Positions 1 to 64,000 of a DNA stretch of 64,000 nucleotides are shown in pieces. Numbering within the stretch: the first letter of the stretch is position 1; the number at the start of each line of letters is the position of its first letter. The position numbers were made by a program, and so were the translations under genes. Source of the stretch: Marchantia polymorpha subsp. ruderalis (taxonomy: Eukaryota > Streptophyta > Marchantiopsida > Marchantiales > Marchantiaceae); NCBI GenBank assembly GCA_037833965.1, contig AP031355.1:24701501-24765500 (forward strand), given 5' to 3'. The notes under the pieces are model-generated. The model worked only from the letters and a program-made list of their open reading frames with translations. It was not told the origin of the DNA and made no database searches.

Positions 1-1
1 C

Positions 2-2701
2 TCGCGCGGATTACGTCCGCATGTTGACCGGTGGACAGTCCAAGATTGGGCGCAGGCGTTGGGAAGATGTGCTGGCATGCCAGGGCATCTCCTTTTCGAC
101 AGTGAGAGCATCAAGGTGACCAAACAAGAAGAGGCGCAATTTGTGGAGCTGTTCAAGACCGGGAGGTCTACCAAGAATGGGTACAGGACCCGTGATTACA
201 AGGATCGATTTCGCCGGACTTTGTCCGCGGCGCTGATGCAATTACTGCAGCCGCACCGCGCCTGCTACATCACATTGTGGCAGGTCTCTTTTGTGGAGTG
301 CGTCATCGAGGGAACTCCAATTCACTGGGCGAGCATCCTGCACAGGGTGATGCGACAGCACGCGTTTGAGGAGAAGGGGGGAACTCTAAACCATCTTTCT
401 CCTTTCCTCATCAATTTTTATCGACAGCGGAATTGTTTGACAGCGGCGGAGCTTGAACATTTTCCGCCATTGTCCATCGACCATCCCGGGAAGTATGTGC
501 GGGAGAACGAGGTCGACACGGACGCAGAGGAGTCCCCGACTTCTACCCCATCAAGACGGAGAGACGAAGGGAGACACACCCCTGCGGCGCGAGTGCCGCG
601 GAAGCGGCGATGGAGGGAAGAGTCTGAAGAGGAGCAGCATCAAGAACCCTCTGCTCCCATTCGACCGCGGCCGCTGTGCGAGCCATACAGCCGGCCGAAG
701 CAGAAGGCACGCAGACTGGTGTTACCAGCTGACAGTGCAGACACGGCGACGATTGCGACGGAGATAGGAAGTGCGTCGCCAGAGAGGCGAGAAGAAGCGC
801 AGACGACCGCAGGAGCAACGGGCCACGCTGCAACCTCGTCGGGAGAGAGGCCGCCTACGGGCCAGGGGCCTCCGGAGTTACCACGTGCGATGCGGACAGA
901 TGTTCCGTTTGCACACAGGCGAACCTCCGCGGACGGACGAGCCTCCGCGGACCGGCGAACACAAGTGGACGTGGATCTACGCTTACGCGTGGGAAGGAGC
1001 AGTCCGCCTGTGCACAGGTCGCCTGTGCACAGAACACCTCCGCACGTGCCGCCTGTGCACAGGCAAGAATCACCCCCGTTCCAACGCAGGAAGGGGAAGG
1101 AGCCGGCGGAAGAACCGCCTACGAGACACCGGCCCTCGGGGCCAGACCCACCGGCGCACCACGCGCCGCAATTTGCGCCTTCGGCGCCAGGGCCTTCGAG
1201 CCGAGGAGATACGAGTAGAGAGCGTGCGGAGGCCGCACCATCGGCGGGAAGTCCGCCGATAGATGCGCCTTCGGCGGTAGGGCCTATATGCCAAGGAACA
1301 TCGGGCGTGCGGCCCCCGGCCATGTCGCCTTCGGCGATAGATGTCCGCGGCGCTACGCCTGCGGCGGACAAGGCGCCGGCAAATGCGCCTGCGCACGGGC
1401 CGGGCACAGCCCCCACGGACCGATCAAGGGAGCAGCAGACGATGGAGCGGAGCGACTGTCCGCGGGATGAAATCTCGATGCGCGATGCGCAATCCAACCC
1501 CGCGCAGCCACCCTCCGCTCAATCGCCTTCGGCGGCGGACGACGGCGACAGAGAGAACGCGGTAGGCAATCAACAAGCGAGCGACGGGGATGCCGCTCGG
1601 GTACATTCGCCTTCCGCCTTAGACATTTTGGCGACGAGCAGCGAAGCTGCAGCCGTGCCTTCGCAGGCAGCACACGTCGAGGACGTGCAGCCCCACTCGG
1701 GGCAGTCGCCGACGCAATCAATGGCGACTGAAATTCTCCACTCGGATGATGACGACGGAGGCTCCACGGAAGAAATGTCAGAAGCAGAAGACACCGAGGA
1801 GGAGGAGGAGGAAATTGTTGGAGCGCCGGCGGCGGCGCTCTCTGAGCAGGTGATTCCGTTGCTGCGGTACTTGGATCGCAAGGTCGATAAATACGCCGAC
1901 CCACTCCAGCCGGGATCTTACATCGAGTTAGTGCGCAGGCGGACTCGCACTAAAGTCCACACCAGCAAGCTATTAGCTAGAGTGGACCAGGAGTTGAGGG
2001 ACTTGAAGGAGAAGCATGAGTGCTTGTGGGGTCAGTACAAGCTTAATCAGAAGTTCTACAAGCACACCGAGAAGATGAAGGATGAGAAACTGGGCGAGCT
2101 CACCAAGGAGCAGGTGAAGGTCAAGGAAGCACTCGTTTCTGAGCAGGCCCAGAATCGGATTTTGTCAGAGGAGCTCGTGCGACAGACGCGGTTGTTGGAA
2201 CAATGTCAGCTCGCACGGCAGGCGGATGAAGAATTAATCCGCGGTTTGCAGTCAGAGTGTGGCGAATTGAGAGCGCAACGTGCTGAAGCCGAATCGCAAT
2301 TAGTGATGATTGAAGAGGATCGCAGGAAGGAGGCGGATCGCACGAAGGTGGAGACGGCGAGGCGAGTCGCCCACTGTCTCAAGGGCTACGCCCACTGGGA
2401 AGTGAAGGCGCAGGAGAAACTCACACTGCGTGAGTTTGAATTGCGCGCAGCCGGGTTGTTGTCAGGCGACAGTAGGAGTCGGCGGAAGGTAGCGAAGAAG
2501 CTCGAGGCCTTTCTGTCGAAGGCACAGGATACCATGTCCGCCCTCGAGGGGGAGGTGTCCGCGGCGTTGCAGCGGTTGGGACTGCGCAGTCGAGCGGAAG
2601 AGTGGCAGGGTAGGGAGTTAGTGCGCGGCAGTCGGCCGCGCAGGAGACGTAGTACAGGTTCCGCGGAGTGTAGTGTAGCGTGGTTCCGTGCAGGCGTGTA
2701 G
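2..2701 (+). CDS. ORF1-A, U3-encoded protein (N-terminus outside window)
   Basis: Open frame from the window edge to a stop at 2699-2701, matching residues from about 140 onward of the 1050-aa copy at 10730-13882. The first half of the conserved N-terminal domain is cut off; the rest follows (TRDYKDRFRR, GTLNHLSPFLINFYRQ). Then come a Pro/Ser/Arg/Ala-rich disordered stretch, an acidic run (DDDDGGSTEEMSEAEDTEEE) and a coiled coil that begins after LLRYLDRK. I do not recognise a known family with certainty. It lies wholly in U3, upstream of the LTR's own TATA box, so this 5' copy would need another promoter; the 3' LTR copy would be carried on the genomic RNA. The frame is open as far as visible. 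Confidence 0.85.
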   Translation, partial: SRGLRPHVDRWTVQDWAQALGRCAGMPGHLLFDSESIKVTKQEEAQFVELFKTGRSTKNGYRTRDYKDRFRRTLSAALMQLLQPHRACYITLWQVSFVECVIEGTPIHWASILHRVMRQHAFEEKGGTLNHLSPFLINFYRQRNCLTAAELEHFPPLSIDHPGKYVRENEVDTDAEESPTSTPSRRRDEGRHTPAARVPRKRRWREESEEEQHQEPSAPIRPRPLCEPYSRPKQKARRLVLPADSADTATIATEIGSASPERREEAQTTAGATGHAATSSGERPPTGQGPPELPRAMRTDVPFAHRRTSADGRASADRRTQVDVDLRLRVGRSSPPVHRSPVHRTPPHVPPVHRQESPPFQRRKGKEPAEEPPTRHRPSGPDPPAHHAPQFAPSAPGPSSRGDTSRERAEAAPSAGSPPIDAPSAVGPICQGTSGVRPPAMSPSAIDVRGATPAADKAPANAPAHGPGTAPTDRSREQQTMERSDCPRDEISMRDAQSNPAQPPSAQSPSAADDGDRENAVGNQQASDGDAARVHSPSALDILATSSEAAAVPSQAAHVEDVQPHSGQSPTQSMATEILHSDDDDGGSTEEMSEAEDTEEEEEEIVGAPAAALSEQVIPLLRYLDRKVDKYADPLQPGSYIELVRRRTRTKVHTSKLLARVDQELRDLKEKHECLWGQYKLNQKFYKHTEKMKDEKLGELTKEQVKVKEALVSEQAQNRILSEELVRQTRLLEQCQLARQADEELIRGLQSECGELRAQRAEAESQLVMIEEDRRKEADRTKVETARRVAHCLKGYAHWEVKAQEKLTLREFELRAAGLLSGDSRSRRKVAKKLEAFLSKAQDTMSALEGEVSAALQRLGLRSRAEEWQGRELVRGSRPRRRRSTGSAECSVAWFRAGV

Positions 2702-2737
2702 CGTAGTGCAGTGTAGTGCTAGGTAGGACTTAGAAGG

Positions 2738-2746
2738 TATAAAATA
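2738..2746 (+). promoter_or_regulatory. TATA box of the E1 5' LTR with adjacent stem-loop
   Basis: TATAAAATA lies 37 bp after the ORF1 stop codon. A perfect 6-bp inverted repeat (CCAGGC ... GCCTGG, 2750-2766, 5-nt loop) follows at about the distance where transcription should begin. The same pair occurs in every LTR here that retains this region. Promoter function is inferred from sequence and position. Confidence 0.75.
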
Positions 2747-3728
2747 GTTCCAGGCGGTTTGCCTGGGGTTCTTTCCCATCAGAAGTGCAGATCAGGAACC
2801 CATTTCCTTTGCGTGTTTGTGTCCTTGAGTTCTGTCACCACGCACGAGGAGTTACAACTTAGCGTTCCGCATTTTGTAGCTGAAGGCCTTCGGCCGAATG
2901 TTCAGAGCTAGTACATTGGTTAGAGACTTGAGTAGTTCAGATCTGCACCTGCGGGTGACTGCCGATGCTCAGAGCCGGTGACTAGTTAGATACTTGAACA
3001 GTTTCGCCCCTACACCTTCGAGTGTTTCTTTCTGATTGTACTCCTTGGGATTTTTCCCCTGAATGCCAAAGTGAAGTTTTGCTACTTCGTGTAAGCCTTG
3101 GTTGTAAATTCAGGTTACGCTGCAGCAGGTGCCTTGAGGGTAACCCCTGTAGTATTTCTGGGAATGACAAGTGCCTGAGAATTCAAACTCTTCAATAGAC
3201 TGTTGTTGTGTTACTGGAATGTTTCTCAGTGAGTCCTTCAGTGCGGACCTGTGTTCTCTGCGCGTTTTGTGAGTTGAGAGTGTTGTTCACCGCGTAGGAG
3301 TGACTTCGATCCGAAGTAGGCAGTCCAAACCGGGTTTCCTACACTAGCAGCAAGCTAGTGGAAGTGTTGTAAAAGCCGGAGTTGGGAGTCACTGCCCGCA
3401 GTTTTGTCGAGTGTGCTCGCGAGAGACTTTCCCCCTGAAATCTTGAAGTAGAGGTCCTAACGGATCTCTGGGTGGTGTTTCTGTAGTTTCAGGTGTGTGT
3501 GTGTGTGTTACGCTGCACTGTGCGACCTCCGAGTGCGCTCCGAGTGGACACTTGCAGTATTTCTGGGAGTGACAGTTGCCTGAGAATTCAAACTCCTCAA
3601 TAGTCTGTTAAAACGTGACACTTTGTACCCTGTGTGTTCCTCTGTCCCTGTGGGTTCGACCTTTCTACCACTATATTGCAGTTTTAGCCTTTAGTGGGTT
3701 ATTACATAAGAAGCCGACAACTTCTTTT

Positions 3729-3746
3729 TGGCGCCGCTGCCGGGGA
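3729..3746 (+). promoter_or_regulatory. Primer binding site, tRNA-Asp type (E1)
   Basis: TGGCGCCGCTGCCGGGGA is complementary to the 3' end of plant tRNA-Asp(GUC) with one mismatch (established for Athila-like elements). It lies 22 nt after the LTR end rather than the usual 0-5. The spacer folds into AAGAAG ... CTTCTT. Confidence 0.85.
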
Positions 3747-3792
3747 CAGTTGCGTCAACACCGGGGTTTTTACGAGCAGCCATGCTCGGTGA

Positions 3793-6624
3793 ATGTCGAC
3801 TGGGGCTGGCGGGAGCAACCTAAGTGCTAGAGCTGTCCGCAAGTTCCGACGAGATTCAGAGAAGGCCGTGGAAGAGACACGGCGCCAAAACAAGAAAACA
3901 CCAAAAAGAGTACCTAAGCCTAGTTCGGCCGACATCCTTGGGGAACCTACCCCCGACGACTCGGAACCAAACTTGGTGCTTACAGTTCTACTAGATATTC
4001 CTTGCACGGACCCGCCTAGTGAAGTAGAACCGACCGCCCGAGAACCGTCGACAGACACACCGATGGCGGACGGACAAGCCAATGTGCGGCTACCTCAGCC
4101 GATTACTAAACATTCCTACCCGAAGTACAAAGGGAGTGGGGATGACGACGATGCAGATTCATACATCAAGTTGTTCGAGTCGGTGTCTATTGCCAATCGC
4201 GAGATCGCAGACGACGACCGACTAAGGATCTTTCCAAGCCTTCTGCGGAAGAAAGCGAGGAGCTGGTACAATCACGAGAGCATCGATCCGACTGGGTTGA
4301 CAACATGGGCCCAGCTGAAGGAGAAGTTCCTTCGCCGCTTCCGCGAGCTCGGCTACGACAGCCGGGTTTTGACAAAGTTACGTAATTTGCAGCGAGAGAA
4401 GAAGGAGAGTCTGCATGACTACACTGAGAGATTTCTGGACCTCCTCGACAGAATACCGAAAATAGGACCAGGGTCCCCTTTCTCGGTACAACAAGCTGTG
4501 GATTGGTACGTGACCGGTTTAACTCGGGAGATGGAGACTTTTTGCCGACGCAGCAAGTGCGACACTATTGAGGATGTGATTGCATCGGCAGAAGCCTTCG
4601 AAACTTCCACTCTCAACCGAAGAGGGAGAGAGAGACGGGAGTCGAAGGAACGAAAACCGAAGGGAGGGCGAAGACGACGTAGAGGTACAACTCCGTCATC
4701 GGAGGAATCGTCTTCGGACGAGAACCGTTCTTCATCCGAAGAAGAGGAAACCTCATCGTCGGAGGAGGAGAAGAAGAGGAAGAAGCATGGGTCAGCAAAG
4801 AAAAAGGGCATCCGACGAGTGACTACGGACAGAGCGCCGGGAGATATAGCTTCGAAGATGGAGACCCTTGTGAAGGACTTCGCCGATCTCAAGGTTCAAG
4901 TGGTAGGCGGGCATGATCGCAGAAAATCACCCGGGAGAGTGCGAGCGAACTTATGGTGTACTACGTGCGGGGCGGTGGGACATGCAAACACCGAGTGCCT
5001 TACCACCCGGCCGACATATCCAGTCAACGCATTAGAGTGGGCGCAACCGTACTATGGAGAACACCCTCAGTACTATGGAGAGGCTAGCGAAGAGACAGCC
5101 TACGCCGTCCAGTCGGTTCCTACCCCTCCTGCAGTTTCAGCAATGCAAGTCCCACGATATATTCCGGTGGATCGGGCCACTACGGTACCTGTGAGGCGGA
5201 GAGCACCTCCAGGGACGTTTGACCCACCGCCACCGCGAGCTTGTTATAATTGCGGGGAAGTTGGGCACTTCTCACCGCAGTGTCCCCATCCAAAAAGGCA
5301 AAACGATTATGCTCCGACATGTAGTAATTGCAAGAAGATCGGGCATACTGCGCCAGAGTGTGATCAGCCACCAGTCCCTCGGCCAGCGGTACGATTTGTG
5401 AACACTCCTGCCAAGGAGGACGTGCAAGTTAACCAGGTCGAAGTAGGTTCAGACGGGGATGGCGAAGACGAAGAATGGCCGGCTGAAGAGGTTATGTGCG
5501 CACGGGTCGAAACTCGTAGTTCCAAGAAATCGAAGGAGCAAGAGCGTGACACTCGCAAGCACGAACGGAGAACCGCCGACCCGACGGGAAAAGGAAAGGA
5601 GAAGACATCCAGCAAGTCCGACTTGCGACCTGCTCGGAAGTCTTCGGCTGCGCGAGAGGCACCAGCAGTGCGCCCCCAGACGGCAGTCGAGGACGAGCCA
5701 GTGCGCCTACTGAAACGGGACTATGCTCCGGATATCCGCAACGAGGTAACCAACCTGTTGAAGGAAGCGATCCGCACGCAAAAGGACCCACCGCGGCCAG
5801 ACTTGACCTCCTCCCTTGGGGCGAAGTTAGCAGCCACCGTGGAACCTCGCAGAGCGTCGCCGACCCCGGCGACCCAACGCGCCCACTATGACTTGGTTGA
5901 AGATCTCGGGAGTCGAAAAGTGAACATCACGTTCAAGCAGCTCTTGGAGGACAATAAGACGTATCGGAGAATGTTGATGCTTTCGCTACGGCATCCGCGG
6001 AAGCCGCGCGCATCCACATCCTCTCAAGTATATCAAGTGGAGAGCGAAGACCAAGGGCCACCCGAGATCGATGTGGAAATAGCAGGATGTTGTGTACGCA
6101 GAGTGCCAATCGACTCTGGATCAGGAGTCAACATAATGACGGAGGATACAGCGAGAGCCTTGGGGTTCAGTCAATACGAACCCTCGAAGCGTGTGTTGAG
6201 ATTAGCGGATCAGACGCGGAGAATGCCTGCAGGTATGCTGCGCAATGTCAAGACAACCATCGGGGGTGCGGACTTTCGGTTGACGTATATCATCCTTCAA
6301 CCGATGATGAAGCAGGGCTATGACGTTCTGCTCGGGCGACCATGGCTATATGGTGCACAAGTCAGATGTGATTGGCGAAGACATCGCCTTAAGTTTCCTC
6401 ATCCTTCGGAACCGACCAAAACCATTACGGTGCCCTGGAATAGGGTCAAGCACGAAGGAGAGACCCCATCGACAAGTGCAGGTTACACATCGGGCGAGGA
6501 CAGTGAGTCGACCGCGCGATCGGATTCCAGTGGTACCGAATCCGATTACTTCGTGGGATTCGTTGCCTGCTGTTCGGTGGAAGAAGAAGAAGAGCCGGAA
6601 GCTATTCAGCCGGAAGACGAATAG
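3793..6624 (+). CDS. gag-pro: Gag-protease polyprotein of E1 (943 aa)
   Basis: Structural protein and protease of the virus-like particle. Residues about 120-270 match the retrotransposon Gag/capsid fold (RARSWYNHES-type core, FLRRFRELGY). A Ser/Glu-rich charged linker follows (SSSEEEETSSSEEE). Three CCHC zinc knuckles are visible: C389-C392-H397-C402, C484-C487-H492-C497 and C510-C513-H518-C523. The aspartic protease active site is DSGSG at residue 774, followed by a retropepsin-like region with LLGRPWLY. The frame is open and ends at a UAG in leaky context; pol continues in the same frame. The start is the first ATG after the primer binding site (MSTGAGGSNLSAR), shared by the E3 copy. The B-family homologues start MSTSDSVGNLSAR. 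Confidence 0.95.
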   Translation: MSTGAGGSNLSARAVRKFRRDSEKAVEETRRQNKKTPKRVPKPSSADILGEPTPDDSEPNLVLTVLLDIPCTDPPSEVEPTAREPSTDTPMADGQANVRLPQPITKHSYPKYKGSGDDDDADSYIKLFESVSIANREIADDDRLRIFPSLLRKKARSWYNHESIDPTGLTTWAQLKEKFLRRFRELGYDSRVLTKLRNLQREKKESLHDYTERFLDLLDRIPKIGPGSPFSVQQAVDWYVTGLTREMETFCRRSKCDTIEDVIASAEAFETSTLNRRGRERRESKERKPKGGRRRRRGTTPSSEESSSDENRSSSEEEETSSSEEEKKRKKHGSAKKKGIRRVTTDRAPGDIASKMETLVKDFADLKVQVVGGHDRRKSPGRVRANLWCTTCGAVGHANTECLTTRPTYPVNALEWAQPYYGEHPQYYGEASEETAYAVQSVPTPPAVSAMQVPRYIPVDRATTVPVRRRAPPGTFDPPPPRACYNCGEVGHFSPQCPHPKRQNDYAPTCSNCKKIGHTAPECDQPPVPRPAVRFVNTPAKEDVQVNQVEVGSDGDGEDEEWPAEEVMCARVETRSSKKSKEQERDTRKHERRTADPTGKGKEKTSSKSDLRPARKSSAAREAPAVRPQTAVEDEPVRLLKRDYAPDIRNEVTNLLKEAIRTQKDPPRPDLTSSLGAKLAATVEPRRASPTPATQRAHYDLVEDLGSRKVNITFKQLLEDNKTYRRMLMLSLRHPRKPRASTSSQVYQVESEDQGPPEIDVEIAGCCVRRVPIDSGSGVNIMTEDTARALGFSQYEPSKRVLRLADQTRRMPAGMLRNVKTTIGGADFRLTYIILQPMMKQGYDVLLGRPWLYGAQVRCDWRRHRLKFPHPSEPTKTITVPWNRVKHEGETPSTSAGYTSGEDSESTARSDSSGTESDYFVGFVACCSVEEEEEPEAIQPEDE

Positions 6625-6630
6625 CAATTA
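6622..6630 (+). promoter_or_regulatory. Leaky stop UAG-CAA-UUA between gag-pro and pol (E1)
   Basis: The gag-pro stop is TAG followed by CAATTA, which fits the tobamovirus read-through consensus UAG-CARYYA exactly. Pol follows in the same frame with no other stop in between. Suppression is inferred, not shown. Confidence 0.75.
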
Positions 6631-6633
6631 ACT

Positions 6634-9465
6634 GTGGGACTGGGAAGGAGTGAGACGAGTCACACTGAGGGCATTGTCGACCCTAGTGACTGTCACGAAG
6701 TACAACTCAGTCCCGGCAAGTGCTTGAAGGTATCAAGCGCAGTGAGAGGAGACGAGCTAAGGAAAGTACAGGCATTCCTTAGCCATTATGTCGACGTCTT
6801 CGCCTGGAAGATCGAAGACATGAAGGGGATACCTGCACGGTATGGGGAACACCGTATCGATTTACTGGACGACTCAGTACCCATACGACAGCGCCAGTAT
6901 CGCCTCAACCCAAAGTACTCCTTGCTAGTGAAAGAGGAGATAGATAAGTACTTGAGCGCTGGTATTATTTACCCTGTGCTCAGCAGCGAGTGGGTGTCGC
7001 CGATTGTTATCGTACCCAAGAAGTTGACGGGTAAGATACGAGTGTGTCAGGATTTCCGGAAGTTGAATGCAGCAACACGCAAGGATCATCACCCGTTACC
7101 ATTCACGGATGCCATTCTAGACCATGTCGCAGGACATGAATGTTATAGCTTCCTGGATGGGTTCTCAGGTTACAATCAGGTGTCTATCCGTGAACAGGAC
7201 AAGGATAAAACTACGTTCACAACCGACTGGGGAACTTACGCATACCACAAGATGCCCTTCGGTCTGTGCAACGCGCCTGCCACCTTTCAACGAATGATGA
7301 CCAATATCTTTCAGGAACAACTGAGGAAGTTCCTGGAAATATTCATAGATGACTTCTGTGTCTTTGGGAAGCGGTCTGAACACTTAAGTCACTTGAAGCA
7401 GACCTTCGATAAATGTAGAGAGAGCAGTTTATCACTGCATCCCGAGAAGTGCTTTTTCTTTATGACTAGTGGGATCTTGTTGGGTCATCGGGTCTCGGCA
7501 GACGGCATTGCGGTGGACGTCGAGAAGGTCAAGGTTATACTCGAGCTTGAGCCACCCACGAATCTAAGAGAGCTGCGAGCATTCCTGGGTCATGTGGGCT
7601 ACTACCGAAGATTCATACACATGTATGCAATACTGGCGGCGGACCTGACCAAGTTGTTGAAGAAGGACGAGCCCTATGCTTGGGGTGCGAACCAGCAGTC
7701 AGCATTTGAGGCTCTGAAAGCGAAACTCACGACTGCTCCCGTACTAAGGAGTCCAGACTGGAATCGACCATTCCATGTTTACGTTGACACCTCGGCATTC
7801 GCCATCGGTGTAGTACTGAGTCAAAAGGATGACAACAAAAAGGACTACCCGATCTACTTCGCGAGCCGACAGCTGTCTCTAGCAGAGCGGAAGTACACCA
7901 CGACGGAGAGAGAAGCGTTGGGGATGGTGTACTCCTGTAAAAAGTTCCGTCACTACCTAATCTGCTACGAGTTTGTGTTCCATGTGGACCACTACGCATT
8001 GCAACACCTAGTCAAGAAAGCCGACCTATCCGGTCGAATCGCCAGGTGGGTGTTGTTACTACAAGAGTTCACCTACACAGTCCAGACCAGGAAAGGGGTG
8101 CACCACGAAAATGCGGATTACTTGTCCCGATTATGGACCCAGCCGACAGAGGAGGAATTGGTGGACGATTTTCCAGATGAAGAGTTATTTCAGTTGTCTG
8201 CAGGACATGAGTCCCGCTATGCCGACCTGTATCGATATTTGCTAACCCTCCAGTGTCCCGAAGGCATGGATTTGGAACAGCGAACTGTCTTTATTCATAA
8301 GGCAGGCCCGTACCAACTCCAGCAGGGGGTTTTGTTCAAGAAGATGGCAGATGAGCGCTTATGTAGATGCCTGGAGGAATCAGAGGTACCAAGAATAGTG
8401 AGTGCGATGCATACAGAGGAGGCGGGTGGACACTATGCCACCCGGAACACGGTCACAAAGATCCTAAATGCGGGGTATTGGTGGCCGACCATGTTTAAGG
8501 ATGTTCTCGATTACATCCGCAAGTGCGACAGTTGCCAGAGGACGGGGAGACCGACGCCTACAACACGCTAGCCCCTGACTCCCATCATGCCTCTAGCACC
8601 TTTCGAAAAGTGGGGTATTGACTTTGTAGGGCCGATACAACCGGTGACTAGAAGTACACGAAGGCGCTACATTCTGGTAGCAACGGACTACGCCACCAAA
8701 ATGGTAGAGGCCAGGGCCACCAGAAGGGATGATGCTGCCACAGTGGCAGCATTCTTGTTTGAGTCAATCATCACACGCTACGGATGTCCCTTAGAGCTAG
8801 TCAGCGACCGGGGCACGCATTTTTTGAATCAGATCATCGAAGATCTGACACGGTATTTCCACATCAAGCACCGGAAGACTACTCCATACAATCCCAAAGC
8901 AAATGGACTGACGGAGAAGTCCAATGGTCTGCTGTGTAAAATACTACTCAAGGTCACGGTGAATCACGCTCACGACTGGGATACGAAGCTAGCAGCCGCT
9001 CTATGGGCGTACCGCACAGCTGAGAAGATCACGACCAAACAGACACCATACTTTCTGGTGTATGGGCAACACCCGATCCTCCCGATCGAATTTGAAGTAC
9101 CCACCCAACGAACATTGGATTTGCAGAGGATGGGCGCAGAGGAGAGTCAGCTCTACAGGTTACAGGAGGTCACGCTGCTGGATGAGAGGAGAAGAGACGC
9201 CGAAGATCGCACCAGGAAAATCCAGCTCCGCCGAAAGGAGAGATACGATAAAAAGATCAAACCGGTACTCCTGCAGGCGGGTGATTTGGCATTGCTCTAC
9301 GACAGCAGGCATGCTAGATTCCCAGGCAAACTGCACCTAAGGTGGATGGGCCCTTACAGGGTTGTCGAAGTTTTCCCGAATGGATCCATCCAACTTGCGG
9401 ACCTGGCCGGCGATTTGTTAGGCACCCGAGTGAACGGGTGGCGGTTGAAGAAATACCACATGTGA
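6634..9465 (+). pseudogene. pol: Pol region of E1: RT - RNase H - integrase, about one break
   Basis: Numbering follows the open 943-aa copy in E3. Reverse transcriptase spans about residues 80-260 with the catalytic box FIDDF (D239-D240). RNase H follows with HVYVDTSAF (D385), TTEREALGMVY, HVDHYALQHLV and ENADYLSRL. Integrase has an HHCC zinc region (about 593-636, ending CDSCQR) and the DDE triad D662, D725, E761, the last two 35 residues apart. The C-terminus (RWMGPYRVVEVFPNGSIQL) is a GPY/F-type module without a chromodomain. The domains can all be recognised; this copy has about one break. Frame and leaky UAG suggest that it was made as a Gag-Pro-Pol fusion by read-through. Confidence 0.92.
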
Positions 9466-9489
9466 GTGTTCGCGTGGGCGCTCACAATT

Positions 9490-9500
9490 GAGGAGGGGGG
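9490..9500 (+). promoter_or_regulatory. Polypurine tract of E1
   Basis: GAGGAGGGGGG, two bases before the LTR start TGTGGTACC; it should prime plus-strand DNA. The preceding sequence (TGTTCGCGTGGGCGCTCACA) is conserved between families A and B. Confidence 0.88.
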
Positions 9501-10729
9501 CATGTGGTACCCCACTTTTGGCAATTTTGAGGAAATTAAAACATTTTTGGAAAACTGTACCCTGGCAGCATTGTAAATAGCCTTCGGTACATCAAAACAG
9601 AGTGAATCCGGAAGATCGCGGGGATTCTCGAGGGATCTTGTAGAATCTGGGATTTGGGGTGCCGCAGTAAGGACAGGCACCACCCTCCCTGCGAGCTCCG
9701 CAGTTAGGATCTCTACGGCGCAAGGCGCAAAACCCGCCTTCGGGGGCTGCGTCCGCGGCTGTAGGGAAACCCCCGTAATTAGGTAAACCCTCGGGCGCCT
9801 TGACCAAGTTAGGGTCCCGTTGGAAAGAGCTCGACGCGCTGATTCTAACGAGCCCAAGAACGCTTGGAACGGACGAGGACTTAGGGAGTTATCGCTACTG
9901 GAAGAAACGGAAGGAGTTCGCCACCGGCGCGAATTCCGCCTACGCGGAAGGGGGATTCAAGTTTTGTCCTATGCACGGACGAAGGCGTTCGCCTGTGCAC
10001 AGGCGAAGTAGGGTTAGGGAAGGCGCGAAGTCCGCCTACGCACAGGCGTTCGCCTGTGCACAGGCACTTCGGCGTCGGCGGAAAATCCGCCTTGGGCCCT
10101 AGAAATGCGCCTTGTGAGGTAGAAAGTGTACGGCGCCCTCCGCGCCAGCGCAGCGCCGCGTACGTCGGAAGAGCCGCCAGAGTAATCCAATAGGTACGGA
10201 CCGTGCGGACGGCACGGGTGGATGCGCTCTTGGACGGACGGAGTTGCGGCGGCGGAAGCGCCGACGGAGAGACAAGGAATGGACAGACTGGACGGAGACG
10301 GCTGACCACGGTCAACGCCTTCCGCGCCAGCGCAGCGCCGCGGACGGAATTCGCCTGCGCACAGGCGAACGCCTGTGCACAGGAGGATGTTCAAGTTCCG
10401 CGTCGGCGGAGAATCCGCCGAGGCTCCTGCCTGCGCACAGGCAGGAGTTGAATTTTTGTCCGACATGCGGACACACGCGTCAAGGCAGAGGGGGATTGGC
10501 CGAGGGGCGGTACGAACAAGTGTACCGCGCAAGGCGGAAAACTCGCCTTCGGCGCTACGCCCCCATGTCCGCAGGGCGACACGCTCGCGGAGTTCAAATC
10601 CGCCAATTCGAGCGTGAGAGTTTAATCGACGACGGCGGAGCGTGAAGCCGCGCGTGAGAGCGAAGACCGTTCCAGCGTACAGCCGGCGCGGCCATCAAGT
10701 GAGACGTTCTTCACGACCAAGAGCCGACC

Positions 10730-13700
10730 ATGACCTTCGACCGGGCGGCGGAGAACGTCCCATTCTTGAATTCGCGATTCCAATCTCTTGTGCGCGCTGC
10801 GCGCATCCATCTGCTGGCTGCGGACCATTCTCGACGTCGTCACACAGGAGATTTCTTGTTGATTGAGGGAGAAGTGAGTGCGCGTGATTTGGAATTGAGA
10901 GCGATTAGAGTTTGCCGAGAGAGAAAGAAACGCGGACAGTGCGGAAGTAGAATGAGCGGGCGAGCGAACCCCAGGAACGCAATGACGAGACCGAGCAGAT
11001 TGCGGATGGTGCCACTTCGCCTGCCGCAGAACGGGCTGCGCGCTTTCGAAGAGCGCTTAATAGCAAGAAAGCTCGATTTCTTGCTATGGGGATGGAATTA
11101 CATCTGTGCGAATATGGTGCGCGAGTGGCTAGAGCCACAGGGACCACCCTCGCGCGGATTACGTCCGCATGTTGACCGGTGGACAGTCCAAGATTGGGCG
11201 CAGGCGTTGGGAAGATGTGCTGGCATGCCAGGGCATCTCCTTTTCGACAGTGAGAGCATCAAGGTGACCAAACAAGAAGAGGCGCAATTTGTGGAGCTGT
11301 TCAAGACCGGGAGGTCTACCAAGAATGGGTACAGGACCCGTGATTACAAGGATCGATTTCGCCGGACTTTGTCCGCGGCGCTGATGCAATTACTGCAGCC
11401 GCACCGCGCCTGCTACATCACATTGTGGCAGGTCTCTTTTGTGGAGTGCGTCATCGAGGGAACTCCAATTCACTGGGCGAGCATCCTGCACAGGGTGATG
11501 CGACAGCACGCGTTTGAGGAGAAGGGGGGAACTCTAAACCATCTTTCTCCTTTCCTCATCAATTTTTATCGACAGCGGAATTGTTTGACAGCGGCGGAGC
11601 TTGAACATTTTCCGCCATTGTCCATCGACCATCCCGGGAAGTATGTGCGGGAGAACGAGGTCGACACTGACGCAGAGGAGTCCCCGACTTCTACCCCATC
11701 AAGACGGAGAGACGAAGGGAGACACACCCCTGCGGCGCGAGTGCCGCGGAAGCGGCGATGGAGGGAAGAGTCTGAAGAGGAGCAGCATCAAGAACCCTCT
11801 GCTCCCATTCGACCGCGGCCGCTGTGCGAGCCATACAGCCGGCCGAAGCAGAAGGCACGCAGACTGGTGTTACCAGCTGACAGTGCAGACACGGCGACGA
11901 TTGCGACGGAGATAGGAAGTGCGTCGCCAGAGAGGCGAGAAGAAGCGCGGACGACCGCAGGAGCAACGGGCCACGCTGCAACCTCGTCGGGAGAGAGGCC
12001 GCCTACGGGCCAGGGGCCTCCAGAGTTACCACGTGCGATGCGGACAGATGTTCCGTTTGCACACAGGCGAACCTCCGCGGACGGACGAGCCTCCGCGGAC
12101 CGGCGAACACAAGTGGACGTGGATCTACGCTTACGCGTGGGAAGGAGCAGTCCGCCTGTGCACAGGCGCTCGCCTGTGCACAGGTCACCTGTGCACAGGT
12201 CGCCTGTGCACAGAACACCTCCGCACGTGCCGCCTGTGCACAGGCAAGAATCACCCCCGTTCCAACGCAGGAAGGGGAAGGAGCCGGCGGAAGAACCGCC
12301 TACGAGACACCGGCCCTCGGGGCCAGACCCACCGGCGCACCACGCGCCGCAATTTGCGCCTTCGGCGCCAGGGCCTTCGAGCCGAGGAGATACGAGTAGA
12401 GAGCGTGCGGAGGCCGCACCATCGGCGGGAAGTCCGCCGATAGATGCGCCTTCGGCGGTAGGGCCTATAGGCCAAGGAACATCGGGCGTGCGGCCCCCGG
12501 CCATGTCGCCTTCGGCGATAGATGTCCGCGGCGCTACGCCTGCGGCGGACAAGGCGCCGGCAAATGCGCCTGCGCACGGGCCGGGCACAGCCCCCACGGA
12601 CCGATCAAGGGAGCAGCAGACGATGGAGCGGAGCGACTGTCCGCGGGATGAAATCTCGATGCGCGATGCGCAATCCAACCCCGCGCAGCCACCCTCCGCT
12701 CAATCGCCTTCGGCGGCGGACGACGGCGACAGAGAGAACGCGGTAGGCAATCAACAAGCGAGCGACGGGGATGCCGCTCGGGTACATTCGCCTTCCGCCT
12801 TAGACATTTTGGCGACGAGCAACGAGGCTGCAGCCGTGCCTTCGCAGGCAGCACACGTCGAGGACGTGCAGCCCCACTCGGGGCAGTCGCCGACGCAATC
12901 AATGGCGACTGAAATTCTCCACTCGGATGATGACGACGGAGGCTCCACGGAAGAAATGTCAGGAGCAGAAGACACCGAGGAGGAGGAGGAGGAAATTGTT
13001 GGAGCGCCGGCGGCGGCGCTCTCTGAGCAGGTGATTCCATTGCTGCGGTACTTGGATCGCAAGGTCGATAAATACGCCGACCCACTCCAGCCGGGATCTT
13101 ACATCGAGTTAGTGCGCAGGCGGACTCGCACTAAAGTCCACACCAGCAAGCTATTAGCTAGAGTGGACCAGGAGTTGAGGGACTTGAAGGAGAAGCATGA
13201 GTGCTTGTGGGGTCAGTACAAGCTTAATCAGAAGTTCTACAAGCACACCGAGAAGATGAAGGATGAGAAACTGGGCGAGCTCACCAAGGAGCAGGTGAAG
13301 GTCAAGGAAGCACTCGATTCTGAGCAGGCCCAGAATCGGATTTTGTCAGAGGAGCTCGTGCGACAGACGCGGTTGTTGGAACAATGTCAGCTCGCACGGC
13401 AGGCGGATGAAGAATTAATCCGCGGTTTGCAGTCAGAGTGTGGCGAATTGAGAGCGCAACGTGCTGAAGCCGAATCGCAATTAGTGATGATTGAAGAGGA
13501 TCGCAGGAAGGAGGCGGATCGCACGAAGGTGGAGACGGCGAGGCGAGTCGCCCACTGTCTCAAGGGCTACGCCCACTGGGAAGTGAAGGCGCAGGAGAAA
13601 CTCACACTGCGTGAGTTTGAATTGCGCGCAGCCGGGTTGTTGTCAGGCGACAGTAGGAGTCGGCGGAAGGTAGCGAAGAAGCTCGAGGCCTTTCTGTCGA

Positions 13701-13882
13701 AGGCACAGGATACCATGTCCGCCCTCGAGGGGGAGGTGTCCGCGGCGTTGCAGCGGTTGGGACTGCGCAGTCGAGCGGAAGAGTGGCAGGGTAGGGAGTT
13801 AGTGCGCGGCAGTCGGCCGCGCAGGAGACGTAGTACAGGTTCCGCGGAGTGTAGTGTAGCGTGGTTCCGTGCAGGCGTGTAG
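10730..13882 (+). CDS. ORF1-A, complete U3-encoded protein, 1050 aa
   Basis: Best full copy of the LTR gene. Residues 1-90: basic and helical (MTFDRAAENVPF...). Residues about 92-320: conserved domain with LRLPQNGLRAF, KLDFLLWGWNYIC, ALGRCAGMPGHLLFD, TRDYKDRFRR, GTLNHLSPFLINFY. Residues 320-725: low-complexity Pro/Ala/Arg/Ser, including a palindrome-coded PVHRS-type array at about 475-505. Residues 730-750: acidic patch. Residues about 765-1000: SEQVIPLLRYLDRK, then a long coiled coil and LTLREFELRAAGLL. There is no signal peptide, transmembrane span or zinc knuckle. The start is the ATG shared by the copies at 27309-30398 and 31692. I cannot assign a function; a distant link to the ORF1 proteins of Athila/Ogre-type elements (Pfam ATHILA ORF-1 or Transposase_32) is only a guess. 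Confidence 0.85.
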   Translation: MTFDRAAENVPFLNSRFQSLVRAARIHLLAADHSRRRHTGDFLLIEGEVSARDLELRAIRVCRERKKRGQCGSRMSGRANPRNAMTRPSRLRMVPLRLPQNGLRAFEERLIARKLDFLLWGWNYICANMVREWLEPQGPPSRGLRPHVDRWTVQDWAQALGRCAGMPGHLLFDSESIKVTKQEEAQFVELFKTGRSTKNGYRTRDYKDRFRRTLSAALMQLLQPHRACYITLWQVSFVECVIEGTPIHWASILHRVMRQHAFEEKGGTLNHLSPFLINFYRQRNCLTAAELEHFPPLSIDHPGKYVRENEVDTDAEESPTSTPSRRRDEGRHTPAARVPRKRRWREESEEEQHQEPSAPIRPRPLCEPYSRPKQKARRLVLPADSADTATIATEIGSASPERREEARTTAGATGHAATSSGERPPTGQGPPELPRAMRTDVPFAHRRTSADGRASADRRTQVDVDLRLRVGRSSPPVHRRSPVHRSPVHRSPVHRTPPHVPPVHRQESPPFQRRKGKEPAEEPPTRHRPSGPDPPAHHAPQFAPSAPGPSSRGDTSRERAEAAPSAGSPPIDAPSAVGPIGQGTSGVRPPAMSPSAIDVRGATPAADKAPANAPAHGPGTAPTDRSREQQTMERSDCPRDEISMRDAQSNPAQPPSAQSPSAADDGDRENAVGNQQASDGDAARVHSPSALDILATSNEAAAVPSQAAHVEDVQPHSGQSPTQSMATEILHSDDDDGGSTEEMSGAEDTEEEEEEIVGAPAAALSEQVIPLLRYLDRKVDKYADPLQPGSYIELVRRRTRTKVHTSKLLARVDQELRDLKEKHECLWGQYKLNQKFYKHTEKMKDEKLGELTKEQVKVKEALDSEQAQNRILSEELVRQTRLLEQCQLARQADEELIRGLQSECGELRAQRAEAESQLVMIEEDRRKEADRTKVETARRVAHCLKGYAHWEVKAQEKLTLREFELRAAGLLSGDSRSRRKVAKKLEAFLSKAQDTMSALEGEVSAALQRLGLRSRAEEWQGRELVRGSRPRRRRSTGSAECSVAWFRAGV

Positions 13883-13918
13883 CGTAGTGCAGTGTAGTGC
13901 TAGGTAGGACTTAGAAGG

Positions 13919-13927
13919 TATAAAATA
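13919..13927 (+). promoter_or_regulatory. TATA box of the E1 3' LTR
   Basis: TATAAAATA, 37 bp after the ORF1 stop, with a CCA(A/G)GC ... GCCTGG stem-loop just downstream. As a 3' LTR promoter it could drive transcription outward into the neighbouring DNA (inference). Confidence 0.7.
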
Positions 13928-14885
13928 GTTCCAAGCGGTTTGCCTGGGGTTCTTTCCCATCAGAAGTGCAGATCAGGAACCCATTTCCTTTGCGTGTTTG
14001 TGTCCTTGAGTTCTGTCACCACGCACGAGGAGTTACAACTTAGCGTTCCGCATTTTGTAGCTGAAGGCCTTCGGCCGAATGTTCAGAGCTAGTACATTGG
14101 TTAGAGACTTGAGTAGTTCGGATCTGCACCTGCGGGTGACTGCCGATGCTCAGAGCCAGTGACTAGTTAGATACTTGAACAGTTTTGCCCCTACACCTTC
14201 GAGTGTTTCTTTCTGATTGTACTCCTTGGGATTTTTCCCCTGAATGCCAAAGTGAAGTTTTGCTACTTCGTGTAAGCCTTGGTTGTAAATTCAGGTTACG
14301 CTGCAGCAGGTGCCTTGAGGGTAACCCCTGTAGTATTTCTGGGAATGACAAGTGCCTGAGAATTCAAACTCTTCAATAGACTGTTGTTGTGTTACTGGAA
14401 TGTTTCTCAGTGAGTCCTTCAGTGCGGACCTGTGTTCTCTGCGCGTTTTGTGAGTTGAGAGTGTTGTTCACCGCGTAGGAGTGACTTCGATCCGAAGTAG
14501 GCAGTCCAAACCGGGTTTCCTACACTAGCAGCAAGCTAGTGGAAGTGTTGTAAAAGCCGGAGTTGGGAGTCACTGCCCGCAGTTTTGTCGAGTGTGCTCG
14601 CGAGAGACTTTCCCCCTGAAATCTTGAAGTAGAGGTCCTAACGGATCTCTGGGTGGTGTTTCTGTAGTTTCAGGTGTGTGTGTGTGTTACGCTGCACTGT
14701 GCGACCTCCGAGTGCGCTCCGAGTGGACACTTGCAGTATTTCTGGGAGTGACAGTTGCCTGAGAATTCAAACTCCTCAATAGTCTGTTAAAACGTGACAC
14801 TTTGTACCCTGTGTGTTCCTCTGTCCCTGTGGGTTCGACCTTTCTACCACTATATTGCAGTTTTAGCCTTTAGTGGGTTATTACA

Positions 14886-15101
14886 ATCCCGTAACACACA
14901 CACAACCTGAATTACAAACCAAGGCTTACACGAAGTAATAAAACTTCACATTGGCATTCAGGGGAAACTTCCCGTAGGAGTACAATCACGATATGTCACT
15001 CGAAGGAGCAAGGGGGAACTGTTCAAGTATCTAACTCGCAGCCGGCTCTGAGCATCAGAAATCACCCGCAGGTGCAGATCCGCACTACTCAAGTCTCTAA
15101 C
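14886..15101 (-). repeat. Fragment of an older LTR (R/U5 region), minus orientation
   Basis: Similar to 15690-15880 and 42660-42860 (shared ACCAAGGCTTACACGAAGTA and GCAGGTGCAGATCCG) but clearly more diverged. E1 ends on its left and the E2 LTR starts on its right, so it is what remains of the LTR into which both inserted. No gene. Confidence 0.75.
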
Positions 15102-16062
15102 TGTAATAACCCACTAAAGGCTAAAACTGCAATATAGTGGTAGAAAGGTCGAACCCACAGGGACAGAGGAACACACAGGGTACAAAGTGTCACGTTTAAC
15201 AGACTATTGATGAGTTTGAATTCTCAGGCGACTGTCACTCCCAGAAATACTGCAAGTGTCCACTAGCAGCGCACTCGGAGGTCGCATAGTGCAGCGTACA
15301 CACACACACACACACCTGAAACTACAGAAACACAACCCAGAGATCCGTTAGGACCTCTACTCAAGATTTCAGGGGGGGAAGTCTCTCAAGAGTACACTCA
15401 GCGAAGCTGCGGGTAGTGACTTCCAACTCCGGCTTTTACAACGCTTCCACTAGCTTGCTGCTAGCGTAGGAAACCCGGTTTGGACTGCCTACTTCGGATC
15501 GAAGTCACTCATACGCGGTGAACAACACTCTCAACTCACAAAACGCGCAGAGAACACAGGTCCGCACTGAAGGACTCACTGTGAAACATTCCAGTAACAC
15601 AACAACAGTCTATTGAAGAGTTTGAATTCTCAGGCACTTGTCATTCCCAGAAATACTACAGGGGTTACCCTCAAAGCACCTGCTGCAGCGTAACCTGAAT
15701 TTACAACCAAGGCTTACACGAAATAGCAAAACTTCACTTTGGCATTCAGGGGAAAAATCCCAAGGGAGTACAATCAGAAAGGAACACTCGAAGGTGTAGG
15801 GGCGAAACTGTTCAAGTATCTAACTAGTCACTGGCTCTGAGCATCGGCAGTCACCCACAGGTGCAGATCCGAACTACTCAAGTCTCTAACCAATGGACTA
15901 GCTCTGAACATTCGGCCGAAGGCCTTCAGCTACAAAATGCGGAACGCTAAGTTGTAACTCCTCGTGCGTGGTGACAGAACTCAAGGACACAAACACGCAA
16001 AGGAAATGGGTTCCTGATCTGCACTTCTGATGGGAAAGAACCCCAGGCAAAACGCCTGGAAC

Positions 16063-16071
16063 TATTTTATA
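16063..16071 (-). promoter_or_regulatory. TATA box of the E2 3' LTR
   Basis: TATAAAATA on the minus strand with the CCAGGC ... GCCTGG stem-loop downstream (16042-16058). Here the ORF1 stop lies about 560 bp upstream of it because of the inserted block. Confidence 0.7.
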
Positions 16072-16628
16072 CCTTCTAAATCCTAACTAACACTACACTG
16101 CACTGCCATGGTGCGAGCCGCAACAGATCCTACACCTAAGGAGTCGGCGGCTGCCTTCCCCTCTAACTTACAACCTAAATCTAACCCTAACCCTAAATCT
16201 GAATCCTAAGCCTACTGTACAGAGCCGCTAGCGCCTTCCCACCCAAGATCTGAGGCTGAAAATTTGCAGGCAGGCGTGGCCGGCCGAGATCAACGATCCC
16301 ACAAAATTTCAAATCCATCCGACCGTCCATCGCAAAGATATGGGCCCCGCAAGATCTCGGAACCTAGGCCAAAATTCCTTCTCCAAAATCCGAGGACTGT
16401 GGGTCCCACGCGTCCTACACGCAAGCCGCCTACTCGCAGGCCGCCTTGGGCCGAAGGCCCCTCTAACTGTTAACGCCGAAGGCCTCACGCCTAACCATGA
16501 AAGCCGCTTTCGACGCTCATAACTCATTGACGCCTTATCCGTTTCAAGAGATCTTGGTCTCGTTGGAACCAGCTCGTCGAGTTCTTTCCAACGAGACCCG
16601 AATCAAGTCAAACCGCTAAGAATTGAGA
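16072..16628 (-). other. Discrete ~555-bp block between ORF1-B and TATA box
   Basis: Found again, almost identical and with the same outer end (...AATTGAGAA), at 43043-43600, where different sequence follows. It contains a telomere-like stretch (CTAACCCTAACCCTAAAT, about 16181-16198) and a perfect 10-bp stem CTCGTTGGAA / TTCCAACGAG (16559-16568, 16586-16595), which also occurs in family A U3. So it is probably the U3 end of a third LTR type. No gene supported. Confidence 0.7.
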
Positions 16629-16632
16629 ACCG

Positions 16633-19251
16633 CTAAGACCGCCGACTCCGACTGTCACCCTCCGTCAATGCCGCCGCCCGAAGCTCGAACTCCCTGAGTG
16701 TGATCTTCTCTTGAGCTGCCACCTCCCAATGGGCGTATCTTTTTAGACAATGGGTCACCCGTGTCGCCAACTCTCCTCGCGCCCTGCAGCTGCCTTCCAC
16801 CTCTGCTAGCTGCATTTCCGCTTCCGCACGTTGTGCCCTCAAATCCGAGCACTCGGATTGCAAGTTGCGCAACAACTCCTCATCCTCCTTGCGGGCTCTT
16901 TGACTTTCTTCTAAGGCGCGCGTCTGGCGCGCAAGCTCGGCTGCTAGGACGTGGTTTTGTCTCCGCTCTTCCTGCAATTCCGACTCGATCTTTGCCCGCA
17001 TTAGCTCGGCATCCGCCCGACTTTTCGTCGCCGCATCCTCCCTCTGCTGCTGCAAGGCTTGGTATAGCTTCTGTGTGACCGCCAGGTGTTGTCGGAGGGC
17101 GGTGTTCATATCCACATATACTTGGCACCTAGAGGCCCACCTTGCCACCTTGCTCCTCGTCCTTTGCCTGATAGTCTCCACATAAGACTGCGGTTTTCCA
17201 GTACCCGCGTACTTGGATGTCTTGCGATCCAGATATCGCAGGAGTGGGACTATCTGCTCGCACAACACCCCTGTTGGCGTTTTCTGCACCGAATCCGCTT
17301 CCTGCTCTTCCGAGCTCGTCTCATCCTCAGTCTCGAGGATTTCAGTCGCCACCGAATCCCTTGGCGACTCCCTGGAACTGTGGCGCGCAGCAGCTTCCGC
17401 TGCGACTGCTGCTCCACTGCCTGCTAAAATATCCAAGGCAGTGGGACATCCCACTGCTTGAGCCCCTGTTCCGGCTCGATCTTCGGTCTCCGAAGGGGTC
17501 GACGCCGCAGTGACTCTTGTCACTTTTGCACCGCCCGCTTCTGCTGCCTGCCCTTCCGGCGCAATCTGCGCGGAAGGTGTCTTCGCTGAAGGTGCGTCCG
17601 CCGAAGGCGTCCGCACACTGGTTGTCGGCCCTGTCCGTCTCGCAGTCGGCGAATCCGGCCGACTCTCTGTTGACCGACTCGCAGTCGGCCGACCAGCAGT
17701 TGTCCGACTGGGAGTCGGATACACCTTGCGCGTCTTGACTCCACTTGGCCTGCTTGCTGGTGGCGTTTTCCCAGAAGTGCCTTCCGCCGACGACGACCCT
17801 CTTAGGGTTGTTGGCTCGTCAGCCAAACTCTCTTCTGCTTCCGGCCTGCTGTCCGGTTCAACGCGCCGTTCAGTTGGCCTTCCTTCCGCTTGTCGGCCTT
17901 CAGTCGCCCGACTCGTAGTCGGCCGACTGTCAGTCCGTCCATCTCCTCCCGAAGGCATTGGGGCCTTTTGTGCAGAGGTATTTGTCGTCTTCCCTAGAAT
18001 CTGCGCGATTATCTCCTCCTGTGTGAGATTCCGCCGGATCTGAGTACGCCCGGTCTCCTCAGTACCAGTTGGCATTTTGCGTGCCCTCTGTTTTGGTCGA
18101 CTGTGAGGCTCGGGGGTGGGCCGACCACGAGTCGGCGCAGCTGGCACTTCCGGCTGCCTGTCCTCAGGTCTCTCATCCCACTTCCGCTTTCGCGGAATGC
18201 GCTCACTTCGACGTTCTTCTGCTGCTCTTGTTGGAGCCGGAGGCGGAGGCGGACTGGCAGGTTCCTCGTCCGGATCCGTGTCTACTTCGGCCTCCCTCGA
18301 GTATCTACCTGGATAGCTCCGGGTCAGCATCGGAAACCGTGTTTTCTCAGATTTTGTCAAACATCCCATCGCCCGATAAAACACGATCAAGTAAGGCGAT
18401 AGATGATTGAGGGTTCCTCCTCTCTCTTCTTGCGCATGTTGGCGCGTCACCTTCCACAGGAGCCGTGCCCAATGCACTGGAGCTCCTGACAACACTAGCT
18501 CCACAAATTCTACCTGCCAACCATGCATGTAAGCGGTCTTGGTCGGCTGCAATATCTGCAGCAATGCAGTCGCGACATTTCTCCGCAATCGATCTTTGTA
18601 ATCCCGTGTCCGGAAACCGTTCTTGGGATGCCTGGCAACTTTGAAGAGCTCATTGTAGGAGATTTCTTCCTCCTGGGACACCTTCACGCTATCGGCCTCG
18701 AAGAGGAGATCCCCTTCCTCGCCGGCACACCTGCCCAACACCTGCGCCCAGTTACAAATGTCCCATCTTTCTGGATGTGGACGGAATCCGCGAGAGGGCT
18801 TGTGTCTCTCCTGCAGATACTCGCGCACCATCTCCGGACATGTCCAGTTCCACCCCCACAGGAGAAAATCGAGCTTCAGCCCCAACAGCACATCTTGAAA
18901 TGCGCGTAGACCGATCTGCGGCACCCTGAGTGGAGACACTCGCAGCTGGGGAACCTTCGACATTGCGTTTCTTGCACACACAAACGTTCTCCCTTTCGCT
19001 CGCCCTCTCACAATCGCCACTGCGCGTCGGCCGCTCAAGCACTGACTGCTCACTCTCTCTTCGCTCACGCTCAAGTTCGCTACTCGCAATTCTCTCCAAG
19101 GTCTGTCAAGATCCTTGCGCAACTCGTCTCTACACTCTCTCCTCTCACTGCAGGTCTCTCCGCCCTTGCGCGTACTCTTGGAAACTGGAATTCGCAAAAT
19201 CAAGAATGAGAGAATGAGACTGGAGCGCAGTCTTTTCTTCTCCGAATTCAA
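16633..19251 (-). CDS. ORF1-B, U3-encoded protein, 872 aa
   Basis: Family B counterpart of ORF1-A. Residues about 100-335 hold the conserved domain (LRVPQIGLRAF, KLDFLLWGWNWTC, LGRCAGEEGDLLFE, TRDYKDRLRR, GTLNHLSPYLIVFYR), by eye over half identical to ORF1-A. The middle is disordered but built of other repeats (GRPTASRSTESRPDS type) coded by CCGACTCGCAGTCGG palindromes. The end is the coiled coil (LLRYLDRKTSKYAG, LTLREFELRAA replaced by ITLREFELRAA). The C-terminus is shorter than in family A because the 555-bp block follows. The start at MNSEKKRLRS is the first ATG; upstream parts of ORF1-A and B can still be aligned, which supports an N-terminus of this size. Function unknown. Confidence 0.82.
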   Translation of the reverse strand: MNSEKKRLRSSLILSFLILRIPVSKSTRKGGETCSERRECRDELRKDLDRPWRELRVANLSVSEERVSSQCLSGRRAVAIVRGRAKGRTFVCARNAMSKVPQLRVSPLRVPQIGLRAFQDVLLGLKLDFLLWGWNWTCPEMVREYLQERHKPSRGFRPHPERWDICNWAQVLGRCAGEEGDLLFEADSVKVSQEEEISYNELFKVARHPKNGFRTRDYKDRLRRNVATALLQILQPTKTAYMHGWQVEFVELVLSGAPVHWARLLWKVTRQHAQEERGGTLNHLSPYLIVFYRAMGCLTKSEKTRFPMLTRSYPGRYSREAEVDTDPDEEPASPPPPPAPTRAAEERRSERIPRKRKWDERPEDRQPEVPAAPTRGRPTPEPHSRPKQRARKMPTGTEETGRTQIRRNLTQEEIIAQILGKTTNTSAQKAPMPSGGDGRTDSRPTTSRATEGRQAEGRPTERRVEPDSRPEAEESLADEPTTLRGSSSAEGTSGKTPPASRPSGVKTRKVYPTPSRTTAGRPTASRSTESRPDSPTARRTGPTTSVRTPSADAPSAKTPSAQIAPEGQAAEAGGAKVTRVTAASTPSETEDRAGTGAQAVGCPTALDILAGSGAAVAAEAAARHSSRESPRDSVATEILETEDETSSEEQEADSVQKTPTGVLCEQIVPLLRYLDRKTSKYAGTGKPQSYVETIRQRTRSKVARWASRCQVYVDMNTALRQHLAVTQKLYQALQQQREDAATKSRADAELMRAKIESELQEERRQNHVLAAELARQTRALEESQRARKEDEELLRNLQSECSDLRAQRAEAEMQLAEVEGSCRARGELATRVTHCLKRYAHWEVAAQEKITLREFELRAAALTEGDSRSRRS

Positions 19252-20324
19252 GAACGTCCAACGTTCTTACTGGTTACAACGTACGCATTCGGCTATACGG
19301 CCTAATGGTTCGCCCTTGGCATGCGCGAATTCACGTCTCCGCACTGCGCGCATTCGTATGCGTGAATGTTGAATTCTCCCGCCGCCGCCACCTTCCGGAC
19401 TCGAGTCCGCCGCAGGGTATACGTCGGCTATGTTGTCTTTTCCTAACCCGTCCATCACCGGAGGCGTGTCGCCGCTGGTGCGTTCCTTATCCGTCGGCGC
19501 CTTGCTGGAGGCGCACATCTAGTCGGAGCGAATTACGCCGGCGCGCAGTCGTACCGCTTATTTTGTCCTTTATGCCTCGTCCATTGCTGACGGCGCATAT
19601 CCGCCAGCGCAACTCATGCCAGCGCATCCGGCCGTCAGCGCCACGTCGGAGGCGTACATCCGACCGGCGCTTTTCTTCCATGAACAGCCGCCAAAGGCGC
19701 TTTCGACTCTGAGTTGGTTTCCTCCTATGAGCGCGCGATCCCGCCGAAGGCGCATCGCCGAGGGCGTACGGGAATCCTTTCCGGCTGTGAACCCTAGCGC
19801 GAACGGCGCATGTCCGGCTACGAGTTTTCCGACGCTCATTACTTCTCCGTCCCTGATCCATCTCCGACGCTCTTGGGCTCGTTAGAACGAGCGTCCCGAG
19901 CTCTTTCCAATGTGACTTCAACCAACTGGATCTACCGTGTATTCCGATCGTTATGAAGGTTTTCCCCTTCCGCGCCAGCGGCGCATCGCCGAAGGCGCAC
20001 TCATGGTCGGACGCCTTCAGAGGTCCGGGCCCTTCTCCTGACGTCTTTAGCAAAACCTCCTCCTGAGGTGTCTGCGCCGGAAGCGTAGCTTCCTTATACG
20101 CTGGAAGCGCGTGAGTAGAGACACCTCAGAAAAGGAGCTTTTGCCGAAGGCGCCGAAGACATTGGCGTTGGTACATCCGACTACGTGATTCTTCGTGACC
20201 TCGTGACGATCTCATCAATCCACTATATTTATCGTACCCTTTTCTAACTACAAACACTGCTTCGGTACTAGTTTTCTAAAATTGTTTAAATTCTGCAAAA
20301 AAACAAAAAGTGTGTTACCACATG

Positions 20325-20335
20325 CCCCCCTCCTC
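20325..20335 (-). promoter_or_regulatory. Polypurine tract of E2
   Basis: GAGGAGGGGGG on the minus strand, two bases before the LTR start TGTGGTAAC; same as in E1. Confidence 0.88.
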
Positions 20336-20359
20336 AATTGTGAGCGCCCACGCGAACAT

Positions 20360-23101
20360 TTACACGTGGTATTTCTTCAGGCGCCACCCGTTCACGCGGG
20401 TGCCTAGCCATTCTCCTGTCAGTTCTGCGAGTTGGATGGATCCATTGGGGAAAACTTTGATCACCTTGTAAGGCCCCATCCATCTCAAGTGTAGCTTGCC
20501 TGGAAATCTAGCATGTCTGCTATCGTAGAGCAGAGCCAAGTCGCCCTTCTCAAGTAGTACTGGTTTGAGTCTTCGATCGTACTTCTCCTTCCGCCTGAGT
20601 TGTAATTGCTTTGTTCGATCTTCGGCCACTTGACGTCTTTCCTCCAGTGCCATTACTTCTTGCAGTCGATATGCCTGACTTTCTTCCGCATCCAGCCTTC
20701 TCTGATCTAAGGTCCTCTTGGTAGGTATTTCGAATTCGATGGGTAAGATCGGATGCTGCCCATAAACTAGAAAGTAAGGTGTTTGCCTGGTGGTGACTTT
20801 TTCTGCCGTTCTATATGCCCAGAAGGCGGCCGGTAGCTTGGTGTCCCAGTCATGAGCATGGTTTTTAGTCACCTTGAGGAGTATCTTACAGAGCAATCCA
20901 TTGGACTTCTCTGTCAGACCATTCGCCTTGGGGTTGTATGGAGTAGTCTTCCGATGCTTAATCTGGAAGTGCCGCGTCAAACTTTCTATCACCTGATTTA
21001 GAAAGTGCGTTCCCCTGTCACTGACTATTTCTAGTGGGCACCCGTAGCGTGTGATGATTGATTCGAATAGGAACCGTGCTACTGCGGCTGCGTCGTTGTG
21101 CCTTGTGGCCTCTGCCTCCACCATCTTGGTCGCATAGTCTGTTGCTACCAATATGTAGCGCTTGCGCGTGCCTTTAGTGACAGGTTGTATTGGTCCCACG
21201 AAGTCGATCCCCCATTTTTCAAATGGTGCCAAGGGCATGATTGCTGTAAGAGGCCATCTCGTGGTCGGAGTCGGCCTTCCCGTCCTCTGGCAGCTATTGC
21301 ATTTGCGAACGTAGTCGTGTACATCTTTGAACATCGTCGGCCACCAGTATCCTGCATTCACAATTTTAGTCACTGTATTTCTGGTGGCGTAATGACCACC
21401 AGCGTCTTCTGTGTGCATGGCTTTAACGACTCGCGGAACTTCGGACTCCTCTAAGCATCTGCACAGCCTCTCGTCTGCCATTTTCTTGAATAAAACCCCC
21501 TGTTGGAGCTGGTAAGGTCCCGCTTTATGAACGAAGACTGTGCGCTGCTCCGCATCCAATCCTTCCGGACATTGGAGTGTGAGCAGAAACCTGTATAAGT
21601 CCGCGTACCTGGACTCATGGCTGGCGGACAACTGAAAAAGTTGTTTGTCGGGAAAATCATCCACTACTTCCTCCTCTATGGGTTCGGTCCATAGTCGGGA
21701 GAGGTAGTCCGCGTTCTCATGGTGAACGCCTTTCCTTGTCTGCAAAGTGTAGGTGAATTCCTGCAGCAGTAGTACCCACCTGGCAATTCGTCCGGACAGA
21801 TCCGCCTTCTTCACCAGGTGCTGCAAGGCGTAATGATCCACTTGAAACACGAACTCGTAGCAGATCAAATAATGTCGGAACTTCTTACAGGAGTACACCA
21901 TTCCCAACGCCTCCCTCTCAGTTGTCGTGTACTTCTTCTCTGCTGCTGACAACTGACGACTCGCGAAGTAAATCGGGTAGTCTTTCTTGTTGTCGTCCTT
22001 CTGACTGAGAACCACTCCGATTGCAAATGCCGACGTGTCTACATAGACATGGAAAGGTCTGTTCCAATCCGGACTTCTCAGAACCGGAGCAGTCGTCAGT
22101 TTGGCTTTGAGTTTTTCAAAGGCCAGCTGTTGCTCCTTGCCCCACACATAGGGTTCCTCCTTCTTAAGCAGCTTCGTCAGATCGGCTGCCAAGATGGCGT
22201 ACATATTTATAAACCTTCTGTAATAACCTACATGGCCAAGGAAGGCCCTCAACTCACGCAGATTCGTCGGCGGCTGAAGTTCGAGAATAATCTTCACCTT
22301 CTCTACATCTACTGCAATGCCATCGGACGAAACTCGGTGCCCCAGCAGGATTCCGCTGGTCATGAAGAAAAAACACTTCTCAGGGTGCAAGGACAAGCTG
22401 CTCTCCCTACATCTGTCAAACGTCTGCCGAAGATGGTTAAGGTGCTCCGACCTCTTACCGAAGACACAAAAGTCATCGATGAAAATTTCCAGGAACTTCC
22501 TCAGGTGCTCTTGGAAGATGTTTGTCATCATCCGCTGGAACGTCGCTGGCGCGTTGCACAGCCCGAACGGCATCTTGTGATAAGCATAGGTTCCCCAGTC
22601 GGTCGTGAAGGTTGTTTTGTCCTTGTCCTGTTCCCTGATGGACACCTGGTTGTAGCCGGAGAATCCGTCTAGGAAACTGTAGCATTCATGCCCTGCGACA
22701 TGGTCCAAAATAGAGTCCGTGAAAGGAAGAGGGTGATGGTCCTTCCTCGTTGCTGCGTTCAGCTTTCGGAAGTCCTGGCACACCCGGATCTTACCCGTCA
22801 GTTTCTTGGACACGATTACGATAGGCGACACCCACTCGCTACTGAGTACCGGGTAGATGATTCCTGCGCTCAGGTACTTATCGATTTCGTCCTTCACCAA
22901 TAATGAATATTTTGAGTTGAGCCTGTATTGGCGTTGGCGAACTGGAACTGCCTCGTCCAACAAGTCGATCCTGTGCTCCCCATACCTTGCAGGTATGCCT
23001 TTCATGTCTTCAATCTTCCATGCGAAGACATCCTCATACTGGCGAAGAAACGCCTGTACCCTGTTCAACTCTTCTCCTTGTACCTGGCTTGACACCTTCA
23101 A
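20360..23101 (-). CDS. pol: Pol of E2: RT - RNase H - integrase (open frame)
   Basis: 913 aa counted from the first ATG; the coding frame extends upstream in phase to the leaky UAG of gag-pro. All domains are present: RT with FIDDF, RNase H (HVYVDTSAF, HVDHYALQHL-type), integrase HHCC and DDE (GIDFVGP, VSDRGTHF, LTEKSNG) and the GPY/F-like tail RWMGPYKVIKVFPNGS without a chromodomain. It is about 85-90 percent identical by eye to family A Pol, so A and B are sister families. Expression as a read-through fusion from gag-pro is inferred. The frame looks whole. Confidence 0.93.
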   Translation of the reverse strand: MKVSSQVQGEELNRVQAFLRQYEDVFAWKIEDMKGIPARYGEHRIDLLDEAVPVRQRQYRLNSKYSLLVKDEIDKYLSAGIIYPVLSSEWVSPIVIVSKKLTGKIRVCQDFRKLNAATRKDHHPLPFTDSILDHVAGHECYSFLDGFSGYNQVSIREQDKDKTTFTTDWGTYAYHKMPFGLCNAPATFQRMMTNIFQEHLRKFLEIFIDDFCVFGKRSEHLNHLRQTFDRCRESSLSLHPEKCFFFMTSGILLGHRVSSDGIAVDVEKVKIILELQPPTNLRELRAFLGHVGYYRRFINMYAILAADLTKLLKKEEPYVWGKEQQLAFEKLKAKLTTAPVLRSPDWNRPFHVYVDTSAFAIGVVLSQKDDNKKDYPIYFASRQLSAAEKKYTTTEREALGMVYSCKKFRHYLICYEFVFQVDHYALQHLVKKADLSGRIARWVLLLQEFTYTLQTRKGVHHENADYLSRLWTEPIEEEVVDDFPDKQLFQLSASHESRYADLYRFLLTLQCPEGLDAEQRTVFVHKAGPYQLQQGVLFKKMADERLCRCLEESEVPRVVKAMHTEDAGGHYATRNTVTKIVNAGYWWPTMFKDVHDYVRKCNSCQRTGRPTPTTRWPLTAIMPLAPFEKWGIDFVGPIQPVTKGTRKRYILVATDYATKMVEAEATRHNDAAAVARFLFESIITRYGCPLEIVSDRGTHFLNQVIESLTRHFQIKHRKTTPYNPKANGLTEKSNGLLCKILLKVTKNHAHDWDTKLPAAFWAYRTAEKVTTRQTPYFLVYGQHPILPIEFEIPTKRTLDQRRLDAEESQAYRLQEVMALEERRQVAEDRTKQLQLRRKEKYDRRLKPVLLEKGDLALLYDSRHARFPGKLHLRWMGPYKVIKVFPNGSIQLAELTGEWLGTRVNGWRLKKYHV

Positions 23102-23194
23102 GCCTTTACCTGGACTGAGTTGCAGTTCGCAGCAATCACTTGGGTCGACAATCCCCTCTGTGTGACTGATCTCGCTTCTGCCCAGTCCGGCTGC

Positions 23195-23203
23195 TAGTTG
23201 CTA
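23195..23203 (-). promoter_or_regulatory. Leaky stop UAG-CAA-CUA (E2)
   Basis: TAG-CAACTA on the minus strand, again fitting UAG-CARYYA; the second Y differs from family A (CTA for TTA) while the consensus is kept. Confidence 0.72.
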
Positions 23204-26029
23204 TTCGTCATCCGGATGCACATCGTCTCCTTCCTCCTCAATGGAGCAGCAAGTGACGTAGCCCACAAATTCCTCCGACGTTTCTGTCTCTGAAGTGCAT
23301 GACGAGCTGGTCTCCCCTCCAGTCGTGTAACCGGAGGTGGTGGAAGGGGTTTCGCCCTCGTGGGGTACCTTGGTCCATGGTACGGTAATGACAGTCGGAG
23401 GGTCCGCAGGGTTCCGGAACTGTAATCTCTTCCTCCTCCAATCACACCTTGCTTTGGCATCGTATAGCCACGGTCTGCCAAGCAGCACATCATAACCTTT
23501 CTTCATTAGAGGTTGCAATATTATGTAGGACAGTTGAAAGTCCACTCCTCCAATGTTGGTTCTCACATTGCTCAACATTCCTAGCGGCATTCTGCGCGTT
23601 TGATCGGCCAGTCGCAACACTCGGGATGTAGGCTCGAAGGTCTGGAACCCCAAGGAGTTCGCTGTCTCCTCGGTCATGATATTCACGCCCGAGCCGGAGT
23701 CCACTGGTACCTTCTGTATGACGCAACCTCCGATCTCTACTTCGATCTCTGGAGGTCCTAGGTCTCCTCCTTCCACTCAGTACACAGCCGGAAGTTTCTC
23801 TTTTCGGGGTTTGCGTGGTCGGCGCAACGAAAGCATCAGCATCCTTCTGTACGTCTTATTGTCCTCCAACAGCTGGTGGAAGGAAATATTTGCCCTCTAA
23901 CTCCCTATGTCCTCCACTATGTCGTAGGAAGTGTTGGAAGTCACAGCCGGAAGTTTCCCTGTACTCGCGGTCGGAAGTGGTGTAGGGGGCCTAGCCGCCT
24001 TCTAGTCGTCGGATGTCGTTCCGGCGCCCAGTGCTTCCTTGATGAGGTGACTCACCTCATCTTTGATGTCCGGAAGGTAGTCTCGAGTCCGGAACTCTTC
24101 CGAAGACCTGTCCGCCTTCTCTGAGTTCTGCTCCGGCTGGGTGTTCCTCATCGCCGGAGGTGTACCCGGCCTTCTCCTTTGGCCTTCTCTAACTTCTTTA
24201 GACTTCCTCCTCTCTTCCCTACGCTCGAGGCGGCGAGTGTCCTCGTGGTCCTCTCCCCTCCTCTTCGAACTTCGGGTCTCTACCCGTCCGCACATTACTT
24301 CTTCCTCCGGCCATACTTCGTCTCCTTCAGCTGGGTCCGGGCTCAGTTCTACCTGGTTGACCTGCACCTCTTCCTTGCCAGGTGTCGATACGAAACGCAC
24401 GGCTGGCCTAGGGACTGGTGGCTGATCACATTCGGCTGCTGTATGTCCAGACTTCTTGCAATTGCTGCACAACGGTGCATACCCCATTTGCTTCCTCGGG
24501 TGGGGACAGCTTGGCGCGTAATGTCCCATGTCTCCGCAGTTGTAGCAACCATCGAATTGTGGTCGAGGTCGGTTGTAATTGCCTGGAGGTGCCATGCGTC
24601 TTGGTGGGAGCGTACCCGCCATTTCCCTCGGAACAAAGCGCGGTATATGCACCGGTGGGTTCGGAGTTGTAGCTGGAGCTGTCTGTACCGCGTAGGCGGT
24701 GTCCTCAACCGGCTCAGCATAATACATGGGCGGCTCAGCATAATACATGGGATTCTCCCACTGTGGTGCCCATTCGACCGCATTCACTGGGTAAGATGGG
24801 CGCGCGGACATGCACTCCGTGTTGGCATGTCCCACCTGTCCGCACGTAGTACACCAGAGATTCGCTCGCTGTCTCGCAGGTGATTTACGTCGGTCTTGGC
24901 CTCCCACTACATGAACTTTCAGGTCCGCAAAATTCTTCACCAGGTTGTCTACCTTGGCTGCGATGTCCCCTTGACTCTTCACTGGGATTCCCTTACCTCG
25001 ATCCTTCTTCTTGATCGTACTGCGTTTCTTCTTCCGTCTTTCTTCTTCTGAAGATGACGAGTCCTCTTCCTCTTCCGAGGAAGAACTTGATTCGGAGGAG
25101 CTTGATTCTTCTGTCGAGGAAGGCGAGTTCCTTCTCTTCCGACGTCCGCCTTGCGATTTCTTCTTCGTCGACCGTTGGTCGCGTCTTCGAGTGTCGAGGG
25201 TTGACGTCTCAAAAGTCTCCGCGGAAGCTATCACATCTTGGATTGTGTCAGTCTTGCCTCTCCTACAGAAGGTCTCCATTTCTCTTGAGAGCCCTGTCAC
25301 ATACCAATCCACTGCTTGTTGTACCGAAAATGGTTCTCCTGGGCCGATCTTCGGAATTCGATCTAGGAGGTCTTGGAATCTCTCAGTATAGTCTCGAAGA
25401 TTCTCCTTCCGCTCGCGTCGAAGATTTCGAAGCCGGGTCAGTACTCGACTGTCATATCCGAGTTCGCGAAACCGCCTCAGAAACTTTTCCTTGAGCTGAG
25501 CCCAGGTCCGGATGCCAGTGGGGTCGGTGCTCTCATGGTTGTACCAGCTACGAGCTCGCCTGCGTAGCAGGCTAGGAAAGATTCGCAGTCGGTCTTCATC
25601 ACTGGTCTCACGATTGGCGATGGAGACAGACTCGAAGAGCTTTATGTATGAATCTGCATCATCGTCGTCGCCTGTTCCCGTGTATCTTGGATACGAATGT
25701 TTGGTGATAGGCTGGGAAAACACCTAGCAGAGATTGGTTTGTTGGTCTGCCATTGGTGATCCTGTCAACGGACTGATCCTAGGTTGGCCAAACTCAGGAA
25801 GAGTTTCTGTCGGAGGAATTTACAATAGAACTGTTAGCTCAATGCTCTCGGTAGGTGAACTGGAACGCCTTTGTCTTCCAGTAGTCGGTGATGGCGATCT
25901 TTCTGCAGAGTCCTCACCGGGAGTCTTCTTTTTAGTTCGCCGTTTTGTTTCTACGGCTTTTTCTGAATCTCGACGGAGTTTTCGTGTGGCTCTCGCACTC
26001 AGGTTTCCCACACTATCGCTCGTCGACAT
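23201..26029 (-). pseudogene. gag-pro: Gag-protease region of E2, about three breaks
   Basis: Family B gag-pro: start MSTSDSVGNLSAR, capsid region (SWYNHESTDPTGI, FLRRFRELGY), Ser/Glu-rich linker (SSSEEEEDSSSSEEE), three CCHC knuckles (CTTCGQVGHANTEC, CYNCGDMGHYAPSC, CSNCKKSGHTAAEC) and an aspartic protease motif DSGSGVNIM. A short MYYAEP repeat upstream of the second knuckle occurs twice here but once in E4. Broken in about three places; a fossil. Confidence 0.88.
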
Positions 26030-26072
26030 TCACCGAGCATTGCTGCTCAAGTATTCTGGTGTTGACGCACTG

Positions 26073-26090
26073 TCCCCGGCAGCGGCGCCA
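26073..26090 (-). promoter_or_regulatory. Primer binding site, tRNA-Asp type (E2)
   Basis: TGGCGCCGCTGCCGGGGA on the minus strand, identical to E1 and again 22 nt from the LTR end. The spacer stem has one G:U pair instead of A:U, so the fold is kept. Confidence 0.85.
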
Positions 26091-26112
26091 AAAAGAAGTT
26101 GTCGGCTCCTTA

Positions 26113-26294
26113 TGTAATAACCCACCAAAGGCTAAAACTGCAGTATGGTGGTAAAAAGATCGAACCCACAGGGACAGAGGCAACACACAGAGTAAAAGTG
26201 TCACGTTTAACAGACTTTTGTAGAGTTTGAATTCTAGGCGACTGTCACTCCCAGAAATACTGCAGTGCTCGACTCGGAGGCTCGACTCGGAGGA
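26113..26294 (-). repeat. End fragment of the E2 5' LTR (family B U5)
   Basis: 182 bp starting TGTAATAACCCACCAAAGG on the plus strand, matching 51075-51255. It stops where the next family A LTR begins. Confidence 0.85.
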
Positions 26295-27263
26295 TGTAAT
26301 AACCCACTAAAGGCTAAAACTGCAATATAGTGGTAGAAAGGTCGAACCCACAGGGACAGAGGAACACACAGGGTACAAAGTGTCACGTTTAACAGACTAT
26401 TGATGAGTTTGAATTCTCAGGCGACTGTCACTCCCAGAAATACTGCAAGTGTCCACTCGGAGCGCACTCGGAGGTCGCACAGTGCAGCGTAACACACACA
26501 CACACACACACACACACCTGAAACTACAGAAACACAACCTAGAGATCCGTTAGGACCTCTACTTCAAGATTTCAGGGGGAAAGTCTCTCAAGAGTACACT
26601 CGGCAAAGCTGCGGGCAGTGACTTCCAACTCCGGCTTTTACAACACTTCCACTAGCTTGCCGCTAGTGTAGGAAACCCGTTTTGGACTGCCTACTTCGGA
26701 TCGAAGTCACTCCTACGCGGTGAACAACACTCTCAACTCACAAAACGCGCAGAGAACACAGGTCCGCACTGAAGGACTCACTGTGAAACATTCCAGTAAC
26801 ACAACAACAGTCTATTGAAGAGTTTGAATTCTCAGGCACTTGTCATTCCCAGAAATACTACAGGGGTTACCCTCAAGGCACCTGCTGCAGCGTAACCTGA
26901 ATTCACAACCAAGGCTTACACGAAGTAGCAAAACTTCACTTTGGCATTCAGGGGAAAAATCCCAAGGAGTACAATCAGAAAGAAACACTCGAAGGTGTAG
27001 GGGCGAAACTGTTCAAGTATCTAACTAGTCACTGGCTCTGAGCATCGGCAGTCACCCGCAGGTGCAGATCCGAACTACTCAAGTCTCTAACCAATGGACT
27101 AGCTCTGAACATTCGGCCGAAGGCCTTCAGTTACAAAATGCGGAACGCTAAGTTGTAACTCCTCATGCGTGGTGACAGAACTCAAGGACACAAACACGCA
27201 AAGGAAATGGGTTCCTGATCTGCACTTCTGATGGGAAAGAACCCCAGGCAAAACGCCTGGAAC

Positions 27264-27272
27264 TATTTTATA
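27264..27272 (-). promoter_or_regulatory. TATA box of the unpaired family A LTR
   Basis: TATAAAATA on the minus strand, 36 bp after the ORF1 stop, with the CCAGGC ... GCCTGG stem-loop downstream. Confidence 0.7.
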
Positions 27273-27308
27273 CCTTCTAAGTCCTACCTAGCACTACACT
27301 GCACTACG

Positions 27309-30300
27309 CTACACGCCTGCACGGAACCACGCTACACTACACTCCGCGGAACCTGTACTACGTCTCCTGCGCGGCCGACTGCCGCGCACTAACTCCCTAC
27401 CCTGCCAATCTTCCGCTCGACTGCGCAGTCCCAAACGCTGCAACGCCGCGGACACCTCCACTTCGAGGGCGGACATGGTATCCTGTGCCTTCGACAGAAA
27501 GGCATCGAGCTTCTTTGCTACCTTCCGCCGACTCCTACTGTCGCCTGACAACAACCCGGCTGCGCGCAATTCAAACTCACGCAGTGTGAGTTTCTCTTGC
27601 GCCCTCACTTCCCAGTGGGCGTAGCCCTTGAGACAGTGGGCGACACGCCTCGCCGTCTCCACCTTCGTGCGATCCGCCTCCTTCCTGCGATCCTCTTCAA
27701 TTATCACTAATTGCGATTCGGCTTCAGCACGTTGCGCTCTCAATTCGCCACACTCTGACTGTAACCTGCGGATTAACTCTTCATCCGCCTGCCGTGCGAG
27801 CTGACATTGTTCCAACAACCGCGTCTGTCGCACGAGCTCCTCTGACAAAATCCGATTCTGGGCCTGCTCAGAAATGAGTGCTTCCTTGACCTTCACCTGC
27901 TCCTTGGTGAGCTCGTCCAGTTTCTCCTCCTTCATCTTCTCGGAGTGCTTGTAGAATTTCTGATTAAGTTTGTACTGACCCCACAAGCATGCATGCTTCT
28001 CCTTCAAGTCCTTCAACTCCTGGTCCACTCTAGCTAACAGCTTGCTGGTGTGGACTTTAGTGCGAGTCCGCCTGCGCACTAACTCGATGTAAGATCCCGG
28101 CTGGAGTGGGTCGGCGTATTTATCGACCTTGCGATCCAAGTACCTCAGCAACGGAATCACCTGCTCAGAGAGCGCCGCCGCCGGCGCTCCAACAATTTCC
28201 TCCTCCTCCTCCTTGGTGTCTTCTGCTCCTGACATTTCTTCCGTGGAGCCTCCGTCGTCATCATCCGAGTGGAGAATTTCAGTCGCCATTGATTGCGTCG
28301 GCGACTGCCCCGAGTGGGGCTGCACGTCATCGACGTGTGCTGCCTGCGAAGGCACGGCTGCAGCCTCGCTGCTCGTCGCCAAAATGTCTAAGGCGGAAGG
28401 CGAATGTACCCGTGCGGCATCCCCGTCTCTCGCTTGTTGGTTGTCTACCGCGTCCTCTCTGCCGCCGTCGCCCGCCGCCGAAGGCGATCTAGCGGAGGGT
28501 GGCTGCGCGGGGTTTGATTGCGCATCGCGCATCGAAATTTCATCCCGCGGACAGTCACTCCGCTCCTCCGTCTGTTGCTGCTCCCTTGATCGGTCCGTGG
28601 AGGCTGTGCCCGGCCCGTGCGCAGGCGCAATTGCCGGCGCCTTGTCCGCCGCATGCGTAGCGCCGCGGACATCCATCGCCGAAGGCGACATGGCCGGGGG
28701 CCGCTCGCCCGATGTCCCTTGGCCTATAGGCCCTACCGCCGAAGGCGCATCTATCGGCGGACTTCCCGCCGATGGTGCGGCCTCCGCACGTTCCCTGCTT
28801 GTATCTCCTCGGCTCGAAGGCCCTGGCGCCGAAGGCGCAAATTGCGGCGCGTGGTGCGCCGGAGGGTCTGGCCCCGAGGGCCGGTGTCTCGTAGGCGGTT
28901 CTTCCGCCGGCTCCTTCCCCTTCCTACGTTGGAACGGGGGTGATTCTTGCCTGTGCACAGGCGGCACGTGTGGAGGTGTCCTGTGCACAGGCGGACTGCT
29001 CCTTCCCACGCGTAAGCGTAGATCCACGTCCACTTGTGATCGCCTGTCCGCGGAGGCTCGTCTGTGCGCAAACGGAACATTTGTCCGCATCGCACGTGGT
29101 AACTCCGGAGGCCCTTGGCCCGTAGACGGCCTCTCTCCCGTCGAGGTTGCAGCGTGGCCCGTTGCTCCTGCGGTCGTCCGCGCTTCCTCATGCTTCTCTG
29201 GCGACGCACTTCCTTTCTCCGTCGCAATCGTCGCCGTGTCCGCACTGTCGGCTGGTAACACCAGTCTGCGTGCCTTCTGCTTCGGCCGGCTGTATGACTC
29301 GCACAGCGGCCGCGGTCGAATGGGAGCAGAGGGTTCTTGATGCTGCTCCTCTTCAGACTCTTCCCTCCATCGCCGCTTCCGCGGCACTCGTGCTGCAGGA
29401 GTGTGTCTCCCTTCGTCCCTCCGCCTTGATGGGGTAGAAGACGGTGACTCCTCTGCATCAGTGTCGACCTCATTCTCCCGCACATACTTCCCAGGATGGT
29501 CGATGGACAATGGCGGAAAATGTTCAAGCTCCGCCGCTGTCAAACAATTCCGCTGTCGATAAAAATTGATGAGGAAAGGAGAAAGATGGTTTAGAGTTCC
29601 CCCCTTCTCCTCAAACGCGTGCTGTCGCATCACCCTGTGCAGGATGCTCGCCCAGTGAATTGGAGTTCCCTCGATGACGCACTCCACAAAAGAGACCTGC
29701 CACAATGTGATGTAGCAGGCGCGGTGCGGCTGCAGTAATTGCATCAGCGCCGCGGACAAAGTCTGGCGAAATCGATCCTTGTAATCACGGGTCCTGTACC
29801 CATTCTTGGTAGACCTCCCGGTCTTGAACAGCTCCACAAATTGCGCCTCTTCCTGCTTGGTCACCTTGATGCTCTCACTGTCAAAAAGGAGATGCCCTGG
29901 CATGCCAGCACATCTTCCCAACGCCTGCGCCCAATCTTGGACTGTCCACCGGTCAACATGCGGACGCAATCCGCGCGAGGGTGGTCCCTGTGGCTCTAGC
30001 CACTCGCGCACCATATTCGCACAGATGTAGTTCCATCCCCATAGCAAGAAATCGAGCTTTCTTGCTATTAAGCGCTCCTCGAAAGCGCGCAGCCCGTTCT
30101 GTGGTAGGCGAAGTGGCACCATCCGCAATCTGCTCGGTCTCGTCATTGCGTTCCTGGGGTTCGCTCGCCCGCTCATTCTACTTCCGCACCGCCCGAGCGC
30201 CTTTCTCTCTCGGCAAACTCTAATCGCCCTCAATTCCAAGTCACGCGCATTCACTTCTCCCTCAATCAACAAGAAATCTCCTGTGCGGCGACGTCGAGAA

Positions 30301-30398
30301 TGTTCAGCAGCCAGCAGATGGATGCGCGCAGCGCGCACAAGAGATTGGAATCGCGAATTCAAGAATGGGATGTTCTCCGCCGCCCGGTCGAAGGTCAT
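27309..30398 (-). CDS. ORF1-A, complete U3-encoded protein, 1029 aa
   Basis: Second full-length open ORF1-A, starting MTFDRAAENIPFLNSRF and ending SVAWFRAGV as in the E1 copy. Conserved N-terminal domain (about 92-320), disordered middle, acidic patch and C-terminal coiled coil are all present. The shorter length comes from fewer palindrome units in the middle and one shorter Arg/Ser-rich segment, with the frame kept. That a long ORF stays open in an LTR a few percent older than E1 suggests that it was selected in the parent element. Function unknown. Confidence 0.83.
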   Translation of the reverse strand: MTFDRAAENIPFLNSRFQSLVRAARIHLLAAEHSRRRRTGDFLLIEGEVNARDLELRAIRVCRERKALGRCGSRMSGRANPRNAMTRPSRLRMVPLRLPQNGLRAFEERLIARKLDFLLWGWNYICANMVREWLEPQGPPSRGLRPHVDRWTVQDWAQALGRCAGMPGHLLFDSESIKVTKQEEAQFVELFKTGRSTKNGYRTRDYKDRFRQTLSAALMQLLQPHRACYITLWQVSFVECVIEGTPIHWASILHRVMRQHAFEEKGGTLNHLSPFLINFYRQRNCLTAAELEHFPPLSIDHPGKYVRENEVDTDAEESPSSTPSRRRDEGRHTPAARVPRKRRWREESEEEQHQEPSAPIRPRPLCESYSRPKQKARRLVLPADSADTATIATEKGSASPEKHEEARTTAGATGHAATSTGERPSTGQGPPELPRAMRTNVPFAHRRASADRRSQVDVDLRLRVGRSSPPVHRTPPHVPPVHRQESPPFQRRKGKEPAEEPPTRHRPSGPDPPAHHAPQFAPSAPGPSSRGDTSRERAEAAPSAGSPPIDAPSAVGPIGQGTSGERPPAMSPSAMDVRGATHAADKAPAIAPAHGPGTASTDRSREQQQTEERSDCPRDEISMRDAQSNPAQPPSARSPSAAGDGGREDAVDNQQARDGDAARVHSPSALDILATSSEAAAVPSQAAHVDDVQPHSGQSPTQSMATEILHSDDDDGGSTEEMSGAEDTKEEEEEIVGAPAAALSEQVIPLLRYLDRKVDKYADPLQPGSYIELVRRRTRTKVHTSKLLARVDQELKDLKEKHACLWGQYKLNQKFYKHSEKMKEEKLDELTKEQVKVKEALISEQAQNRILSEELVRQTRLLEQCQLARQADEELIRRLQSECGELRAQRAEAESQLVIIEEDRRKEADRTKVETARRVAHCLKGYAHWEVRAQEKLTLREFELRAAGLLSGDSRSRRKVAKKLDAFLSKAQDTMSALEVEVSAALQRLGLRSRAEDWQGRELVRGSRPRRRRSTGSAECSVAWFRAGV

Positions 30399-31645
30399 GG
30401 TCGGCTCTTGCTCGTGAAGAACGTCTCACTTGATGGCCGCGCCGGCTGTACGCTGGAATGGTCTTCGCTCTCACGCGCGGCTTCACGCTCCGCCGTCGTC
30501 GATTAAACTCTCACGCTCGAATTGGCGGATTTGAACTCCGCGAGCGTATTACCCCGCGGACATGGGGGCGTAGCGCCGAAGGCGAGTTTTCCGCCTTGCG
30601 CGGTACACTTGTTCGTACCGCCCCTCGGCCAATCCCCCTCTGCCTTGACGCGTGTGTCCGCATGTCGGACAAAAGTTCAACTCCTGCCTGTGCGCAGGCA
30701 GACTCCTCGGCGGATTCTCCGCCGGCGCGGAACTTGAACATCCTCCTGTGCACAGGCGTTCGCCTGTGCGCAGGCGAAGTTCGTGCGCGGCGCTGCGCTG
30801 GCGCGGAAGGCGTTGACCGTGGTCAGCCGTCTCCGTCCAGTCTGTCCGTTCCTTGTCTCTTCGTCGGCGCTTCCGCCGCCGCAACTCCGTCCGTCCAAGA
30901 GCGCATCCACCCGTCCCATCCGAATGGTCCGTACCGATTTGATTACTCTGGCGGCTCTTCCGCCGTACGCGGCGCTGCGCTGGCGCGGAAGGCGCTGTAC
31001 ACTTTCTACCTCACAAGGCGCATTTCTAGGGCCCAAGGCGGATTTTCCGCCGACGCCGAAGCGCCTGTGCACAGGCGCGCGCCTGTGCGTAGGCGAACTT
31101 CGCGCCTTCCCTAACCCTACTTCGCCTGTGCACAGGCAAACGCCTTCGTCCGCGCATAGGACAAAACTTGATTCCCCCTTCCGCGTAGGCGGAATTCGCG
31201 CCGGTGGCGAACTCTTTCCGCCGTAGGCGACCGCCTCCGTTTCTTCCAATAGTGATAACTCCCTAAGTCCTCATCCGTTCCAAGCGTTCTTGGACTCGTT
31301 GGAATCAGTGCGTCGAGCTCTTTCCAACGGGACCCTAACTTGGTCAAGGCGCCCGAGGGTTGACGTAATTATGGAGGGTTTCCCTACAGCCGCGGACGCA
31401 ACCTCCGAAGGCGGGTTTTGCGCCTTGCGTCGTAGGGGTCCTAACTGCAGAGCTCGCAGGGAGGGTGGTGCCTGTCCTTACTGCTGCACCCCAAATCCCA
31501 GATTCTACAAGATCCCTCGAGGATCCCCGCGATCTTCCGGATTCACTCTGTTTTGATGTACCGAAGGCTATTTACAATGCTGCCAGGGTACAGTTTTCCA
31601 AAAATGTTTTAATTTCCTCAAAATTGCCAAAAGTGGGGTACCACA

Positions 31646-33219
31646 CGGCGCGGCCATCAAGTGAGACGTCCTCCACGAGCAAGAGCCGACCATGACCTTC
31701 GACCGAGCGGCGGAGAGCGTCCCATTCTTGAATTCGCGATTCCAATCTCTTGTGCGCGCTGCGCGCATCCATCTGCTGGCTGCTAAACATTCTCGACGTC
31801 GCCGCGCAGGGGATTTCTTGGTGATTGAGGGAGAAGTGAGCGCGCGGGATTTGGAATTGAGGGCGATTAGAGTTTGCCGAGAGAGAAAGGAGCTCGGGCG
31901 GTGCGGAAGTAGAATGAGCGGGCGAGTGAACTCCAGGAACGCAATGACGAGACCGGGCAGATTGCGGATGGTGCCACTTCGCCTACCACAGAACGGGCTG
32001 CGCGCTTTCGAGGAGCGCTTAATAGCAAGAAAGCTCGATTTCTTGCTATGGGGATGGAACTACATCTGTGCGAATATGGTGCGCGAGTGGCTAGAGCCAC
32101 AGGGACCACCCTCGCGCGGATTGCGTCCGCATGTTGATCGGTGGACAGTCCAAGATTGGGCGCAGGCATTGGGAAGATGTGCCGGCATGCCAGGGCATCT
32201 CCTTTTCGACAGTGAGAGCATCAAGGTGACCAAGCAGGAAGAGGCGCAATTTGTGGAGCTGTTCAAGACCGGGAGGTCTACCAAGAATGGGTACAGGACC
32301 CGTGATTACAAGGATCGATTTCGCCGGACTTTGTCCGCGGCGCTGATGCAATTACTGCAGCCACACCGCGCCTGCTACATCACATTGTGGCAGGTCTCTT
32401 TTGTGGAGTGCGTCATCGAGGGAACTCCAATTCACTGGGCGAGCATCCTGCACAGGGTGATGCGACAGCACGCTTTTGAGGAGAAGGGGGGAACTCTAAA
32501 CCATCTCTCTCCTTTCCTCATCAATTTTTATCGACAGCGGAATTGTTTGACAGCGGCGGAGCTTGAGCATTTTCTGCCGTTGTCCGTCGACCATCCCGGG
32601 AAGTATGTACGGGAGAATGAGGTCGACACTGAGACAGAGGAGTCACCGACTTCTACCCCATCAAGGCGGAGGGACGAAGGGAGAAACACTCCTGCAGCAC
32701 GAGTGCCGCGGAAGCGGCGATGGAGAGAAGAGTCCGAAGAGGAGCAGCATCAAGAATCCTCTGCTCCCATTCGACCGCGGCCGCTGTACGAGTCATACAG
32801 CCGGCCGAAGCAGAAGGCACGCAGACTGATGTTACCAGCCGACAGTGCGGACACGGCGACGATTGCGACGGAGAAAGGAAGTGCGTCGCCAGAGAAGCAT
32901 GAGGAAGCGCGGACGACCGCAGGAGCAACGGACCACGCTGCAGCCTCGACGGGAGAGAGGCCGCCTACGGGCCAAGGGCCTCCGGAGTTACCACGTGCGT
33001 TGCGGACAGATGTTCCGTTTGCGTACAGACGAGACTCCGCGGACGGACGAGCCTCCGCGGACAGGCGATCACAAGTGGACGTAGATCTACGCTTACGCGT
33101 GGGAAGGAGCAGTCCGCCTGTGCACAGGTCATCTCCACACGTGCCGCCTGTGCACAGGCAGGAATCACCCCCGTTCCAACGTAGGAAGGGGAAGGAGCCG
33201 GCGGAAGAACCGCCTACGA
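31646..33219 (+). repeat. Left arm of a large inverted repeat (LTR-A, part of ORF1)
   Basis: LTR-A sequence from 46 bp before the ORF1 start to the palindrome-rich middle, plus orientation. It pairs with 33466-35069; by eye the arms are very similar, with one 30-bp palindrome-unit difference. The 246 bp between the arms (33220-33465) continue the left-arm sequence of ORF1. Confidence 0.88.
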
Positions 33220-33460
33220 GACACCGGCCCTCGGGGCCAGACCCTCCGGCGCACCACGCGCCGCAATTTGCGCCTTCGGCGCCAAGGCCTTCGAGCCGAG
33301 GAGATACGAGCAGGGAGCGTGCGGAGGCCGCACCATCGGCGGGTAGTCCGCCGATAGATGCGCCTTCGGCGGTAGGGCCTATAGACCAAGGGACATCGGG
33401 CGAGCGGCCCCCGGCCATGTCGCCTTTGGCGATGGATGTCCGCGGCGCTACGCCTACGCT
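31692..33460 (+). pseudogene. ORF1-A fragment in the left arm (N-terminal ~590 residues)
   Basis: Starts MTFDRAAESVPFLNSRF; the conserved domain is complete (LRLPQNGLRAF ... GTLNHLSPFLINFY) and the disordered middle is partial. The acidic patch and coiled coil are missing because the LTR sequence turns round here. The frame runs on by chance into the antisense of the other arm, so the long open frame that can be read is not a natural protein. Confidence 0.8.
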
Positions 33461-33465
33461 ACGAG

Positions 33466-35023
33466 TCGTAGGCGGCTCTTCCGCCGGCTCCTTCCCCTTC
33501 CTACGTTGGAACGGGGGTGATTCTTGCCTGTGCACAGGCGGCACGTGTGGAGGTGTCCTGTGCACAGGCGGCACGTGTGGAGGTGTCCTGTGCACAGGCG
33601 GACTGCTCCTTCCCACGCGTAAGCGTAGATCTACGTCCACTTGTGATCGCCCATCCGCGGAGGCTCGTCCGTCCGCGGAGTCTCGTCTGTGCGCAAACGG
33701 AACATCTGTCCGCAACGCACGTGGTAACTCCGGAGGCCCTTGGCCCGTAGGCGGCCTCTCTCCCGTCGAGGCTGCAGCGTGGTCCGTTGCTCCTGCGGTC
33801 GTCCGCGCTTCCTCATGCTTCTCTGGCGACGCACTTCCTTTCTCCGTCGCAATCGTCGCCGTGTCCGCACTGTTGGCTGGTAACACCAGTCTGCGTGCCT
33901 TCTGCTTCGGCCGGCTGTATGACTCGTACAACGGCCGCGGTCGAATGGGAGCAGAGGGTTCTTGATGCTGCTCCTCTTCGGACTCTTCTCTCCATCGCCG
34001 CTTCCGCGGCACTCGTGCTGCAGGAGTGTTTCTCCCTTCGTCCCTCCGCCTTGATGGGGTAGAAGTCGGTGACTCCTCTGCATCAGTGTCGACCTCATTC
34101 TCCCGTACATACTTCCCGGGATGGTCGACGGACAACGGCGGAAAATGCTCAAGCTCCGCCGCTGTCAAACAATTCCGCTGTCGATAAAAATTGATGAGGA
34201 AAGGAGAGAGATGGTTTAGAGTTCCCCCCTTTTCCTCAAAAGCGTGCTGTCGCATCACCCTGTGCAGGATGCTCGCCCAGTGAATTGGAGTTCCAATGAT
34301 GACGCACTGCACAAAAGAGACCTGCCACAATGTGATGTAGCAGGCGCGGTGTGGCTGCAGTAATTGCATCAGCGCCGCGGACAAAGTCCGGCGAAATCGA
34401 TCCTTGTAATCACGGGTCCTGTACCCATTCTTGGTAGACCTCCCGGTCTTGAACAGCTCCACAAATTGCGCCTCCTCCTGCTTGGTCACCTTGATGCTCT
34501 CACTGTCGAAAAGGAGATGCCCTGGCATGCCGGCACATCTTCCCAATGCCTGCGCCCAATCTTGGACTGTCCACCGATCAACATGCGGACGCAATCCGCG
34601 CGAGGGTGGTCCCTGTGGCTCTAGCCACTCGCGCACCATATTCGCACAGATGTAATTCCATCCCCATAGCAAGAAATCGAGCTTTCTTGCTATTAAGCGC
34701 TCCTCAAAAGCGCGCAGCCCGTTCTGTGGTAGGCGAAGTGGCACCATCCGCAATCTGCCCGGTCTCGTCATTGCGTTCCTGGGGTTCGCTCGCCCGCTCA
34801 TTCTACTTCCGCACCGCCCGAGCTCCTTTCTCTCTGGGCAAACTCTAATCACCCTCAATTCCAAATCACGCGCACTCACTTCTCCCTCAATCACCAAGAA
34901 ATCTCCTGTGCGGCGACGTCGAGAATGTTTAGCAGCCAGCAGATGGATGCGCGCAGCGCGCACAAGAGATTGGAATCGCGAATTCAAGAATGGGACGTTC
35001 TCCGCCGCCCGGTCGAAGGTCAT
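33466..35023 (-). pseudogene. ORF1-A fragment in the right arm (N-terminal ~510 residues)
   Basis: Starts MTFDRAAENVPFLNSRF; conserved domain complete, disordered middle partial, C-terminal half absent. It shares small variants with the left arm against other family A copies, so both arms derive from one LTR. Two PPHVPPVHR units here against one in the left arm. Confidence 0.8.
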
Positions 35024-36268
35024 GGTCGGCTCTTGCTCGTGGAGAACGTCTCACTTGATGGCCGCGCCGGCTCTACGCTGGAACGGTCTCCGCTCTCACG
35101 CGCGGCTTCACGCTCCGCCGTCGCCGATTAAACTCTCACGCTCGAATTGGCGGATTTGAACTCCGCGAGCGTATTACCCCGCGGACATGGGAGCGTAGCG
35201 CCGAAGGCGAGTTTTCCGCCTTGCGCGGTACACTTGTTCGTACCGCCCCTCGGCCAATCCCCTTCTGCCTTGACGCGTGTGTCCGCATGTCGGACAAAAG
35301 TTCAACTCCTGCCTGTGCGCAGGCGGACTCCTCGGCGGATTCTCCGCCGGCGCGGAACTTCATCCTCCTGTGCACAGGCGCTCGCCTGTGCGCGGGCGAA
35401 TTCCGTGCGCGGCGTCGCGCTGGCGCGGAAGGCGTTGACCGTGGTCAGCCGTCTCCGTCCAGTCTGTCCGTTCCTTGTCTCTTCGTCGGCGCTTCCGCCG
35501 CCGCACTCCGTCCGTCCCAGAGCGCATCCACCCGTCCCGTCCGCATGGTCCGTACGGATTTGATTACTCTGGTGGCTCCTTGCTCGTCCGCGGCGCCGCG
35601 CTGGCGCGGAAGGCGCCGTACACTTTCTACCTCACAAGGCGCATTTCTAGGGCCCAAGGCGGATTTTCCGTCGACGCCGAAGCGCCTGTGCACAGGCGAA
35701 CGCCTGTGCGTAGGCGGACTTCGCGCCTCCCCAATCCCTACTTCGCCTGTGCACAGGCGAACGCCTTCGTCCGCGCATAGGACAAAACTTGATTCCCCCT
35801 TCCGCGTAGGCGGAATTCCCGCCGGTGGCGAACTCCTTCCGCCGAAGGCGACCGTCTCCGTATCTTCCAATAGTGATAACTCCCTAAGTCCTCATCCGTT
35901 CCAAGCGTTCTTGGACTCGTTGGAATCAGTGCGTCGAGCTCTTTCCAACGAGACCCTAACTTGGTCAAGGCGCCCGAGGGTTGACCTAATTATGGAGGAT
36001 TTCCCTACCGCCACGGACGCAACCTCCGAAGGCGGGTTTTGCGCCTTGCGTCGCAGGGATCCTAACTGCAGAGCTCGCAGGGAGGGTGGTGCCTGTCCTT
36101 ACTGCTGCACCCCAAATCCTAGATTCTACAAGATCCCTCGAGAATCCCCGCGATCTTCCGGATTCACTCTGTTTTGATGTACCGAAGGCTATTTACAATG
36201 CTGCCAGGGTACAGTTTTTTCCAAAAATGATTTAATTTCCTCAAAATTACCAAAAGTGGGGTACCACA
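33466..36268 (-). repeat. 3' LTR of E3 (family A), first 2.8 kb; right arm of the inverted repeat
   Basis: Starts TGTGGTACCCCAC at 36268 reading left. 35024-36268 is U3 without a gene, with palindromes and a perfect 10-bp stem CTCGTTGGAA / TTCCAACGAG (35916-35925, 35943-35952). 33466-35069 is the right arm. R, U5 and TATA are missing. Confidence 0.88.
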
Positions 36269-36270
36269 TG

Positions 36271-36281
36271 CTCCCCTCCTC
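36271..36281 (-). promoter_or_regulatory. Polypurine tract of E3
   Basis: GAGGAGGGGAG on the minus strand, two bases before the LTR start; otherwise as in E1. Confidence 0.87.
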
Positions 36282-36305
36282 AATTGTGAGCGCCCACGCG
36301 AACAC

Positions 36306-39137
36306 TCACATGTGGTATTTCTTCAACCGCCACCCGTTCACTCGGGTGCCTAACAAATCGCCGGCCAGGTCCGCAAGTTGGATGGATCCATTCGAGAAGA
36401 CTTCGACAACCCTGTAAGGTCCCATCCATCTTAGGTGCAGTTTGCCTGGGAATCTGGCATGCCTGCTGTCGTAGAGCAATGCCAAATCACCCGCCTGCAG
36501 GAGTACAGGTTTGATCTTTTTATCGTATCTCTCCTTTCGGCGGAGCTGGATTTTCCTGGTGCGATCTTCGGCGTCTCGTCTCCTCTCATCCAGCAGCGTG
36601 ACCTCCTGTAACCTGTAGAGCTGACTCTCCTCTGCGCCCATCCTCTGCAAATCCAACGTTCGTTGGGTGGGTACTTCAAATTCGATCGGGAGGATCGGGT
36701 GTTGACCATACACCAGAAAGTATGGTGTCTGTTTGGTCGTGATCTTCTCAGCTGTCCGGTACGCCCATAGTGCGGCTGCTAGCTTCGTATCCCCGTCGTG
36801 AGCGTGATTCACCGTGACCTTGAGTAGTATTTTACACGGCAGACCATTGGACTTCTCCGTCAGTCCATTCGCCTTGGGATTGTATGGAGTAGTCTTCCGG
36901 TGCTTGATGTGGAAATACCGTGTCAGATCTTCGATGATCTGATTCAGAAAATGCGTGCCCCGGTCGCTGACTAGCTCTAAGGGACATCCGTAGCGTGTGA
37001 TAATCGACTCAAACAAGAAGGCTGCCACTGTGGCAGCATCATCCCTTCTGGTGGCCCTGGCCTCCACCATTTTGGTGGCGTAGTCCGTTGCTACCAGAAT
37101 GTAGCGCCTTCGTGTGCTTCTAGTCACTGGTTGTATCGGCCCTACAAAGTCAATGCCCCACTTTTCGAAAGGTGCTAGAGGCATGATGGGAGTCAGGGGC
37201 CAGCGTGTTGTAGGCGTTGGTCTCCCCGTCCTCTGGCAACTGTCGCACTTGCGGATGTAATCGAGAACATCCTTAAACATGGTCGGCCACCAATACCCCG
37301 CATTTAGAATCTTTGTGACCGTGTTCCTGGTGGCATAGTGTCCACCCGCCTCCTCTGTATGCATCGCACTCACTATTCTTGGTACCTCTGATTCCTCCAG
37401 GCATCTGCATAAGCGCTCATCTGCCATCTTCTTGAACAAAACCCCCTGCTGGAGTTGGTACGGGCCTGCCTTATGAATAAAGACAGTTCGCTGTTCCAAA
37501 TCCATGCCTACGGGACACTGAAGGGTTAGCAGATATCGATACAGGTCGGCATAGCGGGACTCATGCCCCGCAGACAACTGAAATAACTCTTCATCTGGAA
37601 AATCGTCCACCAATTCCTCCTCTGTTGGCTGGGTCCATAATCGGGACAAGTAATCCGCATTTTCGTGGTGCACCCCTTTCCTGGTCTGGACTGTGTAGGT
37701 GAACTCTTGTAGCAACAACACCCACCTGGCGATCCGACCGGATAGGTCGGCTTTCTTGACTAGGTGTTGCAATGCGTAGTGGTCCACATGGAACACAAAC
37801 TCGTAGCAGATTAGGTAGTGACGGAACTTTTTACAGGAGTACACCATCCCCAACGCTTCTCTCTCCGTCGTGGTGTACTTCCGCTCTGCTAGAGACAACT
37901 GTCGGCTCGCGAAATAGATCGGGTAGTCCTTTTTGTTGTCATCCTTTTGACTCAGTACTACACCGATGGCGAATGCAGATGTGTCAACGTAAACATGGAA
38001 TGGTCGATTCCAGTCTGGACTCCTTAGCACGGGAGCAGTCGTGAGTTTCGCTTTAAGAGCCTCAAATGCTGACTGCTGGTTCGCACCCCAAGCATAAGGC
38101 TCGTCCTTCTTCAACAACTTGGTCAGGTCCGCCGCCAGTATTGCATACAGGTGTATGAATCTTCGGTAGTAGCCCACATGACCCAGGAATGCTCGCAGCT
38201 CTCTTAGATTCGTGGGTGGCTCAAGCTCGAGTATAACCTTGACCTTCTCGATGTCCACCGCAATGCCGTCTGCCGAGACCCGATGACCCAACAAGATTCC
38301 ACTAGTCATAAAGAAAAAGCACTTCTCGGGATGCAGCGATAAACTGCTCTCTCTACATTTATCGAAGGTCTGCTTCAAGTGATTTAGGTGTTCAGACCGC
38401 TTCCCAAAGACACAGAAGTCATCTATGAATATTTCCAGGAACTTCCTCAGTTGTTCCTGGAAGATATTGGTCATCATCCGTTGAAAGGTGGCAGGCGCGT
38501 TGCACAGACCGAAGGGCATCTTGTGGTATGCGTAAGTTCCCCAGTCGGTTGTGAACGTAGTTTTATCTTTGTCCTGTTCCCGGATAGACACCTGATTGTA
38601 ACCTGAGAACCCGTCCAGGAAGCTATAGCATTCATGTCCTGCGACATGGTCTAGAATGGCATCCGTGAACGGCAACGGGTGATGATCCTTGCGTGTTGCT
38701 GCATTCAACTTCCGGAAATCCTGACACACTCGTATCTTACCCGTCAACTTCTTGGGTACGATAACAATAGGCGACACCCATTCACTGCTGAGCACTGGGT
38801 AAATAATACCAGCACTCAAGTACTTATCTATCTCCTCCTTAACTAGCAAGGAGTATTTTGGGTTGAGGCGATACTGGCGCTGTCGTATGGGTACTGAGTC
38901 GTCCAGTAATTCGATACGGTGTTCCCCATACCGTGCAGGTATCCCCTTCATGTCTTCGATCTTCCAGGCGAAGACGTCGACATAATGGCTAAGGAATGCC
39001 TGTACGTTCCTTAGCTCGTCTCCTCTCACTGTGCTTGATACCTTCAAGCACTTGTCGGGACTGAGTTGTACTTCGTGACAGTCACTAGGGTCGACAATGC
39101 CCTCGGTGTGACTCGTCTCACTCCTTCCCAGTCCCAC
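36306..39137 (-). CDS. pol: Pol of E3: RT - RNase H - integrase, open 943 aa
   Basis: The open family A Pol, used above for numbering. RT with FIDDF (D239-D240), RNase H (D385, TTEREALGMVY, HVDHYALQHLV), integrase HHCC (593-636), DDE at D662, D725, E761, and a C-terminal RWMGPYRVVEVFSNGS module; no chromodomain. The first ATG (MGLGRSETSHTEG) lies a few codons after the leaky UAG, in the same frame as gag-pro, so this ATG is probably not a real start (inference). Looks whole. Confidence 0.95.
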   Translation of the reverse strand: MGLGRSETSHTEGIVDPSDCHEVQLSPDKCLKVSSTVRGDELRNVQAFLSHYVDVFAWKIEDMKGIPARYGEHRIELLDDSVPIRQRQYRLNPKYSLLVKEEIDKYLSAGIIYPVLSSEWVSPIVIVPKKLTGKIRVCQDFRKLNAATRKDHHPLPFTDAILDHVAGHECYSFLDGFSGYNQVSIREQDKDKTTFTTDWGTYAYHKMPFGLCNAPATFQRMMTNIFQEQLRKFLEIFIDDFCVFGKRSEHLNHLKQTFDKCRESSLSLHPEKCFFFMTSGILLGHRVSADGIAVDIEKVKVILELEPPTNLRELRAFLGHVGYYRRFIHLYAILAADLTKLLKKDEPYAWGANQQSAFEALKAKLTTAPVLRSPDWNRPFHVYVDTSAFAIGVVLSQKDDNKKDYPIYFASRQLSLAERKYTTTEREALGMVYSCKKFRHYLICYEFVFHVDHYALQHLVKKADLSGRIARWVLLLQEFTYTVQTRKGVHHENADYLSRLWTQPTEEELVDDFPDEELFQLSAGHESRYADLYRYLLTLQCPVGMDLEQRTVFIHKAGPYQLQQGVLFKKMADERLCRCLEESEVPRIVSAMHTEEAGGHYATRNTVTKILNAGYWWPTMFKDVLDYIRKCDSCQRTGRPTPTTRWPLTPIMPLAPFEKWGIDFVGPIQPVTRSTRRRYILVATDYATKMVEARATRRDDAATVAAFLFESIITRYGCPLELVSDRGTHFLNQIIEDLTRYFHIKHRKTTPYNPKANGLTEKSNGLPCKILLKVTVNHAHDGDTKLAAALWAYRTAEKITTKQTPYFLVYGQHPILPIEFEVPTQRTLDLQRMGAEESQLYRLQEVTLLDERRRDAEDRTRKIQLRRKERYDKKIKPVLLQAGDLALLYDSRHARFPGKLHLRWMGPYRVVEVFSNGSIQLADLAGDLLGTRVNGWRLKKYHM

Positions 39138-39140
39138 CGT

Positions 39141-39149
39141 TAATTGCTA
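39141..39149 (-). promoter_or_regulatory. Leaky stop UAG-CAA-UUA (E3)
   Basis: Same TAG-CAATTA as in E1, minus strand, with gag-pro and pol in one frame. Confidence 0.75.
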
Positions 39150-41981
39150 TTCGTCTTCCGGCTGAATAGCTTCCGGCTCTTCTTCTTCTCCCACCGAACA
39201 GCAGGCAACGAATCCCACGAAATAATCGGATTCGGTACCACTGGAATCCGATCGCGCGGTCGACTCACTGTCCCCGTCCGATGTGTAACCTGCACTTGTC
39301 GATGGGGTCTCTCCTTCGTGTCTGACCCTATTCCAGGGCACCGTAATGGTCTTGGTCGGTTCCGAAGGATGGGGAAACTTAAGGCGATGCCTTCGCCAAT
39401 CACATCTGACTTGTGCGCCATATAGCCATGGTCGCCCGAGCAGAACGTCATAGCCCTGCTTCATCATCGGTTGAAGGATGATATACGTCAACCGAAAGTC
39501 CGCACCACCGATGATTGTTTTGACATTGCGCAGCATACCTGCAGGCATTCTCCGCGTCTGATCCGCTAATCTCAACACACGCTTCGAGGGTTCGTATTGA
39601 CTGAACCCCAGGGCTCTCGCGGTATCCTCCGTCATTATGTTGACTCCTGATCCAGAGTCGATTGGTACCCTGCGTACACAACACCTTGCTATTTCCACAT
39701 CGATCTCTGGTGGCCCTTGGTCTTCGCTCTCCACTTGATATACTTGAGAGGATGTGGATGCGCGCGGCTTCCGCGGACGTCGTAGCGAAAGCATCAACAT
39801 TCTTCGATACGTCTTGTTGTCCTCCAGGAGCTGCTTGAACGTGATGTTCACTTTCCGACTCCCGAGATCTTCGACCAAGTCATAGTGGGCGCGTTGGGTC
39901 ACCGGGGTCGGCGGCGACGCTCTGCGAGGTTCCACGGTGGCTGCCAACTTCTCCCCAAGGAAGGATGGCAAGTCTGGCCGCGGTGGGTCCTTTTGAGTGC
40001 GGATCGCTTCCTTCAACAGGTTGGTTACCTCGTTTTGGATATCCGGAGCATAGTCCCGTTTCAGCAAGCGAACTGGCTCATCCTCGACTGCTGTCTGGGG
40101 GCGCACTGCTGGTGCCTCTCGTGTAACCGAAGACTTCCGTGCAGGTCGCAAGTCGGACTTGCTGGATGTCTTCTCCTTCCCTTTTCCCGTCCGGTCGTCG
40201 GTTCTCCGTTCGTGCTTGCGAGTGTCACGCTCTTGCTCCTTCGATTTCTTGGAACTACGAGTTTCGACCCGTGCGCACATAACCTCTTCCGCCGGCCATT
40301 CTTCGTCTTCGTCATCCCCATCTGAACCTACTTCGACCTGGTTAACTTGGACGTCCTCCTTGGTGGGAGGGTTCACAAATCGTACCGCTGGCCGAGGAAC
40401 TGGTGGCTGATCACACTCTGGCGCAGTATGCCCGGTCTTCTTGCAATTACTACATGTCGGAACATAATCGTTTCGCCTTTTTGGATGGGGACACTGCGGT
40501 GAGAAGTGTCCAACTTCCCCGCAGTTATAACAAGCTCGCGGTGGCGGTGGGTCAAACGTCCCTGGAGGGGCTCTCCGCCTCACGGGTACTGTAGTGGCCC
40601 GATCCACCGGATGATATCGTGGGACTTACATTGCTGAAACTGCAGTAGGGGTGGGAACCGACTGGACGGCGTAGGCTGTCTCTTCGCTAGCCTCTCCATA
40701 GTACTGGGGGTGCTCTCCATAGTACGGTTGTGCCCACTCTACTGCGTTGACTGGATATGACGGACGGGTGGTAAGGCACTCGGTGTTTGCATGTCCCACC
40801 GCCCCGCACGTAGTACACCATAAGTTCGCTCGCACTCTCCCTGGTGATTTTCGGCGATCATGCCCGCCTACCACTTGAACCTTGAGGTCGGCGAAGTCCT
40901 TCACGAGGGTCTCCATCTTCGAGGCTATGTCTCCCGGCGCTCTGTCCGTAGTCACTCGTCGGGTGCCCTTCTTCTTCGCTGCCCCATGCTTCTTCCTCTT
41001 CTTCTCCTCCTCCGACGATGAGGTTTCCTCTTCTTCGGATGAGGAACGGTTCTCGTCCGAAGACGATTCCTCCGATGACGGAGTTGTACCTCTACGTCGT
41101 CTTCGCCCTCCCTTCGGTTTTCGCTCCTTTGACTCCCGTCTCTCTCTCCCTCTCCGGTTGAGAGTGGAAGTTTCGAAGGCTTCTGCCGATGCAATCACAT
41201 CTTCAATAGTGTCGCACTTGCTGCGTCGGCAAAAAGTCTCCATCTCCCGAGTTAAGCCGGTCACGTACCAGTCCACAGCTTGTTGTACCGAGAAAGGGGA
41301 CCCTGGTCCTGTTTTCGGTATTCTGTCAAGGAGGTCCAGAAATCTCTCAGTGTAGTCACGCAGACTCTCCTTCTTCTCTCGCTGCAAATTACGTAACTTT
41401 GTCAATACCCGACTGTCGTAGCCGAGCTCACGGAAGCGGCGAAGGAACTTCTCCTTCAGCTGGGCCCATGTCGTCAACCCAGTCGGGTCGATGCTCTCGT
41501 GATTGTACCAACTCCTCGCTTTCTTCCGCAGAAGGCTTGGAAAGATCCTTAGTCGGTCGTCGTCTGCGATCTCGCGATTGGCAATAGACACCGATTCGAA
41601 CAACTTGATGTATGAATCTGCATCGTCGTCATCCCCACTCCCTTTATACTTTGGGTAGGAATGTTTAGTGATCGGCTGAGGTAGCCGCACATTGGCTTGT
41701 CCGTCCGCCATCGGTGTGTCTGTCGACGGTCCTCGGGCGGTCGTTTCTAAATCACGAGGAGGGTCCGTGCAAGGAATATCTAGTAGAACTGTAAGCACCA
41801 AGTTTGGTTCCGAGTCGCCGGGGGTAGGTTCCCCAAGGATGTCGGCCGAACTAGGCTTCGGTACTCTTTTTGGTGTTTTCTTGTTTTGACGCCGTGTCTC
41901 TTCCACGGCCTTCTCTGAATCTCGTCGGAACCGGCGGACAGCTCTAGCACTTAGGTTGCTCCCGCTAGCTCCCGTCGACAT
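39147..41981 (-). pseudogene. gag-pro: Gag-protease region of E3, about one break
   Basis: Family A gag-pro with start MSTGASGSNLSAR, capsid region, Ser/Glu-rich linker, three CCHC knuckles (CTTCGAVGHANTEC, CYNCGEVGHFSPQC, CSNCKKTGHTAPEC) and the protease motif DSGSGVNIM, closely similar to E1. About one break. Confidence 0.9.
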
Positions 41982-42027
41982 TCACCGAGCATGGCTGCTC
42001 GTAAAAACCCCGGTGTTGACGCAACTG

Positions 42028-42045
42028 TCCCCGGCAGCGGCGCCA
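42028..42045 (-). promoter_or_regulatory. Primer binding site, tRNA-Asp type (E3)
   Basis: TGGCGCCGCTGCCGGGGA on the minus strand, 22 nt from the LTR end at 42068, with the same AAGAAG ... CTTCTT spacer stem as E1. Confidence 0.85.
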
Positions 42046-43033
42046 AAAAGAAGTTGTCGGCTTCTTATGTAATAACCCACTAAAGGCTAAAACTGCAATA
42101 TAGTGGTAGAAAGGTCGAACCCACAGGGACAGAGGAACACACAGGGTACAAAGTGTCACGTTTAACAGACTATTGATGAGTTTGAATTCTCAGGCGACTG
42201 TCACTCCCAGAAATACTGCAAGTGTCCACTCGGAGCGCACTCGGAGGTCGCACAGTGCAGCGTACATACACACACACACACACACACCTGAAACTACAGA
42301 AACACAACCCAAAGATCCGTTAGGACCTCTACTCAAGATTTCAGGGGGGAAGTCTCTCAAGAGTACACTCAGCGAAGCTGCGGGTAGTGACTTCCAACTC
42401 CGGCTTTTACAACGCTTCCACTAGCTTGCTGCTAGCGTAGGAAACCCGGTTTGGACTGCCTACTTCGGATCGAAGTCACTCATACGCGGTGAACAACACT
42501 CTCAACTCACAAAACGCGCAGAGAACACAGGTCCGCACTGAAGGACTCACTGTGAAACATTCCAGTAACACAACAACAGTCTATTGAAGAGTTTGAATTC
42601 TCAGGCACTTGTCATTCCCAGAAATACTACAGGGGTTACCCTCAAGGCACCTGCTGCAGCGTAACCTGAATTTACAACCAAGGCTTACACGAAGTAGCAA
42701 AACTTCACTTTGGCATTCAGGGGAAAAATCCCAAGGGAGTACAATCAGAAAGGAACACTCGAAGGTGTAGGGGCGAAACTGTTCAAGTATCTAACTAGTC
42801 ACTGGCTCTGAGCATCGGCAGTCACCCGCAGGTGCAGATCCGAACTACTCAAGTCTCTAACCAATGGACTAGCTCTGAACATTCGGCCGAAGGCCTTCAG
42901 CTACAAAATGCGGAACGCTAAGTTGTAACTCCTCATGCGTGGTGACAGAACTCAAGGACACAAACACGCAAAGGTAATGGGTTCCTGATCTATACTTCTG
43001 ATGGGAAAGAACCCCAGGCAAAACGCCTGGAAC

Positions 43034-43042
43034 TATTTTATA
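43034..43042 (-). promoter_or_regulatory. TATA box of the E3 5' LTR
   Basis: TATAAAATA on the minus strand with the CCAGGC ... GCCTGG stem-loop; it would direct transcription into the E3 internal region. Confidence 0.7.
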
Positions 43043-43650
43043 CCTTCTAAATCCTAACTAACACTACACTGCACTGCCATGGTGCGAGCCGCAACAGATC
43101 CTACACCTAAGGAGTCGGCGGCTGCCTTCCCCTCTAACTTACAACCTAAATCTAACCCTAACCCTAAATCTGAATCCTAAGCCTACTGTACAGAGCCGCT
43201 AGCGCCTTCCCACCCAAGATCTGAGGCTGAAAATTTGCAGGCAGGCGTGGCCGGCCGAGATCAACGATCCCACAAAATTTCAAATCCATCCGACCGTCCA
43301 TCGCAAAGATATGGGCCCCGCAAGATCTCGGAACCTAGGCCAAAATTCCTTCTCCAAAATCCGAGGACTGTGGGTCCCACGCGTCCTACACGCAAGCCGC
43401 CTACTCGCAGGCCGCCTTGGGCCGAAGGCCCCTCTAACTGTTAACGCCGAAGGCCTCACGCCTAACCATGACAGCCGCTTTCGACGCTCATAACTCATTG
43501 ACGCCTTATCCGTTTCAAGAGATCTTGGTCTCGTTGGAACCAGCTCGTCGAGTTCTTTCCAACGAGACCCGAATCAAGTCAAACCGCTAAGAATTGAGAA
43601 AGTTTTGTCGGTTTTACTCTTCCGCCGAAGGCGTTCGTCTATCCACAGTC

Positions 43651-43734
43651 CGTCCGCGGCGCTAAGCTGTACGTCCGCGGCGCTGAGCTGGCCGTCCGCT
43701 GCGCTGACCTGTCCGTCCGCGGCGCTGCGCAAGC
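43651..43734. repeat. 21-bp tandem repeat, four units
   Basis: Units begin CGTCCGCGGCGCTGAGCTG at about 43651, 43672, 43693 and 43714, with a few differences. Lies in the A-like U3 piece. Confidence 0.8.
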
Positions 43735-45116
43735 GCAGAAGGCGCCGTACAATTTCTACCTCACAAGGCGCATTTCTAGGGCCCAAGGCGGATTTCCCGC
43801 CGACGCCGAAGCGCCTGTGCACAGGCGAACTTACTTCGTCCGCGCATAGGACAAAACTTCCTTCGCCTGTGCGTAGGCGGAAAGCTGAGTATCTTGCGAC
43901 CTTCATAACTCCCGGAATTCTCCTCCGTTCGTGGTGTTCTTGGGCTCGTTAGAATCAGCGCGTCGAGCATTTTCCAACGAGACCCTAACCAAGTCAAGAA
44001 TGAGAGAATGAGACTGGAGCGTAGTCTTTTCTTCTCCAAATTCAAGAACGTCCAACGTTCTTACTGGTTACAACGTACGCATTCGGCTATACGGCCTAAC
44101 GGTTCGCCCTTGGCATGCGCGAATTCACGTCTCCGCACTGCGCGCATTCGTATGCGTGAATGTTGAATTCTCCCGCCGCCGCCACCTTCCGGACTCGAGT
44201 CCGCCGCAGGGTATACGTCGGCTATGTTGTCTTTTCCTAACCCGTCCATCACTGGAGGCGTGTCGCCGCTGGTGCGTTCCTTATCCGTCGGCGCCTTGCT
44301 GGAGGCGCACATCTAGTCGGAGCAAATTACGCCGGCGCGCAGTCGTACCGCTTATTTTGTCCTTTATGCCTCGTCCATTGCTGACGGCGCATATCCGCCA
44401 GCGCAACTCATGCCAGCGCATCCGGCCGTCAGCGCCACGTCGGAGGCGTACATCCGACCGGCGCTTTCCTTCCATGAACAGCCGCCAAAGGCGCTTTCGA
44501 CTCTGAGTTGGTTTCCTCCTATGAGCGCGCGATCCCGCCAAAGGCGCATCGCCGAGGGCGTACGGGAATCCTTTCCGGCTGTGAACCCTAGCGCGAACGG
44601 CGCATGTCTGGCTACGAGTTTTCCGACGCTCATTACTTCTCCGTCCCTGATCCATCTCCGACGCTCTTGGGCTCGTTAGAACGAGCGTCCCGAGCTCTTT
44701 CTAATGTGACTTCAACCAACTGGATCTACCGTGTATTCCGATCGTTATGAAGGTTTTCCCCTTCCGCGCCAGCGGCGCATCGCCGAAGGCGCACTCATGG
44801 TCGGACGCCTTCAGAGGTCCGGGCCCTTCTCCTTACGTCTTTAGCAAAACCTCCTCCTGAGGTGTCTGCGCCGGAAGCGTAGCTTCCTTATACGCTGGAA
44901 GCGCGTGAGTAGAGACACCTCAGAAAAGGAGCTTTTGCCGAAGGCGCCGAAGACATTGGCGTTGGTACATCCGACTACGTGATTCTTCGTGACCTCGTGA
45001 CGATCTCATCAATCCACTCTATTTATCGTACCCTTTTCTAACTACAAACACTACTTCGGTACTAGTTTTCTAAAATTGTTTAAATTCTGCAAAAAAACAA
45101 AAAGTGTTTTACCACA

Positions 45117-46815
45117 GTGCGTCCGCCGAAGGCGTCCGCACACTGGTCGCCGGCCCTGTCCGTCTCGCAGTCGGCGAATCCGGCCGACTCTCTGTTGACC
45201 GACTTGCAGTCGGCGAATCCGGCCGACTCTCTATTGACCGACTCGCAGTCGGCCGACTAGCAGTTGTCCGACTGGGAGTCAGATACACCCTGCGCGTCTT
45301 CACTCCACTTGGCCTGCTTGCTGGTGGCGTTTTCTCAGAAGTGCCTTCCGCCGAAGACGACCTTCTGAGGGTTGTTGGCTTGTCAGCCAAACTCTCTCCT
45401 GCTTCCGGCCTGCTGTCCAGTTCAACGCGCCGCTCAGTTGGCCTTCCTTCCGCTTGTCGACCTTCAGTCGCCCGACTCGTAGTCGGCCGACTGTCAGTCC
45501 GTCCAACTCCTTCCGAAGGCATTGGTGCCTTCTGCGCAGAGGTGTTTGTCGACTTCCCTAGAATCTGCGCGATTATCTCCTCCTGCGTGGGATTCCGCCG
45601 GACCGGAGTACGCCCGGTCTTCTCAGTACTAGTTGGCATTTTGCGTGCCCTCTGTTTTGGTCGACTGTGAGGCTCGTGGGTGGGCCGACTACGAGTCGGC
45701 GCAGCTGGCACTTCCGGCTGCTTGTCCTCAGGTCTCTCATCCCACTTCCGCTTTCGCGCAATGCGCTCACTTCGACGTTCTTCTGCTGCTCTTGTTGGGG
45801 CCGGAGCCGGAGGCGGACTGGCAGGTTCCTCGTCCGGATCCGTGTCCACTTCGACCTCCCGTGAGTATCTACCTGGATAGATCCGGGTCAGCAGCGGAAA
45901 CCGTGTCCGCTCTGAATTTGTCAAAAAACCCATCGCCCGATAAAACACAATCAGGTAAGGCGAAAGATGATTGAGGGTTCCTCCTTATTCTTCTTGCGCA
46001 TGTTGGCGCGTCACCTTCCACAGGAGTCGTGCCCAATGCACTGGAGCTCCTGACAACACTAGCTCCACAAATTCTACCTGCCAACCATGCATGTAAGCGG
46101 TCTTGGTCGGCTGCAATATCTGCAGCAATGCAGTCGCGACATTTCTCCGCAATCGATCTTTGTAATCCCGTGTCCGGAAACCGTTCTTGGGATGCCTGGC
46201 AACTTTGAAGAGCTCATTGTAGGAGATTTCTTCCTCCTGGGACACCTTCACGCTATCGGCCTCGAAGAGGAGATCCCCTTCCTCGCCGGCACACCTGCCC
46301 AACACCTGCGCCCAGTTACAAATGTCCCATCTTTCTGGATGTGGACGGAATCCGCGTGAGGGCTTGTGTCTCTCCTGCAGATACTCGCGCACCATCTCCG
46401 GACATGTCCAGTTCCACCCCCATAGGAGGAAATCGAGCTTCAGCCCCAGCAGCACATCTTGAAATGCGCGTAGACCGATCTGCGGCACCCTGAGGGGAGA
46501 CACTCGCAGTTGGGGAACCTTCGACATTGCGTTTCCTGCACACACAAACGTTCTTCCTTTCGCTCGCCCTCTCACAATCGCCACTGCGCGTCGGCCGCTC
46601 AAGCACTGACTGCTCACTCTCTCTTCGCTCACGCTCAAGTTCGCTACTCGCAATTCTCTCCAAGGTTTGTCAAGATCCTTGCGCAACTCGTCTCCGCACT
46701 CTCTCCTCTCACTGCAGGTCTCTCCGCCCTTGCGCGTAATCTTGGAAGCTGGAACTCGCAGAATCAAGAATGAGAGAATGAGACTTGAGAGCAGTCTTTT
46801 CTTCTCCGAATTCAA
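45117..46815 (-). pseudogene. ORF1-B fragment, N-terminal half, about one break
   Basis: Contains the start MNSEKKRLLS, the conserved domain (KLDFLLWGWNWTC, LGRCAGEEGDLLFE, TRDYKDRLRR) and part of the disordered middle, where one CCGACTCGCAGTCGG unit is duplicated compared with E2 (about 45165-45250). The C-terminal part is absent at the E3 boundary. About one break. Confidence 0.8.
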
Positions 46816-47597
46816 GAACGTCCAACGTTCTTACTGGTTACAACGTACGCAGCCGGCTATACGGCCTAACGGTTCGCCCTTTGCATGCGCGAATTCACGT
46901 CTCCGCACTGCGCGCATTCGCATGCGTGAATGTTGAATTCTCCCGCCGCCGCCGTCTTCTGGACTCGAGTCCGCCGCCGTGTATACGTCGGCTATGTTGT
47001 GTTTTCCTAACCCGTCCATCACCGGAGGCGCGTCGCCGCTGGCGTGTTCCTTATCCGTCGGCGCCTTGCTGGAGGCGCACATCCAGTCGGCGCGAATTAC
47101 GCCGGCGCGTATTCGTACCGCTTATTTTGTCCTTTATGCCTCGTCCATTGCTGACGGCGCATATCCCGCCGGCGCAAATCATGCCAGCGCAAATCATGCC
47201 AGCGCAGCCGGCCATCAGCGCCACGTCGGAGGCGTACATCCGACCGGCGCTTTCCTTCCATGAGCAGCCGCCAAAGGCGCTTCTGACTCTGAGTTGGTTT
47301 CCTCCCATGAGCGCGCGATTCCGCCGAAGGCGCATCGCCGAAGGCGTACGGGAGTCCTTTCCGGCTGTGAACCCTAGCGCGAACGGCGCATGTCCGGCTA
47401 CGAGTTTTCCGACGCTCATAACTTCTCTGTCCCTGATCCATCTCCGAAGCTCTTGAGCTCGTTAGAACGAGCGTCCCGAGCTCTTTCTAATGCAACTTCA
47501 ACCAACTGGATCTACCGTGTATTCCGATCGTTATGAAGGTTTTCCCTTTCCGCGCTAGCGGCGCATTGCCGAAGGCGCACTCATGGTCGGAAGCCTC
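45117..47597 (-). repeat. Family B LTR fragment (U3 with N-terminal part of ORF1-B)
   Basis: Continues from the ORF1 middle (45117) through the ORF1 start to about 430 bp short of the LTR start. The gene-free part 46816-47597 matches 19252-19995. It probably is the target LTR that E3 entered. Confidence 0.8.
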
Positions 47598-47672
47598 GGA
47601 CTCTGTTGGTGAGGAGTGAGTCCCTGATCTGTACTTCCGGAACTCAGGTGAGAGTGGTGTGGAAGAGTCCCT
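47598..47672. other. Unassigned ~75-bp filler at an LTR junction
   Basis: Matches no other part of the window by eye. Its start GTTGGTGAGGAG (47605-47616) is the exact inverse of CTCCTCACCAAC (47671-47682) on its right, most of which is ORF1-B sequence. Confidence 0.55.
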
Positions 47673-48320
47673 CCTCACCAACTCCTCTCGCGTCCGGCTA
47701 CTGCCTTCCACCTCTGCTAGCTGCATCTCCGCATCTGCGCGCTGCGCCCTCAATTCCGCGCACTCGGATTGCAAGTTGCGCAACAACTCCTCATCCTCCT
47801 TGCGCGTGTTTTGGCTTTCCTCTAATGCGCGCGTCTGGCGCGCAAGCTCCTCTGTTAGAATGCGGTTTTGTCTCCGCTCTTCCTGCAATTCCGACTCGAT
47901 CTTTGCCCGCATTAGCTCGGCATCCGCCTGGGCTTTTGTCGCCACATCCTCCCGCTGTTGTTGCAGGGTTTGGTGTAGCCTCTTCGTGATCGCAAGGTGC
48001 TGTTGGAGGGCAGTATTCCTCATCTGCAATGTTTGGCACCTAGTAGCCCAGGTGGCCACCTTGCTCCTCGTCCTGCTCTTGACAATCTCCACATAAGACT
48101 GTGATTTTCTGGAACTCGAGTTCTTTGCTGTCTTGCGATCCAAATATCGCAGGAGTGGCACTATCTGCTCGCACAGTACCCCTGTTGGCGTCTTCCGCAC
48201 AGAGTCCGCTTCCTGCTCTTCCGAACTCGTCTCATCCTCTGTTTTGAGGATTTCAGTCGCCACAAAATCTCTTGGCGACTCCCTGGAACTGTGGCGTGCG
48301 GCAGCTTCCGCCGCGAGGAG
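47673..48320 (-). pseudogene. ORF1-B fragment, C-terminal coiled-coil part
   Basis: Reads (minus) from AAEAAARHSSRESPRD through LLRYLDRKTAKNSSSRKS and the coiled coil to EELVR. It is a more diverged B subtype than E2 or E4. Both ends are broken off at junctions with other LTR pieces. Confidence 0.78.
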
Positions 48321-51074
48321 TCCGGGAGTTCTGAAGGTTGTAAGATACTCAGCTTTCCGCCTGTGCACAGGCGAAGAAAGTTTTGTCCTATGCGCGGACG
48401 AAGGAAGTTCGCATGCGCACAGGCGAAATAGGGTTTTGATGTAGGCGCAAAGTTCACCTACGCACAGGCGTCCGCCTGTGCACAGGCGCTTCGGCGTCGG
48501 CGGGAAATCCGCCTTCGGCCCTAGAAATGCGCCTTCGGAGGTAGAAATTGTACGGCGCCTTCTGCGCCAGCGCAACGGCGCGGACGAGCAAGGAGCCGCC
48601 AGAATAGTAAAATCCGTACGGACCGTACGGACTGTACGGACGGGACGGATGGATGCTCTCGTGGTCGGGCGGAGTTGCGGCGGCGAGAGCGTCGACGGAG
48701 AGACAAGGAACGAACAGTCTGGCGGAAGGCTGTTGACCGCGGTCAACGTCTTCCGCGCCAGCGCATCGACGCGGACGGACTTCGCCTACGCACAGGCGAA
48801 GCACCTGCGCACAGGCGGGTGAAGTTCCGCGTCGGCGGAAAATCCGCCGAGGAGTCCGCCTGCGCAAAGGCGGGAGTTGAACTTTTGTCCGACGTGCGGA
48901 CAAGCGCCGAAGGAGGAGGATTGGCTGAGGAGCGGTACGAACGAGTGTACCGCGCAAGGCGGAAAAGTCGCCTTCGGAGCTGCGCACCCATGTCCGCGGC
49001 GTAGTACGCTCGCGGAGTTCAAATTCGCCAATTCGAGCGTGTGAGTTAAATCGGCGTCGGCGGAGCGTGAAGCCGCGCGTGAGAGCGGAGACCGTTTTAG
49101 CGTAGAGCCGGCGCGGCCATCAATTGAGTCGACCCTCACGGGCAAGAGCCGACCATGACCTTCGACCGGGAGACGGAGAGCGTCCCATTCTTGAATTCGC
49201 GATTCCATTTTCTAGTGCGAGCTGCGCGCGTCCATCTGCTAGCTGCTAAGCATTCCCGACATCGCCGCGCAGAGGATTACTTGGTGATTGAGAGAGAAGT
49301 GAGTGCGCGTGATTTGGAATTGAGTGAGATTAGAGTTTGCCGAGGAAGCAAGGAGCTCGAGCGGAGCAGAGGGAGAATTAGTGAACAGGCGAATTCCAAG
49401 AACGCTATGTCGAGACTGAACCGATTGCGGATGCTGCCGCTCCGACTGCCACAGAACGGGCTGCGCGCTTACAAGGAACGGCTGATAGCAAGAAAGCTCG
49501 ATTTCTTGCTATGGGGATGGAACTACATTTGTGTGGATATGGTGCGCGAGTGGCTAGAGTCACAGAGACCACCTTCGCGCGGATTGCGTCCGCATGTCGA
49601 TCGGTGGACAGTCCAAGATTGGGCGCAAGCATTGGGGAGGTGTGCCGGCATCCCAGGGCACCTCCTCTTTGATAGTGAGAGCGTCAAGGTGTCTAAGCAG
49701 GACGAGGCGCAATTTGTGGAGTTGTTCAAGCGGGAGAAGTCTATCAAGAATGGGTACAAGACCCGCGATTACAAGGATCGCTTCCGCCGAACTGTGGCTA
49801 CGGCGCTGCTGCAATTACTGCAGCCACACCGCGCCTGCTACATCACATTGTGGCAGGTCTCTTTTGTGGAGTGCATCATTGAGGGAGCTCCAATTCACTG
49901 GGCGAGCATCCTGCACAGAGTGATGCGACAACACGCTTTTGAGGAGAAGGGGGGAACTCTAAATCACCTCTCTCCTTTCCTGATCAATTTTTATCGGCAG
50001 CGGAATTGTTTGACCGCGGCGGAGCTTGCTCGTTTTCCGCCGTTGTCCGTCGACCATCCCGGGAAGTATGTGCGGGATAACGAGGTCGACACTGACGCAG
50101 AGGAGTCGCCAACTTCTACTCCGCCAAGGCGGAGGGACGAAGGGAGAAATACTCCTGCAGCAAGAGTGCCGCGGAAGCGGCGATGGAGAGAGGAGTCCGA
50201 AGAGGAGCAGCATCAAGAACCCACTGCTCCCATTCGGCAGCGGCCGTTGCACGAAGTGTGCAGCCGGCCGAAGCAGAAGGCGCGCAGGCTTGTGTTACCA
50301 GCCAGCAGCGCGGACACGGCGACGATCGCCACGGAGAAATGAAGTGCGTCGCCGGAGAAGAACGAGGGAGCGCGGACGTCAACAGGAGCAACGGACCACG
50401 CTGCACCTTCGACGGACGAGAGGCAGCCTACGGGCCAAGGGCCTCCGGAGTTATCACGTGCGATGCGGACGGGTGTTCCGCCTGCGCACAGGCGTGCCTC
50501 GACGGAAAGGCGACCCCAAGCGGACATGGACCTACGCCTACGCGTAGGCAGATGCAGCCCGCCTTTGCACAGGCGTTCGCCTGTGCACAGGTCGCTTGTG
50601 CACATGCCGCCTGCGCACAGGCAGGATTCACCCCCGTTCCAACGTAGGAAGGGGAAGGAGCCGGCGGAAGATCCGCCTACGGGTCAAGGGCCTTTGGGAC
50701 CAGACCCTCCGGCACCCAACGCGCCGCGATTTGCGCCTTCGGCGCCAGGGCCTTCGGGTCAACGAGATGCGAGCAGGGAGCGTGCGGAGACCGCACCTTC
50801 GGCGGGTAATCCGCCGGTAGATGCGCCTTCGGCGGTAGGGCCTTCGGGCCAAGGGACATCAGGCGAGCGGCCTCCGGCTATGTCGCCTTCGGCGATAGAC
50901 GCCTTCGGCGCTGCGCCTGCGGCGGACAAGGCGCCGGCATTTGCGCCTGTGCACAGGCCAGACACAGCCCTCGCGTAGGACCGATCGAGGGAGCAGGACC
51001 TCACGGAGGAGCGGACTGTCTGTTCGCGGGACGAAATTTCAGTGCGCGATGCGCAATCAAACCCCGCGCAAACA
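48321..51074 (+). repeat. Diverged family A LTR fragment, plus orientation
   Basis: U3 piece with palindromes (48321-49154, no gene; short CCGTACGGA repeats at about 48613-48650) followed by ORF1-A up to the disordered middle. Clearly more diverged from E1 than the other family A copies, so an older or separate subfamily. It ends where a family B LTR begins (51075). Confidence 0.82.
49155..51060 (+). pseudogene. Diverged ORF1-A fragment, about one or two breaks
   Basis: Starts MTFDRETESVPFLNSRFHF at the same position as the other ORF1-A copies. The conserved domain is complete with replacements (LRLPQNGLRAYKERL, KLDFLLWGWNYICVD, TRDYKDRFRRTVATALL, some towards family B). The palindrome array is present (about 50560-50630). 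The C-terminal half is missing. A fossil useful for judging which residues are conserved. Confidence 0.8.
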
Positions 51075-54000
51075 TGTAATAACCCACCAAAGGCTAAAAC
51101 TGCAGTATGGTGGTAAAAAGATCGAACCCACAGGGACAAAGGCAACACACAAAGTAAAAGAGTCACGTTTAACAGACTTTTGTAGAGTTTGAATTCTAGG
51201 CGACTGTCACTCCAAGAAATACTGCAGTGCTCGACTCGGAGGCTCGACTCGGAGGAGGATCTCAACTCGGAGGATGCTCGGAGGATGCACGGTACAGCGT
51301 GGTCACTCAACACACACACACACACACACCTGAAACTGGCAAAAAGCACAACTCGGAGGTCGGTCAGGACCTCCGCTTCGGATTTCAGGAGGAAAGTGTC
51401 TCAAAAGTTCACTCAGAGGTTCTGCAGGTAGTGACTCCCACTCCGGCTTTTACTGCCCTTCCGCCAGGAACTAGCGTAGGGTACCCGGACTGGACTTCCC
51501 ACTTCGGAACGAAGCCTCTTCATACGCCGTGGACGTCACCCTCGACTCTCACACCAAACGCAGGGAGTGCAGACCCGACTGAGAACTTAACTGAGATATC
51601 GCAGGAGTGGAACTATCTGTTCGCACAGCACCCCTGTTGGCGTTTTCTGCACCGAATCCTCTTCTTGCTCTTCCGAGCTCGTCTCATCCTCAGTCTCGAG
51701 GATTTCAGTCGCCACCGAATCCCTTGGCGACTCCCTGGAACTGTGGCGCGCAGCAGCTTCTGCTGCGACTGCTGCTCCACTGCCTGCTAAAATATCCAGG
51801 GCAGTGGGAGATCCCACTGCTTGAGCCCCTGTTCCGGCTCGATCTTCGGTTTGTGAAGGGGTCGACGCCGCAGTGACTTTTGTCACTCTTGCACCGCCCG
51901 CTTCTGCTGCCTGTCCTTCCGGCGCAATCTGCGCGGAAGGTGTCCTTGCTGAAGGTGCGTCCGCCGAAGGCGTCCGCATACTGGTCGTTGGCCCCATCCG
52001 TCTTGCAGTCGGCGAATCCGGCTGACTCTCTGTTGTCCGACTCGCAGTCGGCCGACCAGCAGTTGTCCGACTGGGAGTCGGATACACCCTGCGCGTCTTG
52101 ACTCCACTTGGCCTGTTTGCTGGTGGCGTTCTTCCAGAAGTGCCTTCCGCCGAAGACGACCCTCTGAGGATTGTTGGCTCGTCAGCCAAACTCTCTTCCG
52201 CTTCCGGCCTGCTGTCCGGTTCAACGCGCCGTTCAGTTGGCCTTCCTTCCGCTTGTCGACCTTCAGTCATCCGACTCGCAGTCGGCCGGTCGTCAGTCCG
52301 TCCATCTCCTCCCGAAGGCCGTGGTGCCTTCTGTGCAGAGGTTTCTGCCGTCTTCCCTAGGACCTGAGCAATTATCTCTTCCTGTGTGAGATTCCGCCGG
52401 GTCGGAGTTCGCCTGGTCTCCTCAGTACCAGTTGGCATTCTGCGTGCCCTCTGTTTTGGTCGACTATGAGGCTCGGGGGTGGGCCGACCACGAGTCGGCG
52501 CAGATGGTACTTCCGGCTGCCTGTCCTCAGGTCCCTCATCCCACTTCCGCTTGCGCGGAATGCGCTCACTTCGACGTTCTTCTGCTGCTCTGGCTGGAGC
52601 CGGAGCCGGAGGCGTACTGGCAGGTTCCTCGTCCGGATCCGTGTCTACTTCGGCCTCCCTCGAATATCTACCTGGATAAGACCGGCTCAGCTGCGGAAAC
52701 CGAGTTTTCTCAGCATTCGTCAAACATCCCATCGCCCGGTAAAACACGATTAAGTAAGGCGATAGATGATTGAGCGTTCCTCCCCTCTCTTCTTGCGCAT
52801 GTTGGCGCGTCACCTTCCACAGGAGCCGTGCCCAATGCACCGGAGCTCCTGACAACACTAGCTCCACGAACTCTACCTGCCAACCATGCATGTAAGCGGT
52901 CTTGGTCGGCTGCAATATCTGCAGCAATGCTGTCGCGACATTTCTCCGCAATCGATCCTTGTAATCCCGAGTCCGGAAACCGTTCTTGGGATGTCTAGCC
53001 ACTTTGAAGAGCTCATTGTAAGAGACTTCTTCCTCCTGGGACACTTTCACGCTGTCGGCCTCGAAGAGGAGATCCCCTTCCTCGCCGGCACACCTGCCCA
53101 ACACCTGCGCCCAATTGCAAATTTCCCATCTCTCTGGGTGTGGGCTAAATCCGCGAGAAGGCTTGTGTCTCTCTTGCAGATACTCGCGCACCATCTCCGG
53201 ACACGTCCAATTCCACCCCCAGAGGAGAAAATCGAGCTTCAGCCTCGTCAGCACATCTTGAAATGCGCGTAGACCGATCTGCGGCACCCTGAGTGGAGAC
53301 ACTCGCAGTTGGGGAACCTTCGACATTGCGTTGTCTGCACACACAAACGTTCTCCCTTTCGCTCACTCTCTCACAATCGCCACTGCGCGTCGGCCACTCA
53401 AGCACTGACTGCTCACTCTCTCTGCGCTCGTTCAAGATCGCTACTCCCAATTCTTTCAAGGTCCGCCAAGATCCTTGTGCAACTCGTTTCCGCACTCTCT
53501 ACTCTCACTGCAGGTCGCTCCGCCCTTGCGCGTAATCTTGGAACTGGAAATTGCAAAGTCAAGAATGAGAGAATGAGACTGGAGCGCAGTCTTTTCTTCT
53601 CCGATTTCAAGAACGTCCAACGTTCTTACTGGTTGCAACGTACGCAGCCGGCTATACGGCTTAACGGTTCGCCCTTTGCATGCGCGAATTCACGTCTCCG
53701 CATTGCGCGCATTCGCATGCTTAAACGTTGAATTCTCCCGCCGCCGCCACCTTCCGGACTCGAGTCCGCTGCAGGGTATACGTCGGCCCTGTTGTCTTTT
53801 CCTAACCCGCCCTTCTCCGGAGGCGTGTCGCCGCTGGTGCGTTCATTATCCGTCGGCGCCTTGCTGGAGGCGCACATCCAGCCGGAGCGAATTACGCCGG
53901 CGCGCAGTCGTACCGCCTATTTTGTCCTTTATGCCTCGTCCGTTGCTGCCAGCGCATATCCGTCAGCGCAACTCATGCCAGCGCATCCGGCCGTCAGCGC

Positions 54001-54681
54001 CACGTCGGAGGCGTACATCCGACCGGCGCTTTCCTTCCATGAACAGCCGCCAAGGGCGCTTCCGACTCTGAGTTGGTTTCCTCCTGTGAGCGCGTGATTC
54101 CGCCGAAGGCGCATCGCCGAGGGCGTACGGGAATCCTTTCCGGCTGTGAACCCTAGCGCGAACGGCGCATGTCCGGCTACGAGTTTTCCGACGCTCATAA
54201 CTTCTCCATTCCTGATCCATCTCCGGCGCTCTTGGACTCGTTAGAACGAGCGTCCCGAGCTCTTTCTAATGCAACTTCAACCAACTGGATCTACCGTGTA
54301 TCCCGATTGTTATGAAGGTTTTCCCTTTCCGCGCTAGCGACGCTTCGCCGAAGGCGCACTCATGGTCGGACGCCTTTAGAGGTCCGGGCCCTTCTCCTGA
54401 CGTCTTTAGCAAAACCTCCTCCTGAGGTGTCTGCGCCGGAAGCGTAGCTTCCTTATACGCTAGAGGCGCGTGAGTAGAGACACCTCAAAAAGGAGCTTTT
54501 GCCGAAGGCGCCGAAGACGTTGGCGTTGGTACATCCGACTACGTGATTCTTTGTGCCCTCGTGACGATCTCCTCAATCCACTCTATTTTGCGTACCCTTC
54601 TCTAGCTACAAACACTGCTTTGGTACTAGTTTTCTAAAATTGTTTAAATTCTGCAAAAAAAACAAAAAGTGTGTTACCACA
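51075..54681 (-). repeat. Family B LTR with internal deletion (3607 bp)
   Basis: Exact ends TGTGGTAACACAC (54681) and GGGTTATTACA (51075, family B type). Gene-free 51075-51590: U5 with a GGAGGCTCGACTC-type direct repeat (about 51233-51290) and a CA repeat (51310-51329). TATA box and the ORF1 C-terminal part are lost. 53345-54681 is U3. Flanks AAACA and CGCGC do not match, so there is no target duplication. Confidence 0.85.
51597..53610 (-). pseudogene. ORF1-B fragment in the shortened LTR, about two breaks
   Basis: N-terminal basic part, conserved domain (LRVPQIGLRAF, LGRCAGEEGDLLFE, GTLNHLSPYLIVFYR), disordered middle with GRPTASRTTESQPDS repeats, and SEEQEEDSVQKTPTGVLCEQ, ending at LLRYL where the LTR continues with U5. 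Coiled coil absent. About two breaks. Confidence 0.8.
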
Positions 54682-57600
54682 CGCGCGCACCCGACAAGAA
54701 GGTTTCTAATTTCCTCGCTACTCGCCGCCGACTCCGACTGTCACCCTCCGTCAAAGCCGCCGCCCGAAGCTCGAACTCTCTGAGTGTGATCCTCTCTTGA
54801 GCTGCCACCTCCCAATGGGCGTATCCTTTTAGACAGTGAGTCACCCGCGTCGCCAACTCTTCTCGCGCCCTGCAGCTGCCTTCCACCTCTGCTAGCTGCA
54901 TTTCCGCTTCCGCACGCTGCGCCCTCAAATCCGAGCACTCGGATTGCAAGTTGCGCAACAACTCCTCATCCTCCTTGCGGCCTCTTTGACTTTCTTCTAA
55001 GGCGCGCGTCTGGCGCGCAAGCTCGGCTGCTAGGATGCGGTTTTGTCTCCGCTCTTCCTGCAATTCCGACTCGATCTTTGCCCGCATTAGCTCGGCATCC
55101 GCCTGGCTTTTCGTCGCCGCATCCTCCCTCTGCTGCTGCAAGGCTTGGTATAGCTTCTGTGTGACCGCCAGGTGTTGTCGGAGGGCAGTATTCCTCTCCT
55201 GATATACGTGGCACCTAGAGGCCCAAGTGGCCACCTTGCTCCTCGTCCTGCGCTTGACAGTCTCCACATAAGACTGCGGTTTTCCAGTACCCGAGTACTT
55301 GGATGTCTTGCGATCCAGATCTCGCAGGAGTGGGACTATCTGCTCGCACAACACCCCTGTTGGCGTTTTCTGCACAGAATCCGCTTCCTGCTCTTCCGAG
55401 CTCGTCTCATCCTCAGTCTCGAGGATTTCAGTCGCCATCGAATCCCTTGGCGACTCCCTGGAACTGTGGCGCGCAGCAGCTTCCGCTGCGACTGCCACAC
55501 CACTGCCTGCTAATATATCCAGGGCAGTGGGGGATCCCACTGCTTGAGCCCCTGTTCCGGCTCGATCTTCGGTCTCCGAAGGGGTCGACGCCGCAGTGAC
55601 TCTTGTCACCTTTGCACCGCCCGCTTCTGCTGCCTGCCCTTCCGGCGCAATCTGCGCGGAAGGTGTCTTCGCTGAAGGTGCGTCCGCCGAAGGCGTCCGC
55701 ACACTGGTCGCCGGCCCTGTCCGTCTCGCAGTCGGCGAATCCGGCCGACTCTCTATTGACCGACTCGCAGTCGGTCGACCAGCAATTGTCCGTATGGGAG
55801 TCGGATACACCCTGCGCGTCTTCACTCCACTTGGCCTGCTTGCTGGTGGCGTTTTCCCAGAATTGCCTTCCGCCGAAGACGACCTTCTGAGGGTTGTTGG
55901 CTCGTCAGCCAAACTCTCTTCTGCTTCCGGCCTGCTGTCCGGTACGCCCGGTCTCCTCAGTACTAGTTGGCATTTTGCGTGCCCTCTGTTTTGGTCGACT
56001 GTGAGGCTCGTGGGTGGGCCGACCACGGGTCGGCGCAGCTAGCACTTCCGGCTGCCTGTCCTCAGGTCGCTCATCCCACTTCCGCTTTCGCGGAATGTGC
56101 TCACTTCGACGTTCTTCTGCTGCTCTTGTTGGGGCCGGAGCCGGAGGCGGACTGGCAGGTTCCTCGTCCGGATCCGTGTCTACTTCGGCCTCCCGTGAGT
56201 ATCTACCTAGATAGCTCTATGTCAGCAGCGGAAACCGTGTCCGCTCTGAATTTGTCAAACATCCCATCGCCCGATAAAACACAATCAAGTAAGGCGAAAG
56301 ATGATTGAGGGTTCCTCCTTTCTCTTCTTGCGCATGTTGGCGCGTCACCTTCCACAGGAGTCGTGCCCAATGCACTAGAGCTCTTGACAACACTAGCTCC
56401 ACAAATTCTACCTGCCAACCATGCATGTAAGCGGTCTTGGTCGGCTGCAATATCTGCAGCAATGCAGTCGCGACATTTCTCCGCAATCGATCTTTGTAAT
56501 CCCGTGTCCGGAAACCGTTCTTGGGATGCCTGGCAACTTTGAAGAGCTCATTGTAGGAGATTTCTTCCTCCTGGGACACCTTCACGCTATCGGCCTCGAA
56601 GAGGAGATCCCCTTCCTCGCCGGCACACCTGCCCAACACCTGCGCCTAGTTACAAATGTCCCATCTTTCTGGATGTGGACGGAATCCGCGTGAGGGCTTG
56701 TGTCTCTCTTGCAGATACTCGCGCACCATCTCCGGACATGTCCAGTTCCACCCCCACAGGAGGAAATCGAGCTTCAGCCCCATCAGCACATCTTGAAATG
56801 CGCGTAGACCGATCTGCGGCACCCTGAGTGGAGACACTCGCAGCTGGGGAACCTTCGACATTGCGTTACCTGCACACACAAACGTTCTCCCTTTCGCTCG
56901 CTCTCTCACAATCGCCACTGCGCGTCGGCCGCTCAAGCACTGACTGCTCACTCTCTCTTCGCTCACGCTCAAGTTCGCTACTCGCAATTCTCTCCAAGGT
57001 CTGTCAAGATCCTCGCGCAACTCGTCTCCGCACTCTCTCCTCTCACTGCAGGTCTCTCCGCCCTTGCGCGTAATCTTGGAAGCTGAAACTCGCAAAATCA
57101 AGAATGAGAGAATGAGACTGGGGCGAAGTCTTTTCTTCTCCGAATTCAAGAACGTCCAACGTTCTTACTGGTTACAACGTACGCAGCCGGCTATACGGCC
57201 TAACGGTTCGCCCTTTGCATGCGCGAATTCACGTCTCCGCACTGCGCGCATTCGCATGCGTGAATGTTGAATTCTCTCGCCGCCGCCGTCTTCCAGACTC
57301 GAGTCCGCCGCAGGGTATACGTCGGCTATGTTGTCTTTCCCTAACCCGTCCATCACCGGAGGCGTATCGCCGCTGGCGTGTTCCTTATCCATCGGCGCCT
57401 TGCTGGAGGCGCACATCCAGTCGGCGCGAATTACGCCGGCGCGTATTCGTACCGCTTATTTTGTCCTCTATGCCTCGTCGCATATCCCGCCGGCGCAAAT
57501 CATGCCAGCGCAAATCATGCCAACGCATCCGGCCATCAGCGCCACGTCGGAGGCGTACATCCGCCCGGCGCTTACCTTCCATGAGCAGCCGCCAAAGGCG

Positions 57601-58224
57601 CTTCCGACTCTGAGTTGGTTTCCTCCCATGAGCGCGCGATTCCGCCGAAGGCGCATCGCCGAGGACGTACGGGAGTCCTTTCCGGCTGTGAACCCTAGCG
57701 CGAACGGCGCATGTCCGGCTACGAGTTTTCCAACGCTCATAACTTCTCCGTCCCTGATCCATCTCCAACGCTCTTGGGTTCGTTAGAACGAGCGTCCCGA
57801 GCTCTTTCTAATGCGACTTCAACCAACTGGATCTACTGTGTATTCCGATCGTTATGAAGGTTTTCCCTTTCCGCGCTAGCGGCGCATCGCCGAAGGCGCA
57901 CTCATGGTCAGACGCCTTCAGAGGTCTGGGCCCTTCTTCTGACGTTTTTAGCAAAACCTCCTCCTGAGGTGTCTGTGCCGGAAGCGTAGCTTCCTTAAAC
58001 GCTGGAAGCGCGTGAGTAGAGACGCCTCAGAAAAGGAGCTTTTGCCGAAGGCGCCGAAGACATTGGCGTTGGTACATCCGACTACGCGATTCTTTGTGAC
58101 CTCGTGACGATCTCATCAATCCACTCTATTTAACGTACCCTTTTCTAACTACAAACACTGCTTCGGTACTAGTTTTCTAAAATTGTTTAAATTCTGCAAA
58201 AAAAACAAAAAGTGTGTTACCACA
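54682..58224 (-). repeat. 3' LTR of E4 (family B), U3 part
   Basis: Starts TGTGGTAACACAC at 58224 reading left. 57150-58224 is U3 without a gene, matching 19252-20322; then ORF1-B. It ends inside the ORF1 C-terminus; R and U5 are missing. Confidence 0.87.
54690..57149 (-). pseudogene. ORF1-B in the E4 3' LTR, about three breaks
   Basis: Start MNSEKKRLRPSLILSF, conserved domain, a shortened disordered middle, acidic SSEEQEADSVQ, LLRDLDRKTSKYSG and a full coiled coil up to RRVARKLETFLSG, one helix further than in E2. This shows that ORF1-B originally resembled ORF1-A to the C-terminus (RRKVAKKLEAFLSKA). About three breaks. Confidence 0.8.
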
Positions 58225-58226
58225 TG

Positions 58227-58237
58227 CCCCCCTCCTC
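58227..58237 (-). promoter_or_regulatory. Polypurine tract of E4
   Basis: GAGGAGGGGGG on the minus strand, two bases before the LTR start. Confidence 0.88.
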
Positions 58238-58261
58238 AATTGTGAGCGCCCATGCGAACAT

Positions 58262-61075
58262 TTACACGTGGTATTTCTTCAGACGCCACCCGTTCACGCG
58301 GGTGCCTAACCATTCTCCTGTCAGTTCTGCGAGTTGGATTGAGCCATTGGGGAAAACTTCGATCACCTTGTAAGGTCCCATCCATCTCAAGTGTAGCTTG
58401 CCTGGAAATCTAGCATGTCTGCTATCGTAGAGCAGAGCCAAGTCGCCCTTCTCAAGTAGTACTGGTTTGAGTCTTCGATCGTACTTCTCCTTCCGCCTGA
58501 GCTGTAGTTGCTTTGTTCGATCTTCGGCCTCTTGACGTCTTTCCTCCAGTGCCATTACTTCTTGCAGTCGATATGCCTGACTTTCTTCCGCATCCAGCCT
58601 TCTCTGATCTAAGGTCCTCTTGGTGGGTATCTCGAATTCGATGGGTAAGATCGGATGCTGCCCATAAACCAGAAAGTAAGGTGTTTGCCTGGTTGTGACT
58701 TTTTCTGCCGTTCTGTATGCCCATAAGGCGGCCGGTAGCTTGGTGTCCCAGTCGTGAGCATGATTCACAGTTACCTTGAGGAGTATCTTACAGAGCAATC
58801 CATTGGACTTCTCTGTCAGACCATTCGCCTTGGGGTTGTATGGAGTAGTCTTCCGATGCTTAATCTGGAAGTGCCGCGTCAAACTTTCTATCACCTGATT
58901 CAGAAAGTGCGTTCCCCTGTCACTGACTATTTCTAGTGGGCACCCGTAGCGTGTGATGATTGATTCGAATAGGAACCGTGCTACTGCTGCTGCGTCGTCG
59001 TGCCTTGTGGCCTCTGCCTCCACCATCTTTGTCGCATAGTCTGTTGCTACCAATATGTAGCGCCTGCGCGTGCCTTTAGTGACAGGTTGTATTGGTCCCA
59101 CGAAGTCGATCCCCCAATTTTCAAATGGTGCCAAGGGCATGATCGATGTCAGAGGCCATCTCGTGGTCGGAGTCGGCCTTCCCGTCCTCTGGCAGCTATC
59201 GCATTTGCGAACGTAGTCGTGTACATCTTTGAACATCGTCGGCCACCAGTATCCTGCATTCACAATTTTGGTCACTGTATTCCTGGTGGCGTAATGACCA
59301 TCAGCGTCTTCTGTGTGCATGGCTTTAACGACTCGCGGAACTTCGGACTCCTCTAAGCATCTGCACAACCTCTCGTCTGCCATTTTCTTGAATAAGACCC
59401 CCTGTTGGAGCTGGTAAGGTCCCGCTTTATGAACGAAGACTGTGCGCTGCTCCGCATCCAATCCTTCCGGACATTGGAGTGTGAGCAGAAACCTGTACAA
59501 GTCCGCGTACCTGGACTCATGGCTGGCGGACAACTGAAAAAGTTGTTCGTCGGGAAAATCATCCACTACTTCCTCTTCTATGGGTTCGGTCCATAGTCGG
59601 GAGAGGTAGTCCGCGTTCTCATGGTGAACGCCTTTCCTAGTCTGCACAGTGTAGGTGAATTCCTGCAGCAGTAGTACCCACCTGGCAATTCGTCCGGACA
59701 GATCCGCCTTCTTCACCAGGTGCTGTAAGGCGTAATGATCCACATGAAACACGAACTCGTAGCAGATTAAATAATGTCTGAACTTCTTACAGGAGTACAC
59801 CATTCCCAACGCCTCCCTCTCAGTTGTTGTGTACTTCTTCTCTGCTGCTGACAACTGACGGCTTGCGAAATAAATCGGGTAGTCTTTCTTGTTGTCGTCC
59901 TTCTGACTGAGAACCACTCCGATTGCAAATGCCGACGTGTCTACATAGACATGGAAAGGTCTGTTCCAATCCGGACTTCTCAGAACCGGAGCAGTCGTCA
60001 GTTTGGCTTTGAGTGTTTCAAAGGCTAGCTGTTGCTCCTTGCCCCACACATAGGGTTCCTCCTTCTTAAGCAGCTTCGTAAGATCGGCTGCCAAGATGGC
60101 GTACATATTTATGAACCTTCTGTAATAGCCTACATGGCCAAGGAAGGCCCTCAACTCACGCAGGTTCGTCGGCGGCTGAAGTTCGAGAATAATCTTCACC
60201 TTCTCTACATCCACTGCAATGCCATCGGACGAAACTCTGTGCCCCAGCAGGATTCCGCTGGTCATGAAGAAAAAACACTTCTCAGGGTGCAAGGACAAGC
60301 TGCTCTCCCGACATCTGTCAAACGTCTGCCGAAGATGGTTAAGGTGCTCCGACCTCTTACCGAAAACACAAAAGTCGTCAATGAAAATTTCCAGGAACTT
60401 CCTCATGTGCTCTTGGAAGATGTTTGTCATCATCCGCTGGAACGTTGCTGGCGCGTTGCACAGCCCGAACGGCATCTTGTGATAAGCATAGGTTCCCCAG
60501 TCGGTCGTGAAGGTTGTTTTGTCCTTGTCCTGTTCTCTGATGGACACCTGGTTGTAGCCGGAGAATCCGTCTAGGAAACTGTAGCATTCATGCCCTGCGA
60601 CATGGTCCAAAATAGAGTCCGTGAAAGGGAGAGGGTGATGGTCCTTCCTCGTTGCTGCGTTCAGCTTTCGGAAGTCCTGGCACACCCGGATCTTACCCGT
60701 CAGTTTCTTGGGCACGATTACGATAGGCGACACCCACTCGCTACTGAGTACCGGGTAGATGATCCCTGCGCTCAGGTACTTATCGATTTCGTCCTTCACC
60801 AATAATGAATATTTTGGGTTGAGCCTGTATTGGCGTTGGCGAACCGGAACTGCCTCGTCCAACAAGTCGATCCTGTGCTCCCCATACCTTGCAGGTATGC
60901 CTTTCATGTCTTCAATCTTCCATGCGAAGACATCCTCATACTGGCGAAGAAACGCCTGTACCCTGTTCAACTCTTCTCCTTGTACCTGGCTTGACACCTT
61001 CAAGCCTTTATCTGGACTGAGCTGCAGTTCGCAGCAGTCACTTGGGTCGACAATCCCCTCTGTGTGACTGATCAC
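58262..61075 (-). CDS. pol: Pol of E4: RT - RNase H - integrase, open 937 aa
   Basis: Family B Pol, nearly identical to that of E2. RT with FIDDFCVFG, RNase H, integrase HHCC (KCDSCQRTGR), DDE (GIDFVGP, VSDRGTHF, LTEKSNG), tail RWMGPYKVIEVFPNGS; no chromodomain. In phase with the leaky UAG upstream. Looks whole. Confidence 0.94.
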   Translation of the reverse strand: MISHTEGIVDPSDCCELQLSPDKGLKVSSQVQGEELNRVQAFLRQYEDVFAWKIEDMKGIPARYGEHRIDLLDEAVPVRQRQYRLNPKYSLLVKDEIDKYLSAGIIYPVLSSEWVSPIVIVPKKLTGKIRVCQDFRKLNAATRKDHHPLPFTDSILDHVAGHECYSFLDGFSGYNQVSIREQDKDKTTFTTDWGTYAYHKMPFGLCNAPATFQRMMTNIFQEHMRKFLEIFIDDFCVFGKRSEHLNHLRQTFDRCRESSLSLHPEKCFFFMTSGILLGHRVSSDGIAVDVEKVKIILELQPPTNLRELRAFLGHVGYYRRFINMYAILAADLTKLLKKEEPYVWGKEQQLAFETLKAKLTTAPVLRSPDWNRPFHVYVDTSAFAIGVVLSQKDDNKKDYPIYFASRQLSAAEKKYTTTEREALGMVYSCKKFRHYLICYEFVFHVDHYALQHLVKKADLSGRIARWVLLLQEFTYTVQTRKGVHHENADYLSRLWTEPIEEEVVDDFPDEQLFQLSASHESRYADLYRFLLTLQCPEGLDAEQRTVFVHKAGPYQLQQGVLFKKMADERLCRCLEESEVPRVVKAMHTEDADGHYATRNTVTKIVNAGYWWPTMFKDVHDYVRKCDSCQRTGRPTPTTRWPLTSIMPLAPFENWGIDFVGPIQPVTKGTRRRYILVATDYATKMVEAEATRHDDAAAVARFLFESIITRYGCPLEIVSDRGTHFLNQVIESLTRHFQIKHRKTTPYNPKANGLTEKSNGLLCKILLKVTVNHAHDWDTKLPAALWAYRTAEKVTTRQTPYFLVYGQHPILPIEFEIPTKRTLDQRRLDAEESQAYRLQEVMALEERRQEAEDRTKQLQLRRKEKYDRRLKPVLLEKGDLALLYDSRHARFPGKLHLRWMGPYKVIEVFPNGSIQLAELTGEWLGTRVNGWRLKKYHV

Positions 61076-61096
61076 GCTTCTGCCCAGTCCGGCTGC

Positions 61097-61105
61097 TAGT
61101 TGCTA
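61097..61105 (-). promoter_or_regulatory. Leaky stop UAG-CAA-CUA (E4)
   Basis: Same TAG-CAACTA as in E2. Confidence 0.72.
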
Positions 61106-63899
61106 TTCGTCATCCGGATGCACATCGTCTCCTTCCTCCTCAATGGAGCAGCAAGTGACGTAACCCACAAACTCATCCGACATTTCTGTCTCTAAAGTGC
61201 ATGACGAGCTGGTCTCCCCTCCAGTCGTGTAACCGGAGGTGGTCGAAGGTGTTTCGCCCTCGTGTGGTACCTTGGTCCATGGTACGGTAATGACAGTCGG
61301 AGGGTCCGCAGGGTTCCGGAACTGTAATCTCTTCCTCCTCCAGTCACACCTTGCTTTGGCATCGTATAGCCACGGTCTGCCAAGCAGCACATCATAACCT
61401 TTCTTCATTAGAGGTTGCAATATTATGTAGGACAGTTGAAAGTCCACTCCTCCAATGTTGGTTCTCACATTGCTCAACATTCCTAGCGGCATTCTACGCG
61501 TTTGATCGGCCAGTCGCAACACTCAGGATGTAGGCTGGAAAGGTCTGGAACCCCAAGGAGTTCGCTGTCTCCTCGGTCATGATGTTCATGTCCACTGGTA
61601 CCTTCTGTATGACGCAGCCTCCGATCTCTACTTCGATCTCTGGAGGTCCTAGGTCTCCTCCTTCCACTCTGTACACAGCCGGAAGTTTCCCTTTTCGGGG
61701 TTTGCGTGGTCGGCGCAACGAAAGCATCAGCATCCTTCTGTACGTCTTATTGTCCTCCAACAGCTGGTGGAAGGAAATATTTGCCCTCTGACTCCCTATG
61801 TCCTCCACTATGTCGTAGGAAGTGTTGGAAGTCACAGCCGCCACTCTCTCTGTACTCGCGGTCGGAAGTGGTGTAGGGGGCCTAGCCGCCTTCCGGTCGT
61901 CGGATGTCGTTCCGGCGCCCAGTGCTTCCTTGATGAGGTGACTCACCTCATCTTTGATGTCCGGAAGGTAGTCTCGAGTCCGGAACTCTTCTAAAGACCT
62001 GTCCGCCTTCTCTGAGTTCTGCTCCGGCTGGATGTTCCGCATCGCCGGAGGTGTACCCGGCCTTCTCCTTCGGCCTTCTCTAACTTCTTTAGACTTCCTC
62101 CTCTCTTCCCTACGCTCGAGGCGGCGAGTGTCCTCGTGGTCCTCTCCCCTCCTCTTCGAACTTCGGGTCTCTACCCGTCCGCACATTACTTCTTCTTCCG
62201 GCCATACTTCGTCTTCTTCAGCTGGGTCCGGGCTCAGTTCTACCTGGTTGACCTGCACCTCTTCCTTGCCAGGAGTCGATACGAAACGCACGGCTTGCCT
62301 GGGGATTGGTGGCTGATCACATTCGGCTGCCGTATGTCCAGACTTCTTGCAATTGCTGCACAACGGTGCATACCCCATTTGCTTCCTCGGGTGGGGACAG
62401 CTTGGCGCGTAATGTCCCATGTCTTTGCAGTTGTAGCAACCATTGAATTGTGGTGGAGGTCGGTTGTAATTGCCTGGCGGTGCCATGCGTCTCGGTGGGA
62501 GCGTACCCGCCATTTCTCTCGGAACAAAGCGCGGTATATGCACAGGTGGGTTCGGAGGTGTAGCTGGAGCTGTCTGCACCGCGTAGGCGGTGTCCTCAAC
62601 CGGCTCAGCATAATACATGGGATTCTCCCACTGTGGTGCCCATTCGACCGCATTCACTGGGTAAGTTGGGCGAGCGGACATGCACTCCGTGTTGGCATGT
62701 CCCACCTGTCCGCACGTAGTACACCAGAGATTCGCTCGCTGTCTCGCAGGTGATTTACGTCGGTCTTGGCCTCCCACTACATGAACTTTCAGGTCCGCAA
62801 AATTCTTCACCAGGTTGTCTACCTTGGCTGCGATGTCCCCTTCACTCTTCACTGGGATTCCCCTACCTCGATCCTTCTTCTTGATCGTACTGCGTTTCTT
62901 CTTCCGTCTTTCTTCTTCTGAAGATGACGAGTCCTCTTCCTCTTCCGAGGAAGAACTTGATTCGGAGGAGCTTGATTCTTTTGTCGAGGAAGGCGAGTTC
63001 CTTCTCTTCCGACATCCGCCTTGCGATTTCTTCTTCGTCGACCGTCGGTCGCGTCTTCGAGTGTCAAGGGTTGACGTCTCAAAGGTCTCCGCGGAAGCTA
63101 TCACATCTTGGATTGTGTCAGTCTTGCCTCTCCTACAGAAGGTCTCCATTTCTCTTGAGAGCCCTGTCACATACCAATCCACTGCTTGTTGTACCGAAAA
63201 TGGTTCTCCTGGGCCTGTCTTCGGAATTCGATCTAGGAGGTCTTGGAATCTCTCAGTATAGTCTCGAAGATTCTCCTTCCGCTCGCGTCGAAGATTTCGA
63301 AGCCGGGTCAGTACTCGACTGTCATATCCGAGTTCGCGAAACCGCCTCAGAAACTTTTCCTTGAGCTGAGCCCAGGTCCGGATGCCAGTGGGGTCGGTGC
63401 TCTCATGGTTGTACCAGCTACGAGCTCTTCTGCGTAGCAGGCTAGGAAAGATTCGCAGTCTGTCTTCATCGCTGGTCTCACGATTGGCGATGGAGACAGA
63501 CTCGAAGAGCTTTATGTATGAATCTGCATCATCGTCGTCTCCCGTTCCCGTGTATCTTGGATACGAATGTTTTGTGATAGGTTGGGAAAACACCTGGCGG
63601 AGATTGGCTTGATGGTCTGCCATTGGTGATCTTGTCAACGAACTGATCCTAGGTTGGCCAAACTCAGGAAGAGTTTCTGTCGGAGGAATTTCCAATAAAA
63701 CTGTTAGCTCAAAGCTCGCGGTAGGTGAACTGGAACGCCTTTGTCTTCCAGCAGTCGGTGATGGCGATCTTTCTGCAGAGTTGTCACCGGGAGTCTTCTT
63801 TTTAGTTCGCCGTTTTGCTTCTACGGCTTTTTCTGAATCTCGACGGAGTTTTCGTGTGGCTCTCGCACTCAAGTTTCCCACACTATCGCTTGTCGACAT
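61103..63899 (-). pseudogene. gag-pro: Gag-protease region of E4, about one or two breaks
   Basis: Family B gag-pro: MSTSDSVGNLSAR start, capsid region, Ser/Glu-rich linker, three CCHC knuckles (CTTCGQVGHANTEC, CYNCKDMGHYAPSC, CSNCKKSGHTAAEC) and a protease region that is damaged around its active site. About one or two breaks; otherwise close to E2. Confidence 0.9.
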
Positions 63900-63942
63900 T
63901 CACCGAGCATTGCTCCTCAAGTATTCTGGTGTTGACGCACTG

Positions 63943-63960
63943 TCCCCGGCAGCGGCGCCA
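63943..63960 (-). promoter_or_regulatory. Primer binding site, tRNA-Asp type (E4)
   Basis: TGGCGCCGCTGCCGGGGA on the minus strand, 23 bases short of the LTR end at 63984 as in E2. Confidence 0.85.
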
Positions 63961-63983
63961 AAAAGAAGTTGTCGGCTCCTTAT

Positions 63984-64000
63984 GTAATAACCCACCAAAG
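63984..64000 (-). repeat. First 17 bp of the E4 5' LTR end
   Basis: TGTAATAACCCACCAAAG, family B type, running off the window. Confidence 0.8.

What the first reader, a model, noticed from the sequence alone, without database searches (positions are those of the whole stretch)
9503..14885. A ~1000-aa protein gene inside the U3 of a plant-type LTR
The LTR borders are fixed by purine tract, primer site and repeated occurrences, and ORF1 (10730-13882) lies wholly inside. Plant LTRs are normally non-coding; additional ORFs of Athila or Ogre elements lie in the internal region. A U3 gene carried twice per element recalls sag of mouse mammary tumour virus. Open copies occur in at least three LTRs (10730-13882, 16633-19251, 27309-30398), and the 5' LTR of E1 is open as far as visible.
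Basis: partly seen in the sequence, partly recalled or inferred. Interest (0 to 1): 0.87.

Follow-up and report, generated by a model that had tools for sequence, protein, structure and literature searches.

The report
Selected gene inside a retrotransposon's LTR
An abundant jumping gene of a liverwort (probably a Marchantia) carries, inside each of its two terminal repeats rather than between them, a large extra protein gene kept by natural selection, a placement known mainly from a few animal retroviruses.

Summary
Confirmed. The 5383-bp repeat 9503-14885 is a true LTR: TG...CA ends, a purine tract just before it, 37 nt after the pol stop, and perfect 5-bp target duplications at these borders in 5 of 6 solo LTRs and 4 of 5 full elements examined. 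ORF1 (10730-13882, 1050 aa) lies wholly inside. The LTR's only TATAAA is 36 nt after the ORF1 stop, so ORF1 is most likely in U3. A deeply diverged family B (4.9-kb LTR, duplications in 13 of 15) has the same layout. ORF1 is under purifying selection: dN/dS 0.22-0.26 between window copies, 0.05-0.14 in aa 91-320; other frames exceed 1, except the wobble-sharing reverse frame, which has stops. The genome holds 1764 + 1524 exact LTR starts. Listed homologues are all from Marchantia polymorpha or unnamed contigs. No Pfam match above cut-off, no PDB or fold match, no membrane segment. Most likely a sense accessory gene of a Ty3/Gypsy element, taken into U3 because the plus-strand primer sits at the end of pol; product probably a nuclear regulator (inferred). 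New variant of the plant 'additional ORF' kind; MMTV sag is a positional parallel only.

The parts
1..3706 (+). 5' LTR of element E1 (visible part; LTR starts at C6:24699855 outside the window, itself preceded by a purine tract)
   Evidence: 98.7% identical to 11149-14885; start located in L009
77..2701 (+). ORF1 copy in the 5' LTR, part visible; the whole ORF is 1039 aa, open
3707..9502 (+). internal region of E1
   Evidence: between the two LTR copies
3729..3746 (+). primer-binding-site-like TGGCGCCGCTGCCGGGGA (tRNA-Asp type as in Athila/Tat, recalled)
   Evidence: sequence; tRNA match not tested
3793..6624 (+). gag with zinc knuckles and aspartic protease
   Evidence: Pfam PF03732, PF00098, PF19259; PF13650 just below its cut-off
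6634..9465 (+). pol: RT, RNase H (6634-8571) and integrase (8587-9465); frame split in E1, no chromodomain hit
   Evidence: Pfam PF00078, PF17917, PF17919, PF17921, PF00665
9490..9500 (+). polypurine tract
   Evidence: sequence; tract plus LTR start (20-mer shared by A and B) occurs 909 times exactly in the genome
9503..14885 (+). 3' LTR (5383 bp), TG...CA
9503..10729 (+). non-coding U3 leader with clustered CACAGGCG / CCTGTGCACAGG sites
   Evidence: 6 copies of CACAGGCG; largest count of any 8-mer in 200 shuffles 4; none in R-U5, internal region or family B, but 6 also inside ORF1
10730..13882 (+). ORF1, 1050 aa, in U3
11000..11689 (+). conserved domain of ORF1, aa 91-320
   Evidence: dN/dS 0.05-0.14 within A, A2 and B; alignments A1, A2
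13919..13928 (+). TATAAAATAG, the only TATAAA in the LTR; inferred promoter of the genomic RNA
   Evidence: a single TATAAA at the same place relative to ORF1 in the family-B LTR examined
13949..14885 (+). R and U5 (start inferred as about 30 nt after the TATA)
   Evidence: nucleotide identity A vs B 0.71-0.82 in 150-base windows from 13853 on, versus 0.39-0.69 upstream
26295..31645 (-). second complete A-type LTR, with ORF1 at 27309-30398 (1029 aa)
15102..20322 (-). 3' LTR of a family-B element with an A-type tail; ORF1 at 16633-19251
49155..50342 (+). truncated ORF1 of subfamily A2
51075..54681 (-). family-B LTR, shorter than others, ORF1 at 51587-53344

Best explanation
ORF1 is a genuine, sense-oriented accessory gene of a Ty3/Gypsy retrotransposon family (no chromodomain found) of Marchantia, located entirely in U3. 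Shown: the borders, the position, the conservation in two diverged families, and purifying selection. Inferred: because the plus-strand primer (purine tract) lies at the very end of pol, everything downstream, ORF1 included, becomes U3 and is copied into both LTRs at each round. The genomic RNA starts after ORF1 (TATA at 13919), so it carries ORF1 once, at its 3' end, like env or sag; the DNA copy carries it twice, and a solo LTR keeps one complete copy. Inferred function (about 0.4): the protein acts in the nucleus to regulate or protect its own element (transcription factor or anti-silencing factor). It has a conserved domain that looks helical, conserved basic motifs, a proline-rich and then acidic middle and a C-terminal heptad region, and it diverges fast together with the non-coding U3 while pol changes little. 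The confidence given is for the gene in U3 under selection, not for the function.
For: Borders and duplications. The only TATAAA of the LTR is 36 nt (A) and 32 nt (B, L031) after the ORF1 stop. dN/dS 0.25 (A vs A_27309), 0.22 and 0.26 (A and A_27309 vs A2), 0.25 (B vs B); domain 0.05, 0.14, 0.12. Other forward frames and two of three reverse frames give 1.14-1.90; the third reverse frame, which shares the wobble position, gives 0.27-0.31 but has 7-15 stops. A vs B: pol dN 0.06-0.07, gag 0.24-0.31, ORF1 0.52, with saturated or near-saturated dS. Eight groups of open ORF1 copies lie 11.1-11.2 kb apart on one strand, as expected of LTRs flanking one internal region. A M. polymorpha gene model, P0117, joins integrase directly to ORF1 in the same orientation (1 of 127 proteins). 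Basic motifs shared by A and B, no membrane segment, heptad region.
Against: No RNA or protein evidence: expression, splicing and the start of R are unknown. No TATAAA upstream of ORF1, so a private promoter is not evident. The function has no homology support: no Pfam match above a curated cut-off (the best below it was Extensin_1, E 0.00019, to P0001), no PDB sequence match, a model of low confidence (pLDDT 48) with no fold match at E 0.001. The first 90 residues are only weakly constrained (0.43 and 0.63). Many copies are broken: 28 of 58 scored B hits have a stop, and of the 20 fetched B loci only 6 have the full 851-853-aa frame. Copies fetched by protein score are biased to low dN, so the ratios from them are not used as proof. 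Differences between neighbouring ORF1 copies of one element or array are too few to show neutrality after insertion.
Confidence: 0.85

Rival explanations
1. ORF1 is an env-like gene of the internal region and the LTR borders are misplaced.
For: It follows pol in the same orientation, the usual place of env-like additional ORFs (PMC7264820, part 1 of 3 read).
Against: Target duplications fix the borders; solo LTRs contain it; no transmembrane segment, maximum hydropathy 1.14 in A and 1.37 in B.
Confidence: 0.02
2. ORF1 is a recently captured host gene or a chance long frame in GC-rich DNA.
For: GC of 0.60-0.61 in the ORF region and an antisense frame of 296 aa.
Against: Frame-specific constraint, presence in A, A2, B and M. 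polymorpha, synonymous saturation between A and B.
Confidence: 0.03
3. ORF1 protein is a structural or replication helper (particle, RNA or integration factor) rather than a nuclear regulator.
For: A helical domain plus a coiled-coil-like C-terminus would suit it (the model is weak); its position at the 3' end of the genomic RNA is that of env-like genes.
Against: No similarity to gag by profile comparison; conserved basic motifs suit a nuclear protein.
Confidence: 0.35
4. The protein is a host-directed silencing suppressor acting in trans without binding its own U3.
For: Fast divergence relative to pol is what a host conflict would give.
Against: Nothing here links it to a host target; dN/dS stays well below 1.
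Confidence: 0.2

Closest known systems
Additional ORFs of plant LTR retrotransposons, sense, between pol and 3' LTR (Athila, Bagy2; review PMC7264820, part 1 of 3 and passages read)
   Same: extra sense ORF after pol, present in many copies, conserved
   Different: those are described in the internal region, some env-like with membrane segments; here the ORF is inside U3 and has none
Retand/Grande antisense ORFs (TRP28 domain, PF04195; PMC11963269, abstract and other passages seen; only the title of the Grande paper seen in a reference list)
   Same: accessory ORF beyond pol, possible DNA-binding or nuclear regulator
   Different: antisense, internal, with a Pfam domain that none of 23 ORF1 members matched
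Retrosat2/RIRE3/RIRE8 ORF0 (rice; PMC3485330, abstract and other passages seen)
   Same: long LTRs (about 3 kb or more), a fast-evolving lineage-restricted extra ORF
   Different: ORF0 is upstream of gag-pol and, in the passages seen, not said to lie in the LTR
MMTV sag (placement and two copies per provirus recalled; PMC11998498 passages and a cited title)
   Same: reading frame inside the 3' LTR
   Different: type II membrane superantigen of a vertebrate retrovirus; no membrane segment or relation here
VANC anti-silencing proteins of VANDAL DNA transposons (recalled; paper listing only)
   Same: working analogy: fast-evolving protein with family-specific motif clusters in its own non-coding DNA
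   Different: DNA transposon, no homology tested, no binding data here

Membership tests
Ty3/Gypsy LTR retrotransposon | gag, protease, RT, RNase H, integrase in this order between LTRs | tested here: met
   Pfam domains in order (protease match just below its cut-off), LTRs with 5-bp duplications
Tat/Athila clade | RT phylogeny within the clade | not tested
Tat/Athila clade | no chromodomain after integrase | tested here: met
   no chromodomain match in the scan of 8587-9462
Plant additional ORF, sense, pol to 3' LTR | conserved in many copies, sense, downstream of pol | tested here: met
Plant additional ORF, sense, pol to 3' LTR | lies in the internal region, outside the LTR | tested here: not met
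Env-like protein | transmembrane segment | tested here: not met
   no 19-residue window above 1.6 in A or B
MMTV sag | reading frame in U3 | tested here: met
   position between purine tract and TATA; R start inferred
MMTV sag | type II membrane superantigen | tested here: not met
   no membrane segment; no homology to it listed
Retand TRP28 / plant transposon-protein domains (PF04195, PF20167) | Pfam match | tested here: not met
   neither among the matches up to E 10 of 23 members (weak matches can be lost to filters); the genome search with PF20167 found nothing, but its control rang nowhere
VANC-like anti-silencer | binds own non-coding repeats and removes methylation | not testable with these tools
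   motif clusters only

The most novel reading that the evidence does not exclude
Each LTR of this family with an open ORF1, solo LTRs included, is a self-sufficient gene cassette whose product recognises the family's own U3 (CCTGTGCACAGG/CACAGGCG clusters in family A) and keeps it from being silenced. Recombination to a solo LTR, which normally ends an element, would then leave many copies still feeding the factor, and U3 and ORF1 would evolve as a matched pair that defines the family.
Probability: 0.2. Interest if true: 0.88.

Novelty: new variant of a known kind. Interest (0 to 1): 0.7.

Why it matters
In plants the LTR is treated as regulatory DNA and accessory ORFs as internal. Here a gene of about 1000 codons under selection sits in U3 of two old families whose exact LTR starts number over three thousand. 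It is carried twice per element and survives in solo LTRs. This gives a plant counterpart in position to retroviral U3 genes, accounts for about 115 'hypothetical proteins' of Marchantia polymorpha, and makes a U3-encoded regulator testable in a genetic model plant.

Tried and rejected
Misplaced borders: rejected by target duplications. Chance frame: rejected by the frame control. Gag-derived ORF: hhalign gave no similarity. Known domains: Pfam at E up to 10, for 6 proteins and over 23 aligned members, gave only scattered matches below cut-off. PF20167, which I suspected by eye, gave nothing; its genome search is uninformative because no control rang. Structure: the model of aa 85-330 has pLDDT 48 and its fold search is meaningless; the second structure job was not used. 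Relatives outside Marchantia: none among the listed matches of three protein searches, each scoring just under 8000 candidates (one search lists 120 of 122). Low dN/dS among the 15 open A copies (0.17 pooled) is not used as proof because those copies were picked by protein score. Comparison of neighbouring ORF1 copies of one element or array: too few changes (6 synonymous, 8 non-synonymous summed over four comparisons), inconclusive. ORF1 location inside the LTR in M. polymorpha could not be tested (no DNA held); only its place after integrase was seen, in 1 of 127 proteins. A further-family search with P0003 did not complete. Papers seen only as passages without bearing on the case: PMC10787394, PMC9985172, PMC9289625, PMC6317226.
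Full report
Setting. The window lies in a genome of 241 Mb in 9 contigs. The window is made of nested Ty3/Gypsy elements and LTRs of two families, A and B, and a subfamily A2.

Borders. Element E1 has a 5' LTR ending at 3706, an internal region 3707-9502 with gag-protease, RT-RNase H and integrase, and a 3' LTR 9503-14885. The purine tract ends 2 nt before 9503, and the pol stop ends at 9465. Both LTR ends are TG and CA. E1's own 5' LTR is preceded by another purine tract, so E1 sits in a tandem array and cannot itself show a target duplication; other copies do. In one search, of 6 distinct family-A LTRs with non-element DNA on both sides, 5 have a perfect 5-bp duplication at exactly these ends (AAGGC, CTGAC, GCAAT, TTGCG, AATCG) and L027 has none. 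Of 5 full elements, 4 have one (TTCCG, AGACC, GGTCG, CTGCT) and one has a mismatch (GGCGG/GGTGG). Of 20 family-B loci, 15 gave a complete LTR of 4860-4959 bp, and 13 of these have a perfect duplication. The A-type LTR at 26295-31645 has none.

Position in U3. The family-A LTR has one TATAAA, at 13919, 36 nt after the last base of the ORF1 stop codon (13882). The family-B LTR examined (L031) also has one, 32 nt after its ORF1 stop. In 150-base windows from 13853 on A and B are 0.71-0.82 identical, against 0.39-0.61 in the non-coding U3. So the genomic RNA most likely starts after ORF1, and ORF1 is in U3. This is sequence inference without RNA data.

Coding and selection. ORF1 is open over 1050 codons in E1's 3' LTR and over 1039 in its 5' LTR. 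In the whole genome 41 of the 44 scored hits of family A and 30 of the 58 scored hits of family B have no stop (ranked by protein score). Of the 20 fetched B loci, 6 have the full 851-853-aa frame and L029 has 776 aa; the rest are broken. Between copies within the window, which were not chosen by score, dN/dS is 0.25 (A vs A_27309), 0.22 and 0.26 (A and A_27309 vs A2) and 0.25 (B vs B). In aa 91-320 it is 0.05, 0.14 and 0.12; in aa 1-90 it is 0.43 and 0.63. The same alignments in the other frames give 1.14-1.90, except the reverse frame that shares the wobble base (0.27-0.31), which holds 7-15 stops. Controls: pol 0.04 and 0.10, gag 0.13. ORF1 is thus constrained, less strongly than pol.

Age and spread. 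Between A and B, pol dN is 0.06-0.07 with saturated dS; ORF1 of B is 43% identical to A in alignment A1. Three protein searches list relatives only from M. polymorpha and from contigs without a name; the last lists 120 of 122 matches, the weakest listed at E 3e-27. By my count 115 of the 127 proteins returned are named M. polymorpha. One of the 127, P0117, is a gene model in which integrase (70% identical) is joined to ORF1 in the same direction. This puts ORF1 after pol in a second species, though not yet inside an LTR.

Numbers. Exact 20-21-mers in the genome: 1764 A-type LTR starts, 1524 B-type starts, 909 purine-tract/LTR-start junctions, a string shared by A and B, and 806 LTR-end/internal junctions of the A type; the reversed-pattern control gave 0 each time. 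The excess of starts over junctions suggests many solo LTRs; exact matching makes this rough.

The protein. Conserved domain aa 91-320, predicted helical but at low confidence (pLDDT 48); basic motifs PRKR(R/K)W and RPKQ(K/R)AR shared by A and B; a middle rich in proline and then acidic; a C-terminal heptad region; no membrane segment. No Pfam match above a cut-off, no PDB-sequence match, no fold match at E 0.001, and no similarity to gag.

How it most likely works. With the plus-strand primer at the end of pol, U3 spans from there to the TATA and takes ORF1 with it, so each round of reverse transcription writes ORF1 into both LTRs (established LTR biology applied to the anatomy found). The product is most likely a nuclear factor acting on its own element. 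The non-coding U3 of family A holds clusters of CACAGGCG and the palindrome CCTGTGCACAGG (6 CACAGGCG in 1227 bp; in 200 shuffles no 8-mer exceeded 4; none in R-U5, the internal region or B). The B leader shows no such enrichment (top 8-mers 3, shuffle maximum 5), which speaks against a simple general rule. That fits a matched factor-site pair in A but does not prove it: the same motif also occurs inside ORF1 of A (6 CACAGGCG), where it encodes PVHR repeats, so spread by repeat slippage is possible.

What is known. [quoted passage not shown] Retand ORFs are antisense and internal (PMC11963269, abstract and passages). Rice Retrosat2 has long LTRs but its ORF0 is upstream of gag-pol (PMC3485330, abstract and passages). 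PMC10508981 (passages) reports Tat clades in Marchantia. The word searches of the open-access library (listings seen) showed no paper describing a coding ORF inside a plant LTR; subscription papers are mostly not held. MMTV sag is the known positional parallel (recalled; passages).

Verdict. A real and selected gene in U3 of an abundant liverwort retrotransposon: a new variant of the known plant additional-ORF kind, function unproven.

Noticed in passing
window 9992-10441, 12155-12244, 28950-31136, 33117-35757, 48360-50957: The 12-mer CCTGYGCRCAGG occurs 35 times in the window (0.04 expected), in A/A2-type LTR sequence (43814 in a weaker A-like piece), both in the non-coding leader and inside ORF1 as PVHR repeats.
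   Followed up: partly
window 13931-13949 and the family-B equivalent in L031: A short hairpin just after the TATA (CCAGGCGTTTTGCCTGG in 9 of 10 A loci printed, CAAGGCGTTTTGCCTTGG in the B LTR) with an apparent compensatory change; may lie at the 5' end of the RNA.
   Followed up: no
C2:31345303-31390058, C3:10615793-10641359: LTR-internal units repeat head to tail at 11.18-11.21 kb (five A-type LTR starts on C2, three ORF1 hits on C3), i.e. tandem elements sharing LTRs; E1 itself is in such an array.
   Followed up: no
C1:2325709, 2719142, 3085262 and similar: The same ORF1 and LTR matches recur three times on C1 about 0.36-0.39 Mb apart, which suggests a large triplicated segment on this contig.
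   Followed up: no
window 15102-20322 and 42068-45116: LTRs with a family-B head and a family-A tail, evidence of recombination between the two families.
   Followed up: partly
window 31646-36268: Partial A-type LTRs in inverted arrangement next to the LTR at 26295-31645.
   Followed up: no
window 8571-8587: E1's pol frame is split here, while the pol at 36306-38951 (minus strand) is open over 881 aa.
   Followed up: no
proteins P0001-P0127: About 115 M. polymorpha 'hypothetical proteins' (AXG93_*) belong to this retrotransposon ORF family, a likely source of false host genes in that annotation.
   Followed up: partly
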